NCBI GenBank assembly: GCA_036784855.1
Contig: JAZDSV010000009.1
Location: forward strand, 105,001-169,000
Source of the DNA: Aphelidium insulamus
Lineage: Eukaryota; Aphelidiomycota; Aphelidea; Aphelidiaceae
Reading direction: 5' to 3'
DNA: 64,000 nucleotides
The notes beneath the pieces are model-generated. The model saw only the letters and a list, made by a program, of their open reading frames with translations, was not told the DNA's origin and searched no databases. Of this stretch, positions 1-64,000 are shown in pieces. Each line of letters begins with the position of its first letter. Within the stretch, counting starts at the first letter, position 1. The translations under genes were made by a program, and so were the position numbers.

Positions 1-2663
1 GTCGCACATCGACAATGTTCCTACGGCCAGTGCATAGCTCCTCATCACCACCCTGCGGCACGTCCATTATAGGCGCAACCGACACTTGATCAAGAATGCA
101 ACGCCGCTTAACCATATCCCACACCCACAGCGAACCACGGCTAGTCAGCGCGAGCAGGTGTCGGCCAGCAAGGTACAGCCGAGACACGGGCGCATCCAGC
201 AGCAAACGAGGCAGCGCTCTCCGCCCGCTCTGCATGTGCCATACGACCAGACTGCCATCGGTGGTGGCAGCGCAGTGGTACTCTTGGCTGCACTGCTGCA
301 CTGTGATGTCGCCGTGCACATAATCCGTCCAGCAGACAGTCTGCCCGCACCGACACGATACGCGGGCCAGCTGTTTGGGGCGCACGCCGCCGCCTGCATT
401 GGATTTAATCTTGGTGTATGAGAGCCAGCGGAGATTCCTTACAGTTATTCTCGGCAGTGACAATCAGCGTGCGATCATCATCATCATCGAAGGTCACTTG
501 CAGGCGCATGAATTCTGCTCCTGGAAGCGGCGGCACTGAAACGGCGCGCATTCCCACTTTGGACAGCAGCTGGCGGTCTGACGGTGTCAGCGAAGAAGTA
601 GCGTCATTGCTAATAGATGAGCTCGCAGTCGACGGATAATTCTGGAATGCAATCGCGGTAGGACGGATCGCTGCAGGCGCCGCGGGAGCCGGGCTCTGGA
701 TTGTGACCGGCTGAACGCGCCGTCGACCATCTTTGCCGGTGGTGACCCGCTGTGTCATCAACACATTGACAGCAGCGGTGTTGACAGAAGTCGACGGGGG
801 AAATTGAGACGGTGCAGCGCCGTCACCTTGCCCGTCTGCGCCGCCAAACAGTCGTCGAGCAAGGCTGCTGTTCGCCACAGGTTCAGTGATCGGTGAGGCT
901 GGCCTCCTCGGCAGTGCCAACTCCTCCAGCTCCATTTGCTCGGGATACTCTGGGAACCGAAGATCGCGGCCAGAAGCTTTGTAGCCGAGACGAGACAAGG
1001 CGGCTAGCAGTTCATTGTCGGTGGCGATGCGGTTGCCCAACGCTGCCACGTCCAGAGTCACTGCCGCCACCGTGCCGTCAGCCGAACAGGCAAAACAAGT
1101 CTGGCCATCCGACGACCAACATATATCGAATATTGCACCGGTGAAGAGGCCGCGAATGGCCAGGGGTGCACGTGCCCTTCCACTCTGCCACACGGACAGC
1201 GTGCCGTCCTGGCTGCCCAGTGCGCACACGCAGCAAGGCACCGATGTGGCTTGCACTTCACTGTCAATGGCGTCAGCTGCTGTGACAGAGTAGAATAGTT
1301 TTGGACTGTAGGCGCTACATTCGACTATGCTGCGATGCCCCACCAGACACGCATCCTCTTGCCAGGAGTCGCGGCTAACAACGCTGGCAGTAAATATCGT
1401 TTGTGACTCGTCCACAGCATGCACAGCCAGCACTTGGCTTCCATCGGGGGACCAGCTGTCAGCGTCGTTAGACAATAAAGTTGCCGCGATATCACACAGC
1501 ACACAACATGGAAGGCTACCTCAGGCGCCGGAAGAATGTCTGACCAAAAGACTTTTCAAGCCGGTCAAACACTTGTTTGACCACCGTCCAGTTTTCCGTG
1601 TTCCACACAATCAGAGAACGATCGTCAGACTGGCAATCAACATAAGCACCAAGGCAAGACGTTTCTGGACTGTGTACGTGCCTGCGAGGCCAGAAACTTG
1701 CCAGCCGGATCCCATGCCAGCCCCTTGACAAAACCTTGGTGGTATTCCAGTCGTGTTACTTGCTCTGATTATGTGTTAGCCGCTTTATACAGCATTCATA
1801 ATCACAGTATATATACCAAAGTTCCCGCCAGCTGCCCAGATTATAATTGTGCCGTCAAGCCCGCAAGAAGCCAAGTGCCGCCTATCTGGAGACCACGCCA
1901 GGTCCACCACGTCTATATATCCGTGAGTCTTGTTCATGCATTATTGGCCACTGACCGCTTCGATGCGCTGCAATGCGTCTGACACAGCGCCACGGCTCCA
2001 CACACACTTCCTGACTGCCAAACACTGCACCACGGTACCCGTTGCTATCAGCCGTTAAAAGATGTATGTTTACTTAGGCAATATGCATACATTGAGATAT
2101 ACGTACACGTCACGCTCCCAGATGATAATGATATTATCGCCGTCGGAACTTGAGGCCAAATATCGGCCGTCGCCCGCGCTGAATCTTACACAGAGGACGG
2201 CTCCTGTGGCGCGTGTGAGGGTCAAGTATGCCGCTTGAAGACACGGCACACCATTGTGCAGGGAGAGCGTGGTCAGTAGTTGTGGTGGCGATTCCGCGTC
2301 GGCGGAATTGGCTGTGTCGGCATCCCTGGCCGCACTGTCCATCACAGCACCCATGCTCCACAGCCGGACCTTGGCATCTACGGAAACACAACGCGTACGC
2401 ATGTTAGCATGTTGCAAGATGCGCGCTCTCACGAATACCGATTCCACCTGGTGTCAGTTAGTATGAAGATCAGATACAGCATAGTACAGGCTTCGATACC
2501 AGTTGCGATGCAGGTACCGCGTGGATGCACGTGTACCGAGTATATGCACGTGCGTCGCTGCTTGTCATCTGCACAGACACGTCACACGATATAAGACGGT
2601 ATGGTGGCTGTAAGGCGCCGCACCAAAGTGTGCAATCCACGGCGGTTTGCTTATTGTGGCCAT
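1..2663 (-). CDS. HIRA: HIRA histone chaperone (WD40), 3' end beyond the window
   Basis: HIRA deposits histone H3.3-H4 independently of replication, in the nucleus, with UBN/CABIN-type partners (family knowledge). The N-terminus from ATG 2663 begins MATISKPPWIAHF, like the family start. WD40 blades follow across several short exons (YSVHVHPRGTCIATG, HGYIDVVDLAWSPD, GLAWDPAGKFLAS, SDDRSLIVW). An acidic/Ser-rich linker carries GKDGRRRVQPV near 703-760, which matches the HIRA B-domain used for ASF1 binding. After an intron near 420-470 comes the HIRA C-terminal domain (QEYHCAATTDGSLVVW), which runs off the window at base 1, so the stop is not seen. One intron, near 1630-1690, appears to use a GC donor. 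Identity is firm; exact exon ends are inferred. Confidence 0.9.
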
Positions 2664-3135
2664 GCAGTTCTAATCAATGTTCTGACCTGAACAGGCTCTG
2701 CAAAGTTGGTTCTGGTGTAATGAACTCTTCTGTGTAAAGTCTTTGTACCACCAGCTCGTCGTCATGCTTCATACAGCTGTCTCCTGCTTTACGGAGTGTC
2801 CCTGCATATTTAATACAAATACATGTAAACATCTGGGTATTCATTCAACACGTATTGTCATATTTTTGTAAATGGCCTTGCCAACCGTTACTCTTTTAAC
2901 TGGGTGAGCTTGACCTCCAGTTGCATAAGGCAGAGATCTCAGCATGTCTGTGTTGTTTGACGTTATGTATAAACACTTTTCCCCAGCAGTCAACCATCAA
3001 ATGTAGTGATGATACACAGCTACAGCATGAGCGTAAGTACAACGTGACAAGTGTAGTCAAATAATAGACGATTTAGTCTGAGTCGAAAGCCTGTCCAGCT
3101 AAGACGCTTGCAAATGATGATGACGATGACTCGGT
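2664..3135. other. Intergenic: HIRA 5' flank and AIP1 3' flank
   Basis: No ORF in this stretch shows a recognisable domain. Both neighbours lie on the minus strand, so it should hold the HIRA promoter and the AIP1 3' UTR. I see no clear TATA box or repeat. Confidence 0.5.
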
Positions 3136-3600
3136 TCAAGCAGCGTGATGAGTCACTGACCACACCTTGACACAGGCATCGTGGCCCACACTGATCACGG
3201 TGGATGCATCCTTGTCCAGGAAAGCCACACCGCTCACGCCGTCCTGATGGGCACCCTTGATGGCGATGTACTTCATGGGCTTGGCAACGCTCCAGACGTA
3301 CACATCGCGATCCAGTCCGCCACTGACTGCGTACGCCCCATCCGCACTCCAGGCCACACAGTTTACACGCGAACTGTGAAACACCCACTGGTTCAGCACG
3401 ATCTCGCCCGTGCCCACATTGTACACCAGCACTTTGCGGTCAGTGTCGCACACGGCCAGCATTTTGCTGTCCGCTTTTGGCGAGTAGCTGATCGCTGTAA
3501 TGGCTCCACGATTGCCTTCCAGCACACTGGCAGGAGTCAAGGTACCATCAGCCGCCAGTGACACCAAGTGCACCTTGTGGTCCTATGCGCAATGGAGTGA

Positions 3601-3637
<37 letters not shown>

Positions 3638-5378
3638 CCGTTACTCACATCGGTGCCCACGGCAACCTGTTTGCCATCGGGAGAGATGGCGACGGCAGAC
3701 GGCGTGCCTTGAACAGTGATTGCTTTGCCGATACGGCTTCCACCCTTGACCACAAATACTTCGGCCATAGTCGCCACTACCGACACTTCATTCAGGGAGC
3801 AGATGCTGCGCGGTTGCGATCCCGCCGACAAGTTCAGATCGCTGTGACAGTCAGAGAGAAGGAGAGGTAGTCCGGCCAAAAACTTACGTGTACGAACGCT
3901 TGGACAAATCGACGGCACGCACGGTATCGTCCATGCCCACGCTGACCAGCTGGGCGCCGGCAATGGACATATCCGACACCTGGTTGGTGTGACCCTTGCC
4001 GTTGGTGATTTCGTGTGCCTTGCCCGTGGTCTGCGTGTCCATGGCCGCAACCGGATCTTCCCACGCCAGAATGCGCCCGTCATACGCACCCGTATAGAAT
4101 GTGCGGTCTGTGGCGCGCATTGAAAACGCCGTGATGCCCTTCTGATGGCCGTAGACTTTGTGTACGGGCGATTCCGCGCGCGGGTCAAGGTGGTAAAAGT
4201 CTCCCGACAGCGCCAGCGACACCACGTGCTTGCCGGCCCATAGGTTGCCCACCTGCTGGTCGTCGACAGTTCCGCTGAATTTAATGGTGTTGACGGCCTT
4301 GTGCGCAGCCACATCCCACAGTTTGCAGGTCATGTCGGCAGAGCTGGTCAGCAGCGACTTGCTGTCTGGACTCCACGATACGGCAAGTATGCCGCCAGTG
4401 TGCGCGCCATCCGTAAACTCGGCCACCTTGTCTCCCGTTGCACCGTCATACAAGAAAATCTAGAGATTAATAAGAGACACAATACGTAACAACGATTGCC
4501 TCACTTACCTTGGCGTCAGAGCCAACGGAACAAAAGTGAGCACCGTCCGGCGAGAAGCGAACGGATTGCACAAAGCGTGTGTGGTCCGTGATGGATTTCA
4601 CAAACTTGTAGGGCGGTCCGTGGTAGAAATTGACAGACATGTCGTCGGAGCATGTGACGGCACGGTACGGGCGATTATTGCGAATGTCGCATGCATTGCC
4701 GGCCTTGCTGTGGCCAATAATGTCGCCGCACGAGTTGGCAGTATCAAATGCAAATGCATGGCCATATCTGAACAATTGTTTATAGATAAATATTCATTAA
4801 GTCACACACACAATATATATATACATATATGTACCGTTCTTTGCCGTCACCGACAGCAATTATGCGCTTGGACTCTGAATCCCAGGCAATGTCATTGATA
4901 CGGCTGGAGAGGGGACGGTGCGCAATCTTCAGAATGTGCTCCTCATTAACAGTGTCCCATACGCGGATATTGCCCTGCACATCTGCCATGATGAGTTAAT
5001 TGTATTAGCACTACATACATCTAGACTATAAACCCACCTCCAGATGCAATATAGTATCCAGACGGAGACCATGTGGCGACAGTTGCGGCGCAAGTATGTT
5101 CTGTGTACTCGGTGGCCAGAGCGGGATGCTGCAGTCATCGGCATTGAGTCATCTAGGAGCTACTGTGTGCAGCACCCACCGCCAGAGAGCGCATAATGAT
5201 GGTGCGTCCATTGCAGTAGAGGATCTGCTCGTTCTTGGGATCCGCAGACAAGTGCACCGCTTGCCCGCGAGTGGTGGCCGGAGCGCAAGCCAGCAGCGCC
5301 TCTGCATTAAAACCACAGCATGAGCACGCGGACAAGATGTAATACGCCACGACACCAACTGCGGGAATACGAAGCCAT
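3136..5378 (-). CDS. AIP1: Actin-interacting protein 1 (AIP1/WDR1), WD40 repeats
   Basis: AIP1 works with cofilin to disassemble actin filaments in the cytoplasm (family knowledge). The first exon (ATG 5378) is tiny and, once spliced, gives MASYSRKALLACAPATTRGQ, matching the usual AIP1 start with its PATTRG motif. The rest is a run of WD blades in the AIP1 order: GNIRVWDT, GHSKAGNACDIR, SITDHTRFVQSVRFSPDG, then AHTGGILAVSWSPDSK. The second propeller has GHTNQVSDMSIAG, and the protein ends with WVFHSSRVNCVAWSADGA and VSVGHDACVKVWSV. Length is about 600 residues, typical of the family. At least seven introns are present; one holds an (AT)n tract at 3605-3634 and another an AT-rich tract near 4810-4830. 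The gene looks intact. Confidence 0.93.
3605..3634. repeat. (AT)n microsatellite in an AIP1 intron
   Basis: About 15 uninterrupted AT units within an intron of AIP1. Similar AT tracts occur near 5660-5700, 29563-29597, 39660-39680 and 39932-39960, almost all in introns or between genes. Confidence 0.9.
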
Positions 5379-5659
5379 TTAAGAATGGGAACGAAAGACT
5401 GAAACGCCTCGTTAACGAGGTGTAATAATAACACAATTCTCTTGACAATTAATTGAACGGTGTTTGATGACTTGAACAACTTTAGGACAAATCAGTACAG
5501 CCAAAGTCTCATACATAATACACAATGTCAAGTATCTTGCCGTATTTGTCGACTAGCGGCTCGTCCTTTTTACTTGCGAGCCATTTGTTCTCGCGGAGAT
5601 TTCTGAACTTCGGTGAAACCATGATGTTCGATCGATGCTCCACTGCAGCTTATGTGCAC

Positions 5660-5665
5660 AGGCCC

Positions 5666-5699
<34 letters not shown>

Positions 5700-5700
5700 C
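5660..5700. repeat. AT-rich microsatellite
   Basis: A near-perfect (AT)n tract between AIP1 and the prohibitin gene, beside a decayed ankyrin-type relic. Confidence 0.85.
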
Positions 5701-6060
5701 AACAGATTTTTCGTCACGGTGGCAATCTTCGGATCCCAGGGACATCCATCCCTTATGAATATACACGAGAACTCTGAAATCGCTGAATCGAATAATATTC
5801 TCCTCAATCGCCGCACCCCCAGGTCAGTCATCGTCACGAGCCCATTGGAAAACATTCAAGTGGCCCTGCCTGGCAGCGGCTAGTCACGGCCACTTGGTTA
5901 GAGGGTAACCTTCTGATGCATTCACTTCGGTGAGCTCAATGCTCCTTCATCGGCTAATCTAAAAATGGACATCATATTAAATTCAAAACAGCTCTCGTCG
6001 GTAGCTGCAAGAAGAGTTTTCTGATCCCAGGGACATTAGTGGTGACGCACTATTCCATGC
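5690..6060 (-). pseudogene. Decayed GCPWD-type (ankyrin-like) relic
   Basis: On the minus strand, 5690-5855 reads as a broken relative of the fragment at 8660-8800. Both contain QWARD, then AAI.E..I RFSDF, and end in a CPWD-type repeat. Here the first CPWD cysteine codon has become TGA and the frame is disrupted further on. A second CPW-D-like scrap lies near 6015-6035. GCPWD repeats are known from ankyrin-repeat families in protists and giant viruses. This stretch also holds the AIP1 5' flank. I infer a dead fragment, not a gene. Confidence 0.5.
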
Positions 6061-6208
6061 GGAAGTGACAATATTCATCTGCCATTATAAGAAAAGCACT
6101 ACCTAGCGGACTAGGCCCGAATTGAGCAAGTTCTGGGACGCTACCATGCCACAAGAAATGTTAGTATTCTATTGTGGCATATTTTCCTGTCGCGCCTTTG
6201 CAGTGCTT

Positions 6209-7255
6209 CTAATTAGTGGCCAGATTCAACAACATGTTGCCGCCCGACGGCAAGTATGTCACGTTGCGGGCCTGGGACAGCGTGCCAGATATCTCCTTAC
6301 TGGCTTCAATGCGACGAAGATCGATCATTCCAGCACCATACTTCTGCAGTGACTTGGAAATCAGTTCTGCTGCTGCAGCTTCACCTTCAGCACGAATGAT
6401 TGCAGCGGCACGTTCTTGCTCGGCCTAGATCGCCAGAATATGTAAGGGCAAACAGAAAATATTAGTATGAGTACCTTCTCCACCACAAACTTTGCGCGTT
6501 CAGCCTCCTGTTGGGCAACTTGCTTCTGCTCCACAGCATGAGTGAATTCCTGTCCGAACGCGAGGTGCGTAATGGACACGTCTTCCAGCAGAATGCTGAA
6601 CTCGCCAGCGCGCTTCACCAGATCGTCGCGAATTCGCTTAGAGACCTAGGCACAGTTGCAGCAACTTGTTTATAAAAATATCAACAATATCAAATCATAC
6701 AATTTCACGCTGAGTAATGAGTTCGCCGGCATCGTACTGCGCGACAATGGCCTTCAGCACTTCGTTGCCGATGGAAGGCATTACGCGATCATCATAATCA
6801 AGACCGAGCGACTGGTAGATGCCGGGCAGACTCTTGACATCTGGCCGGTGCATGACACGCAGCGTCAGGCTGACCATTTGCATATCTTCACATGATGATT
6901 AATACATGCAAGAAAACGATATAGTAGTAGCACATGCCTTTCGAGCCGGTGGTGGTGCTGATGTTGCGTGGCTTGGTGCGCACGTCAAAGATGATGGACT
7001 TTTGCAACCATGGCACGAGAAAATGCGTGCCTTCGCCAATGACGGCCTTTTTGACACCCTCAAATCGGTCAAAGATGACGGCGCGGTGTCCGCCGGGCAC
7101 TGCAATGTCGCGTATTAGCTATACATGGACGAGAACACAAGTCAAGCGCGGCACTAACCGTCATACATGCTACTCTGAGCAAGGCTCACGCCACCGCCTA
7201 GCACCACCGCGGCACCAGCAAGACGTTCGAGGAGTTTGGCTGCAGCGGCTGCCAT
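6209..7255 (-). CDS. PHB1: Prohibitin 1 (mitochondrial inner membrane scaffold)
   Basis: Prohibitin 1 forms ring complexes with prohibitin 2 in the inner mitochondrial membrane, stabilising proteins and modulating the m-AAA protease (family knowledge). The spliced protein starts at ATG 7255 ([18 protein letters not shown], a short hydrophobic anchor). It continues with the SPFH/band-7 domain: [51 protein letters not shown]. The coiled coil follows ([28 protein letters not shown]), and the end is [12 protein letters not shown]. The total is about 270 residues, the usual length for PHB1. Five exons are joined by short GT-AG introns. It is divergent from the CCDC6-like gene, with only about 125 bp between the start codons, so the promoter is probably shared. 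Confidence 0.95.
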
Positions 7256-7381
7256 TTGGATAGATTTTGATTCTCGAGCGCGTCAAAGAGGAATTGCAAC
7301 CCTAATTACTGTTGACCCTAATTCAAATTCGCACCTTCTATTTAGCCGCTTTTGACTCTCGCTTAATCATTGTTCCAGAGA

Positions 7382-8434
7382 ATGTCGACACCGAATCCTT
7401 CGGCGCTGGGCCACGAGCGCCACCGCTCCTCCGAGAGGTTTGGCCGCTCCAACATGCATGTCCCAATGCTCATGATTGATAATGTATACAGCTTGACAAG
7501 CATGGCCTCGCTGCATCAGACACTGAACGAGTACCATGCCAACTATCCCGTGGCCAATATAAGCACCGCCGCCGAGATGGACGCCTACTTGGCCTCCCTG
7601 CCCACCGACACTGCTCTGCTGAAGGCCGAGATACGGAAGCTTTGCGAAATCTCCATCCAGCAGGTGTGCACCCACGTCCCTGTGATGTAATGGGGACATT
7701 GACTCAGCACTGTACTGTGCAGCACCACTTGATCAAGAAGTTGAAGCTGGACATTGACATTGAGCATGGTCACACAAAGATCCTACGTCACGATAACGAG
7801 CAGATGAAGAAGGCTGCTGCTGCCATGGTTAGTCGCGAACCGTTCCATCATAAAACTCATCTGTCGCAGTACGCCGCGCAAGAAGTGGAAGAGGAGAAAA
7901 TCACCAACCAGCTGCTGAAACGCATTGATGGCCTGCAGCAGGAAAAATCTGATATTGTAACGCAGATGGAGCGCGAAGAGGAATATATTGCCAATAATCT
8001 GCAGCGTCGCCTGACCAAACTGCAAAAGGAAAAAGTAGAGCTGGAGCGGACCATGGAACAGGAGCAGGAGTTCATGTATGTATGAACATTAGAGATGCAT
8101 AGCTTACCTGTTTAATTATATGCTTTTAGGGTGAACCGATTGACGAAGCAACTTGATGAGTTGCGTCGTAACCAGAGAATGTCACCTTCGGCGTCTGATG
8201 CCAGCATTAATCACCACGCACCGCCGATGGTTAAAACAGCTGCTGACCAACCTGTGGATGAAGAGTTACGACGACTTAAGCTGCAGCTTTCCAAGATGGA
8301 GGATGAGCGTAAGTGCTCATTACTGTCTGCATTCACGCACGCTGATTGTTTACATAGATCAAAAGAGAATTAATGTGTATCAAGAAGAGATTAATCGTCT
8401 CAAATCAAAGTTGGATAAACCGACAAGTACTTGA
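7382..8434 (+). CDS. CCDC6-like coiled-coil protein (DUF2046 family)
   Basis: The ATG at 7382 is the first in frame. A polar N-terminus of about 100 residues leads into a long coiled coil: HHLIKKLKLDIDIEHGHTK, then EEEKITNQLLKRIDGLQQEK, EEEYIANNLQRRLTKLQKEK, and LEQ-like MEQEQEF followed by VNRLTKQLDELRR. This series is the hallmark of CCDC6, a coiled-coil phosphoprotein linked in animals to checkpoint control. Exons are joined by introns near 7670-7720, 7828-7870, 8075-8129 and 8310-8356. The protein ends in a short coil (VYQEEINRLKSKLDK). Function in this organism is unknown. It shares a short divergent promoter with PHB1. Confidence 0.8.
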
Positions 8435-8545
8435 AAAGCTGTTTACTAGTCCATATCATAATATACACATTGAACGGATAAAATGTTGGTTTGAAAAATG
8501 CGGCGTTTGAAGGAGAAACGCGGATAATCATGCGGCAAATTTGCC

Positions 8546-9014
8546 TTGTACTCCATTCAGCAAGATGAACTTCAACAGCCGTTCAGCAATGAGCAGATGG
8601 CCGATCCACTGGTACACATCATGTCTTACCTTCCGAAACAATATGCGCTCGTGTCCTTGGTTTCAAAGGCGTGCAATGGGCTCGTGACAATGACTGTCCG
8701 TGGGATGCGGCCATCAAGGAGCAGATGATACGATACAGTGATTTTAAGGTGTTGCAGTTCATTCACCTGAGCGGCTGTCCGTGGGATCGTAACAATTGCC
8801 AGCATAACCGAAAAAGTGGCGAAATGAAGACGTTTCTTTGGGCTATTGCTAACCGACTTCAATGATAATTTCAAGCGAACACTCCGCAATGGCCCTTGCT
8901 GGACGAGTTAACAGTCGCCGACTGGCTCCACGGTGAACCTCCGTCTCACGATTACGGGCATACGTTTGACATAATAAGATATTCCAGAGAAAATGGATGT
9001 CCAGACCTGTCCTA
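8546..9014 (+). pseudogene. F-box/GCPWD ankyrin-type gene fragment, probably broken
   Basis: The first part (8546-8670) encodes an F-box-like stretch, DPLVHIMSYLPKQYALVSLVSKA. In a different frame follow WARDNDCPWDAAIKEQ and FIHLSGCPWDRNN, two repeats of the GCPWD ankyrin-like type. The same frame hits TGA TAA at 8863-8868 and then resumes with WPLLDELTVADWLHG and a third scrap ending YSRENGCP. A frame change plus tandem stops suggest a decayed member of the family whose inverted twin lies at 5690-6060. A hidden intron could rescue part of it. The remainder of 8435-9240 shows nothing else. Confidence 0.5.
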
Positions 9015-9240
9015 ATGCTACGCAATGCCGGATAAAAAGAGCTCAATGAAGAAGAGATCGAGTCATAGTCAATATAGATAATATGTCTTGAGTAAATATA
9101 CGAAATACCTGGTTGGATGAGGATGTGTGTTAAATCAATCAATTTCACTCAGCGAATCAGCGTCGCAGATTCAATTAGGAGGCGCCCCTTACACGTGTTG
9201 AATATATGCTGGCGCCGTGGCAGCCGGCTTCCATTCACTC

Positions 9241-11144
9241 ATGCAGCCACAAAGAACCGTCATGCACTACTACACAGACTACGACGAGACACGCGGCGAT
9301 GAAGGTCACCAGATACACTCTGGCAAGGCTGTAGTCGCGCCCACAGTGCTCACTGTCGACACCGTGGCTTCCTGCTACTCTCCACGACAGAAGCACCAAG
9401 CGCCGATTATTGACGACTATCGAGCTATGCTGTGGACCTCGGCGTGGATTAGCGCGCAGCTGATTCTCTTTGCGTGTTTCGCCGTGCACTTTGCCACCAG
9501 CGATCGGTATCGCACGGTACGCATCACAATGGGGCCGGGGCTGCCGGTGGCTCGTGCGGCCGCCATGTCTCTGAACGTGAATTGCAGGTCGGTTGACATG
9601 TCAAGTTTCCATCGATTGCTAATCTCATATGTAGTTTGATATTGTTGACGGTGTGCATGAAATTGATGTCCAAGTTGCAGAGGTCGTCGAAGCAGCCATG
9701 CCTCCGTCGTCTTGGCTGTGTGGCTGGCCGTCTCATGGCGCTTCACAAGCACATTGCGCTGACAATAGCGGTACTAACTGTGGTGCACGTCTCAGCTCAT
9801 GCCAGCAATTTTACTCAGGTGTGTCGTCTAATGATAATCATTTTTGTTGAACATCAATAGTATGCCCAGTCGAGCGGCGGCAATTCATATACGGCTACTG
9901 TGCTTTGGTTCACATCGGGCCCGGGATGGACAGGCCAGATAGCACTTCTTTCGCTGGCTTTAATCATTTTTACTTCACTATGCCGGCGGGTTCGCAAGAG
10001 CAATTACAACGTCTTTTACTATACACACCATTTGTTCGCGGTGTTTTACGCTTCATTGCTGCTTCACGGCACATTTTGCATGATCAAACTGGATCCCGAG
10101 ACGCCCGGCGATATGTCAACATCTCAACAGTGTGCCGGTCCGTCGTTCTGGAAGTTTGCTGTAGCGCCCCTCGCACTATACGTCATCGACCGGATTCTTA
10201 GGGAAACGTCCTTGAGCGCCCAAATACGCCACGTCATCTGGCACCCGTCGAACGTACTGGAGGTGCAGTTTGATGTGGAGCAGTGGCGAAGGCGGAATGG
10301 CTGGTATCAGCTGGGCAATGGGTCAAATGTGAGGCTGAGGTGTCCTGAAATATCTCTTCTCGAATGGCATCCTTTCACCCTCTCTTCTGGTGCGAATACT
10401 TTTTTTCACTGCTGACAACTGCTGACAAAAGGTGTAGGTGCCAACTCGAAAATACTCTCGATACACATCAAAGTGTGCGGGGACTGGACTCGAGCATTGG
10501 CAAGGAAGTTTGGAGTGTTTAGCCACCTCGAACACTATTGCTACGGCTATCTGTCCCTATGTGATCGGGTACCCACAATTCATGTCGATGGACCGTACAT
10601 GGGCATGCTGAGCACACTGGGCACAGAGCCAGTTGCAGTGCTAATTGGCGGCGGAATTGGCGCCACACCCACCGCCTCAGTACTCAAGTCACTGTTGCTC
10701 GAACGGCTCTCACTCAAAGCCGACTTGACTGTGCGCATGCACCGCATCTACTTGGTGTGGGTCTGCGGTGACATTGACGCATTCAAGTGGCTGCAGGGAC
10801 AGCTGACGATGCTGGAGGAGATTGGAGTCGACTCGTTCAATCTGACGGTGATGCTATACTGGACGGCGAAACGAGCATCAATGGACACTGTGCATCGCAT
10901 CTATCTGGACCACGGGTCAAATCACGACACTCTGACTGGCCTCAGGTCATCCACACATTTCGGGCGGCCCAATTGGAAGCAGCTGTTCGGACAGGTCGTT
11001 GAGAGTAGCACCGATGGCGAGATGGTCGGAGTGTACACGTGCGGTCCCGAGTTGATGTGCCGCGATGTGGAGCGTGCCTGCCGTAGCGTGGACGTCGAGA
11101 GTGGTCGCCAGAGATTTGTTTGCCGTGCCGAGACATTTCATTGA
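9241..11144 (+). CDS. NADPH oxidase catalytic subunit (NOX/gp91phox type), copy A
   Basis: NOX enzymes move electrons from cytosolic NADPH through FAD and two haems to make superoxide across a membrane. Visible features in order: first TM (AWISAQLILFACFAVHF); GLPVARAAAMSLNVNC, then after an intron LILLTVCMKLMSKL; haem-ligand histidines in HKHIALTIAVLTVVHV and YYTHHLFAVFYASLLLHG; FAD motif HPFTLSSG; DGPYMGML; NADPH motif GGGIGATPTAS; and CGPELM near the end. No EF-hands or peroxidase domain are seen. The best start is ATG 9241, with introns near 9590-9635, 9817-9860 and 10390-10437. Copy B follows directly in tandem. A ferric reductase is the alternative, but the GLP.AR/NC/LILL block favours NOX. 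Confidence 0.88.
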
Positions 11145-11312
11145 TGTAATTAGCGTTTAGCCATGTACATAAAAATACAAGTGTATTCTTAGAAGTGCAT
11201 GTCAAACTCCATCATGCGATTTTCCATTGGCTGCAGAGATGCCATATGATTGGGCGAGACATGCTGCATTGTGGCACTGGAAAACGTGAAGCTACTACAT
11301 GATTTTGTCCGC

Positions 11313-13097
11313 ATGGCCAAAACAAGTATTGCGCACGTTTATGCACGTCCCAAATCAATCGATGGCGAATATCGAACAGCGGGGTGGACCACGGCTTGGA
11401 TATTCGCTCAACTGATCCTTTTTGTGTGCTTCAAAGCCCAGACAGATACCAGTGACCGATTTCATACCGCACGGTCAAGTATGGGGTCTGGACTCGCGAT
11501 TGCACGCGCTGCAGCCTTGTCACTCAATATAAATTGCAGGTCTGAATGATGTCTGAATATTGCTACTGCTGCTAGCCGCTAATGCCCGCCAAGTTTGATA
11601 TTACTTACGGCAAGCATAAAACTGCTGTCAAAATTTCAAAAGATCCTGACAAATGCACAACCACGCCTGGCACGTATCGGTTGTGTGACGGGACATATCA
11701 CAGCGCTGCACAGACATATGGCGTTGACAATAGTTGCGTTTACTGTTGTTCACGTCGTGGGACACATGTTCACCTTCACTGTCGTAAGTGCGCAGCAATG
11801 GGTTTTTGCAAAGTCATTAACAAATGAGCAGTATAGTGGTGGCAATGCTTCTGCAGCCGTTGATATGTGGTTCACATCTGGCCCTGGATGGACTGGCCAG
11901 GTGGCGCTGTTCTCACTGGCCTTAATTACACTCACCTCAATGTGGCGACGTGTTCGCAAAGCCAACTACAACGCCTTCTATTACACACACCATTTGTTTG
12001 CTGTGTTTTATGTGGCGTTACTGCTGCATGGCACTTTCTGCATGATCAAGCTGGACTCTGAGACACCCGGAGACTCGTCACAACAATGCGCTGGCCCGAC
12101 ATTCTGGAAGTTTGCCGTGGCTCCACTAGTTCTGTACACCATTGATAGACTGATACGGGAGAGCGCCACATGCGCAACAGTTCGTCGCGCCGTATGGCAC
12201 CCATCCAATGTGCTGGAATTGCAATTTGATGTGGAACAGTGGCGCCAGCGGAATGGCTGGTACCAACTAGGGTGTGGATCCAATGTCAGGTTGCGGTGTC
12301 CAGCCATATCGCCCTTTGAGTGGCATACTTTCACCCTCTCCTCGGGTATTTAATATTGATGTTTTCTTTATGTTATAATAATGCTGCCAGGTGCCAACTG
12401 CACGATTCTATCAGTACACATCAAAGTTTGCGGTGACTGGACTCGAGCATTGTCACGGAAGTTTGGTGTCTTTAGCCGCCTGGAGCAGTATAGCTACGGC
12501 AACCTGGCCATGTGCGGTACTGTACCCAAGATACAAGTAGATGGACCGTACCTCGGCATGATGAGTACGCTGGGCATGGAGCCTGTTGCCGTGCTGATCG
12601 GGGGTGGAATCGGCGCCACTCCCACTGCATCAGTGCTCAAGTCACTGTTGTCGGAGCGGCTTTCAGTCAAGGCTGACCTGTCTATGCGCGTGCGGCGCAT
12701 CTACCTGGTGTGGGTGTGCAGCGATGCCGACGCGTTCAAGTGGCTGCACGGACAATTGGCAATGTTGGAGGCGTTTGGAGTGGATCGCTTCAACTTGACA
12801 GTGATGCTGTACTGGACAGCAAAGCGGGCCTCAATGTACGACAGGCATCGCATACTTCTGGACAAAACTGCGCGATGTGACGCTGTGACTGGCCTCACTA
12901 CCACCACGCACTTTGGGCGGCCGCGGTGGAGGAAAATATTTGTACAAGTCGAAGAGAGCGCGGCAGACAATGAGGTGATCGGGGTGTACACGTGCGGGCC
13001 AAAGGCTTTGTGTCGCGACGTAGAGCGGGCTTGCCATGAACTGGATACAGAGAGCGGGCGACAGATATTTACGTGCCGGGCCGAGATTTATAACTAA
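11313..13097 (+). CDS. NADPH oxidase catalytic subunit, tandem copy B
   Basis: This is a close paralogue of the gene just upstream with the same exon plan. It keeps GLAIARAAALSLNINC, the intron, then LILLTASIKLLSKF; the haem histidines (HRHMALTIVAFTVVHVVGH, YYTHHLFAVFYVALLLHG); the FAD motif HTFTLSSG, where copy A has HPFTLSSG; DGPYLGMM; GGGIGATPTAS; and CGPKALC. ATG 11313 is the first in-frame ATG, giving a shorter N-terminal tail than copy A. Introns lie near 11537-11590, 11787-11830 and 12345-12390. Only about 170 bp separate the two copies. The change of Pro to Thr in the FAD motif may alter flavin binding. Both copies look intact. Confidence 0.87.
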
Positions 13098-13429
13098 ATA
13101 GATGATAATGTACAAATGCTATTTAATATGTTACCTCGGAGTCAAGCTGGCAACCTGTGGCTCCGTGGCTCCGTGATCACCGGTAATCACTGTTTCGTAA
13201 GGATGCGAAACAATTGAACAGCCGCCGCCACGATACACCACGCGTGGCGCGCCACTGTGGGCGCGCTGTTCGCGATACACGCGCCGCGACCCGATTTACG
13301 CATCGCGTCGCAAAGCATCGGTGACTCGCAGGCGTTACGCGCAGGCACCGTGTGGCTCCTGCAGTGGCCACGTTCCCCATACGGCAAGATCTACAGCAAG
13401 CCTAATTGCAAGCACCGACTCGCAGGTGA
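13098..13429. other. Intergenic: NOX-B 3' flank and GT34-GT2 5' flank
   Basis: The stretch is GC-rich between 13190 and 13400. Its short ORFs show no family signature. Because the ATG at 13430 follows a CAG|GTGAAT that could be a splice donor, part of this stretch could be an upstream exon or leader of the glycosyltransferase gene. Confidence 0.4.
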
Positions 13430-16225
13430 ATGAAGCCGTGTTGCAATGTTGTGGCCGCCGCAGTGTTGACGACCATGTCCTGCTGGACGTCCCATCTACA
13501 GGCCGCCAGTTTGGGGCGGCGGTTGAACCCACTCGCCAAGCACTATGACCATCTGCGCATTGCTATAGTCACCGCCGAGACGCAGCAACAGTCGTTCGAG
13601 ACACTGGTCGCCTCAAACAAGACTCGCGACTGGGCCGCTCTGGACGGCGCCGATGATGGAGCTGCCGGACTGTTGTTGGACTCTGACGAGCCAGTTGAAT
13701 TGCTGCACCTCTCTCCCGACTATGCAGACCTATTCGTGCAGAACAAGAAGGACTGGGCGCTGTTTCTGCGATACGACTACGTGCACACCATCATTGAGGC
13801 CGATGGAAGTGCGTCCGACTTGCCGGTCTCAACAGTCGAACAGTCCATCCACTGGGTGAAAGTGGACCTCTTGCAGGTACAGTGAACTAATGTCTTTTTC
13901 TGATTATAGTGTTAAACATACACCTCACAGCGATACTTGTCCGAGTACGACTGGGTGTGCTGGTTGGATATGGACACAATTGTTGTAGATGCCAACATCC
14001 AGATCCAAGAGTATATCAAGGAGGCCACTCGCAGCCGGCCGCAGGCAGACCTGATTATTGAAGGATCGGAGAGTTATAAACAGATGGACGGCACAGCCAT
14101 CAAGGCCGGAGTAATTATTATGCGAAATTCGGCGTGGACCCAGCAGTTGCTCACCCGGCTCAAAGAGCTGCTTTCCAACAACGACTGGCAAGAAACTATT
14201 CGCGGGTCCATCCAGCGCGCTTCACCGTCTGCTTTGGACAACTCTCTGGTGTTTCTGCTTAATTCTGATCATTCGACAGATGCGCACTTGTATTTCACCA
14301 CACTGCAAGACCGATGGAATCAACGGCTCGTTTACATGCCCAAGATTGGTATTCTTCACTTTAGCGGGTGCACTGTGGGCGATTCGGTGTGCGTCAACAT
14401 ATTCAATGCTGCCATCGACCACATGCTGCTGAAAGATAAAATGTACGTCTACCGCGCCGCCCCATACATCCAGCACATCTACAACATTTTTGTCGGTATC
14501 TATGTGCTGTTTGCGTTGGACAGACTGTACCACATGTGCGGCCGCTTCATGTTTCCGGATCGGCGCAAGTCGCTTGTTCGGGTGTGTCGATATCTGCCAA
14601 CTATTAATTTGTCCTCGGCTTACTGATATTGTGTAGAAAGACTTTGGGAAGGACGATGCCAACTTTCCCATGGTTGTGGTGCAGCTGCCAATGTTTAACG
14701 AGATTTCTTGCTGCGAAACCATTATTGCTTGCAGTTGTAGGCTTGACTGGCCAGCCTCCAGATTATTCATCCAGGTAAATAATATTATACTGCTGTTGCT
14801 GTTTGATGATATTCATCGCAAGGTCGTGGACGATTCCACCAGCGAGGAAACGAAACAAGTCATCAACCAGCATGTCCAGAATTGGTCTCAACGGGGTGTC
14901 AATATCGAAGTCAGACGTCGTCCACATCGGTCCGGCTTCAAAGCTGGTGCCATGAACGAGGCCATGGACTACCTTCCGAAAGACACCGAGTACATTGCCA
15001 TTTTCGACGCCGATTTCTTGCCGGATCCATCGTTTTTGCGCAGTTCGGTTCCATACCTTGCTGCTCGACCTCAAAGCGCCTTTGTGCAGACTTGTTGGAT
15101 ATACACCAATGCGAAGGAGTCTCTGCTCACTCGGATGCAGGAAATATCGCTGAACTTTCACTTTTTGTGTGAACAAGAGGTTCGATTTCGCGCAGGACGA
15201 TTCTTCAACTTTAATGGTACCGCGGGAGTTTGGCGATTGAAAGCGCTTCAAGATGTCGGCGGCTGGCACACGGATACACTTGTCGAGGACATGGATCTGT
15301 CGCTGCGGGTGTATGCGAACGGTTGGGATTTCATATTTCTCCGCGATGTCAAGGTCTTGAACGAAATTCCGCCCACATTCGATGCGTACCGCGGACAGCA
15401 ACATCGATGGACCAGTGGACCGATGCAGGTGCTTAAAAAGGCCTTCCGAACAGTGTACATGTCGGAGAAACTATCATTTGTCGACAAGATATTTTGCCTT
15501 TGGTTCTTTTTGCGCAACTACGTCCACATCATCAACTTTATGTACTTTTTAATTCTCATTCCGCTCATGATTTGGTTCCCGCGAGTGGTTCTGTACGAGT
15601 GGGCCGTGATTTGGTTGCCGGCGGCGATCAGCATGTCGAACGTTGTCTTCACGCCCAATGAGTGGTTTCGTGTAATACCCTATGTGCTGTTTGAGAATGC
15701 AATGTGTCTCTACAAGGTATGCACCTTCCTTGTATCAGTCTGCCAAGTTCATCTCTATCGCAGACTGGCGCACTGATTTGCGGTGTGCTCAACATTGGCA
15801 AGGCTAAACAGTGGATCGTGACACCGAAATTTGCGCGCAAAGTTCTGTCCGGCAAGGCGTGCGATGAGAATGTAGATATCAAGGTAGCCACTACTCCGTC
15901 GGCGCCACTGGAACAAGTCGGAATAGGTGAAGCAGCTCATAAGCGATCACGCTGGGGCGCCATTTTGTATTTCTGTGCGGAAAAGTATCAAGCTCTAAAC
16001 GAATGGTTTACTGATCTGTGCATACGGCTCGCACTCTGGCTTTACACCACCGTCGTGGATTTCACATTCAAAATTCATCGACAAGAGGTGGCAATGTCGA
16101 TATTTCTGCTTGCGTGTGCGTATTGGGGGTTCCTGATGCGGCAACACGGTATCGCCTCATTTTCGCTACTGAACGCCTTGGCTTACTTTATCCTCGGCAT
16201 TGGTTGGATCGGTCGGTCTAAATAA
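13430..16225 (+). CDS. Fused glycosyltransferase: GT34 domain + CSLA/CSLC-type GT2 synthase
   Basis: The first half is a GT34 (MNN10/xylosyltransferase/galactosyltransferase) domain: LRIAIVTAE, RYDYVHTI, W.KVDLLQ, the metal-binding DYDWV-type motif with LDMDT near 13965, and ILHFSGC. Next come a TM segment (FVGIYVLFALDRLYHMCGRF) and, across a 55-nt phase-0 intron (14582-14636), a processive GT2: FPMVVVQLPMFNE, VDDSTSEE, DADFLPD, EDMDLSL and QQHRW. C-terminal membrane spans follow (FFLRNYVHIINFMYFLILIP, VAMSIFLLACAYWGF). The DRL...GRF segment before FPMV resembles the N-terminal TM of plant CSLC proteins, so the GT2 is complete only if joined. About 860 residues in five exons. Likely a Golgi enzyme making a substituted beta-glucan or mannan; the donor sugars are not known. 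The N-terminal start is uncertain. Confidence 0.88.
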
Positions 16226-16310
16226 GCGGCGGCACATAATGTTTTAAGAATAGAATCATTCTCATGCAGGACTTTATAACTAGTAGTCTAGACCAGAAAT
16301 GTCCAGTGCA

Positions 16311-17998
16311 TCACTTGTCAGCGTCTGGAATATCTTTGACGGACACAGCTAGCGCCTCCTTCAAGGATTTGTCAATGATTGCCACGGCCTCATCAATCTC
16401 GGCAGCAGTGATACAAAGAGGAGGCGCCTATAAAGTGTCACGCATTATAAAAATATTACAGTTTAAACACACATACCAGTCTGATGATGTTCTGGTGTGT
16501 GGGTTTGGCGAGCAGCCCGTTCTTCTTCATCAGCAGGCAAATATGCCACGCAGTCTTGTCCGATTTGCTCTCATCGATCACAATGGCGTTCATGAGTCCT
16601 TTGCCGCGCACTGTAGAAAAAAATGCATCAGCACATTGATGAATACATATTTGATAAAAAATGACTAACCGATCTGCACTAGCGGTGACTTGAGATTCCT
16701 GATGGCCTCGCGGAAACGTTCGCCTTGCACCATTGAGTTTTCGCACATGTTTTCATCTTTGAGCACTTGCAGTGCGGCAATTGCCACTGCACATCCAAGT
16801 GGATTTCCTCTACACAAATCAGTCGCAATCCAAAGCCGCATGGCCATACCCATAAGTGCTACCATGCTGGCCGGGATGTATGCATGTCATGATCTGAAAC
16901 TTAGTACCGTGTGAGATACATTCTGTTTTTTACCTCTTGACTAGAAAGTACGGCCGAGACGGGATATATTCCACCCGATAGCGCCTTGCCCAAGATGAGA
17001 ATATCGGCCTTAATGTTTTCGTAGTCGATTGCAAGCATTTTCCCTGTGCGGGCCAAACCAGACTGGATCTCATCGGCAATAAACAAGACATTGTACTTCT
17101 TGCAGAGCTCATAGCACTTTTTCAGATATCCATCATCTGGCACATATATGCCAGCCTCGCCCTGGATGGGCTCCACCAGGAAGCCGGCGACCTATACGCA
17201 TTAGGGATATGGCAGACGGTCAAGTAATCACAGCGCCATACATTTGGCCCGTGTGCCTTCAATGCACGCTCCAGCGCGCCAACATCGTTGTAATGGAGCA
17301 CATCACCGGTCTTGGGGCAGACTGGGCCGACTCCGGGTAAAAAGGGGCCGAAATTGGTTCGGCAATCCGGATCCGTGGACATTGATATCACACCGAGGGT
17401 ACGACCGTGAAAGTTGCCGGAGCAAGCCAGAACAATTGCCTTGTTCTCGGCCACTCCCTTCTTCATGTAGGCCCACTTGCGCGCCAATTTAATCGCCGTC
17501 TCCACGGCCTCGGCGCCCGTGTTCATTGGCAGAACCATGTCGTAACCAAAGTACTCGGTCACGTACTTGGCATACCGGCCAAACACATCGTTATAGAACG
17601 CGCGTGAGCTCAAATGAAGTGTCTGAGCCTGCTTGACGAGCGCATCGACGATCTTGGGATGGGAGTGTCCTGCGACACGGCGTCACAGGGGGCTCTTGGG
17701 GCAGAGGCACATTAACCTACCCTGGTTCACAGCACTGTAGGCCGACAAAAAGTCCATGTACTTGCGGCCCTCGGGATCCCAGACCTGGCGATATGAGACG
17801 CGATTTATATAGGTAGAAAATCATATCGCGACGCACGTGAATGCCCTGAGCGCGCGAAAACACAACCGGCAATGGGTGATAGCTGCACCAGTCATTCATA
17901 ACGATATCATAAAGAGTGCAATCTTACTTGTGCGCGCCAAATTCGTGCTCCAGGCCGATGACGGTCTGCGTGGTCATTGCTTGGCTTGCAGCTGCCAT
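16311..17998 (-). CDS. OAT: Ornithine aminotransferase (PLP enzyme)
   Basis: This enzyme transfers the delta-amino group of ornithine to 2-oxoglutarate, giving glutamate semialdehyde. The spliced protein (ATG 17998) begins [20 protein letters not shown] and joins to GAHNYHPLPVV, then [20 protein letters not shown]. It keeps [37 protein letters not shown], the PLP aspartate in [13 protein letters not shown], and the catalytic lysine in LGKALSGG. The C-terminal part has [13 protein letters not shown] and RGKGLMNAI. Introns are short, at 16430-16476, 16612-16670, 16810-16870, 16905-16935, 17192-17245, 17670-17720, 17788-17838 and 17910-17930, roughly. The N-terminus lacks an obvious arginine-rich mitochondrial presequence, so it may be cytosolic. 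Confidence 0.94.
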
Positions 17999-18653
17999 TT
18001 TGCTTTTGTTATTCTGCTGTGAATGTGTGTGCGCATGCCGACTGTTTGTTGCTGGGCAAGTTTGCTACACCGACCTTAACCGACAGCTGCGGTGGCTTCT
18101 TCCCACGGTATTGCTGGACAAGCTTGGAGTAAATGTCACCAATTATTGTCAAACACCAATTCATTGGTTGGTCACATATTATTGCAGACATATTATTACC
18201 ATCGGCGGGTTAGAATCGGCGATGTGCTGATTTGCAGTAGTGTTCCACCGAATGCAATATCATTGTTGTCCTTCGGCTAACTTAATTCGGCGTGATATGG
18301 TCAGTAAGATACTTATTCGGCACTTGATTAATCTAATCATGTTCCATTATATGGATTTCAATATCATCTATATCTGCACGACATACTTATATAATACCAT
18401 GGTGCATTAAATACGTTCACACAGATTATTGATCTTTTACACATATATAACTCGTTGTTTGGACTATCACAAGCTCTGCCAATGATATTGCCATGACCCA
18501 TACATGGCAATTATTGCTATGTGTTTACATTAGCAATGGAACACCGCCTTTGAGGCGATTGTGTTCACATGGCAACCGAAAACAAAACAATGGAGCATTG
18601 GCTTCCCCTTGATTCCAGCCGATTCCATAAACTTCATTCTCTGAATACACGCA
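17999..18653. other. Divergent promoter region of OAT and GRP94
   Basis: No coding signature is visible. The two start codons face away from each other, so both promoters lie here. The stretch is AT-rich from 18240 to 18530. I looked for an ER-stress element of the CCAAT-N9-CCACG type upstream of GRP94 and did not find one. Confidence 0.5.
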
Positions 18654-21208
18654 ATGAAGGTCTGGCCTCAAGTGTCGCCGATACGCCTGCTCGCCCTAGT
18701 GGCTGCGGTGCTGTGCGTGGGCCATGTAGTGGCGGAACAGCAGCATGCATTCACGGCTGAAAACACGGCCGCTGACACTACGGATGATGTACCGCACACG
18801 GCCAACGCGGAAAAATTCGAGTTCCAGGCCGAAGTGAACCGAATGATGAAGCTGATCATCCACTCGCTCTACAAGTCCAAGGAGATCTTTCTGCGTGAAC
18901 TGGTGTCCAACGCCTCCGACGCCCTGGACAAGATCCGTTTCAAGTCGCTGAGCAATCCGGAGCTGCTGGCCGCGGCGCCCACGCTCAACATCACGGTGCG
19001 CGCGGACCCCGTCAAGAAGCAGATCATTATCACGGACACGGGCATCGGTATGACCAAGAAGGATTTGATCAAGAATCTGGGCACACTGGCCAAGTCTGGC
19101 ACCGCCGATTTCCTGCAAGCTCTCGAATCCCAGTCCGCCGACTCGAACCTTATTGGACAGTTTGGTGTTGGATTCTACAGCGGTATGTTTATCACATAGC
19201 AGTGTGTGTTACTCTCTAGCTCGTAAAATCTTATACAATACAGCATTCTTGGTCGCCGACACTGTGACCGTGGTGAGCAAGCACAATGACGACAAGCAGT
19301 ACGTGTGGGAGTCGCATGCCGAGAGTGATTTCTCGGTGGAGGAGGATCCACGTGGAAACACCCTCGGCCGTGGCACACAAATTATTCTGCACCTGAAGCC
19401 GGAGGACGAGGAGTTCCTAATCGAGTCGCAGCTGGAAGACATCATTCGCAAGTACTCCGAGTTCATCAACTTCCCCATCTATCTGCAGACCAACCAGACC
19501 GTCACTGAGGAGGTGCCGCTGTCGGATGAAGAGCTGGAAGCGGCTGCTGCCGAGAAGAAAAAGAAGAAGGCTGATTCGAAGAAGGCAAAGGCGGACGAGG
19601 AGAAGACGGCCGAAGATGACCTCGAAGAAAAGGAGACGAAAGATGCCGACGACGAGGAAAAGTTGGAGATTGAACAGGTGGATGAAGAGAGTGAAAAGGA
19701 GGACGACACGCCCAAGACGAAGAAAGTGGAGAAGCACGTCCTGGACTGGGAGCTGATGAACCCGCACAAACCGATCTGGACCCGCTCGGCCAGCAACATT
19801 ACGGAGAAAGAGTACCACGACTTCTACAAGGCATTTTCGCGCGATTCCACCGACCCGATGGCCTACTCACATTTTCGCGCGGAGGGCGATGTCGAGTTCC
19901 GCTCCATTCTATACATCCCCGCCAAAGCCGATGCGAACCAGCTGCAGAGCCAGGAGGCGCACATTCGCAGCATCAAGTTGTTTGTGCGCCGTGTCTTCAT
20001 CACCGACGAGCTGCTCGACTTCATTCCCAAGTACCTGGGCTTTCTGAAGGGTCTGGTGGACTCGGATGATCTGCCGTTGAATGTGTCGCGCGAGACGCTG
20101 CAGCAGCACCGCCTGCTCAAGATGATCCGACGCAAAGTTATCCGCAAGGCGCTCGATCTGATCAAGTCGCTGGCGGAGGACGAGGAAAAGTACGAAGAGT
20201 TCCTCAAGCAGTACTCCACCAACCTGAAATTGGGTGTCATTGAGGACGTCAAGAACCGCAAGAAGCTGATGAAGCTGCTGCGTTTCAGCTCGTCGCACTC
20301 GCCCGACAAGCGCACCAGTCTGGAGGCGTACGTGTCGCGCATGAAGAAGAAGCAGAAGCAGATCTACTTCCTCACCGGCCCCTCCATCGAGGAGATCAAG
20401 ACGTCGCCGTTTGTGGAGCTGGTAGAGGCGCGCGGCTACGAGGTGCTCTACATGGACGAGCCGATCGACGAGTACGTGCTGCAGAGCGTGCGCGACTTTG
20501 ATCGCCACGCATTCCAGAATGTGGCCAAGGACGGTGTCAAGTTTGGCGACGAGTCTGCCGCCGTCAAGGAGAAGAACGAGGCACTCGCCGAGAAGTTCAA
20601 ACCCCTGGCCGACTACCTGACCACACTGCTGTCCAAGTGGGTGGACAAGGTGGTGGTGTCGTCCCGTCTGACCACGGCACCGTCCGCGCTGGTGGCGTCG
20701 CAGCACGGCTGGTCCGGCAACATGGAGCGTCTGATGACGTCGCAGGCGCTGGGCAAGAACAATGACCCGATGCGCGACTACATGGCCACCATGAAGAAGA
20801 AGTTTGAGATCAATCCGCGACACCCGCTGATCGAGGCCATGCTGGAGAAAGTGGAGGCCAGTCAGTTGGATGCGGTGGACGAGGTGGCACGACTGCTATA
20901 CGAGGTCACTCTGCTGCGGTCTGGCTACTCGGTCAAGGACTCGGTGGAGTTTGGCAATCTGGTTGAGCGTGTCATTCGCCTCAATCTTGGCGTGGACACT
21001 GAGGCGCAGGCAAGTATTGTCACTAATGCAATAATGTCTTCCACATTATTATAGTTTATCACTAACCCGACCCGCGCAGGCCACTCTGGACGACATTGAG
21101 CAGGCAGAGGAAAAGGATCCAAACTCGGGCGAGGCAGATGATGACGTGGACGAGGACATTCCCGAGATGAAGCTGGACGAGAGCGACATGGAGCACGACG
21201 AGCTGTAG
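18654..21208 (+). CDS. HSP90B1: GRP94/endoplasmin, ER-lumen HSP90 ending in HDEL
   Basis: GRP94 is the HSP90 chaperone of the ER lumen. The protein starts with a signal peptide ([20 protein letters not shown]), then [20 protein letters not shown]. It has the GHKL ATPase motifs [17 protein letters not shown], and [10 protein letters not shown] completed across a 60-nt intron at about 19184-19243. A long acidic/lysine-rich charged linker ([19 protein letters not shown]) is typical of GRP94. The middle and C-terminal domains follow ([37 protein letters not shown]). After the last intron (about 21010-21080) the acidic tail ends EHDEL, so the ER retrieval signal is HDEL, as in plants and yeasts. 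The gene is strongly GC-rich at third positions compared with its neighbours, suggesting high expression. Confidence 0.97.
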
Positions 21209-21315
21209 AGCGCCCGCCTGCACAATAACAACGATCATTAACAACGTGCACGGCACAAAATATAACTTGCCCTGTGCACCTCAATCAAAGCTGTAGTGGT
21301 AAGATCTAGTCTTGA

Positions 21316-21849
21316 ATGGACGCCGCGTTAAAGACGGCCACGGGCGGCAAGCTAAAGTTGAAGCGGCGTGCTGCTGGCGCCGCTACTACGGCTGTGGCTG
21401 CCGGTGGAGTGTACGTGCTGCTGGCCTGGTGTACGTTGTACTAATAGCCGATTCACAGCACGAAATCGCGGGTCAAGAAGTCGTCATCTTCATCATCACA
21501 GACATCAGCAAGCAGGCTGAAGGAGGGGATAGCGGCAGCTGATGGTACCGATGGACACCGCTCAGACACACCACCGGCTAGCGGTAGTAGTAGCGGCAGC
21601 GGCACCAAGCGTGTGGTGCAGACCCCGGCAGAGCGAGCGTTTACCGAGAGGCAGCGACAAAAGCTGCAACGGGGTGGGCCGGCTGCGCTGGCCGGAGAGC
21701 AGCTGAAATCACACAAGCAGCGCGTGGACGAGTTCAACCGTAAACTGGAACACATGACGGAGCACTATGACATTCCCAAGGTGGGTAGTTGTGAGTACGA
21801 TGTACAATGCCCTGCACTAACTTGAAATGTTCAGGTTGGACCTGGCTGA
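21316..21849 (+). CDS. FAM32A: FAM32A-like nuclear protein
   Basis: FAM32A is a small protein seen in human spliceosomes, where it touches the 3' splice site region (family knowledge). The ATG at 21316 gives MDAALKTATGGKLKLKRR, matching the KLKLK start of the family. A 48-nt intron (21411-21458) with a perfect TACTAAT branch site joins exon 1 to VTKSRVKKSSSS. A low-complexity Ser/Gly linker leads to the conserved core TPAERAFTERQRQK, then SHKQRVDEFNRKLEHMTEHYDIPKV. A last intron (about 21781-21834) leaves only VGPG before the stop. It lies about 110 bp downstream of GRP94 on the same strand. Confidence 0.9.
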
Positions 21850-22379
21850 TACTGGCTGGGACAATATAAATTGTTAATTGTTAACATTATTAAGACTATT
21901 TAAGTAAATACTAGTACTTTTATAACAAGATGTGGTGTGTTAGATACTAGAAGGGTAAAGGTGACCAGTTTATTAATTTACAGTTCCAAGTAAGCACCAA
22001 CATGCGAAGAATGCTCCTACATCAACGCTGCCAACATATCGCCGCCATAACTGATCACACTGCCGACATATCGCCGCCTCGACTGATCACACAGCCATTG
22101 AACGCACGCAGCCAACTGATCGCGCAGTCAACTGATCGAAGCGCTTCGAAATCGCGCCAATCGCCGCCCATTACCGATCGCTGCAGCCAATCAGAAGCGG
22201 CGGATCTGCTTCGTTCGATCTGCGATCGCATCGGCCATAAAACCGCGGCGATTTCCCGCACATCGCGCACTTCTACTTTGCTTGCTTGTGTAATACTGAC
22301 ACACCGCTATTCGTATCGCGTCACGTCACATTCATCTATTCAACAGCTCACTGTATCGATCTCCACATCAGTCATCTCA
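21850..22379. other. Intergenic with promoter of the secreted gene at 22380
   Basis: The first 150 bases are AT-rich 3' flank of FAM32A. From 22030 the stretch is GC-rich and carries four copies of an ACTGATC word between about 22045 and 22140, several GATCGC words, a CCAAT box and a CATAAAA box (listed separately). The reading frame is open upstream of 22380 but shows no protein signature. Confidence 0.5.
22186..22259 (+). promoter_or_regulatory. CCAAT box, CATAAAA box, CCGCGG and TTTCCCGC upstream of the secreted gene
   Basis: GCCAATCAG lies at 22186-22194, CGGCCATAAAACCGCGG at 22232-22248 and TTTCCCGC (E2F-like) at 22252-22259. The same words in a similar order occur upstream of the other secreted orphan gene (61393-61480). 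The signals are seen directly; their function is inferred. Confidence 0.5.
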
Positions 22380-23021
22380 ATGCGACTGTTACTCTTGCTG
22401 GTCACAACGCTTCTCGCGGCCAGTGTCGCGGTGGACGCGCAATCACTGGCGGCACCTGTGCCACCCAAACTCACTCCCCCGGTCTGCAATCAGCTAGTGT
22501 TTGACGGCTCATTCTGCAAGATCACCATCGCCGCAGACAACAATTTCAAACTGCGCGTTGCAGACGGCACCATCGACTACGGAACCTACTACGACAGCAC
22601 GTTACTGCCCGGCTCCCTGTTTGGCGGAATGGGCGGTCGCTGGGAGTACGTGCAAACCATCATCACGCCGTACTTTTCACAGTCCGCCACCGCCGCGCTG
22701 TATTTGGACGTTCTTGATATGGGCGCCGCTTCCAGAAACTCTGGCTTCATCGCCAAGACCGAGTGCTCGGATGGATCGCGCTACGTGATCGACTATAGCG
22801 GCTCGATAAACAGCGCGTGGGCGCCCGTGACGGCGGGCCAGGTGCTGTACTCGTGCCCCCAGTCGGCGGTGGACGCTTGGCGCGGCGATCAGCGCATTCA
22901 GGGCGCGCGGTGGGTGGGTAATGCGGATTGCAAGTCGGCCGCAACGGCGACCACCACATCGTACCAGCTGACATTCAGTACGCTGCTTGCCAAGGCAGTC
23001 ACGACCACTGGCACTGTTTAA
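22380..23021 (+). CDS. Secreted protein of unknown function
   Basis: The ATG at 22380 gives a classic signal peptide (MRLLLLLVTTLLAASVAVDA) with likely cleavage at the A-Q boundary. The mature part is about 190 residues with several cysteines (PPVCNQLVF, GSFCKI, KTECSDGS, LYSCPQS, NADCKSA), probably beta-rich and disulfide-bonded. No membrane segment, GPI signal or known domain is recognised. The gene has no visible intron. Its promoter resembles that of the secreted gene at 60720-61316, although the proteins do not clearly align. It could be a cell-wall or host-facing protein; that is inference only. Confidence 0.75.
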   Translation: MRLLLLLVTTLLAASVAVDAQSLAAPVPPKLTPPVCNQLVFDGSFCKITIAADNNFKLRVADGTIDYGTYYDSTLLPGSLFGGMGGRWEYVQTIITPYFSQSATAALYLDVLDMGAASRNSGFIAKTECSDGSRYVIDYSGSINSAWAPVTAGQVLYSCPQSAVDAWRGDQRIQGARWVGNADCKSAATATTTSYQLTFSTLLAKAVTTTGTV

Positions 23022-23100
23022 TTGTTTCCCCCTTTGATAATATATTAGTTTGATATTCAGACAAATGATATTCAACGCAATAGTTGTATATGTAACACTG

Positions 23101-24545
23101 TTAAAGCAATGGCGGCACATCGGGGTCGTCCACGAAATTTGCCGGCAACTCGACGGCGGTTGGAGTAGTTTTGTGCACGCTCTTTATGGGCATTGATGAT
23201 GCAACGTCGACATTCGCCCTCTCAGCACACTGAGGCTTTTTTGATGCCGTGTAGCCCGTGAACGTAGCTTGTGTTTTCTGTAGAGACGTTTCGTTTTCGT
23301 CAGCTGTGCGTGCCAGTGGCGACGGAGCAAGTCGTGGCATTTTAATTAGCAGATTTCCAGTGATTTGGCTGCGCAGAGCTACACTGCTGGCCACCACGAC
23401 GATGTCTGGCAGTGACAAATACATCGATTTGCCCTTGACGGTCACGCCGATCCAGTCGGGGTGCAGATCCACATCGAGCAGCGAAGTGTCGATAAACTTG
23501 CCCACCGCCACATCCAGCTCCACTCGATCTGCGAATTCTGCGAATTTGAATTGCAAGTTTGGTTCGTTGCGTTGCAGTATGCGCCCAGTGTCCGCGTGAA
23601 ACTTTGGCCCTGATGGCGGTGGTGGCGGCGCTGGTTTGAACCTGGACTCGGGGTTGCTTTTTGCCCGCTTCTCTGCCAGCTCCTTGGCCAAAGCAAGCCG
23701 CGCTTCCGGTGTATGTGACGACATCTTATTGCTACTGAGCGATTATTAAATAAATGGTGAATAATCCACAGCTACTATTATATATAGATATTAATATATA
23801 CATATATATCACACCTCTCGTTATGTACAGGCTCTGAGACAGCTGTTACTATTGTATCGCCCAATGACGTTATCTGCTGGGCGGCTCGCAATCGCTCCGT
23901 CCTTGTCACATCGCAGCCATCAAGCATCTAAGCCATCATATTACCACACTACACTACACAAACACACACTTAGTTCCCCACCTCCAACTGCGGCAGAGCA
24001 TTGATACAGTAGGCGCGATAATGCGGCAGTTCCGTGCATGGGTTTCCCGTAAGATACAGCTCGCGCAGATGCTCATTGGCGCGAAGAGAGTTGACGCAGC
24101 TCAAATCGCGGATAAAATTCATGGTAAGGTCCAGTTTGGCCAGCGACTCGCACCCATCCAGGTTCTCAATGACGCGGATATTGTTGACTGCCAGGTTGAG
24201 GTAGTTCAGCGCCTTGAGCTTGTGCAGGTTCTCTGTGATGATGCCATTAGAGTGGCACATATCTACACGTGCATATGGAGTACAAGTTCACACCTATTTT
24301 GCAGATCTGGTTGCTCTGCAGGTAGACTATGCGCAGGTTGCGACACGCCTCCTGCAGCAGCTCAATGCGCTCAATGTCAAACTGGTGCAGTGTGATCTCC
24401 TCCAGCGTGGCCAGATTGCCGTCGTTGTGTTCGGCGCGACGGCGCAGCAGCTCCAGCGTGACTAAAAATCCGTTAGCGGGGGAAGGGGTGTGCAGGGTCG
24501 AGACTGGTGAGTGCACCCACTCTTGTTGCTGGTGGTGGCGGCCAT
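23101..24545 (-). CDS. DNAAF11: DNAAF11 (LRRC6/TILB), axonemal dynein assembly factor
   Basis: DNAAF11 acts in the cytoplasm to pre-assemble dynein arms of motile cilia. The spliced start (ATG 24545) reads MAATTSNKI then [13 protein letters not shown], the diagnostic opening. Leucine-rich repeats follow ([78 protein letters not shown]). After an LRR cap (PQLEMLDG) and a linker comes a CS-like domain ([46 protein letters not shown]). The tail is short and ends DDPDVPPLL. Introns are at about 24255-24297, 23923-23975 and 23735-23790, plus the first near 24463-24520. Its presence means the organism builds dynein-bearing flagella. Confidence 0.9.
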
Positions 24546-25538
24546 TGATGAATTTATGTCCTGATTATTTAGGTGAACAGACACAACCTTCATGTTGAGC
24601 AGACAAAATAATAACGCCAATGCATAACCATGAACTGAAAGCACTTGAGAGTATGAATATCGCATGCAGAACAGCAACAGTAGAGTTGTTAAGTTGTTAA
24701 GTTAAGCGACCCATCGTTGCTAGTCGAGGCTATTGATGCTGCGCCCAGGTACTGAATGACAACGGTGCAAACCGCGATGCAGTAGAGGGGTACCTCTCTG
24801 AATTGGCAAGGTATGGGTAGCACAAGGTCTCAAAAGATAACTGCCTTAACTGGCAAACGAGTCCTGGTATCAAAAGTCTCAACATTAGTGGAGACCACTT
24901 TACTAGTTTTACAAATACAAATGCATCGATTGATAACACACACCCACCGCCGGATGTGGATAGTGGAATGTGGTTATCGGCATGCACATTGACCGTACTT
25001 GAAATGATTGTCTGGTATACATACTTACTATATATTTCCAAACAATTCGTGGAATGAGGCCGCTATTGGCAGGATGCACAGCTTCCTCCAGCTGGTACAC
25101 AGGATATCGGAACGAACCTTCCGCCTTTCCCAAGTCCAACTCGTTGTCGATAATGAACTGGTCATCACTTGGCAGTTGTCATCAATGCTCTCATTCCATC
25201 ACTTAACACTAAATATATAGTATAAGCTCGCCGGTCACTTGATTGTCGTCTTTCCAGTGTGGCCGGTGACCTGCTCATCGACCTTGCCTCGCCGTCGTTT
25301 ATCTCCTCCAGACATGATATGCCAAATTTCCTTTCCAGTGAAGTGACGGGCGCCTTTCATCGGATGCCAGCCACAACTTGACAGCTCTCGTAACCCCGAC
25401 GCTTCGATCGTTAAAAATATTGAACGGCGATCCTGTTGATAATAGTTGCACGACCCAGCGCCCATATGGCACGGTATTCTATTTTTCAAGTAGGATTATT
25501 TCCAACCACTAGTAGCAAGTGTCTGATATTTATAACAA
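24546..25538. other. Intergenic holding a 5-oxoprolinase relic
   Basis: The stretch separates DNAAF11 from the 5-oxoprolinase gene. It contains a degenerate copy of the 5-oxoprolinase 3' end (24900-25020, listed separately). A minus-strand ORF of 84 codons at 25235-25489 starts MKNRIPCHMGAGSC; I do not recognise it, and it may be chance or a small gene. No other signal is seen. Confidence 0.4.
24900..25020 (-). pseudogene. Degenerate copy of the 5-oxoprolinase C-terminus
   Basis: Read on the minus strand it encodes VNVHADNHIPLSTSGGGC, clearly related to [18 protein letters not shown] at the C-terminus of the intact gene about 600 bp away. The bases align over roughly 70 positions with many substitutions. 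The flanking sequence does not match the intact gene, so this is an old partial duplicate or the remnant of a second copy. Confidence 0.6.
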
Positions 25539-28500
25539 CTATCCACTAGCACCGAACCCCCCACCACCAGGAGTGGACAGCCGAATGCGGTCACCGGCAT
25601 GCACGTTGACCGTGCTCTTGCCACCCAAGTTCATGGCAATTACACGCGGATCCTTTGGCTTGGATTCACTGCGCAACAGAACATTCTCGCCGCAATGGCC
25701 ACTGTTGCCGCCTTGCAAACCGAATGGTGGAAACACTCGTCGCTCACTGAGCACTGACGCACTCATGTCTGCCAGAAATTCCAATTCACGCACACACCCA
25801 TCACCGCCGCGATACTGTCCACCGCCACCAGACCCTTTGCGCAGTCCGAATTCGCGCAGTATAACCGGATATCGCCGCTCCAATATCTCTGGATCGGTGA
25901 TGCGAGTGTTGGTCATGTGCGTGTGAATTCCATCCCGGCCGTTCCATCCGGGTCCAGCACCAGCCCCGCCGGCAATAGTCTCATAGTATCCTTTATGTCG
26001 AATATCAGTTGGCCGTTACTTAGTGACACGATACTGTACCCCAGCCAGTGGCGCCTATGGTCGCATCTGGCGCCATGCCAAATGTCACATTGTTCATGCA
26101 GCCCTGGCTGGCGGCACACGCACCAAACGCACGCAGTATCACATCACAGAGTCGCTGCGACGTCAACACATTGCCACCTACCACGCCAACCTCATCCGAC
26201 GGTGCCAATAGCGAATTGGGCGGCAGCACCACCTTGATCGGGTTCAGACAGCCCTGGTTGAGTGGGATGTCGGACTGGACCATGCAGCGCAAACAGTATA
26301 TGATGGCGCTGTAGGTGACCGAGGGCGGGGCATTCAAGTTGCCGTACTGCTGCATGGCGGTGCCGGTAAAGTCAAAGGTGGCACTACCGGCCTCCGCATC
26401 AATTGTAATCAGCAGCTGGATGCGCGATCCATCGTCCATATAATCTGCGTCAGGCTATAAAAACATGTACATGACAGCTTTTCTGTACATACCAACTGCT
26501 TCCAGGCGCCCATTGCATCTGCGGGCGGTATCACGCAACAGTGATCGTACAGCATCCTCGGCATTGCTTTGTATGTGGGCCATGTATGCGTGTACCGATT
26601 GCAGACCATATTCACGCTCCAGTTCCTCCAGCAGAACAATTCCCTTTTGGTTGGCGGCAATCTGAGCCTTCAAGTCCGCCAAATTGTCATTCAAGTTTCT
26701 GGATGAATTATTTTTTAAGCGTACAAACAAAGCTATTGCCCACCGTGTGCCAGAACAGTTTGGAAACTGAGCCGGACGTCGCAGCAGCAGGTCCGTGATG
26801 CCGTCCAACTGGAAGCGGCCCGCGTCCACCAGTTTGAACGAGTGGATCATGGCGCCCTCTTCAAACAGCTGTTTCGAGTGCGGCGGCATCGACCCGGGCG
26901 CCACGCCACCAATATCTGCGTGATGGCCACGTGAGGCCACCACGAACGCAAGCCGGGCATCACCACCATTGCTGCTGCTACTACTGCTGAACACTGGTGT
27001 CATCACCGTGATGTCGGGCAGGTGTGAGCCGCCAGCAGCAGGATGATTTGACACCAGAACGTCGCCGGGACGGAGACCGTCCTTGCCCAGAATGCGCAGC
27101 TGGTGTCGAACAGCCTCCTGCATGGATCCCAGATGGACAGGTATGTGCGGCGCATTCGCCACCAAGCCGCCAGAAGCATCAAAGAGCGCGCATGAAAAGT
27201 CTAACCTTTCCTTGATGTTGGTGGAGATTGCCGTTCGCTGCAGCACGCGGCCCATCTACAATACATAAGTTTATACATATCACGTAAGTAATCTATGACA
27301 AAACACACCTGCTCGGCAATGCTCATGAATCGGTGCGAGAATATTGACAGTTGGATGGGATCAAGATCAAGTTCAGTGCGCAGGTCGTTTGCGCTGTCGG
27401 CGATTCGGATCGCCACGTTACCGTCTTCAGTTATTCGAGCAGTACATCCGGGCTCCAAAACAAGTGTGCTGTTGCTGTCTAGAAGGAGCGCAGGGCCGAC
27501 GATAGTGCTGCTGGCGGGTAGCTGTTCCATTCGATACACAGGGCAATCTTGGAATCCGCCGTCAAAGTAAACTGAGTGCGATAATATGGGTGCTGGGAGT
27601 GCATTGGCTACTAACTGCTCATCACCAATATCGCGCCATATATCACTGTCGGCACTGCCAGGTAAGCTGCTGCGACCAACGACACAGACGCGCAAATCAT
27701 CAACTAAAATGCGACCGCGGTGACTATTACCATCAGTGTTGGACTGCGACTCTTGGTGGACAAAGCCGAATTCGCGCTTGTGTGCCGCCAAGAAGGCGGC
27801 TTGGTATGCCGCAACCAGACCAGTAGAGGTGCGGTTTTCCACGTTTGCTCGGGTCATTAGCGCGCAGTCGGTGCCGTCGTATCGCAAGTTGAGGTAATAT
27901 TCCGCGACAATTTCGTGGTTGGAAGAGGCCGAAGAGCCGTGCTGCGACAGTTTTTGCCTCCCTTGTTTCTCAAGTGCACAAAGTCGCTCAAACAGGTACT
28001 GTTCATTGTCGGGTGAGAGCAGGGTGGCGCATGGCTCCTGCACCGAGTGCACGACATCTGCCAGTGCCAGTCCGTACGCCGACAGTACCGAAGAGTGTCT
28101 GTTATCGTCACTTCAAAGTAACAACATTATAAGCAGCTTACTTGTGTATAAAAACTCGGCGAATACCTAGCGATTTAGCAATGGCACAGGCATGCTGTCC
28201 GCCAGCACCGCCAAATGACGACAGAATGTGGTTCTTGGTGTCGAAGCCTTTGCCTTGCGTGAGCGCCCGAATCGGCCGACACATGCTCTCATTGGCCACG
28301 CGCAAGAATCCGTACGCGATCTCGGCGCTGCTGATTGCTGGCTGGCCATGATTAATGCGGTCTTCATTGAAGGCAGTGGCAATAGGTACTAGTCGCGCGG
28401 CTGATGCTTCGGCGTCCAGGGCCTCATTCTCTCCGGGGCCGAATATGTGCGGAAATTCTTTTGCAACCAGACGGCCCAACAACAAATTCGCATCCGTCAC

Positions 28501-29560
28501 AGTCAACGGGCCGCCCTTGCGGTAACATGCCGGCCCAGGGTGTGCGCCAGCAGACTACACGTGTAAAATAGGATTAAGTAGTAAATTGAGGCTGACCTCG
28601 GGACCAACGGCCATCATGCCATTGCGGTAGGTGAGGACGCTTCCGCCACCGGCAGCCACCTGCGAATAAATATAGAGCTGTCATACCATGATATAACCCA
28701 CCGTTTTGATATCCAGTTGAGGAGACTGGATTGTGACTCCCGCAGTGACTGACTCGTAGGTATGCTCAAAGGCGCCGGCATAGCGAGATATATCCGTCGA
28801 TGTGCCGCCCATGTCGAATCCGATGACCGGCGTCCCCTCTGTGGCCGAGTACGTGGTCCGCGCGTAGCCCACCACTCCGCCTGCCGGTCCAGACAGAATT
28901 GCCCTACAACCGAGGAAGTCTTTCACCGGCACCAGTCCTGCACACGTGTAAAAAATCGTAATCTTTAGACGGCCTGACTGACCACCATCAGACTGCATGA
29001 ATGCCAAATCCACTCTAGAGTGATCGGCCAAGCCATCCACGAATCCGGCAATGTAGCGCTGGATGCCCGGTGTCAGGTAGGAGTCGACGCACGTGCTGCC
29101 ACCGCGGGGAACAATTTTAATCATGGGCATGACATCGGAGGAGAGCGTGACAGTCAGCGGCAGTCCCATCTCGGCTGCAATCTCTCGCACTCGCCGCTCG
29201 TGTTGTGGATACGTGTACGCGTGCATAAACACCACGGCCACGTGGGTGTGACCTTGACGCACAAGATCGGCGAGCGTGTGACGCACGGAAACCTCGTCCA
29301 GCGTTCGCAGCACGCACACCGACTCGCCAGACAGTCCTCCTGCAGTGGGAAACGTGGCCAGTGTTGGGAGTGGAATATTGGCCGTAACGGGTCCACCAGC
29401 CGTGTATCCGTGCAGTGTGACACGCTCTGGCACCTCCACCACGGTATCGTACAGCACCGCCGGCACATTCCCAATAGACAGATCGAATATATCTGGTCGG
29501 CTTTGATTTCCAATACGCAGCAGGTCCTGCATTACACGTTATGTCAAAAGGACTTACATA

Positions 29561-29602
<42 letters not shown>

Positions 29603-30192
29603 CGTTGCATAATTGAGCATAGACATTCAAAGTGCACGATCACTGACTTACCCGGAAGCCCTCAGTGATCAGCAGCGCAAACCTCTGCCCTGAAGGAGAT
29701 TGAAGAACCATCAACTTGCAGCTTGACGTCACTTACCTTTACGCTCCAGCAACGCATTGGTGGCGACAGTTGTGGCCATTCGAATTGACTCTGTGACATG
29801 TTGTGTATATCGAGAGATGCATATTAGACACTCGCCGTACCAATACACGACGTGTCCAGCGGGAGATGTGCCGGATGTGGCTTGCCAGTCACAATTTCCT
29901 TTACGCGAATACATTCAGCTGGTTATACATACACCATAGTGCATTAACGTACCAGTATGCGACGGATGCCTTCACGCGGCGCGTCCGGATAGTTGTCTGG
30001 ATCTTCCGACAGCAACTTTAGCACCACGGTCCGCGCCAAGCCTTCAGCCATGCCACCATGTGCGTCACCATCCCTCACATGCGCCACACAGTCTGCCATA
30101 CACTAGCTGGAGTGCCGAGGCATGTAGTCACTATACAAAACTTACGCACCGGTGAACGTGCCACCGCGGTCTATGCATACGCTAATCTTCAT
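25539..30192 (-). CDS. OPLAH: ATP-dependent 5-oxoprolinase (HyuA-HyuB fusion)
   Basis: 5-Oxoprolinase opens 5-oxo-L-proline to glutamate using ATP, in the gamma-glutamyl (glutathione) cycle in the cytosol. The spliced start (ATG 30192) is [20 protein letters not shown], the usual hydantoinase/oxoprolinase N-terminus with its GGTFTD phosphate motif. Further on are [63 protein letters not shown], and [17 protein letters not shown]. The HyuB half begins near 27260 ([23 protein letters not shown]) and has [61 protein letters not shown] and the C-terminal STPGGGGFG. It is about 1,250 residues in a dozen exons; one intron holds an (AT)n tract at 29563-29597. It appears intact. Confidence 0.95.
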
Positions 30193-30749
30193 CACGCCGA
30201 TTAATGTACTGTTGCGTAAAACAGCGTCTGTATAATACAACACTGTTGTAAATGTGCGTGCGATTAATTCTCATACGCAAGTCCGCGCATGTATGGATAT
30301 GGGCACGCCTGTAGATATATTTTAGACATATATAATATAAAGACTTTAGATATATCTCAATTGGAGTGTGGCGATAAAGCGCACACCTCATGCATTACAG
30401 ACGATTTCTGAGCGTGTATTATCTAGCAGTTAATCGGGTTGGTAAATGTGTCTGTGTGGACTCGCTGAATAGTCTTCGGTATTGGATCTTTGCCACGGGG
30501 AACCATTTGCTTCTATCTCACCGAATGGAATTGTGCTTGCATATTCACTTTTAGCTTCATAACCAACTCAAGATGTAGTAAGGGGATGTGCTATGTGCCT
30601 ATATAAAGAACATTGCAGAGTTTATGCGCACGAGTGGCCTTGAAGGCTTTTGGAATTAACTTATAATTATCTTCAGGTATCAATGAGTTGATTACGTTAC
30701 GCTCTCGTCGAATAAGCGCGTCTTGATTGACCCATACACAAGCCTGATA
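30193..30749. other. Divergent promoter region of OPLAH and GPN2
   Basis: No coding or RNA gene signature is seen. The stretch is AT-rich around 30300-30360. The two start codons are divergent, so both promoters should lie here. Confidence 0.45.
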
Positions 30750-31889
30750 ATGCCGACAATATTCGGCCAGCTGGTGGTTGGACCGCCCGGCAGCGGCAAG
30801 TCCACGTACTGCCGTGCCATGTACCGCTACCTGGACCGTCTGGGCCGGCACCCCGTCCTCGTCAACCTGGACCCGGGCGCGTCCGACATTAGAACTGATG
30901 GCAGTACTGCCAGCGATGCCGATGATGCCGCCGTCCAGCGCACAGTCTGCCTGCGGGACCTCATCACGCTGGAGGACGCGATGCGCGAGTGCTCACTGGG
31001 TCCCAATGGCGGCCTGCTGTACTGCATGGACTTTTTGCTGTGCAATGTGGCGTGGCTGCGTGCCCGGCTCGAAGATTGTGTGGCGCGCGCCGCCTCCCAG
31101 CACGGCACCGTGCCCTACCTGCTGCTGGACTGCCCGGGCCAGGTGGAACTCTTCACACAACACGATGCCCTGCGCACCGTTATCACACGTCTAATGCGGC
31201 CAGATGATGCCGATGTTGAAGGTATTGACGGCGTTGGTAAAAGCAGAAAGTCAACATTGGACCTGCGGCTGTGCGCGGTGCAGCTGGTGGACGCGGCGCA
31301 CTGCGTGAACGCCACCAGATACGTGTCGGTGTTGCTGTGTGCACTGCGCACCATGCTCTACTTTGAGCTGCCGCACGTCAACGTGCTGAGCAAGATTGAC
31401 CTGATGGAGTCGCGCAGTGGTGGCGGTGGCGGTAGTTCTGCCGCGCCATTCAACCTCGAGTTCTACACGGAGGTGGGCGATCTGTCATACCTCGCCGACC
31501 AGGTGGACCAGGAGGACGTGCTGTTCTCGCAAAAGTTCAAGCGGCTCACACGCGCCCTGTGCGACCTGGTGGAGGAGTTTGGCATGGTGCACTTTCATCC
31601 GCTGTGCGTGGATGATGCGGCCACCCTCGACACCGTGTTGCGCATGGTGGACAGGGCGGGCGGGCATGTGTTTGCCGGCCTGACTGACGACGATGAGTCC
31701 GCTGCTGTTGTACCCACTGATGACACTGATGGCACTGGTGGTGGAGTATCAGTGCGCACGCGGCACCTGGAAATGCTGAGCGGTGTGGCCATGCGCGCCG
31801 AGTCAGAGGTGGCCAGTGTGCGCGACGTGCAAGAGCTTTATATGGGCGATGTGTTGCTGGATGAGCTGCTGCCCGGCGGGGCTGAATAG
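30750..31889 (+). CDS. GPN2: GPN-loop GTPase 2
   Basis: GPN GTPases act in the assembly and nuclear import of RNA polymerase II. From ATG 30750 the protein starts MPTIFGQLVVGPPGSGKSTY with the P-loop at residues 10-17. It has the family motif GPNGGLLYCMDFL, a G3 region LLLDCPGQVELFT, AVQLVDAAHCVNATRYVSVL, the G4-like LSKIDLM, and FYTEVGDLSYLADQ. The ISVLL/LPHVNVLSK wording fits GPN2 better than GPN1 or GPN3. Two insertions are lineage-specific: an acidic DGSTASDADDAAVQ near residue 50 and GIDGVGKSRKS after the G3 region. About 379 residues, with no visible intron. Confidence 0.92.
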   Translation: MPTIFGQLVVGPPGSGKSTYCRAMYRYLDRLGRHPVLVNLDPGASDIRTDGSTASDADDAAVQRTVCLRDLITLEDAMRECSLGPNGGLLYCMDFLLCNVAWLRARLEDCVARAASQHGTVPYLLLDCPGQVELFTQHDALRTVITRLMRPDDADVEGIDGVGKSRKSTLDLRLCAVQLVDAAHCVNATRYVSVLLCALRTMLYFELPHVNVLSKIDLMESRSGGGGGSSAAPFNLEFYTEVGDLSYLADQVDQEDVLFSQKFKRLTRALCDLVEEFGMVHFHPLCVDDAATLDTVLRMVDRAGGHVFAGLTDDDESAAVVPTDDTDGTGGGVSVRTRHLEMLSGVAMRAESEVASVRDVQELYMGDVLLDELLPGGAE

Positions 31890-32896
31890 AGTGCGGGGAT
31901 TTTTTAGAGTTGCTCATTAGACTGCTACTGATAAGCTGTAAGATTCGTCGTACGTCCTGTCCTTCAACAGATAACATGTATGTATGTATGTATATATCTA
32001 TGTATATGTATGCAGTGATACAATGCAGTGAGTCGAATGCTATGGGCAGCGACGACGACATTCCATTCCAGCGCACAATGTACATAACTACTTACATCGG
32101 CAACTGCGCGGCGTACGGTTCTCACTTGTCCACTCGTGGCCGGCAGAAAGGCACCAGAATTTAATTCGCCTGCCGGGTATTTAAGCTCGACTGCAGTCAC
32201 GGCACACAACAATGTGACCTGGATGTTGCAGCTGCCAGTAGCAGTATTCCACGCATTTATCTGTTCCAAGCTGCACCACCGGAACCAGTTTATCAATCAA
32301 CGGAACGCCGACGACCTGTCGCGAATGTCCTTCTCAATAGAATTTGTAACTGAGCGGGAGAAAACGCCGCAGGAAGTCGCAAAACAATATCAGCAGGCAC
32401 TGAAGTTAGCCGAGCTGATGGCGGCTAACGGCTACATACGATATAGACTCCATAAGTTGGTTGTCAAAAAGTTTTATTTACAATTAAATTGATTGCAGTC
32501 CAGAACGTCCCAGTTTGTCTGACAACAGTTCGATCAACAATGGCCTGACCGATTTGCTGCATTGTGATGAATTGCAGCCTCTGATGTGCCCGGTGTATAG
32601 CAAGACATTCCTTCATGCCATAGCGCTGTGCGATCCCCACGGCAATAGTTCGCACAATCTGTAGAGCCCGCCGACTGAATATGCCAGTGTTGGTGACGAC
32701 AAATGGTGAGAACAGGAGACCCTCGCGCCGGCAGTCTTGCAGATATTTCTGTGTTTTGGCCGTTTCCTTTTCGAGAAGTTATCTACGCTACATAAATGTT
32801 TTCTACTTGAGATACTTGAACAGGAGGAAGTTGCATGTCGCTTGTAAGACACCCATACATAGTGGTAATTAATACAACAGCGATTAAACACTTGCC
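31890..32896. other. Intergenic with a possible retroelement relic
   Basis: TA/TG-rich simple sequence lies at 31975-32010 (repeated TATG). A plus-strand ORF at 32136-32492 has no recognisable family. A minus-strand block at 32464-32790 looks transposon-derived and is listed separately. I see no other gene. Confidence 0.4.
32464..32790 (-). mobile_element. Possible reverse-transcriptase C-terminal relic
   Basis: On the minus strand the sequence reads CRREGLLFSPFVVTNTGIFS followed by RRALQIVRTIAVGIAQRYGM and ITMQQIGQAIV. The pattern 'PFVVT..G..S..A......IA' resembles the end of reverse-transcriptase proteins of the type also seen as a relic near 43300-43900. There is no intact upstream domain. 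The assignment is tentative. Confidence 0.35.
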
Positions 32897-34423
32897 ATGT
32901 CGGCGGAACAGCAACCGAGTACAGTGCCGGCAACCAGCTCGCCGACTGCCCGCATACAGCACCCCGTCAAGGTGCCAGAACCAGAAGTGCAGGTGTGTGT
33001 TGCGAGGGGATCCATGTGCATCGGAATGGAGCTCTGACACTGCCGCCCACGCAGCTCCGCGCCGGCATTGAGCAGATTGTCCATGCGTTCGAGCAAAAGT
33101 CCCGCGAACTGCAGACCGAGATGTCGCACTGGAAACAGGTGGCGGCACAGCAGCGGCAGCAGGTGGGTTCACCTCGTGGCATCGATATCGCTGATATCGC
33201 AGATTGTCACCTACGAGACCGAGGTGGGACAGTTGAGCGCACAGCTGGGTGACAAGGAGCGCATCATTCAGCAGCTGCAGCAGGATAAAAAGTGGGTGTC
33301 CGATACATAGCAAAGGAATGGAAGCTAACTCTGTGTCAAGGTCCCTGCAGGCCGGCAAGAGCGCCTTGGTGGACAAGTACAATGCACTGCGCAAGAATGC
33401 CATGCAGCTAGATACATTCCGCAAGGTGATTCCGGTCATGTCTGATAATTATCACTGCAATAACCATGTGCGCAGCAACTGGCCAGCATGTTGGAGCTGA
33501 ACCGGGCCAGTGTGATCCCGGAGCACGACACCTCATTCGTGGATGTGACTGACGGGGCCGACTTGTACAACGCTGCGTCGGCAATAATTAATCCAGCTGG
33601 AAATCAGCACGGCGCCGACGATGACGGGCAACTAGCAGATTTTGCACAAGATTCCTTCATGAACAATATGGACGCCGTCAATAACAATAATCAGCAGCAA
33701 CAGCAGCCAGTCAGGGGACAACAGCAGCAACAGGCACAGCGCCAGTCACAACAGCAGCAACAGGCACAGCGCCAGTCACAACAGCAGCAGCAACAAGGTA
33801 GGCGACAACCCGAGACACTGGAAGCAGCGTTAAATGATGCGTTGGAAACACTTACACTAACTCCGTTTGCAAGTGGTGATGGAGGCGATCTTTTCCCGGT
33901 ATGATACTAACTTGTCGTAATTCATTTAATGACTCGTAGGAAATGGAGGCGATAAAAATGTCTACTCGGACGGCCACAAGTGCCAATAATGCAACGCGGA
34001 AGGTGACTAACGGCAACGCGAATATATCCGCCGCCAATACGTCAAACGAAAACAGGTCGATGCCGGCGCGGACAGCAAACAGCGTCGACTACGCAGACCG
34101 GTCGATGGAGGCCCCAGTTTTGGTATTGAACTGACTTGGTTCTCACTATCAATTACTGACGCCCCACGCAGTATAAGCAAATCCGGGAATTGCTGACACC
34201 CACGCAGTTTGACCAGTTTGCCACCACCATTGCAGGCTTCAATGCTGGCACCGTGACGGCCGAGCAGACCATTCAACTGCTGTCTCGCCTCATTCCCAAC
34301 GAGAACTTGGTGAATCATATGAAGCGCTTGGTTCGACGTGCACTGACAGAAACCACTGCTGCATCATCTACACAGCAGCAACAACAGCAACAAAATAACA
34401 GGGCTGTCGGCATTCAGCGCTAG
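32897..34423 (+). CDS. At4g15545-like coiled-coil protein with polyQ linker
   Basis: The N-terminus (ATG 32897, MSAEQQPSTVPATSSP) is disordered. It is followed by a coiled coil built across introns: LRAGIEQIVHAFEQKSRELQ, IVTYETEVGQLSAQLGDKER, KSALVDKYNALRKNAMQLDT with FRK. A Gln-rich linker (33690-33800) and an Asn/Thr-rich section lead to a conserved C-terminal domain, YKQIRELLTPTQFDQFATTI...LNA-like FNAGTVTAEQTIQLLSRLI. This order of coiled coil plus terminal 'RQIR..L....F..F' domain is that of the plant At4g15545-type proteins, whose role is poorly known. The tail is again poly-Gln. Exons are joined by introns near 32995-33055, 33163-33208, 33292-33350, 33425-33478, 33900-33940 and 34127-34170. 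Confidence 0.65.
33690..33800 (+). repeat. CAG/CAA poly-glutamine tract with a duplicated unit
   Basis: A Gln-rich coding repeat. The 30-base unit encoding QQQQQAQRQS occurs twice in tandem between about 33720 and 33780. A second, shorter CAG/CAA run is at 34371-34395. Confidence 0.9.
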
Positions 34424-34615
34424 ACTGTACACCGAAAGAGCAGAGGGTATTTAGGAGGAGATCTTGTATACATAAAGCGTTTTTTGTTGTTGCATGATTA
34501 TGTACATATCCCAGAAATGAACACACAGATAGAAACACACAGAAAGAAGAGGGCTATTTAGTGAGAGGATGTACGGTATACGGAAAGTATACTGCGTCCA
34601 CAGCATCCACACCTC

Positions 34616-35309
34616 TTAGTTGATGGACGGGTACGGAATGTCGATGCGCTTCAGCTTGAAGGTGTTTCCGCACTCGATACAACGGTTGTGTCCAAACTCC
34701 CAGTACTTGTGTCCGTCCTCCGTAATGGTCATCCAGCTGGACTCGTGCTCGTGGCCGGGATAGCCTTCCGGCAGTTCAGAATGTATTGACATGGATGGAC
34801 ATAAAATGACATCACTAACCGGAGCAGGCAAAGATGCGGTCCTCATCGGGAGAGAGCACCTCAATGGGCTTGGCCTTGGTACCCTTGGCAGTGACGGGTA
34901 CCGTGTCCATCAGACCGCAGTACGGGTCCTTGCCCTCAGCCATCGCCAGGTACTCAATGCGCTCCTTGCCGGTGGCCTGTGCGAACTGGCCGGGCACCGT
35001 GTCCGTCTCCCCATTGGCCAGACCAGGGCCAAACAACTCGGGCTTCTTCCACACCTCGCTGTCGTGTCCGGGGTCGTGGTGGTGGTGCGGGTTGTCTTTT
35101 AGGCGCAGCACTGCGTAATAATGCCAATTAGTGTGAGGATGTGGAGGGTAGTGGTTTGTGTAGAGGTCCATAGGCTTCATGCTACCGCAGTACTACTCAC
35201 CCGCAATACCAACATTGCCCTGGTTGAAGAATGAGGCGCGCTGCGTGGCAATTGCCAGCACAGAGCGCTGACTGCGCGCGGCTTGTCGCAGAGTGGCGAT
35301 CGCTTGCAT
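34616..35309 (-). CDS. COX5B: Cytochrome c oxidase subunit Vb (zinc-binding)
   Basis: A nuclear-encoded structural subunit of respiratory complex IV. The start at 35309 gives a mitochondrial presequence (MQAIATLRQAARSQRSVLAI). After an intron the mature part has HHHHDPGHDSEVWKKPELFG, GKERIEYLAMAEGKDPYCGL and KAKPIEVLSPDEDRIFACSG. The last intron (about 34768-34819) joins this to GYPGHEHESSW, giving the plant-like CSGG...EHE form. The zinc site is completed by NRCIECGNTFKLK. The zinc ligands expected are the Cys of ACSG, a His in HEHE and the two Cys of CIEC. It looks intact and typical. Confidence 0.9.
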
Positions 35310-35507
35310 TTCGTGTGTGTGTGGCAGGTTGAAAAAAGAAATTTCGGTTTCGTCCAGATCTGTAATCGGCGAACAATGTCGTCAGAGGCACGTTTACATG
35401 CCAGCGATGTATTGACATTGAAGTACACAACTCATAAGATATAAATATGTCTTGCCAAAGAGTTCTATTAAATCCATTCTATGCTTGGATGTACAGCCAC
35501 ACACCTC

Positions 35508-38500
35508 TTATGCACTCTTCTTGGGAGAAGTGATGACATAGCCGGATGCAGCTTTACTCACAGTTGCAATTTGAACCTGGTCTGCCTCTGCTGCCGTGAT
35601 TGAAATAGATTTTTTGCCAGCAGTTAGTGTGAAGCTGCACATGTTAAAGTTATTACACTACATACGCATGTAAGTGACGATGCTGTACCTCTCGGTGCAG
35701 GTGGTGGCCAGAGCTTTAGTGGATTGGCGACGGTAAGCCACGCACAAGTTCGCCACAAACTCCACCAGTTGAGCACAGTTTTGTGCGCAGTACAGCGTGT
35801 CCCCATCCTTGGCATTGTTGCGATGCACTGCCACATATCCGTCATTGAATGGTGTGAATGTTAGGCCGGTCAGTTCTGACAAGGCCACCGTGTCCTTGAC
35901 AGTAAATGATTTATCTTCCATAACAACCAGGGACTTGTCAGTAACAGCCAGTACACGTGGTGCTTTGGCGGCAATGTCGGAACGGTGGTGCTTGTCCACG
36001 CGGATCGCACATCGGATTTCCATGCTTGCGTGTTGCTTGCTAAACTTGGCCAGATCCTTGGCATCCGACAAATTCACCCCTTTGAATGGAATAGGCACGC
36101 TAAATCGTGAACAACTCGTAGCAATAGAAACTATCATGTACATCATGTACTGTACCTGCTGGCATAGGTTGATTTGCGGTAGCATGCTTCTGATGCGGCC
36201 AGCTTGACTTCTAACATCGCTTTTCTGTCTGGTGTGATCTTGGCCCTGTACGAGCGAGCCATGTGGGCACAGTAGAGTTTCTTGATAGCGGCGCTGGCGC
36301 CCTTTGTTGTCTTGGTCGCTGCAGGCCACTCCACTTTACGCCAGTGAGGACCCGCGGCCTGGACGGCGGATTTTAATGCTGTGTTTAGAAACTCTCGTCG
36401 AAGCCTGGTCCTGTACCAGCGCTGGATTATCGGTGCAGCTCGTTTCGGCTGTTTGCGCACAAGCACCTTGTACCGTCGTCGTGCCTGTTAATCGTAAGTA
36501 GAGTACATCTGAGATATATCATGGTTAGTATGTACCAGGAAGCCTCGAATGAGTTTGGATACTCGCAGCACACAAGCCATATCCTTCTTAAACCGTTTTC
36601 TTTGCTATAAATATATAAATATCAGTGATATTCAGACGATCTCCATGTACTTACTGCATGCATGCGCCAGGTTGCTTCAATAAGAATGGTCTTCTCCTTC
36701 AGTTTGAGGAACTTTCGACGCTCCGCAAACGCCAGCCAGGTCGCGCGTATGCTGTCCACCAGTAAATGCTTCTTTTCCTCGCGACGGTCCTCCAGAAAGA
36801 ACACTGACGACGGTTTCTTGATGAATACTTTGGTGGCACCGCATGCAAACTCTTCCGGTGTGAGGCCAGCGGCACGCATGATTTTTATGACTCCCTGGGC
36901 CGGGGTGCCGGTCCACTTTGGCCACGTCTCCGTAGACAACATCTTGAAGCGCTCAATGAACTTGCCGTAGCTCTGACGATAGCAGTAGCCCAGCTGGCGC
37001 ACGCGGATGTTCTCAATCAGACCCAGGTAGCGGCACTGGTGCAGCATGAGCGACGAGTCGAACTCTCCGGCCTTCTTGACGCTGTTGGGTTTCATGCAGC
37101 GGATATAGTGCGGCTCCTTGGCCAGCAGATTTGCCATCAATTGCTGCATCGAGGCTCGGAAATGCGTGGCCAGTGTGTCTGGCCGCTTGAAGTCGGCATC
37201 GGCCGCGCTCTCCGGGAACATCTCCACCAGGTCCTTGTTGCTGGACGCGTTCATGGCGTGCAGCATGTCCTTGAACAGGGCGTCGGTATTCTTCTCGATG
37301 AAACCGTCCGCGGAGTAGGTCACATTCCCGGCGTAGTGCTTCAGTCGGAAACAGCTGGGGTCCAGTGTCTTGTCGGACTTGCTCTTCTCACGCGAGTCGT
37401 AGTGATTGTGCTTGATCACATTCTGGTTCAGTTTGTTCAAGAAGGTCATGTCGGTCACGTCACCAGGTCGGGCACACTCTTCATCCAGCAGCGCAATGAT
37501 ACCCTTGCCCTTCTGCATGGTGTTAATTATTACTAGCCAATAAAGGGAACACCATACCGTTTCAATCAAGTCCAGAATGACCACGTTGTTAAAGTAGTCA
37601 ATGTGCATCCAGGTGATTCCCTCCTTGGCATAGTCCTCTTGCTCTGACTTGAGAGTCAGTTCAATGAACAGCTGCTGCAATTTCTCGTTGCAGTAGTTGA
37701 TGCAGAACTGCTCAAAGCCGTTCTTCTGCATCACTTCGAAGCCGTAAATGTCCAGCACGCCGATCAGACTCAGTTTCTCCTTGCTTGTGCTGTTGATGGC
37801 GGCATTCAGCTTCTTTACGAGCCAGTTGAACAGGCGGCCATATAGTGTTTTGGCCAGTGCGTCGCGCGATGAGGCGGCCTATAATATTTATTATGTGTCT
37901 GTACAACAATGAATAATGTATACCTTTTCTGGCTCGAGCAAGACCTTGACATCGGCTGCTCCAACTTTTTTCACATCGCGCATGGTACGACTCGTTAGTG
38001 CAGCAGACAATGTGTCCACGCTCACTCCTAGCAGTTGGGCCGCATGCGCCACAGCTGTCCCACTTTTAATCACGGAGTAAGTAATCACTACTAGTTACCC
38101 TCAGTGGCCTTGCCAGAGTTAACAATACAGCCGGTACCCTCCTCCGGCTTTCTGAACGACACGTTACCCAAGTGAAGGATGGCCGCCACGACAGAGTTCA
38201 GAGTTTGCTGGTTATCCCGGCTGATGCCAATGCTAGTCATGGCTTTTTGCACGTGCTGGTAATCAAGCTTGTCATCTACTCCGGGAATTGCGTCCACTTT
38301 GCTCAGTGTCAGGTAGTAGTAGTCTTGCGGGTTGCCAGTCAAGTGCAGAGCGTCTACACGATTAGATTAAAATTCAATGACAACATTTAGCTGTACCTCG
38401 CAACTGTTGATCAGCACCACGAAGCAGTTGGTAAAACACATGAAAGTTGCGCTCTCCCTCTGACTGGTGCACCACGCGTGACTGTAATATGTATTATTGT

Positions 38501-39236
38501 TGCTCATAAAATGAACAAATCTCTAACTGTACCTTTTCCAACAGATCTACGCAATGGGTTAACAGTCGATACAAAAATTCAATATACTTACATGTGGTAA
38601 TCTTGCCGCCCACGGGCTCGCCGAGAAAGTCAAATTGCAAGTCCATGTACTTGCCAAACCGCGATGAATTGTCATTGCGTGCGGTTTTCGCATTTCCAAA
38701 CGCTGACACCCGATAAATACCTGTTTACAGACAAGGAAACTTTTAGATACCTTCCAGGCAAGGGTTCGAGTTTAGTAGCTGCTCCTTGATCTTGTCCACT
38801 TTGTCGGAACTGGCCGACACGGCGGCAATGTACTTCATGACGTATTTGGAGGCCTCGGTCTTGCCGGCACCGGATTCGCCAGTGATTATGACGCACTGAT
38901 CCAGGTTCTTGGCGCGCATGTTGCGGTGCGCGTTATCCGACACCGAGTATCTATGGCCGATGTGAAATCATCATGTGATCACATGGCTGCAACATTCATT
39001 GGCACATACACGTGTGGCGGTAGTTCATAAATGTTTTTGCCGCGATACACCTCAATGTGTTTGTCGTCGTAGATATCAACCTTCTGGTACGGGTTGACGG
39101 AGACGACCACCTCGCCGATGCAGGTGTAGATGTGGTTGCTATTGAAACGGACGCGCAAGTTGTCCACCAAGCTCTCCTCTGTCACGGAAGCCAGCAGTGA
39201 CAGATCGGACACTCCCGTCGATGTTGAATCTGCCAT
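35508..39236 (-). CDS. Class I myosin with IQ motifs and TH1 tail
   Basis: A single-headed myosin that links actin to membranes. The spliced start (ATG 39236) reads [20 protein letters not shown]. The motor shows [14 protein letters not shown]-loop [14 protein letters not shown], switch [19 protein letters not shown], switch [10 protein letters not shown] followed by [27 protein letters not shown], and HYIRCMKPN. Then [16 protein letters not shown] leads to two IQ-like segments ([24 protein letters not shown]). The tail has the TH1 lipid-binding domain ([26 protein letters not shown]) and ends SPKKSA. There is no SH3 domain, so it is a short-tailed class I myosin. About ten short introns are present. 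Confidence 0.92.
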
Positions 39237-39480
39237 TTCCGCTGTGTGTAGCTATGCCGGTGTGTGTGTGTAGTGAGTAGTAAAGAGTAGTGTGCTCACC
39301 GTGTCTATAAATAGACATGACTTGGCAGTTGCGTGTGGACATTGCCAGAAGTCAAGTGATGTGGCACGTATATAGATACGTAGACACATGGCATCGTTAA
39401 ACTTATGTACGATGCAATGTATTGCAATGCAATTTAAACCGTCGTGTTATTTAGTGACAACTTGATAAGCGCACGGCTGC

Positions 39481-39872
39481 ATGGAACAACACTTGGACAG
39501 TGTGGCGCGGCACTGCGCCGTGCAGCTGGAAGAGGTGGCGCAGTGCGTCAGTGCACACCCCGGTGCCTGGGAGACAGAGTGCGCGGCACAACGCGCGGCC
39601 CTCACCCACTGCACCGAGACAAAGTAGGCATATATCCATCTATTTTATATTAGATCCATCTATATATATATATATATATTAGATACATCTAGTATGCCAT
39701 CATCTGACTTGTCAATGGCAGGGTGCCGGCACTGCAGCGCGTCAAGCAGGCGTGTGCCAGCCAGATCGACGCGTACGAGCTGTGCATCGAGCAGAATCAA
39801 CGCGACCCTGCCCGCTGCATCGATGCATTCCGCGCCCTCTACGACTGCACAAACGCCGTCAGCAACCAGTGA
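39481..39872 (+). CDS. CHCHD5: CHCHD5-like twin CX9C mitochondrial protein
   Basis: A small protein of about 97 residues with two CHCH folds, expected in the intermembrane space after oxidation by Mia40. From ATG 39481 the first half has CAVQLEEVAQC and CAAQRAALTHC, each a CX9C. An intron (about 39625-39721, containing an AT microsatellite) leads to VPALQRVKQACASQIDAYEL with C-IEQNQRDPAR-C and a final C. The order and the QRVKQACA motif match CHCHD5. The gene is plus strand, divergent from myosin I. Confidence 0.85.
39660..39680. repeat. (TA)n microsatellite in the CHCHD5 intron
   Basis: About ten TA units inside the single CHCHD5 intron. A second AT tract (39932-39960) lies in the space before CFAP210. 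Confidence 0.85.
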
Positions 39873-39926
39873 TATTAATAGACGTATAGACGTTGTCAGG
39901 TGTGCTTGCAAGTCATTTGAACACAG

Positions 39927-39959
<33 letters not shown>

Positions 39960-39988
39960 CTATACAAAGACAGACAGATATCAAGAGT

Positions 39989-41754
39989 ATGGAGGTGAAG
40001 CGCAAAGGGTGAGTGCGTGTACACCTGCACTTACTGATAGCGCCAATGCACTGCGTAGGAACCCGTGGATTATCCCATCGACTCAGCTGGCGGCAGTTAA
40101 AAAGTCAATTGGCACAGCGTCGACACGTGCCACTCCGGCTGTGGCAGCCGAGATCGAGGAGGTGCGTCTATCTCTAAACTGGTGTCTGCAGACAGAGCCT
40201 CACGTAACACACCGCTGTCAGCGACAACGGCTGCACGCGCTGTCCCGCGACCGCGTGGCCAAGTGGCAAAACACCGTGACCGGCCAGCGACAGCGTAAAC
40301 TGGAGGAGGCACAGCGCCGCGCCGCAGCCGAAGAGCAACGACAGCGCGCGGTCGATGAACAGTTCCAGGTGGAGGAGGCGGAGCGTCGGCGCCAGGCGAT
40401 TGAGCACGCCAAGAAACTGGTGTTGTATCAGCGCAACAAGATCCGCACCGTGCACAGCGAGATCCTTCAGGACATGGTGCTGCAGGTATGCATGGCTATG
40501 TATGTATGTATGTACAATATATACATTGACACTGTGCAGGAGAGGGACGCGCAGATTGTACACCGCGCCGCCAAGGAACAGTTGATGGCCGGCGTGGACG
40601 AGGAGTGGCGCCGTGACTATGACCGCGCCGAGGAGGCAAAACACACGGCCCGCATCCAGGCACAGCGCGCCGCCCAGGAGCGCACACGTCAGACCGCGCG
40701 TGAACAACAGGAACAGCACCGCGCGCGTCTGGATGCAGCAGCCGCCGTCAAGCAGCAGCAGATCGCCGAGCGCCGTGATCTGATGCACCAGGCGCAGCTG
40801 CATGCCGACGAGCAGCGGGTGAAGGAGGCGGCGGCGCGTGACAAGCAGCTGCGACTGTTTGACGAGATGAAGCAGCTAAAGTTGCAGTCGACGTCCATTG
40901 CGGCGGCCACCGAGCAGCGCTGGCACGCCATGGAGGAGACGTCGCTGCAGTGGGTCGGCATCAAGGACCGTCAGAATGCACAGCGCAAGGCCGCCGAGCA
41001 GCAGTTCATGCGGTACATAGTATACTATATATCTGTACATATATGTGTCTATATAACACACTTGCAGCGATAACCAGCAGCGCATTGAACAGTGTGGACG
41101 GACGCAGTGGGCGCGCATTGTCGAGGATCGCGCCAAAAAGGACAACTGGGTCACGGCGCGTGCCCACGAACACACCGAGGCGTCCACATTCGACAATGCA
41201 CACCTGGAAGAGCATCGCGCCGCCCAGGCCAAGATCAATGCCGAGCAGAAGCAGCAGCGCGAGCAAATTGTACGTAACTATACATCCTGTATATGTACTA
41301 TATGTTGTATTATATCGTAGCCACACCAACTACTACATATATACACAATCCCGTAACACATTACGCATGGTAGGCAGCGGCCAAGGCCGAGAAGGAGGCA
41401 CAGCGACTCGCGGAGAAGCAGCGGATCAAGGAGGAGAACGATGCCATTGCACAGCAGGTTGAGGTGGAGAAACAGTCGCGCCGCCACCAGGCACGACAGC
41501 AGGCACTCGCCATCCAGTCAGTGCACCACCAACAGACCGAGGTCAAGCGTGCCAAGGAGCAGGCAGAGCGAGACGCTGTCATCCTGCACCTGAAGAGCCA
41601 GGCGGCGGCAAACAGCGACGATCGCCGCGAGGTGGAACAGTATGTCGACTCCGTTCTGGCCGAGCCGTGGATGCAGGCCAACCCGTACAAGAAGAGCAGC
41701 AGTCACTACGTGGCCCGTGCCATGGCCGGCGATGCATCGCGTCTCTCGGCATGA
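39989..41754 (+). CDS. CFAP210: CFAP210 (CCDC173)-like ciliary coiled-coil protein, intact copy
   Basis: CFAP210 is a microtubule inner protein of axonemal doublets with a trichohyalin-plectin-homology region (family knowledge). Exon 1 is tiny (MEVKRKG, ATG 39989). It splices to NPWIIPSTQLAAVKKSIGTA, then to DRVAKWQNTVTGQRQRKLEE, matching the 'VVKNWSNTI.GQRQKRLE' core of the family. Long Glu/Arg/Gln-rich helices continue (RRQAIEHAKKLVLYQRNKIR, ERDAQIVHRAAKEQLM, QWARIVEDRAKKDNW) to a terminal NPYKKSSSHYVARAM. Introns are short (for example about 40487-40540, 41012-41067 and 41270-41373). A near-identical but broken copy lies at 46623-48375, and a third, inverted scrap at 41893-42072. Confidence 0.82.
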
Positions 41755-41807
41755 CTATGTAGTAACGGATGCAATATCTGTCCAAGGTTGTAGTCCAATA
41801 GAGAAGT

Positions 41808-41808
41808 C

Positions 41809-41848
<40 letters not shown>

Positions 41849-41861
41849 TGTAGTAGTAGTA
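41808..41861. repeat. (AGT)n microsatellite, 3' of CFAP210 copy A
   Basis: An AGT trinucleotide run, interrupted once by TTG. The same repeat follows the duplicated copy at 48430-48470, with a different number of units and no second run. Confidence 0.9.
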
Positions 41862-41892
41862 TATGGATAGCTGTCCAACTGTCTCGTCTGTA

Positions 41893-42072
41893 ATGTATAT
41901 GCTGTCACTGGCCGGTCACGGTGTTTTGCCACTTGGCCACGCGGTAGCGGGACAGCGAGTGCAGCCGTTGTCGCTGACAGCGGTGTGTTAAGTGAGGCTC
42001 TGTCTGCAGAGACCTCCTCGATCTCGGCTGCCACGGCCAGAGTGTCGCGTGTCGACGCAGTGCCAATAGTAC
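41893..42072 (-). pseudogene. Inverted fragment of CFAP210 exons 2-3
   Basis: The reverse complement of this stretch reproduces the CFAP210 segment from KKSIGTASTR-type sequence (TTGGCACAGCGTCGACACGC) through the intron to TGGCAAAACACCGTGACCGG. It is nearly identical to about 40108-40285 and 46733-46910, apart from a short deletion in the intron and a few substitutions. It abuts the retroelement relic at about 42073. It is a recombination scrap, not a gene. Confidence 0.9.
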
Positions 42073-43085
42073 TCTCCCACCGTGATACTCAGCATGACGG
42101 CGCCGTGGCTCTCACACGTCGCCCCGTTTGGCAACCGTACGCCGCGTCCATTGCCTTCCGTGGGTGTGATGGCCAGCGTCATGCGCTGCACCAGCGACTT
42201 GGACACGAAGTTGTGTGTGGCGCCGGGGTCAAAGAGAAAGGCGGCGCGGTGGCCATTCACTTGGCCGACCTTGCGCAGTAGGTCGTGCTTATGCGGATAC
42301 TGTTTATCTGGTGGGCAGGTAGTGCGCTGTGCGGAATACAAGCTCGTGGATGCGTCGGGTGGTAGTTGGCGAGATTGGTGCAGTATGCGGTTGCACTCGC
42401 TTGTTTCCGGCGGGCGTCGTAACGCTCAGCCTTGTCCATGGCTTGCTGGTATGAAGTCGGTTCCAAGCCCGAGACATACAGTTGCATGTCAAAGGGCAGT
42501 CCGCGGAGATAGTGCTGCAGTTTGTCCTCCTGTACATGCGGCTAATGCGCGCCAGCAAGCCGCGGAACTAGGCAGCAAGGGATCCTACAGCCTCAAGTCG
42601 AATACATGTGATTTCCGTACGCGCAATTGCTTCATCATGTGCTGGGTAGAATTCTTGATGGAACGCCTTTTGGAACAGTTCCCAGGTGGTGGGACATTCC
42701 TCCAGCGTGCACCACCAAGCATCAGCAGTTCCATGGAGGTGATGTGCTGCAACTGCAATTTGGTGTGCGTCGGAGCTGAGGCTGTAGGTAGAAAATGCAG
42801 TGGCGCAGGCGTTTAAAAATTTCCGGGTAATATTGACGGATAGCTCGCCATGATATTCCGGAATGCCATTTGCACGCATCAATTTTTGCATTCCACGGCG
42901 AGATAAATCGTCCGTAACGGTAGCAGGATTAAGGGCGCCGCCTTCTAGTGCAGCATTGCGCTGCATCAGCAATTTCAGCTCGGGCAGAGCTGCAGTTGTT
43001 TTCGATGAAAGTGTTTTCACGGATTCCACAGAGGTGTGGAGAAGTGATTCCAGGCGCGCTCTGTCAGCAGCGTCCATTTCAAATT
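42073..43085 (-). mobile_element. LTR-retroelement gag-protease relic (Ty3/gypsy-like)
   Basis: On the minus strand, a gag-like ORF starts at 43077 (MDAADRARLESLLHTSVESV) and contains YHGELSVNITRKFLNAC, WWCTLEECPTTWELFQKAF. A stop then intervenes, followed in other frames by LLARISRM, LQHYLRGLPFDMQLYV and MDKAERYDARRKQ. Further along is a retropepsin-like protease piece (GHRAAFLFDPGATHNFVS). The element ends abruptly at the inverted CFAP210 fragment. No reverse transcriptase or integrase of this element and no zinc knuckle are seen. It is inactive by stops and truncation. Confidence 0.75.
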
Positions 43086-43116
43086 AGTCAATCTGTATAA
43101 CAAAGGCTCTAGGCCA

Positions 43117-43293
43117 TTTGTGACGGAGTCAGCTAGCGTGCGGTGTGGTACAGTGCGCGCAAACCAAACTGCAGAAATCCGTTTAAAATACAGTTTATTT
43201 ATGTTATGTGTGGCTACCTTTGTGATGGAGTCAGCTAGCATGCGGTGTGGTACAGTGCGCGCAAACTAACCTGCAGAAATCCGTTTAAAATAC
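43117..43293. repeat. 75-bp direct repeat pair
   Basis: Copies at 43117-43191 and 43219-43293 differ at only a few positions and are separated by 27 bases. They share GTGCGGTGTGG-type sequence and end in GTTTAAAATAC. They lie exactly between the gag relic and the reverse-transcriptase relic and could be an element terminus or promoter repeat. Confidence 0.85.
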
Positions 43294-43299
43294 ACAGAT

Positions 43300-43900
43300 T
43301 GACTGCAGGTGGCAATGCTGTTCCACACCCATATAGCTGCTCCATTACACAGTTGTGGTTGATTGGGATGCCTCTGAGTGCACTGTTACAGACGCGGAGC
43401 CAAGGAAGCACCTACAGCCGAGCCAACTGCCTTCATTGAACATTTTGACACCAGCCGTCTCCAGATTTTGCCAACTGCAATGGGACGCAAACCGCCCAAA
43501 GTCTTGTTCAACACAGTCAATGGTGCAGTAGTGATGAACAGAGCCAACTCAAACGGCAAATGACCACTTAGTAGCAGGTTCACATGAGACCCGTATGCTT
43601 CCACACAAGGACTCCCAAACCATCCAAAGTGTCCATTACGTGTTGCACGCATAACCCATTGCAGCCACATGCCGTATCACGCGGGAACGAGCGCAGGCAC
43701 TGTTCCACTATTTCATCCTCTACTGACAATGCCAGTGGTGTATTCGGTAAAAGAACAAGTTTGGTGGTTCATTGTGGATGCTTCAGACGCATTGCCTCCA
43801 GTACACGGGGAGTGGTTGTTGCAACTCCGTTGGACACCAAAGCGCAACACACATCACCATATTGACCAGCCTGAGCCAGCAATTGCAACGTTGCAGGTTG
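43300..43900 (-). mobile_element. Reverse-transcriptase relic of a non-LTR-like family
   Basis: On the minus strand, split over frames, the sequence reads VEDEIVEQCLRSFPRDTACG then CNGLCVQHVMDTL, followed by VNLLLSGHLPFELALF and LGGLRPIAVGKIWRRLVSKC. This is the 'SFP.G.A.G.DGL..QHL ... GG.RPIAVG..LRRL..K' signature of a protist/plant/fungal reverse-transcriptase family distinct from the Ty3-type gag next to it. Stops (for example near 43582) and frame changes show it is dead. The catalytic YADD region is not found. Confidence 0.65.
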
Positions 43901-44444
43901 GTGGCCTTGCAATCCAATGACATCAACCACACCTGAGGGACTGCATCCAATAGGTCTTGGAGCAGTTGACGCTTTTCGTTGGCACCCTGGTCCCAACGAC
44001 GCCGCATATGACCCACAGGTGAAATCAGCCTGGGATGCTTTTCGAGTGGCGTTTACCTCGGATTTCATGAACAGCGAAGGCGGAACGTGCAGTTACGCAT
44101 TTGGCATAAATGTCCGGCCGGGCAGCATCCACCGGATCCGAGTGAGCCTGACTCGTCGGCGCAACAATGCCAGTAACCGCTTCGGCACAAAGAATGCCAA
44201 CAACGTTGTGGGATGAACTGAGGGCAACAAGATGTTGCTTGCAAAGAAGCTGAAACACGTGTTGGATCTTCAGTCGAAGGGCAAAAAAGAGAGCGGGATT
44301 GGGCGCCACATCAACGACCGGAACCGGCGCGGCAGGCAGCAGCAGCAGCGGCAGGGTGAGCAGGCGGAAAAAAATGACCAGGCGGTGCGTAGACAAATAC
44401 ATCCGCTTCCGGCAAAGCATGCTGTAACAAGGGCCAGGGGCTCC

Positions 44445-44660
44445 TTGTGCCGTTGGTACCAGGGACAGAGAAGTGGCGAGCAGAGTGAGATCACGAACCT
44501 TGTGCCGTTGGTACCAGGGACAGAGAAGTGGCGAGCAGAGTGGGATCGCGAACCTGTGGCGTGTCGAGATGGACACAGTCTGACCGATCGCGGCGGACCT
44601 TGGTGCCGGTTGGTACCGGGGACAGAGAAGTGGCGAGCAGAGTGAGATCACAAACCCATA
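44445..44660. repeat. ~55-bp tandem repeat, three units
   Basis: A unit beginning TTGTGCCGTTGGTACCAGGG and ending near GCGAGCAGAGTGAGATCACG occurs at about 44446-44500 and 44501-44555, and in a diverged form at about 44598-44657 after a 45-base insertion. It lies within the retroelement graveyard. Kpn-like GGTACC occurs once per unit. Confidence 0.85.
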
Positions 44661-44941
44661 GGCTCAGCAGTTGATAATGAACGTGAGATCGACTGGCACG
44701 GGCCTTCCGACTCCAATGCCGGTATTTATAGCCGATTTGGCGTCCGACGCCTCCCCAGGGTTGGTGTCCAACGCCTCCTCTCGCTGAGCGCTTTCCGGTT
44801 GCCAATCCGCGGTTACCGGCGCGACGAAAGATTCCCGAACTGTCGGTACCGGATGAGTCATAATGACGTCATCGGCGCTAAGTTGACACGGAGTACAGCT
44901 CCGTGTTACACATGCGGACAGGCATTTATTTTGGCGACGCG

Positions 44942-45238
44942 TCAAAATCTTCCCACAGGCGATACAGAATCAGCACTTGTTTCGACTGCAACTAACGTCT
45001 GCTGAATGACGGAGGTTTGCCCCCACCAAATACACTTCCGGTGCGCGAACCGAATGCGACTGGAAGTGTGGTTGATGAGAGACTGAAGGGACGCGTACGC
45101 CTTCTGCTTCGTACAAGCCGGAAACGGACACACGATCTGCGGAGGCGAGCTGGGCGGAGGCACTGGCGCAGCCGACGACGACGCAACAGTGACGACAGGG
45201 TCGGGAGCATCCACTTCCATGGCCTGAGTTTGGCCCAC
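44942..45238 (-). mobile_element. Zinc-finger-like ORF, perhaps 5' part of the reverse-transcriptase relic
   Basis: A minus-strand ORF of 98 codons begins MGQTQAMEVDAPDPVVTVAS. It has a Pro/Ser-rich stretch and a C2H2-like CPFPACTKQKAYASLQSLIN with a following H, as in the N-terminal fingers of some retroelement proteins. It lies upstream, in the same direction, of the reverse-transcriptase relic. Between them (44060-44940) frames are broken and repetitive. The link is inferred. Confidence 0.35.
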
Positions 45239-45327
45239 GTGGAAAAGCTGAAAATGGTTAAAATTGATTGAAATTTAAATAATTGAAAAATTTATTGAGA
45301 TGAACTGTCACCCGCTGATGGCAGTAA

Positions 45328-45888
45328 CTATTTGAAGATAAACTGGATGCTCATTATCTCGCCATAATTGAGTCCGACTCGTATACCGGTAAGTTTGCTT
45401 TCGCCTTTTGTGGGTGGATACACAGCCGTGTTGTCTCCACCATCGCCACCAGCCCGTTTGTTAAAGTAGCCGATTGAGTCAATCACTTCACCATATTTGA
45501 CTACTAATTGATGGATGCCTTTTTTCATGCGCGGAAGCCACTGAGGGACACCATTCATATCATACCAGTAACCGATGTATGGGTCCTCGTGGCGAAACCG
45601 TCTCACCTGATTTGCATCATTGTAGGCCATCACCTGACCAGCTTCACCGTTTGGCTTCAGACATTTGATTTTGATCCCTACGGCGACATTTTTATGATAT
45701 TGACCGAGGCCACCACTTTGATGCGAGCCCAAACCCACTCCAATAATGCTCACGTAAGAGCCTTGTCTGCACGTGATCAGCTGATGTTCGTCTGCTTTGC
45801 TATCGTCTCCAATGTAATCAACAGAATGTGTGGTAGCGGAAACAGTGCAAAGCACAACCAAAAGCAACAAAAATTTGATGAGGATCAT
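45328..45888 (-). CDS. Secreted jacalin-like lectin
   Basis: From ATG 45888 the protein has a signal peptide (MILIKFLLLLVVLCTVSATT) and about 165 mature residues. The C-terminal half reads IHQLVVKYGEVIDSIGYFNK, then GGDGGDN, and ends GIRVGLNYGEIMSIQFIFK. This is the beta-prism pattern of jacalin-related lectins, with 'G..IDSI.F' and 'G..I.SI.F' strands and the GG.GG loop. The N-terminal half (CRQGSYVSIIGVGLGSHQSG) is not a standard jacalin block. The gene is intronless and sits inside the rearranged, transposon-rich zone. A fragment of the same gene, inverted, is at 46425-46600. Carbohydrate binding is inferred, not shown. Confidence 0.65.
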   Translation of the reverse strand: MILIKFLLLLVVLCTVSATTHSVDYIGDDSKADEHQLITCRQGSYVSIIGVGLGSHQSGGLGQYHKNVAVGIKIKCLKPNGEAGQVMAYNDANQVRRFRHEDPYIGYWYDMNGVPQWLPRMKKGIHQLVVKYGEVIDSIGYFNKRAGGDGGDNTAVYPPTKGESKLTGIRVGLNYGEIMSIQFIFK

Positions 45889-45966
45889 GTCTGGTTTGAA
45901 TAGTAAAATAATAATAATCTAAAACACATGATGAGCACCATTTAATAGTCGTTTTGGCCGGTCACA

Positions 45967-45992
45967 CAAGATATATTACGTAATATATCTTG
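45967..45992. repeat. 26-bp perfect palindrome
   Basis: The sequence is its own reverse complement over 26 bases, centred on TTACGTAA. It is about 80 bp upstream of the lectin start codon, so it could be a dimeric factor site or a cruciform; no function is shown. Confidence 0.9.
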
Positions 45993-46238
45993 ACCAATCG
46001 CATATCTTGTAGTATATGATTAATCAATATATATTAATTTTCATTACAGATTGGACCAATCTCCTGACATAACCACTTCTCCGCCGGTTTAACATCCTTG
46101 GGCATGGTCGGATTAACAATTGGCAAATCGTCGCCCAGCACCAAATTACACCAGGTCATCCTTTAATAACATATAACAAACACATAGACACATAGAAATC
46201 ACCTTGGAGGATAGGTTTACGGTAATTTCTGACTATGC

Positions 46239-46306
46239 TGTCTAGTTTGCTCATAAGTTGGTGTCTAGTTTGCTCATAAGTTGGTGTCTAGTTTGCTCAT
46301 AAGTTG
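46239..46306. repeat. Three tandem copies of a 23-bp unit
   Basis: GTCTAGTTTGCTCATAAGTT plus TG/GT occurs three times head to tail with no change. The first copy begins at about 46239. Confidence 0.9.
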
Positions 46307-46381
46307 GCATGAATTTGCTGTCACTTGCCCTTCTGCTACGCGGTTCAATTGTTGGCGTAATGCTTACCTTTGCACATCACA

Positions 46382-46413
46382 GACAGACTATTCTTCTAGA
46401 AGAATAGTCTGTC
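46382..46413. repeat. 32-bp perfect palindrome at the lectin-fragment junction
   Basis: Each half is 16 bases (GACAGACTATTCTTCT and its reverse complement) with no spacer. It lies directly before the inverted lectin fragment, so it may mark a fold-back or hairpin-mediated break point. Confidence 0.92.
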
Positions 46414-46424
46414 AGCAGACGAAC

Positions 46425-46602
46425 ATCAGCTGATCACGTGCAGACAAGGCTCTTACGTGAGCATTATTGGAGTGGGTTTGGGCTCGCATCAAAGTGGTGG
46501 CCTCGGTTAGGGATCAAAATCAAATGTCTGAAGCCAAACGGTGAAGCTGGTCAGGTGATGGCCTACAATTATGCAAATCAGGTGAGACGGTATAGATACA
46601 GA
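46425..46602 (+). pseudogene. Inverted partial copy of the lectin gene
   Basis: Plus-strand bases read through sequence encoding QGSYVSIIGVGLGSHQSGG, a deletion of about two dozen bases, then IKIKCLKPNGEAGQVMAYN and QVRRYR. They copy codons of about residues 38-85 of the lectin at 45328-45888 in the opposite orientation. The copy stops at about 46600, where it joins the 5' flank of CFAP210 copy B. Confidence 0.9.
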
Positions 46603-46622
46603 GACAGTCAGATATCAAGAGT

Positions 46623-48375
46623 ATGGAAGTGAAGCGCAAAGGGTGAGTGCGTGAACAGCTGGACTAACTGATAGCGCCAATGCACTGCGTAGGAACCCGT
46701 AGGAACAACTGGCGGCAGTTAAAAAGTCTATTGGCACAGCGTCGACACGCGCCACTCCGGCCGTGGCAGCCGAGATCGAGGAGGTGAGCCTATCTGTCAA
46801 CTGGTCTCTGCAGACAGAGCCTCACTTAACACATCGCTGTCAGCGACAACGGCAGCACGCGCTGTCCCGCGACCGCGTGGCCAAGTGGCAAAACACCGTG
46901 ACCGGCCAGCGACAGCGTAAACTGGAGGAGGCACAGCGCCGCGCCGCAGCCGAAGAGCAACGACAGCGCGCGGTCGATGAACAGTTCCAGGTGGAGGAGG
47001 CGGAGCGTCGGCGCCAGGCGATTGAGCACGCCAAGAAACTGGTGTTGTATCAGCGCAACAAGATCCGCACCGTGCACAGCGAGATCCTTCAGGACATGGT
47101 GCTGCAGGTATGCGTGGCTATGGTATGTATGTATGTACAATACGCACATTGACACTGTGCAGGAGAGGGACGCGCAGATTGTACACCGCGCCGCCAAGGA
47201 ACAGTTGATGGCCGGCGTGGACGAGGAGTGGCGCCGTGACTATGACCGCGCCGAGGAGGCAAAACACACGGCCCGCATCCAGGCACAACACGCCGCCCAG
47301 GAGCGCACACGTCAGACCGCGCGCGAACAGCAGGAACAGCACCGCGCGCGTCTGGATGCAGCAGCCGCCGTCAAGCAGCAGCAGATCGCCGAGCGCCGTG
47401 ATCTGATGCACCAGGCGCAGCTGCATGCCGACGAGCAGCGGGTGAAGGAGGCGGCGCAGTGACAAGCAGCTGCGACTGTTTGACGAGATGAAGCAGCTAA
47501 AGTTGCAGTCGACGTCCATTGCGGCGGCCACCGAGCAGCGCTGGCACGCCATGGAGGAGACGTCGCTGCAGTGGGTCGGCATCAAGGACCGTCAGAATGC
47601 ACAGCGCAAGGCCGCCGAGCAGCAGTTCATGCGGTACATAGTATACTATATATCTGTACATATATGTGTCTATATAACACACTTGCAGCGATAACCAGCA
47701 GCGCATTGAACAGTGTGGACGGACGCAGTGGGCGCGCATTGTCGAGGATCGCGCCAAAAAGGACAACTGGGTCACGGCGCGTGCCCACGAACACACCGAG
47801 GCGTCCACATTCGACAATGCACACCTGGAAGAGCATCACGCCGCCCAGGCCAAGATCAATGCCGAGCAGAAGCAGCAGCGCGAGCAAATTGTACGTAACT
47901 ATACATCCTGTATATGTACTGTATGTTGTATTATATCGTAGCCATACCAACTACTACATATATACACACTCCCGTAACACATTACACATGGTAGGCAGCG
48001 GCCAAGGCCGAGAAGGAGGCGCAGCGACTCGCGGAGAAGCAGCGGATCAAGGAGGAGAACGATGCCACTGCACAGCTGGTTGAGGTGGAGAAACAGTCGC
48101 GCCGCCACCAGGCACGACAGCAGGCACTCGCCATCCAGTCAGTGCACCAGCAACAGACCGAGGTCAAACGTGCCAAGGAGCAGGCGGAACGAGACGCGGT
48201 CATCCTGCACCTGAAGAGTCAGGCGGCGGCAAACAGCGACGATCGCCGCGAGGTGGAACAGTATGTCGACTCCGTTCTGGCCGAGCCGTGGATGCAGGCC
48301 AACCCGTACAAGAAGAGCAGCAGTCACTACGTGGCCCGTGCCATGGCCGGCGATGCATCGCGTCTCTCGGCATGA
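46623..48375 (+). pseudogene. CFAP210 copy B, near-identical but broken duplicate
   Basis: Exons and introns match copy A almost base for base, so this is a DNA-level duplicate and not a processed copy. Two lesions are visible. Near 46690-46710 the WIIPSTQLA region is deleted and rearranged so the frame gives NP-stop or a shifted frame. At 47452-47461, GCGGCGGCGCGTGAC of copy A has become GCGGCGCAGTGAC, a 2-base loss that creates TGA. The rest of the coiled coil stays open. The duplicated block spans about 39970-41889 and 46604-48499. Confidence 0.88.
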
Positions 48376-48429
48376 CTATGTAGTAACGGATACAATATCT
48401 GTCCAAGGTTGTAGTCCAATAGAGAAGTC

Positions 48430-48469
<40 letters not shown>

Positions 48470-48470
48470 T
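48430..48470. repeat. (AGT)n microsatellite, 3' of CFAP210 copy B
   Basis: A pure AGT run matching the one after copy A, part of the duplicated block. Confidence 0.9.
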
Positions 48471-48513
48471 GTATATGGATAGCTGTCCAACTGTCTCGTG
48501 CTGTAATGGACTA

Positions 48514-49352
48514 CTACTTTCCATAGATCAGTTCGTACAAGTGCAGTCGAATGTGGTTGCGGATGGCGTGGCGCAGTTCCTTGCGGCGCACCCCAAACAC
48601 TTGCGTGGTCATGGTTTCAAACAGGCGCTCGGTGCCCTGTAGCCGCGAGGCGAGTTGTTTAGAGAATATGTAGTATATGTAGAGCTATATAAATGTTTAG
48701 TTTACCTTGGTCACAAAGTCCGACTCGAGCAGGCGCGCCGCTTCGGCATTCTTCTTCTGGTTGATGAGTTCGCGCGACGCCCCGCTGACATCCTGCTCCC
48801 AGCCAGCGCGTCCCAGCTGCGTGTACGAGTGACGGTCGAACGCGCGGTCATAGCCCGGCCACAGTCCGGTGTCGGGGTTGTAGAACAGCTCCGTGATCAT
48901 CCCGTACACCAGCACCGCCACATCCTTGTCCGACTTGATCTCGGTGATGGCCAGTGTGCTGGGCACATCGACTACCGTGGCTGGCTGTGCGGCTACCGGT
49001 GTCACGGGCTCTGCCTGATACACAACCGCGGTGTCAGTAGCGTCTGACAGAGGCAGTAACCGTCACCAACATTGTCCGGCGCCAGTCCGTCATCCGCCGC
49101 CGCCACCCCGTTCCACAGCTTCTTCAACTCGGCAAAGTCCTGGCCGCGCTTCTTGAACCGCAGCGTCATGTTCTTGGCCGCCTCGTAGTTGTTGCTGCCC
49201 ATTTCTGCGAGACCCGTCTGCGCCGTATCATCCAGCGCCTCGGTCAGGGACTTGTAGTGCTGCACCAGGTCGCCCAGGTGCTTGACACCCTTGACCTTGA
49301 GTGTGGCCGTGAGCTGCTGGTCAAACACATTGGCACCGAGTGCTGGTGGCAT
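48514..49352 (-). CDS. Conserved-looking protein of unknown family
   Basis: Three exons give about 245 residues. Exon 1 (ATG 49352) reads MPPALGANVFDQQLTATLKV and includes HYKSLTEALDDTAQTGLAEM and AKNMTLRFKKRGQDFAELKK. After an intron (about 49020-49070) comes an Ala/Pro/Val-rich linker, then SDKDVAVLVYGMITELFYNP and DTGLWPGYDRAFDRHSYTQL. A second intron (about 48650-48714) leads to TERLFETMTTQVFGVRRKEL and a C-terminus ending in LYELIYGK. It is soluble and mostly helical. I do not recognise the family. It is convergent with CFAP210 copy B, 138 bp apart, which suggests that it originally followed the single CFAP210 gene. Confidence 0.75.
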
Positions 49353-49449
49353 ATTGATGGGTTTATTGTAACACTTGGTGTTTTATGGAGTGGCTGTGGT
49401 GGTGTGTGTGTGTGTGTCTGTGTGTATGTACAATGTACATACACAGCAA

Positions 49450-50904
49450 CTAGAGAACCACGTCACAGAGCGCATTTAACTTTGGCGATACTTGCATGTT
49501 GGCTAAGCGCAGACACCAACGAAGATCCTGCAGATTCTGCCGCAGTTTGGCGGTGACTTTGCCGGTGAATGATTCGATCTTCTGCTTGAGTGAGAGCAGT
49601 GCACCGCCGCTTCGATACTCGTGGCACCACGCTACCGGTGCGGATGCACTCATTTGTTGCCGCAAAATTTTGTTAATTATCTCCTGGTCGCAGGGTGAAA
49701 ACGGTGTGACTGCAGCGACAGGGTCCGCAATAACCTCGGCCAGCTTTGCTCGCGCCAACCAATTTGCTCTGGGACCCGCGGAACTAGACACTCGCAACGA
49801 TGTTACACTGCGGCAGTATTCGAGATAGTCCCACTTGATGCCGGCATTTTGGTACTCTACAGCTATGCGTTCAAAATACTTGTAGTCTTCTTGTTCGACA
49901 ATCTTCATCATTAAAGGTCCCAGTACGTCCCTGAGTGCAGGATCCCAAATGATCGAACGTACTTTGAGGTTTCTGGTAGCGCTATGGCTCAATTGCGCGG
50001 CCTCGATAGACTTTTTAATCACAAAAGCCTTCATGTCGCCGCGTTCGCCATCAATGTACCGCCGAACAGCAGAGTGAAATTGATCGACACTCAACATGGG
50101 ATAAACGCCCAATACAGCACTTGCATAAAACTTGTGTGGCTCCATTAGCGGCTTAATTATCTCCAAGTACCGTTCCACTTGATATCTGCTGGAATATTCG
50201 ACCAATTTCTGCATCAGCTTGGATCCAGGTGACGCGGCCGCCGCAAGTAATTGACATGAATACCGAGTAAGCTGTATGCCAATACGCTTGAAAATCCCAG
50301 TCATCACGTGAAACTCGATAGCCAGCGGAGAAGCAGCAAACGCTTCATGGAACCATCGTGCCAGCACGGGGGCCACGGCATTGTGGATGCCCACGCTGGT
50401 GTAAAGGCGGAACACTTGATCGATGGCTTCAATCGCAATATCTATCCCACTGATGGTCGGTTCCAGACGAAGAAACCGCGGCTGAAAACGATACAGCTCA
50501 CTTTTGAGGCACTCTGTTACCGCCAATGGCAGCATCGATGTCAAATCCCTGGGCGTCCAGTCAAACACTATAGTGCCATCCACCGCATAATACGTGAGTT
50601 GGCTATTCATCAGCGAGCATGCGTTATCCAAGTGACCTGAATAGATTCTGCTACGAATGGATGTCATCGAGCCTGATGGCTGAATAGTGGCTGGCGACGT
50701 GACTCCACCAGCGGGGAAATCGACACTGGAAGGCGAGTTCCACGTGGGCCACGTGGAACTCGCCGAGACTCCACGTGACGTGGGGATGTATTCTGGAGCA
50801 CGGGCGTTCAGGTCGGAGGTGAATTCATCGATTGTTTCGCAAGCTCCACAGTGCAGCATGGCAAGTAGGGCCAAGATACCGCGGTTTGTCCAGCAAACAT
50901 GCAT
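49450..50904 (-). CDS. Secreted WTPR/PFSxCD family protein, member 1
   Basis: An intronless ORF of 484 codons. It opens with a signal peptide (MHVCWTNRGILALLAMLHCG). A Pro/Ser/Thr-rich stretch follows to about residue 85, then the family motif VFDWTPRDL near residues 113-121. The long middle is leucine-rich and probably all helical (VLARWFHEAF, KLMQKLVEYSSRYQVERYLE, HKFYASAVLGVYPMLSVDQF). The C-terminal signature is PFSPCDQEIINKIL, then WCHEYRSGGALLSLKQKIES and a final helix. The same order occurs in the three following minus-strand genes. I know no named domain that matches. A secreted, possibly host- or environment-facing role is inference. Confidence 0.85.
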   Translation of the reverse strand: MHVCWTNRGILALLAMLHCGACETIDEFTSDLNARAPEYIPTSRGVSASSTWPTWNSPSSVDFPAGGVTSPATIQPSGSMTSIRSRIYSGHLDNACSLMNSQLTYYAVDGTIVFDWTPRDLTSMLPLAVTECLKSELYRFQPRFLRLEPTISGIDIAIEAIDQVFRLYTSVGIHNAVAPVLARWFHEAFAASPLAIEFHVMTGIFKRIGIQLTRYSCQLLAAAASPGSKLMQKLVEYSSRYQVERYLEIIKPLMEPHKFYASAVLGVYPMLSVDQFHSAVRRYIDGERGDMKAFVIKKSIEAAQLSHSATRNLKVRSIIWDPALRDVLGPLMMKIVEQEDYKYFERIAVEYQNAGIKWDYLEYCRSVTSLRVSSSAGPRANWLARAKLAEVIADPVAAVTPFSPCDQEIINKILRQQMSASAPVAWCHEYRSGGALLSLKQKIESFTGKVTAKLRQNLQDLRWCLRLANMQVSPKLNALCDVVL

Positions 50905-51072
50905 GTCAGTTTATTAACGTTCAACGCGTAGTTAAAGAGTTAATGAAGACTTAATGATGTTCATCGTTGGGTTAATGTTTACAAGGAGTTGACCCCCTGA
51001 ACCCCTCGCTTCACATTAGCAAAAAGAAAGAAAATATCTCTTGTATATTATCGTCACGAATAAAGTCGTAAG

Positions 51073-52491
51073 CTAAGCCCCCGCAAGCAACATCAATTGC
51101 GGCGATACTGCCATTTTCGCGGCAACAAGACACCGTTTGAGGTCTTGAATTTTGATGAGCATTAGGCGATCAACTGTTCCGGCGAATGATTCAATTTTTT
51201 TCAGGTGCATCAACGCACCACCGGCATGATATTCACGGCACCATGGCGCATCTTTCTTGCTGCGATTCTTTACGGCATTGATAATTTCCTGGTCGCATGG
51301 GGAAAACGGGGTTTTAGAACCAACAGTATCCCACAACTGTTCCACATATTTCGCCTTTCGTGCACAGTCGTGGCCGTATTCCTTAATATCCATTCGCAAA
51401 CGGTACATGTCACGACAGATTGCAAGGTAATTTGGCTCAAACCCCATATGGTAGTAAGCATTGGCAATCTCCGAAAAAATTTTATAGCCTCGGACTTTGT
51501 TCGTTTCTTCAAATGCGAATTCGAAATCCACACTTAGCTCAGAGTGCGCTAGTATAGCATATAATTTACCCATTCGAGACTCGAACGTGGCACTATCCAG
51601 AGCAGCCATCAATGCTTTTCCAACAATAAACACTTTCAAATTTCCAGACTTGCCGTCAATGTAACTCAGCACTCTATCTTCAAACCGATCAACTTTGAGA
51701 TTCGGATCCAGGCCTAAAAATATGCTGGAATAGAAAGCGTAAGGTTCCAAGTGAGGTTGGATATAGCTCAGATATGCATCGAATTGATAGAAGCTAGCGT
51801 GTCTCGTAATGCCTTGCAACATTCTTTGGCGTTTATGGCAGTTTGCTGTGTTTGCTAGAACGTCGAACGAGTACTGGGTGAGAGGTGCGTCGTGCTGTGT
51901 AACCAGACGCCACAACTGCTGCGTCTGCGTGTGTGGCGAAGACTCTGAGTATATAGTGAAGAGCCACTTTGCTAGCTTTGGTGCCACCATGTTATCTTCA
52001 CCGACCGATGTAAAAAAGCGAAACGCACGTGCCACGGCGTCAAACGCCACGTCAAGGCCCAAATTCGTGTGACGAGATGCGTACAGAGAGCTCAGGTCGA
52101 GCGCATAGGGCAGGCCTACTTTGAGAGCCTCCAAAAGGCAATCAGCCAACAAAGCACCGACATTTTTGGTGATTCGCGGCGTCCATTCGAAAACTGGAAA
52201 GTTGTCCACCGCTGAGAACGTAAATTGATCCCATACCAAAGAGCAGTCAATCTGGCGCGTTGCAGCGCTAAACAATTCGGGCTGGTGCGCGCGCGGCGTG
52301 TTCACTTCCAAAAAGTTGCCTGCCGACGCACCGACAACAGCAGCAGTACGCAGTGTGCCAGTAGACGTTCCAGGGACGTACGGAGCAGCGTATGGGTTCA
52401 GACCAGAGCTAGGTGCCTTTTCTTGGCCAGGATGGCACTCTGCCGCGGATAGAGACACGATAATCACCGTAGCGGCTGCGAGAAAAATCAT
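51073..52491 (-). CDS. Secreted WTPR/PFSxCD family protein, member 2
   Basis: Intronless. ATG 52491 is preferred over the upstream ATG at 52536 because it begins a clean signal peptide (MIFLAAATVIIVSLSAAECH). The mature N-terminus holds LNPYAAPYVPG, shared with member 3 as LNPHAAPYQP. The family motif here is VFEWTPRITK near residues 100-110. Helical middle segments (AFYSSIFLGLDPNLKVDRFE) align with member 1. The C-terminus has PFSPCDQEIINAVK, WCREYHAGGALMHLKK and LKRCLVAAKM. About 472 residues. The coding sequence is AT-richer than the housekeeping genes. Confidence 0.85.
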   Translation of the reverse strand: MIFLAAATVIIVSLSAAECHPGQEKAPSSGLNPYAAPYVPGTSTGTLRTAAVVGASAGNFLEVNTPRAHQPELFSAATRQIDCSLVWDQFTFSAVDNFPVFEWTPRITKNVGALLADCLLEALKVGLPYALDLSSLYASRHTNLGLDVAFDAVARAFRFFTSVGEDNMVAPKLAKWLFTIYSESSPHTQTQQLWRLVTQHDAPLTQYSFDVLANTANCHKRQRMLQGITRHASFYQFDAYLSYIQPHLEPYAFYSSIFLGLDPNLKVDRFEDRVLSYIDGKSGNLKVFIVGKALMAALDSATFESRMGKLYAILAHSELSVDFEFAFEETNKVRGYKIFSEIANAYYHMGFEPNYLAICRDMYRLRMDIKEYGHDCARKAKYVEQLWDTVGSKTPFSPCDQEIINAVKNRSKKDAPWCREYHAGGALMHLKKIESFAGTVDRLMLIKIQDLKRCLVAAKMAVSPQLMLLAGA

Positions 52492-52559
52492 TTTCACTTT
52501 TTGACTCCCTGATAAAAAATCGTTTTCACTTTTCACCAGGGGTCTGAAGGCTTCATCGC

Positions 52560-52985
52560 ATTAAAAATTCCATAAGATAGAAATTTGGCGACATTCACTA
52601 GGTCATCATCTGGTCCCGAAGGCATTGACGTAACTGCAAGGTCTACCGCTGGAGAGCAAAGGTAATCTCTCCGGTAAACATTCAATTTTTCGCTTCAGCG
52701 CCGACAACGCCCCATCATTTCCATGCAACACACCACGACGCCCTTGGATGTACCGCACTTGAAGATATTCGGTTGATTACATCAAGGTCGCAAGCGGAAA
52801 ACGGTGTCACGTAGCCATCTGGATCTTCAAATTTCTCGTTTTTTTTTAGTAAACGAAAAGTAAACGCAGTAACAGAAATGTGCAGAAACGGTCGGCAAAA
52901 TTCTTTGTCCATGACGTTAACAAGTACGTGTAGCGAATAGTGCGTAAGAGGAACGACGCACTAATGGCTAGACGAAGGCTAGGAT
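52560..52985 (-). pseudogene. Relic of a secreted WTPR/PFSxCD family gene
   Basis: A minus-strand piece encodes DGYVTPFSACDLDVINRIS and ASWC, then a frame change to GNDGALSALKRKIECLPER. Before it comes a middle-domain scrap (SLHVLVNVMDK, like ALHLLVHSMGD of member 3). The N-terminus, signal peptide and WTPR motif are missing and much of the middle is deleted. It lies between members 2 and 3. Confidence 0.85.
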
Positions 52986-53056
52986 GTACTCAAGAAATTT
53001 TAGGAGGATAGGTTCTTTATTACCTTAACAAACTGAACATGATATGTGCCACGGAT

Positions 53057-54601
53057 TTAAAAAGGTCGAGTCCAAATCATTGCATCCGCGCTGGCAAGCC
53101 TCAAAAGATTGGACGTAATCTCTTTAGAAATTCCAGCATCCCACAAGCATTTCACCAAAAGCTGATAATATCGCGATTTTCCCGCAGACCCCAACTGATA
53201 TGAAGCAATTTTGCGTCGAAGATTTTGGAGTAGGCCACCATCCCGATACTCCAGACGCCATCCTTTCGTTACTTCCAATGACTGGTGCAATACGGTTTCC
53301 ACATTACTTTTTTTAGCAAATGAGTTGGAGATGCGCGCAACAACTTGATTTATCACCAAAAGATCGCATGTTGAGAACGGCTCAGAATAACCCGCAGGAT
53401 CAAACAACATTTCGGTGAATTCCAGTTTTTCATACACCATTTGTATCCCGAAGACTTGAGCATCAGAGAAGACGCAGTTACAAACGGCAAGATAATTAGC
53501 CTCAATAGATGATTGATGGAAAATGATTGCGACTTTCTTAAACCTGTTGTAAGTGGCACTTTGAAAAGTCCGCTTAAAAGCCATACTCACTGACAACGAT
53601 GATGGCCTCGTCAATAGCACGATTTTCAATTTTTCCGTCATACGTTTAGATTCCTTTTCGAAGATGATGTGAATTAACGCGTTTGACATGACATAGCCTT
53701 GTATAAATTCGTCTGATTCTTGGGCCATATGCTTTTGACTAATTTTAATCACTTGCTCTGCGCTTAAGGAAAAGGTTTGGCGGTCACAATAGTGGTACAT
53801 AACTCCCAATATTTTATCGTCGTTGTAGCTACTCGCGCAAGCAATTACATCACCAATAAACTTGAGATGTTCTTGTGACCAACCCTGATCAATAATGGCC
53901 AATACATCCCCCATCGAATGGACTAGCAGGTGCAGTGCATAACGGGACAATTTGTTGGGCTTCTTAACAAGATCGACTAATCGCGGCGGAATATTGAACC
54001 TTTTGCCTGCGTTGGATATCTCGAGAAGCCATCGAAGCAACACCGGAGCACTATGACTGCATTCATGAATGCTGGTATGTTGAAAAAGCTGGCAAATGAT
54101 ATCAAAGACTGGATCCAAGTAGCGCTGCGGATGAAGGTATTGAACCGCGTTTCCAATGTGCAACTTTCGAGGACGAGCCTGAAGCGACAGCTCCTTCAGA
54201 CATTTGTCCATTACGTATATCTCGTTAACATCGCGATAATATCTTGGCGTCCAGTCGAAAAGCATGTAATCGCCGGCCGAAAAGAAGGTAAATTGTGCCT
54301 TCATTCCTTGGCAGATATCGGGGATCATCTGCCCAAAATCTTTCAGCGGTATCAACGGTGCACCATTAATGTTGTTCAGATAGCCAGCGTGCATTATATG
54401 TGCCCCAGCATGCGCATTCACCACGTCCACGCGTGCATCGTTCATCGGTACGTTGGCATTTGCAGCGGGCTGATATGGTGCGGCATGTGGATTCAAGCGC
54501 TTCAAAAAGACATCATTGGATTCGTTCGGGTTCGGTTGACAGTTCGCGGAGAAGAAACCATTTCCCAGAGCCACAACAAAGCAGCCCCACGACACGCGCA
54601 T
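53057..54601 (-). CDS. Secreted WTPR/PFSxCD family protein, member 3
   Basis: Intronless, 514 codons from ATG 54601. The signal peptide is MRVSWGCFVVALGNGFFSAN. Next is LNPHAAPYQPAAN, then FFSAGDYMLFDWTPRYYRD. The middle is helical (PVLLRWLLEISNA, SRYALHLLVHSMGDVLA), aligning with the other members. The C-terminal signature is PFSTCDLLVINQVV. The usual WC is replaced by WR in KGWRLEYRDGGLLQNLRRKI, so the second conserved cysteine is missing in this member. It ends with a helix and ADAMIWTRPF. Confidence 0.85.
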   Translation of the reverse strand: MRVSWGCFVVALGNGFFSANCQPNPNESNDVFLKRLNPHAAPYQPAANANVPMNDARVDVVNAHAGAHIMHAGYLNNINGAPLIPLKDFGQMIPDICQGMKAQFTFFSAGDYMLFDWTPRYYRDVNEIYVMDKCLKELSLQARPRKLHIGNAVQYLHPQRYLDPVFDIICQLFQHTSIHECSHSAPVLLRWLLEISNAGKRFNIPPRLVDLVKKPNKLSRYALHLLVHSMGDVLAIIDQGWSQEHLKFIGDVIACASSYNDDKILGVMYHYCDRQTFSLSAEQVIKISQKHMAQESDEFIQGYVMSNALIHIIFEKESKRMTEKLKIVLLTRPSSLSVSMAFKRTFQSATYNRFKKVAIIFHQSSIEANYLAVCNCVFSDAQVFGIQMVYEKLEFTEMLFDPAGYSEPFSTCDLLVINQVVARISNSFAKKSNVETVLHQSLEVTKGWRLEYRDGGLLQNLRRKIASYQLGSAGKSRYYQLLVKCLWDAGISKEITSNLLRLASADAMIWTRPF

Positions 54602-54812
54602 GTTTTATTTAATAATCGTTTCGAATCGAGATCTCGTGCATCTTGAAAATCGCGTGCAAATCTGCACACCACATGATTGGTTGAAAGTTTGAGGTGATTT
54701 TCTGCTGAAAAATGGCCACACAAATCTTCTATCGCACTTCTGATCTCATCACCGAATAATTCAACATTGTATTCACTGTTATCAACACAAAAGCATTTGT
54801 GTCGAAATATAT

Positions 54813-54858
54813 GCTTAAATCTAGCTACACAAATGCTTTCGTGTAGCTGAATTTAAGC
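54813..54858. repeat. Strong hairpin: 18-bp stem, 10-nt loop
   Basis: Arms 54813-54830 and 54841-54858 are inverted repeats with two mismatches. A second, overlapping inverted pair (54785-54802 with 54827-54844) allows an alternative fold. It lies just 3' of member 4 (stop at 54867) and upstream of member 3. It could be a 3'-end processing structure or the end of a small transposon. Confidence 0.8.
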
Positions 54859-54866
54859 TTCTATTT

Positions 54867-56347
54867 CTAATGGGGATAAAATATCCACGGCCAAGTCGGT
54901 AGTGCATTTGAAGCTGCTAGGCGACAAAGGTTTGAATTAATTTCTTGGTGCATTCCTTCAGTTTCCCATAAGCACTGGAGAAGCCATTTGTAAAGCAGCA
55001 CTTTGTCACCGGCATCCCCGCTGTGTGCTGTAACTTTACGCTTCAAGTTCACCAGCAATCCATTGTCCTTGTATTCCTGGCACCATTTTTGAGGCGGAGA
55101 ATCCAACTGCGCAATCATCAGCACATCACACGCCGAAAACGGGCCTTGATAGCTGTCAAAAGTTTGATCGACCACTTGAACCTTATAAATGAATTCCAAT
55201 TTTCGTTTTGGGGACTCTGGACCAAGTCAGGGACAAGTTGACAGACGTTTAAAAAGTTTGCAGGATATCGAAGCTGACGAAATGCATCGGCAACTTTTTT
55301 AAAAACGTCGTTATTGGAATATAAAAACGCCTCGACAAAGGCATCATGCACTGCTGACACCGGCGGCCCAAAGCTCAATATAGCCCTCATTTTGAATAGC
55401 CGCATCAAATCTAAACTGTGAAATGAGGCTCTCATCGCCTTGGCGAAAATAAAATGTTGCAATCCCGGATCGGTTTCTTGCAGCAGACAAGAGTGAAGCA
55501 GATTGGAAAAATCCAAAGTGCTCATTTTTGGCGGCACACCACGGAATGCGCTCGCATAAAAATTTTTCTTTGCTGTTGCCCTATGGGATTCATATAGTGT
55601 AGCCAAAATATCCTTGTTCTGAAAGCGACTCGCCAATACTGTGAACTTGTCCAAGATATAAAAAAAAATTATGTCAGGCAGGCGCGAAAGTGACTGCAAC
55701 GACCCTGCCACCAGTTTCCATCGTATAGCACGGTTTCCGGAATCATCGCTAATGAGAAGATCCAGCATTTTGTGCACGAGCTTATTTCCGGGCTCCAAAA
55801 TCAAGTGGATAAGCCAACGCAAAAGATCTTGAGCAACTAATGCTTTATCTTCTGTGCACATCTCTCGAAACAATTTGTTAATGGCTTGGTATGCGGTCCA
55901 TTGGTTGCTGGGAGTGGTTGCAGGATTCAAAATTACTACCCCAGGTAACGCATGCTGAAGTAACAAACGAAAACACTTGACAATCATGATGGAATCGAAA
56001 CTGTCCCCACCAGGTGTCCAGTCGAATACAACTTGTTCACCAAAATCTGTGGAAATCGCATGAAAGACCAACTGCTTCTTCAGTGGTTTACAGAGAGCGA
56101 GCGAGTACTTCTCAATGTAGTCATATGGAAGTGGACGTCGAAAATCGGATAGGGGATTGCATTGTGCGGTACGAAATAGGTGTAGACCGTGTTGTGGGTA
56201 CGCCACTAAATTCCGCGAATCGTCATTATCGGAGGGCGTAACTATCAACGAACGCGCGTCATGCTCGTCCGGCCAGCAGCTAGTAACGGAAAAGAGAGCA
56301 CACGGTGCGATAATAGCAGCAAATATCCGGCACGCGTACGGTTGCAT
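54867..56347 (-). pseudogene. Secreted WTPR/PFSxCD family, member 4, with a frameshift
   Basis: The signal peptide begins at ATG 56347 (MQPYACRIFAAIIAPCALFS); an upstream ATG at 56425 would add a non-hydrophobic leader. The WTPR motif is altered to VFDWTPGGDS. The middle domain is intact (LARWL-like DLLRWLIHLILE, NFYASAFRGVPPKM). Near 55185-55215, in an A/C-rich run, the frame must change for the C-terminal signature QGPFSACDVLMIAQ and WCQEYKDNGLLVNLKRKV to follow. Without a shift the first frame ends at 55118. No intron with usual ends fits clearly. It is either a real one-base lesion or a sequencing error. Confidence 0.75.
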
Positions 56348-56425
56348 GGAGGCTATGTTTTTTTTTATGGTGAAAAGTGACGAGAAAAATTGACGACGAA
56401 AAGTCGGAAAATGGGAGAACAGCAA

Positions 56426-57096
56426 ACGCTACCTGATTGGTGCCCGCACTTAGGGTGCGAGCAGTAATAAATGCGTCGACAAAGCAGAAAAAAGATGAGC
56501 CTTCAAAGGAATATCCGGAGCACGAGCGACGAGAAGAGGGCACAGAGCTTAATAAAGTACTATCTTCGTGCCGTCTCGGTTGTTTAGAAATGCTCTTAAA
56601 CCTGAAACGTGAACCCTTCAAAGTCTTTCGGGACTGTAACGCGGCAGTAGCCAGACGAGCTCCTAGTAGCTAGCTCTCGAATATTACATAAAACTATGCG
56701 GGCAGTTATACACTTACGACTTTGTATTCATGGTCGTAAGTGGCATGGTGATGCACCTGCACGCACCAACTGTTGACCTTACATTCCAGTGACACTACTG
56801 CCAGACGGATAGAAAGAATAGGGAGCCACCAAAATAACCATGATGCATACAGTACCAACCCGTACATTATTATCTGGCACAGCCATAACAACGCGCAATC
56901 GCCCAGCCAAGCGAAGCAAACACGAACGCGTTAGCGCATTGTCAATCGCGCGTCAAAACTGTTCGCGCTCGCCGCTTTTGCTGCACTGTCATTGCCGCTT
57001 TGAGTGAGTCTCCCTGTTCTCACTTCTCTCGTCTCTTTCTCTCCCTCTGTGTGTGGGTCTCTCATCCATCAGTCCCTCAACAGTCGGACCGCGCGC
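56426..57096. other. Intergenic between the secreted array and the ABC gene
   Basis: There is no recognised gene. The last 90 bases before the ABC start codon are very pyrimidine-rich (TCTCTC runs at 57008-57060), as in a leader or an intron end. The rest shows nothing. Confidence 0.5.
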
Positions 57097-58940
57097 ATGG
57101 AATCCATTGTCATTGACGCCACGTACAGTCTGCCGAGACAGCCGGCAACGGCTGCAGATGCCACACACACCGCCACTGGCACCGGTCACACCACTCCCGC
57201 GGCGAAACAGTCGGCCCAGTCGGTACCGTCACAGAAGGAGACCATGGCTGGCACACAGCGCGAAGTCATTGTGGAACTGAAAAACATCCACAAGACATAC
57301 CTGCTGGGCATAGAGGGTGTGCCGGCGCTGCGGTACGTGCTAGCTCTATGTGATGACTAGTTGTGACCGTTTGTGCATAGGGGAGTGTCACTCAAGATAC
57401 ACCGCGGAGAATTCGTGGCCATCTACGGAACGTCTGGTGGTGGCAAGACGTCGCTGCTGAACATCATGGGCACCATCGACAAGCCGACCAAGGGCGAGCT
57501 GACCATCTGCAACACGTTGATCAACCCCAAGACGCGCGATGAAGTCCTCGCTAACATTCGTCTGTCCAAACTGTGCGTGTCGTAGTGATGTATTGATGTA
57601 TTACAGGTGACTCTTAACTATCTTTGCAGAGGATTCGTGTTCCAGACTTTCAATTTGATATCGTCCATGAACGCCCTGGAGAACGTGGAGCTGCCCATGA
57701 CGCTCAAAGGATCGGTGGAGGGCTCAACCAGAAAGCAGCTGGCCATTGGTACGTCAGTATATATATATATCTAGATAATTGTCCGCGTTTATAATGCTGG
57801 CTATGGCAGCTTCACTGGAAAAGGTTGGCATGGGTCATCGACTGGATCATTTCCCGTCCCAGCTGTCCGGCGGTGAGCAGCAGCGTGTCACCATCGCTCG
57901 GGCCATTGCCAACAATCCCGACTTGCTACTGCTTGATGAACCGACGTAGGCGCATTGTGTTAGTTAAAATGATGCTTATATTTATGCATAGCGGAGATTT
58001 GGATACGGAGAATTCTCACCGCATCATTGATCTGCTAATGAAGCTTAACCGGGATGACGGTACGTACTACTACAACACTTTGGTCAACTTTTAACTGATC
58101 ATGTAGACATGACGATGATCATGGTGACGCACGATATGTACCTGAAAAACTTTGCCAACCGGGTGGTGTGGATGCGCGACGGCAAAGTGGCTCGCATTGA
58201 AACAATTGCTCCCGAGAAGAGGGCCAAGGCATTTGAGGAGCTCGCCGAGGCCATGACACATGTATGAGAGTTACAGTTTTATAAATCTACATATTATTCA
58301 TTTCATTCAGATCAAGCTGTCCAAGGGGATGAAAGCACCGCCATCGCCGGAAGCAGAGAAAATGGGGTCTGTTGTATCAGAAGACAAGACCGTCAGCAAA
58401 GCATGGGACTTTACCGAGATGCGAACGCCGCGCGACTACAAGACCTTTGTTTTCGCGGAGCAGCGCAGACAGCAGCATCAGAGTCGCAACACAAACACCG
58501 TGGCTAGCAGCCTACATACTGACGCCACTCGCGTTGCGCCCTCTGCCGGCAGTTCGCCCTCAAAGCTCCGGCAGTCGCACGTAGCAGCTGCCGAGGGCGG
58601 CGGCGTAGAAAAGGAAGTGGCGTCGTCGGGGAAGCAGGCCGCCCCGGGCACAGTGGTTGCATCGGCATTCTACTCTCCGCCGATATCCCCCGCGAAACGG
58701 GCCCTGGCGCACCGACAGTCCACCGCGCGGTCTCTCGTGCGCTGCCACTCATTCACCTCTCTCGGCTACCACTCGGGCAACTATTCGTACGCGCCCAGCA
58801 TCGATGAGAATGGCAACGATGTGCTGAGCCGGACACCGCGATCAAACAGTTTCAAGGAGGAGCAGCATCCCGCGTTCACAGTCTCATCGCCCACCTCGGC
58901 CCAGTTCACGGTGCGGCCACTAGTCCAGAAGCAGCTGTAG
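57097..58940 (+). CDS. LolD/MacB-type ABC ATPase, no membrane domain, with long disordered tail
   Basis: From ATG 57097 a disordered leader of about 60 residues precedes one ABC domain: [13 protein letters not shown], Walker [17 protein letters not shown]-loop [20 protein letters not shown], signature [19 protein letters not shown], Walker B LLLLDEPT continuing over an intron into GDLD, and H-loop [20 protein letters not shown]. This wording is that of bacterial LolD/MacB/FtsE-type ATPases, also found in protists. No membrane span is present. The C-terminal 200 residues are low-complexity Ser/Thr/Pro-rich ([22 protein letters not shown]). It must pair with a permease encoded elsewhere or act as a soluble ATPase. 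Six short introns are present. Confidence 0.87.
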
Positions 58941-59076
58941 CCCTCTGGAATGATGGGAATGATAAAGTTATTTGCATTCATCGGCAAGCTGTATTCTTTC
59001 AATGTGAAAACACTGCATGCAATGCATCACCATTGCAAAAAAACATTCACCACAGACAAGAACCCACCAAACAATC

Positions 59077-59975
59077 ATGCTTTCCGCGGCGCGCCACTTT
59101 CACCGGAGCGCGCTGAGCAAGTGCCGCGCCGCAGCCGGCAATGCGCGCCGCCATGTATTGCACGACGATCTGCCGGCATCGCGCGCTCCCTCAGTGTCGC
59201 CGCTGAAATCTACTGCGAGTGCCATCAGCGCGCCATCCACGGCACCGGCCACAACACTGAATACCGTGGCAAAGAGCAGTCAAGCGCCCACTCAGGCCAC
59301 CTCATCACGGCTGCTGTACGAGGCGCCACCCGAGGCCAAGAAGCTGTCCGTGTTGCGACTGGTGGCGGCCGGCACGTTGGCCGTGTACGGACTGTCGATG
59401 GCGGACCTGTTCTGGACGTATGACCGCGTGCTGGTGGAGCCTGCGGCGGACGGTGATGCCACCACAGGTGGTAAAGTGGTGTCGACTACAACCGCGAGCC
59501 AGATACGCGGCAAGCGGCTAGTGGCCGTGGGTTCCACGCTGCTGGGCACCATGCTTGGCGCCATGTGCTTTCTCTGGGTTACTGGCCGGTAAGAGATATA
59601 TATATATAAGTACATATTATATATTAATGGATGCAGACGCATTACACGGCTGGAGATGGTGTTTGAGGAGGGAGCACGCGCGCCGGCGGCCAGAGAACCG
59701 CTACTCCAAATGACAATTGTTGGTTTTCTGCGCCGCAACTTTACCGCCCCCATACGCTTCCCCGTGGGACAGCTCTGGACCGACAGCGGTTCTGCCGCAC
59801 AGTTTTCTGGTGCGTGTGCAATGCTATCACGTAGTATTTACTATAAAGATATATTGTAGAGAGACCGTTGACGTGGATACGAAGCACGCGGTCCACATTC
59901 CCTTACTACATGCTGCGTGACGGCACCGTGCACGACCAGCGTCTATTTGACCGCTGCCTGCTGCGTAGTAAATAG
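59077..59975 (+). CDS. Two-TM mitochondrial-type protein (TMEM223/TMEM186-like?)
   Basis: The N-terminus (ATG 59077, MLSAARHFHRSALSKCRAAA, Arg-rich, no acids) looks like a mitochondrial targeting peptide. Two TM helices follow (VLRLVAAGTLAVYGLSMADL and LVAVGSTLLGTMLGAMCFLW). After an intron comes a soluble part with RRITRLEMVFEEGA and MTIVGFLRRNFTAPIRFPVG, and after a second intron FPYYMLRDGTVHDQRLFDRC. The layout of a helical hairpin plus a small beta domain resembles the TMEM70/TMEM186/TMEM223 group of respiratory-assembly factors. The match is by architecture only. Confidence 0.55.
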
Positions 59976-60106
59976 ATGCACATATATATACATGAATGAG
60001 TTGAAGTTGTATAAGTTTATCCGCATGAATGTATGGATGTGAAGTTCATGTACGCTACGAAAGGAATGCATACGACAAGGAATTATTATTCTTCAAACAA
60101 TTAATC

Positions 60107-60648
60107 ATGGAGTTGGTACCGCGCGGCTGGCTGCCCCGGTGGACGCTGTTTGTGGGCGCGGTGGCCGTGTTCAACACCGTGCAGTGCTTCCTGGACCCAT
60201 CGGCACACCTGACACGCCGTGTCTATAACCTTGCGCCGCCGCATGATGGTGTGGTGGATGTGCATCTTACGTACTTGAGCTCACGTCCTCCTTGCCTCAC
60301 AGTCAACTATATGGCCGCGCGGCTGTTTGGCACGTGGACGGCACTGGCAGCAGGTGTGCGCATCATCGGTGCATACAGCATGGCCACCCATAAGCCGTGA
60401 GTGCGAACACGCACGTGGGACGTTATCCTACCCTAACACAACATAGCATATACTGCATGGTCGCCATGACCTATGGCCTGGCGTGGCTGCACTTTGTGTC
60501 GGAGAGGATGGCGTTTGGCAGTACATCGCACGGCATGCTCTCGCCGTTGGCAGTGTCCACCGTGTCTCTACTGTGGATGGCTGGTGCATATCACACATAC
60601 TTTCCCGGTGCACAAGACACCGCTACCGCGAAGAATAAGAAGAAGTGA
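60107..60648 (+). CDS. ERG28: ERG28-like sterol-biosynthesis scaffold
   Basis: Erg28 is a small ER membrane protein that tethers the C-4 demethylation enzymes of sterol synthesis (family knowledge). From ATG 60107 it reads LPRWTLFVGAVAVFNTVQCF then RVYNLAPP, ARLFGTWTALAAGVRIIGAY. Across a 50-nt intron (about 60399-60446) come PIYCMVAMTYGLAWLHFVSE and LSPLAVSTVSLLWMAGAYHT. The FGTW and HFVSE motifs and four TM helices are the family pattern. It ends KNKKK, a lysine-rich ER-type tail. About 163 residues. Confidence 0.88.
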
Positions 60649-60719
60649 TATGGATTAATAATGTGTGCTCTTTTGATAATTTGATGATTACGTCCACGCA
60701 ATGATGTGCAGCCGCGGTA

Positions 60720-61316
60720 TTAGTAGGAAGAGCACTGGGGAGCCGTTCCTGGGTCGGTGGTCTGGCTCATCAGATCGTTGAGGGACAGCGTGTACTTGAA
60801 CACTCCGTCATCCACCCGCGTGCACTGGTCCTTGTCAGAGTTGGAATCGTACTTGTCCGTCACAATGCCGATCCAGTTCAGCGCGCCATTCCACGGCCCA
60901 GTGGGGAAGCACACGTTGATGGGCGGGATGGTCGCAGTGGACTGGGGGTCCAGCAGCTCCAACTTCCACAGACCGCCAGCTTGAGTGTAGGCCGTGCTTG
61001 TCTTGGACGCATCGTCGGTGGCATTGCAGGTAACGTATGCGGATATGCGACCACCCTTGGTCACTTGGACATTGATGTTGTCCGTGGTGTCGGTGTCAAA
61101 CTTGAGATCCATAACTGTCAGCTTGTTCTCCTTGGTAACTGTGCGGCCAAGCGTCACACTCGGTACGTCGTCGGTGACGCTGAAGTCGTAGCGAGAACGT
61201 ACTTGGCCCACGCAGCTGAGTTTTGTTCCCTCCGTGGCGGGTGCAGCCTGGACACCGCCAGGCACAGCGAGCAACACACACGACACGGCACCGAGAATTG
61301 AAGCAGACAGCTGCAT
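60720..61316 (-). CDS. Secreted protein of unknown function, second orphan
   Basis: ATG 61316 starts a signal peptide (MQLSASILGAVSCVLLAVPG) cut near VQA-A. The mature part is about 175 residues, beta-rich by alternation, with cysteines in LSCVGQ, VTCNAT, NVCFPTG, DQCTRV and PQCSSY. No TM, GPI signal or known domain is seen. No intron is visible. It resembles the protein at 22380-23021 in size, secretion signal, cysteine number and promoter words, but I cannot align the two convincingly. A structural surface or matrix protein is one possibility. Confidence 0.75.
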   Translation of the reverse strand: MQLSASILGAVSCVLLAVPGGVQAAPATEGTKLSCVGQVRSRYDFSVTDDVPSVTLGRTVTKENKLTVMDLKFDTDTTDNINVQVTKGGRISAYVTCNATDDASKTSTAYTQAGGLWKLELLDPQSTATIPPINVCFPTGPWNGALNWIGIVTDKYDSNSDKDQCTRVDDGVFKYTLSLNDLMSQTTDPGTAPQCSSY

Positions 61317-61392
61317 ATTATTACTGATATTGTTTGATTTGATGGTAGATATGTGGTAGATATGCAATAATAAAATGCAAGCGTATTGCGCG

Positions 61393-61480
61393 TTTCCCGC
61401 GGAATTTATAGCCGAAACGCGTCGGTTACACAAGCGGCCAGATGAAACACCAAGTGCAACGTAAAGGCGCGCTGATTGGC
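61393..61480 (-). promoter_or_regulatory. CCAAT box, TATA box, CCGCGG and E2F-like word upstream of the second secreted orphan
   Basis: Read toward the gene: CCAATCAG at 61480-61472, CGGCTATAAATTCCGCGG at 61414-61397 and GCGGGAAA at 61400-61393, 77-160 bp before the start codon. The block is close to CGGCCATAAAACCGCGG plus CCAATCAG upstream of the gene at 22380. The function is inferred. Confidence 0.55.
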
Positions 61481-61662
61481 TGGCGCGTGTTTCGCGTTTC
61501 AGAGTTCACCTAACCCTGACTTTCTATCCACTTCAGCTGGTTACACAAAGGCCTTCACACACTTAATTAAATAAATGGTGCCTGTAATTCCCGGTTTCTT
61601 ACACACATAAACCTTGCACAATGAAATATTTATCATTGATTATAGTAGCCCTTGTGGCATAT

Positions 61663-62804
61663 CTAATGCACGAGATAGCGCCTCAATGTGCGCTGGTCGA
61701 GTACGGCAGCATCCTTTACACTGATGTCAACGGTTATACAGCAAATAGAACTGTACTTGCCGCCTACGATAGTGGCCCCGGCAGAGACGCACTGTCGCAT
61801 AGTCTCGACAAACTGCGACACATTGCACTCGGCCTCACTTTCATCCACTATCCACGACCGGCTGGCCGGGTGATATGTACCGCAGTTGGGGTAGCAGAGT
61901 AGGTGCGGCGGTGTGGCACGGTCACAGCACTCGGCAATCACGTCACGCACGGCTGCGGTCAATTCGGGCGCGTCTCGCCACGGACAACAGTTGACACCCA
62001 CGCCAAACAGACTACCAGCCACAGGGCCAGTCAACAGCGGGCGCAGACACTCGGCCACCGGTTCTCCGCTGGACACGGTGCACATGCGAGCGGGTGATGA
62101 TGGCAATGCCGAGTGTACGCATCCACGCACACTGACCCACGCTCCCATTGTGGCCGCACACTGCACGGAACCTTCTGTGCGCAGCAGTCGGTCCAGTGCA
62201 CGACACTCTACGGCGCACGGCACCGTTTCAAACGCCAGCAGGTCCACCGATGTGTGAGCGGCACTGCTTAGTGCCTTCACCCTGCCGAGATAGTACGCCA
62301 TCAGTTGCTCCTCTGTCATCGCGGTGGCAGCATTGTCCGTGCTCGTGCCGTAGCTGCCCGTGTACTCGGAGCCGTCCGCCAGCTGGGCTCCATAACAGCC
62401 AATAGAGAAGGCTATCAGACGCTCAGCTGGTGCGGCATCCAGGCGTGAGGCGGCATCCCGCTGCCGGATCTGGTCGCGGGCCGTGGACGCCGCCTGGATG
62501 GCCACACTGGTGCAGTAGCGGCGTGCATCGTCGCTGGAACAGCCCAGAACGCGCTCATAAGCCTTCTCTGTGGCCTGATAGCTGCATGTGGTGGCGATAT
62601 TGGCTCCGGCCGCGTAGTAGTCATAGTGCACGGCCGTCACGGCCTCGGGGTTCTCTGCCAGCACTCTGCCAGCGTGCAGGTAAGATGCTGGCTACATATG
62701 TATGCAAACCTGGACACCCACTTGGCGCTCCAAAGGTCGGTGGACACGTCAAATCCACGCCACTCAAGCTCTGTGCCCATTCCGCCATCCAGCAGGAGCG
62801 CCAT
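61663..62804 (-). CDS. Homocysteine S-methyltransferase
   Basis: This family makes methionine from homocysteine using S-methylmethionine or a similar donor. The spliced start (ATG 62804) is MALLLDGGMGTELEWRGFDV, then WSAKVLAENPEAV, GANIATTCSYQAT. Later come FSIGCYGAQLADGSEYTGSY, LLAFETVPC and GVNCCPWRD with the first zinc-ligand cysteine. The usual GGCC zinc pair near the C-terminus appears here as GGKYSSICCITVD, five residues apart, unless a small intron removes part. It ends TLRRYLVH. The intron is near 62665-62718. The gene lies tail-on to the PELP1/Rix1-like gene, same strand. Confidence 0.88.
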
Positions 62805-62840
62805 GCTGTCACAGTGAATGTATGTCTATGTATGTGGGAT

Positions 62841-64000
62841 CTATTGGTCTTGCGGGTCCGGCAGCGAGTCCACCGGCATCAAGTCTCGCAGAAATGCCAT
62901 GTCGTCGTCGTCGTCCTCATCCTGGTCAGCTTGTTGTTCGTCGCATATGGGTGCCCTATTATAAGTCTTCGGCACGGCAGTGTCCACGCTGTCAGACTTG
63001 GCCGGTTCCTCCACGGCCTGTACCGCCTCGACATTGACAGAAGCCACTTGTGCAGCTGACTCCGCTATAGGTGCCGGTGTCGCAACCCCCGCAAGCAGCA
63101 CCTGCTCAGACTCGACACCGACATCCGCGGATATCTGTATGGTGTCCATGCCGCCGCCATCCACGCCGTCGACATCTTCAACTTCAACTTCTTCACGCAG
63201 TTGCCGCTGGTGCCGCTCCAACACGGAACGCTTGACAGTGGGCGCCACGCGCGGCCGCACAATCAAGTCCACGCACGAGACGGCGTGCAGTGACTGTCGC
63301 CTTACATCGGCACTCGCATCATCCAGCCCGCGCTGGAAACAGGGGATGGCCACCGGCAGCGCGGTGGCCTGCGTATACGTGGTGTTCAGAATGGAGTGTA
63401 GGAGGCATTTGTGAGCGGCAAGGCGCACCGCGGCGTCGGTGATGGGGCTGTTTGCCGGACAGTGGCCGGCGTAGTAGGCAGTCAGTGCGCACACCAACTC
63501 CGAGTCCATCTGGTGCCGGGCGGCCAGCGGGATACTCGTGGGCGCGGCACTCAACATGGCTTCCATGACTGCCAAAGTGTTAATTATGCGTAACAGTACC
63601 TAAAAGAGAGAGTGATAGAGTAAGAGCAACAAGTCATATCTACAGACACAGACAGAAGAAAATCTGCTTGCCTTTGAGAGCTGCCAGTGTCTGAGCCACA
63701 TTTGCATTGCCGCTGCTAATACCCGATGATACTGACTGTGGCTGCAGTCGCGCCCGCTTGGAGGCACGGCCACCACGACCCTGCTGATGTTGCTCCACCA
63801 CCGATTCAATCATGGCCGCATCACTGTGCGCCACTTGCAGCACACAGTGCGGCAGGCAAAACTGCACAATCTGCTCGCCAATGGCCGGCATGATACCCGC
63901 GCCCAGACACTCGATGCACGTGGCGATCAGCTGCAGCACTGACAGCACGTCACGGCCACCATTAGCGTCCGCCACACAGCTCAACTGCCGCGACACAAAA
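62841..64000 (-). CDS. PELP1/Rix1-like protein, 5' end beyond the window
   Basis: Only the C-terminal part is in the window. It shows helical HEAT-like repeats (DVLSVLQLIATCIECLGAGI, LVCALTAYYAGHC, AAHKCLLHSILNTTY). A basic nuclear-localisation-like GGRASKRARLQ sits in the middle of a linker. The tail is long and disordered and ends in an acidic run (DEDDDDDMAFLRDL). This layout resembles PELP1/Rix1, the scaffold of the Rix1 complex in 60S ribosome maturation. The intron near 63578-63680 may use a GC donor. The name is tentative. Confidence 0.5.

Follow-up and report, generated by a model that had tools for sequence, protein, structure and literature searches.

A single gene in the window (the whole stretch of 64,000 nucleotides that was analysed, with a G+C content of 51.9%) encodes a protein in which a glycosyltransferase of family GT34 is joined to a GT2 synthase resembling those of the CSLA and CSLC families. 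Two jobs that are split between separate proteins in plants, chain synthesis and the addition of side sugars, are joined here in one aphelid gene. The five-exon model spans 13430–16225 on the forward strand and its exons join in frame, giving 863 amino acids (Table 1), with a predicted order of N-terminal hydrophobic segment, GT34 domain, transmembrane helix, GT2 domain and C-terminal hydrophobic segments. We consider it likely that the product is a single membrane protein which both makes and decorates a polysaccharide, the simplest reading being that of a synthase pushing its chain past a tethered decorating domain. Both families are known, and the joined protein is named only as a hypothetical protein in Amoeboaphelidium. 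The source organism appears to be an algal parasite and a relative of fungi.

The four introns predicted by the model are all short (47–55 nt), have GT–AG borders and are in phase 0; the one at 14582–14636 had been proposed in an earlier note on this DNA, and the gene model agrees with it. The start codon is plausible, since an in-frame TGA lies immediately 5' of the ATG and the distance from the GT34 domain to the start in relatives is similar to that in the window protein. The earlier note had also described a GT34 enzyme and a complete CSLA/CSLC-type GT2 within one gene, which is borne out by the in-frame model, the Pfam matches and four fused relatives, and the motifs it named (LDMDT, HFSGC, VDD, DAD, EDMD and QQHRW) are all present. 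In the Pfam search, the GT34 domain (PF05637) scored 34.7 bits (E = 2e-8), the cut-off being 23. The GT2 part, in which the motif set is complete, matched PF13641 at residues 379–610 (E = 7e-20), PF13632 at residues 469–669 (E = 1e-23) and also PF00535, between residues 379 and 669, and all of the Pfam matches exceed their cut-offs.

Table 1. Features of the fused gene in window coordinates; introns are inferred from the gene model.
Feature	Position	Strand	Description
Exon 1	13430..13876	+	aa 1-149: carries the start codon, a hydrophobic N-terminal segment (signal peptide or anchor) and the GT34 start
GT34 domain (PF05637)	13715..14209	+	aa 96-242, split by intron 1; Pfam match
Intron 1 (inferred)	13877..13930	+	54 nt, GT-AG, phase 0
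Exon 2	13931..14581	+	aa 150-366: remaining GT34 (DxD, HFSGC) and GT2 N-terminal transmembrane helix, one open exon
GT34 DxD motif LDMDT	13964..13978	+	aa 161-165
GT34 C-terminal HFSGC motif	14357..14371	+	aa 292-296
Junction helix APYIQHIYNIFVGIYVLFALDRLYHMCGRFMFPDR	14459..14563	+	aa 326-360; predicted GT2 N-terminal TM
Intron 2 (inferred)	14582..14636	+	55 nt, GT-AG, phase 0; separates junction helix from GT2 block
Exon 3	14637..14774	+	aa 367-412: GT2 start
Intron 3 (inferred)	14775..14822	+	48 nt, GT-AG, phase 0
Exon 4	14823..15716	+	aa 413-710: GT2 core and C-terminal-side TM (aa 646-664)
GT2 VDD	14826..14834	+	aa 414
GT2 DAD	15006..15014	+	aa 474
GT2 EDMD	15285..15296	+	aa 567
GT2 QQHRW	15396..15410	+	aa 604
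Intron 4 (inferred)	15717..15763	+	47 nt, GT-AG, phase 0
Exon 5	15764..16225	+	aa 711-863 and stop: C-terminal hydrophobic segments

The join of the two domains is independent of splicing, because the GT34 motifs and the GT2 N-terminal helix lie in one open exon. Read by itself and unspliced, exon 2 carries the DxD and HFSGC motifs, and the helix APYIQHIYNIFVGIYVLFALDRLYH comes about 90 bases after them. All eight of the GT34 modules that reach the junction (the window protein, P0001–P0004 and P0121–P0123) continue into this helix, which ends in DR. Out of 113 aligned standalone GT2s (green, plant and environmental), 97 have a letter at these positions; D346 is D in 76 of them and R347 is R in 77, while the same columns in 79 bacterial GT2s hold mostly H (62) and R (56). 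By its sequence, the junction helix is the predicted N-terminal helix of the GT2 family.

Proteins with both Pfam domains, for which the earlier note had suggested a database search, do exist: there are four (P0001–P0004) among the best 120 of 452 matches (E ≤ 0.001). The closest named match is P0001, MP228_006247 of Amoeboaphelidium protococcarum (898 aa, 51% identity over 99% of the window protein), which has the same architecture, with a longer low-confidence loop ahead of the last helices. P0002, P0003 and P0004 are environmental proteins with both GT34 and GT2. Five further proteins contain a GT34 module, of which P0121–P0123 enter the junction helix and two end before it. In P0002 a single ORF contains both domains and extends 12 residues beyond the site of intron 4, as it would without splicing, while P0005, a GT2-only piece, contains inserts of 17 and 18 residues, which is the size of an intron; the two diverge at the same residue, where intron 4 of the window gene begins, as if into an intron. 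From the single ORF of P0002 and the inserts of P0005 we infer that at least one relative has both domains in one uninterrupted genomic frame. Since the fusion is present in relatives, it goes beyond chance and is unlikely to be an artefact of assembly or splicing.

The genome (17,953,404 bases in 169 contigs) was also searched for a second copy. The GT2 query returned only three exons of the fused gene and the GT34 protein query only the fused gene (two candidates scored in each case). PF13632 matches eight places in the genome, and the other seven are absent from the results of the GT2 protein query. Two other GT2 matches lie within very long open frames, G000:C22:252883-253521 (1598 aa) and G000:C53:202719-203465 (1719 aa, with one TAG inside the GT2 match), and are perhaps multidomain synthases. 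With regard to an origin or copies in viruses, scans of viral contigs with P0006, P0001 and P0121 gave no relative. A prokaryotic origin of the fusion was likewise rejected: the length preceding the GT2 motifs is at most 241 residues in 79 bacterial ORFs, compared to about 380 in the window protein (80 loci were kept from at least 561 confirmed, and the GT2 ORF was readable in 79).

Directly upstream of the fused gene, at 10416-13094 (+), two ORFs resembling the NAD-binding part of ferric reductases/NADPH oxidases flank a ferric-reductase membrane ORF, apparently a tandem duplication. Directly downstream, at 16900-17700 (-), are ORFs which resemble an aminotransferase of the ornithine aminotransferase type, judging from residues only. 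The window also contains HSP90 (19069-21051, +), an ATP_bind_1 protein (30687-31886, +) and a myosin motor domain (36625-37878, -). Four adjacent long ORFs at 49453-56428 (-) (436–515 aa, stop to stop) had no Pfam match; they are paralogues at 22–35% identity and form a tandem family.

The GT34 module of the fused protein is divergent, with 18–21% identity to XXT1. PF05637 is nevertheless matched by nine out of nine members of set A3 at E ≤ 0.01, the score of P0121 (21.7 bits) being below the cut-off of 23. An exon-wise PF05637 search of the genome listed C22 and C86 and missed the window gene, probably because intron 1 splits the domain, as the whole window protein does match. Outside this group, no GT34 was detected in two protein searches with the module, by a method that depends on 5-residue words in common, and the last profile search also gave P0126, which has GT2 but no GT34, with a coverage of 7%. 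This environmental protein (981 aa) carries PF00332 in its precomputed domains, which makes it another odd combination. Structure models are those of relatives' proteins and not of the window protein, and the GT34 part was folded and searched separately because a structure alignment of the whole model covers mostly GT2. The predicted model of the P0121 module has a full GT-A fold close to XXT1, like the solved members. Phe203 of XXT1 is remarked on in connection with the donor sugar in an excerpt of PMC9201394.

The divergence of the module raises the question of whether it is an active enzyme. It could instead be a tethered, largely or fully non-catalytic partner (a chaperone, a scaffold, or a factor for trafficking or length control), with the GT2 polymerising alone. 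The C-terminal HFxGC motif has a histidine with a recognised role in the family, and in two of the eight modules that reach the motif this residue is replaced (Tyr in P0004, Asp in P0123). The window protein, however, retains both DxD and HFSGC, the metal-binding DxD is conserved in all ten modules read, and the fold predicted for P0121 is complete, which makes a partner-only role unlikely. Alternatively, both domains could be active on unrelated products, the GT34 decorating protein or lipid glycans and the fusion merely co-localising the two. PF05637 is the GMA12/MNN10 family, the fungal Gma12 and Mnn10 decorate glycans of this kind, and the genome has other GT34 genes (C22 and C86). Against this, relatives that have diverged retain the fusion, the helix at the join is conserved in them, and the nearest solved fold is that of a side-chain transferase of a beta-glucan, though few GT34 folds are solved; we regard unrelated products as quite improbable, and prefer a GT34 that decorates the chain made by its own GT2.

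The evolutionary position of the GT2 module was studied in trees of 60, 42 and 52 rows, which are selected subsets; P0118, P0120 and P0126 formed long branches in the first tree and were excluded from the later ones. The fused GT2s branch with the CSLA/CSLC/green-algal group and not with bacteria (32 eukaryotic or environmental rows versus 20 bacterial rows, support 100/100). The earlier note had proposed comparing the GT2 with CSLA and CSLC, and grouping is rejected for both (AU p = 3.8e-5 with three CSLA rows; p = 1.1e-7 with a single CSLC row). It had also considered the start of the GT2 to be CSLC-like: the N-terminal helix does come from the GT34 exon, but a specific likeness to CSLC is not supported. 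The fused clade lies outside the clade containing CSLA, CSLC and most green-algal rows, a branch with 100/99 support separating it from most green rows. It is not outside everything green, because two chlorophyte rows (Monoraphidium and Tetrabaena) branch below it in the rooted tree (92/89). Six environmental standalone CSLA/CSLC-like GT2s (P0006, P0007, P0009, P0011, P0014 and P0039) may be sister to the fused GT2s, with a support of 96 (SH-aLRT) in the quick tree, 89/76, and 88/47 with bacteria and without P0009.

These trees bear on whether the gene is a contaminant or was recently transferred from the alga on which the parasite feeds. The closest named standalone relatives (among the best 120 of 452) are indeed green algae and land plants, and the position of Monoraphidium and Tetrabaena is in line with such a source. 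The fusion, however, also occurs in one named aphelid and in three environmental proteins, the 100/99 branch divides it from most green rows, the contig continues beyond the window, and green and red algae are reported in an excerpt of PMC3797821 to lack GT34 mostly or entirely, so that we consider an algal source very improbable. The GT2 may have been acquired by an ancient transfer. The least credible explanation is a misjoining of two adjacent genes, in which a GT34 gene would stop at about 14626 and a GT2 gene would begin with an upstream exon of its own: the exon-2 frame read unspliced does reach a stop at 14624-14626, but the GT2 N-terminal helix lies inside the GT34 exon, both domains are in one predicted protein in relatives, and the GT2 block downstream of intron 2 has no Met before residue 378.

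Returning to the reading of a coupled synthase and decorating enzyme, the topology can be considered from hydropathy and charge. The window protein and all seven of the relatives measured have a hydrophobic N-terminus, with best 11-residue means of 1.7–2.9 (2.05 at residues 4-14 in the window protein); over 19 residues, the N-terminal and junction segments of the window protein are only moderately hydrophobic (1.13 and 1.37, respectively). The 25 residues after the junction helix contain 4–7 K/R, compared to 0–3 in the 20 residues before it, and the count is higher after the helix in all eight proteins. A lumenal GT34 and a cytosolic GT2 are tentatively favoured by the N-terminal hydrophobic segment and this positive-inside charge. 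In such an arrangement, the signal peptide or anchor would bring the GT34 domain into the lumen of the Golgi (or another secretory compartment), and the junction helix would re-cross the membrane, leaving the GT2 on the cytosolic face. In the manner of BcsA, the transmembrane bundle of the GT2 would serve to export the growing chain, which would be beta-linked (probably 1,4), and the GT34 tethered at the exit would add single alpha-linked side sugars to the emerging chain, xylose and galactose being the leading candidates. In the aphelid, the product would go into a layer of the wall or coat, such as that of the cyst.

The xyloglucan machinery of plants, composed of CSLC4 (GT2) and XXT1/2/5 (GT34), has the same two families and the same proposed division of labour and topology. 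It differs in that CSLC4 and the XXTs are separate proteins, whereas the fused protein is one polypeptide with a GT2 that does not group with CSLC (one row). The (galacto)mannan machinery, in which a CSLA acts as the GT2 and the GT34 is a galactosyltransferase, is also made of the same two families as separate proteins, and the aphelid GT2 does not group with CSLA either. CSLA9 is reportedly oriented opposite to CSLC4, to go by the title of Davis 2010. The plant proteins are described in excerpts of the literature as interacting or forming complexes in the case of CSLC4 and the XXTs (PMC6646851, PMC3283625), and CSLAs are expected to act with GT34 enzymes (PMC6646851, PMC8214268). Excerpts also report catalysis by CSLC4 on the cytosolic side and by XXT1 and XXT5 in the lumen, while an earlier pea study favoured the lumen (PMC3283625), and CSLC4 in Pichia yielding glucans that are long when XXT1 is present and short when it is absent (PMC8214268). 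The algal-type GT2 is described, in part of PMC3091534, as a single-copy gene related to both CslA and CslC and being neither. Two such proteins among those checked, P0008 and P0010, show a pair of hydrophobic segments at the N-terminus, the second of which is followed by a conserved DR, as in the fused protein; they lack GT34, the loop between their segments being about 40–46 residues where the aphelid protein has the GT34 domain, and the algal-type GT2s form a clade separate from the fused GT2s. The bacterial cellulose synthase BcsA has no GT34 domain and shows 17% identity in the structural alignment.

The tree places the GT2 module with neither CSLA nor CSLC and hence does not indicate its sugar. 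CSLAs take GDP-sugars and CSLCs UDP-Glc, according to an excerpt of PMC8214268. The genome encodes UDP-glucose 6-dehydrogenase (UGD, E = 3e-29 to solved enzymes), UDP-xylose synthase (UXS, E = 3e-70 to the solved UDP-glucuronic acid decarboxylase 1) and UDP-glucose 4-epimerase (GALE), all of which also serve many other glycans; GDP-mannose dehydratase and GDP-fucose synthase gave fragment matches below full-length cut-offs. The GT34 fold and the supply genes for UDP-xylose and UDP-galactose are compatible with both a xyloglucan-like and a galactomannan-like product, and a xylosylated glucan and a galactosylated (gluco)mannan are both candidates. It is a tentative proposal that aphelids make a hemicellulose-like, alpha-xylosylated or alpha-galactosylated beta-1,4-glycan with a self-contained synthase-decorator, whose GT2 lineage is separate from CSLA and CSLC.

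In the open-access literature, with most subscription papers outside the scope and sources partly represented by excerpts, no description of a GT2–GT34 fusion was found. The aphelid wall enzymes named in excerpts are chitin and beta-1,3-glucan synthases (PMC6299283), and for A. protococcarum the GT2 genes are ascribed to chitin, and mannosyl-, galactosyl- and glucosyltransferases that are not further specified increase during infection (PMC8657485). The fused protein is unnamed in the excerpted aphelid wall literature (PMC6299283, PMC8657485, PMC11767097). This natural fusion makes the coupling of a synthase and its side-chain enzyme explicit, fixing their stoichiometry and orientation, and offers a one-gene system for asking if the chain is acted on by the side-chain enzyme while leaving the synthase. 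A further prediction is that a lineage sister to Fungi contains a substituted beta-glycan. If the proposed synthase-decorator is real, the synthesis of substituted glycans near the root of Fungi would be of independent or ancestral origin, and the physical fusion of the polymerase to the side-chain enzyme would couple substitution to extrusion.
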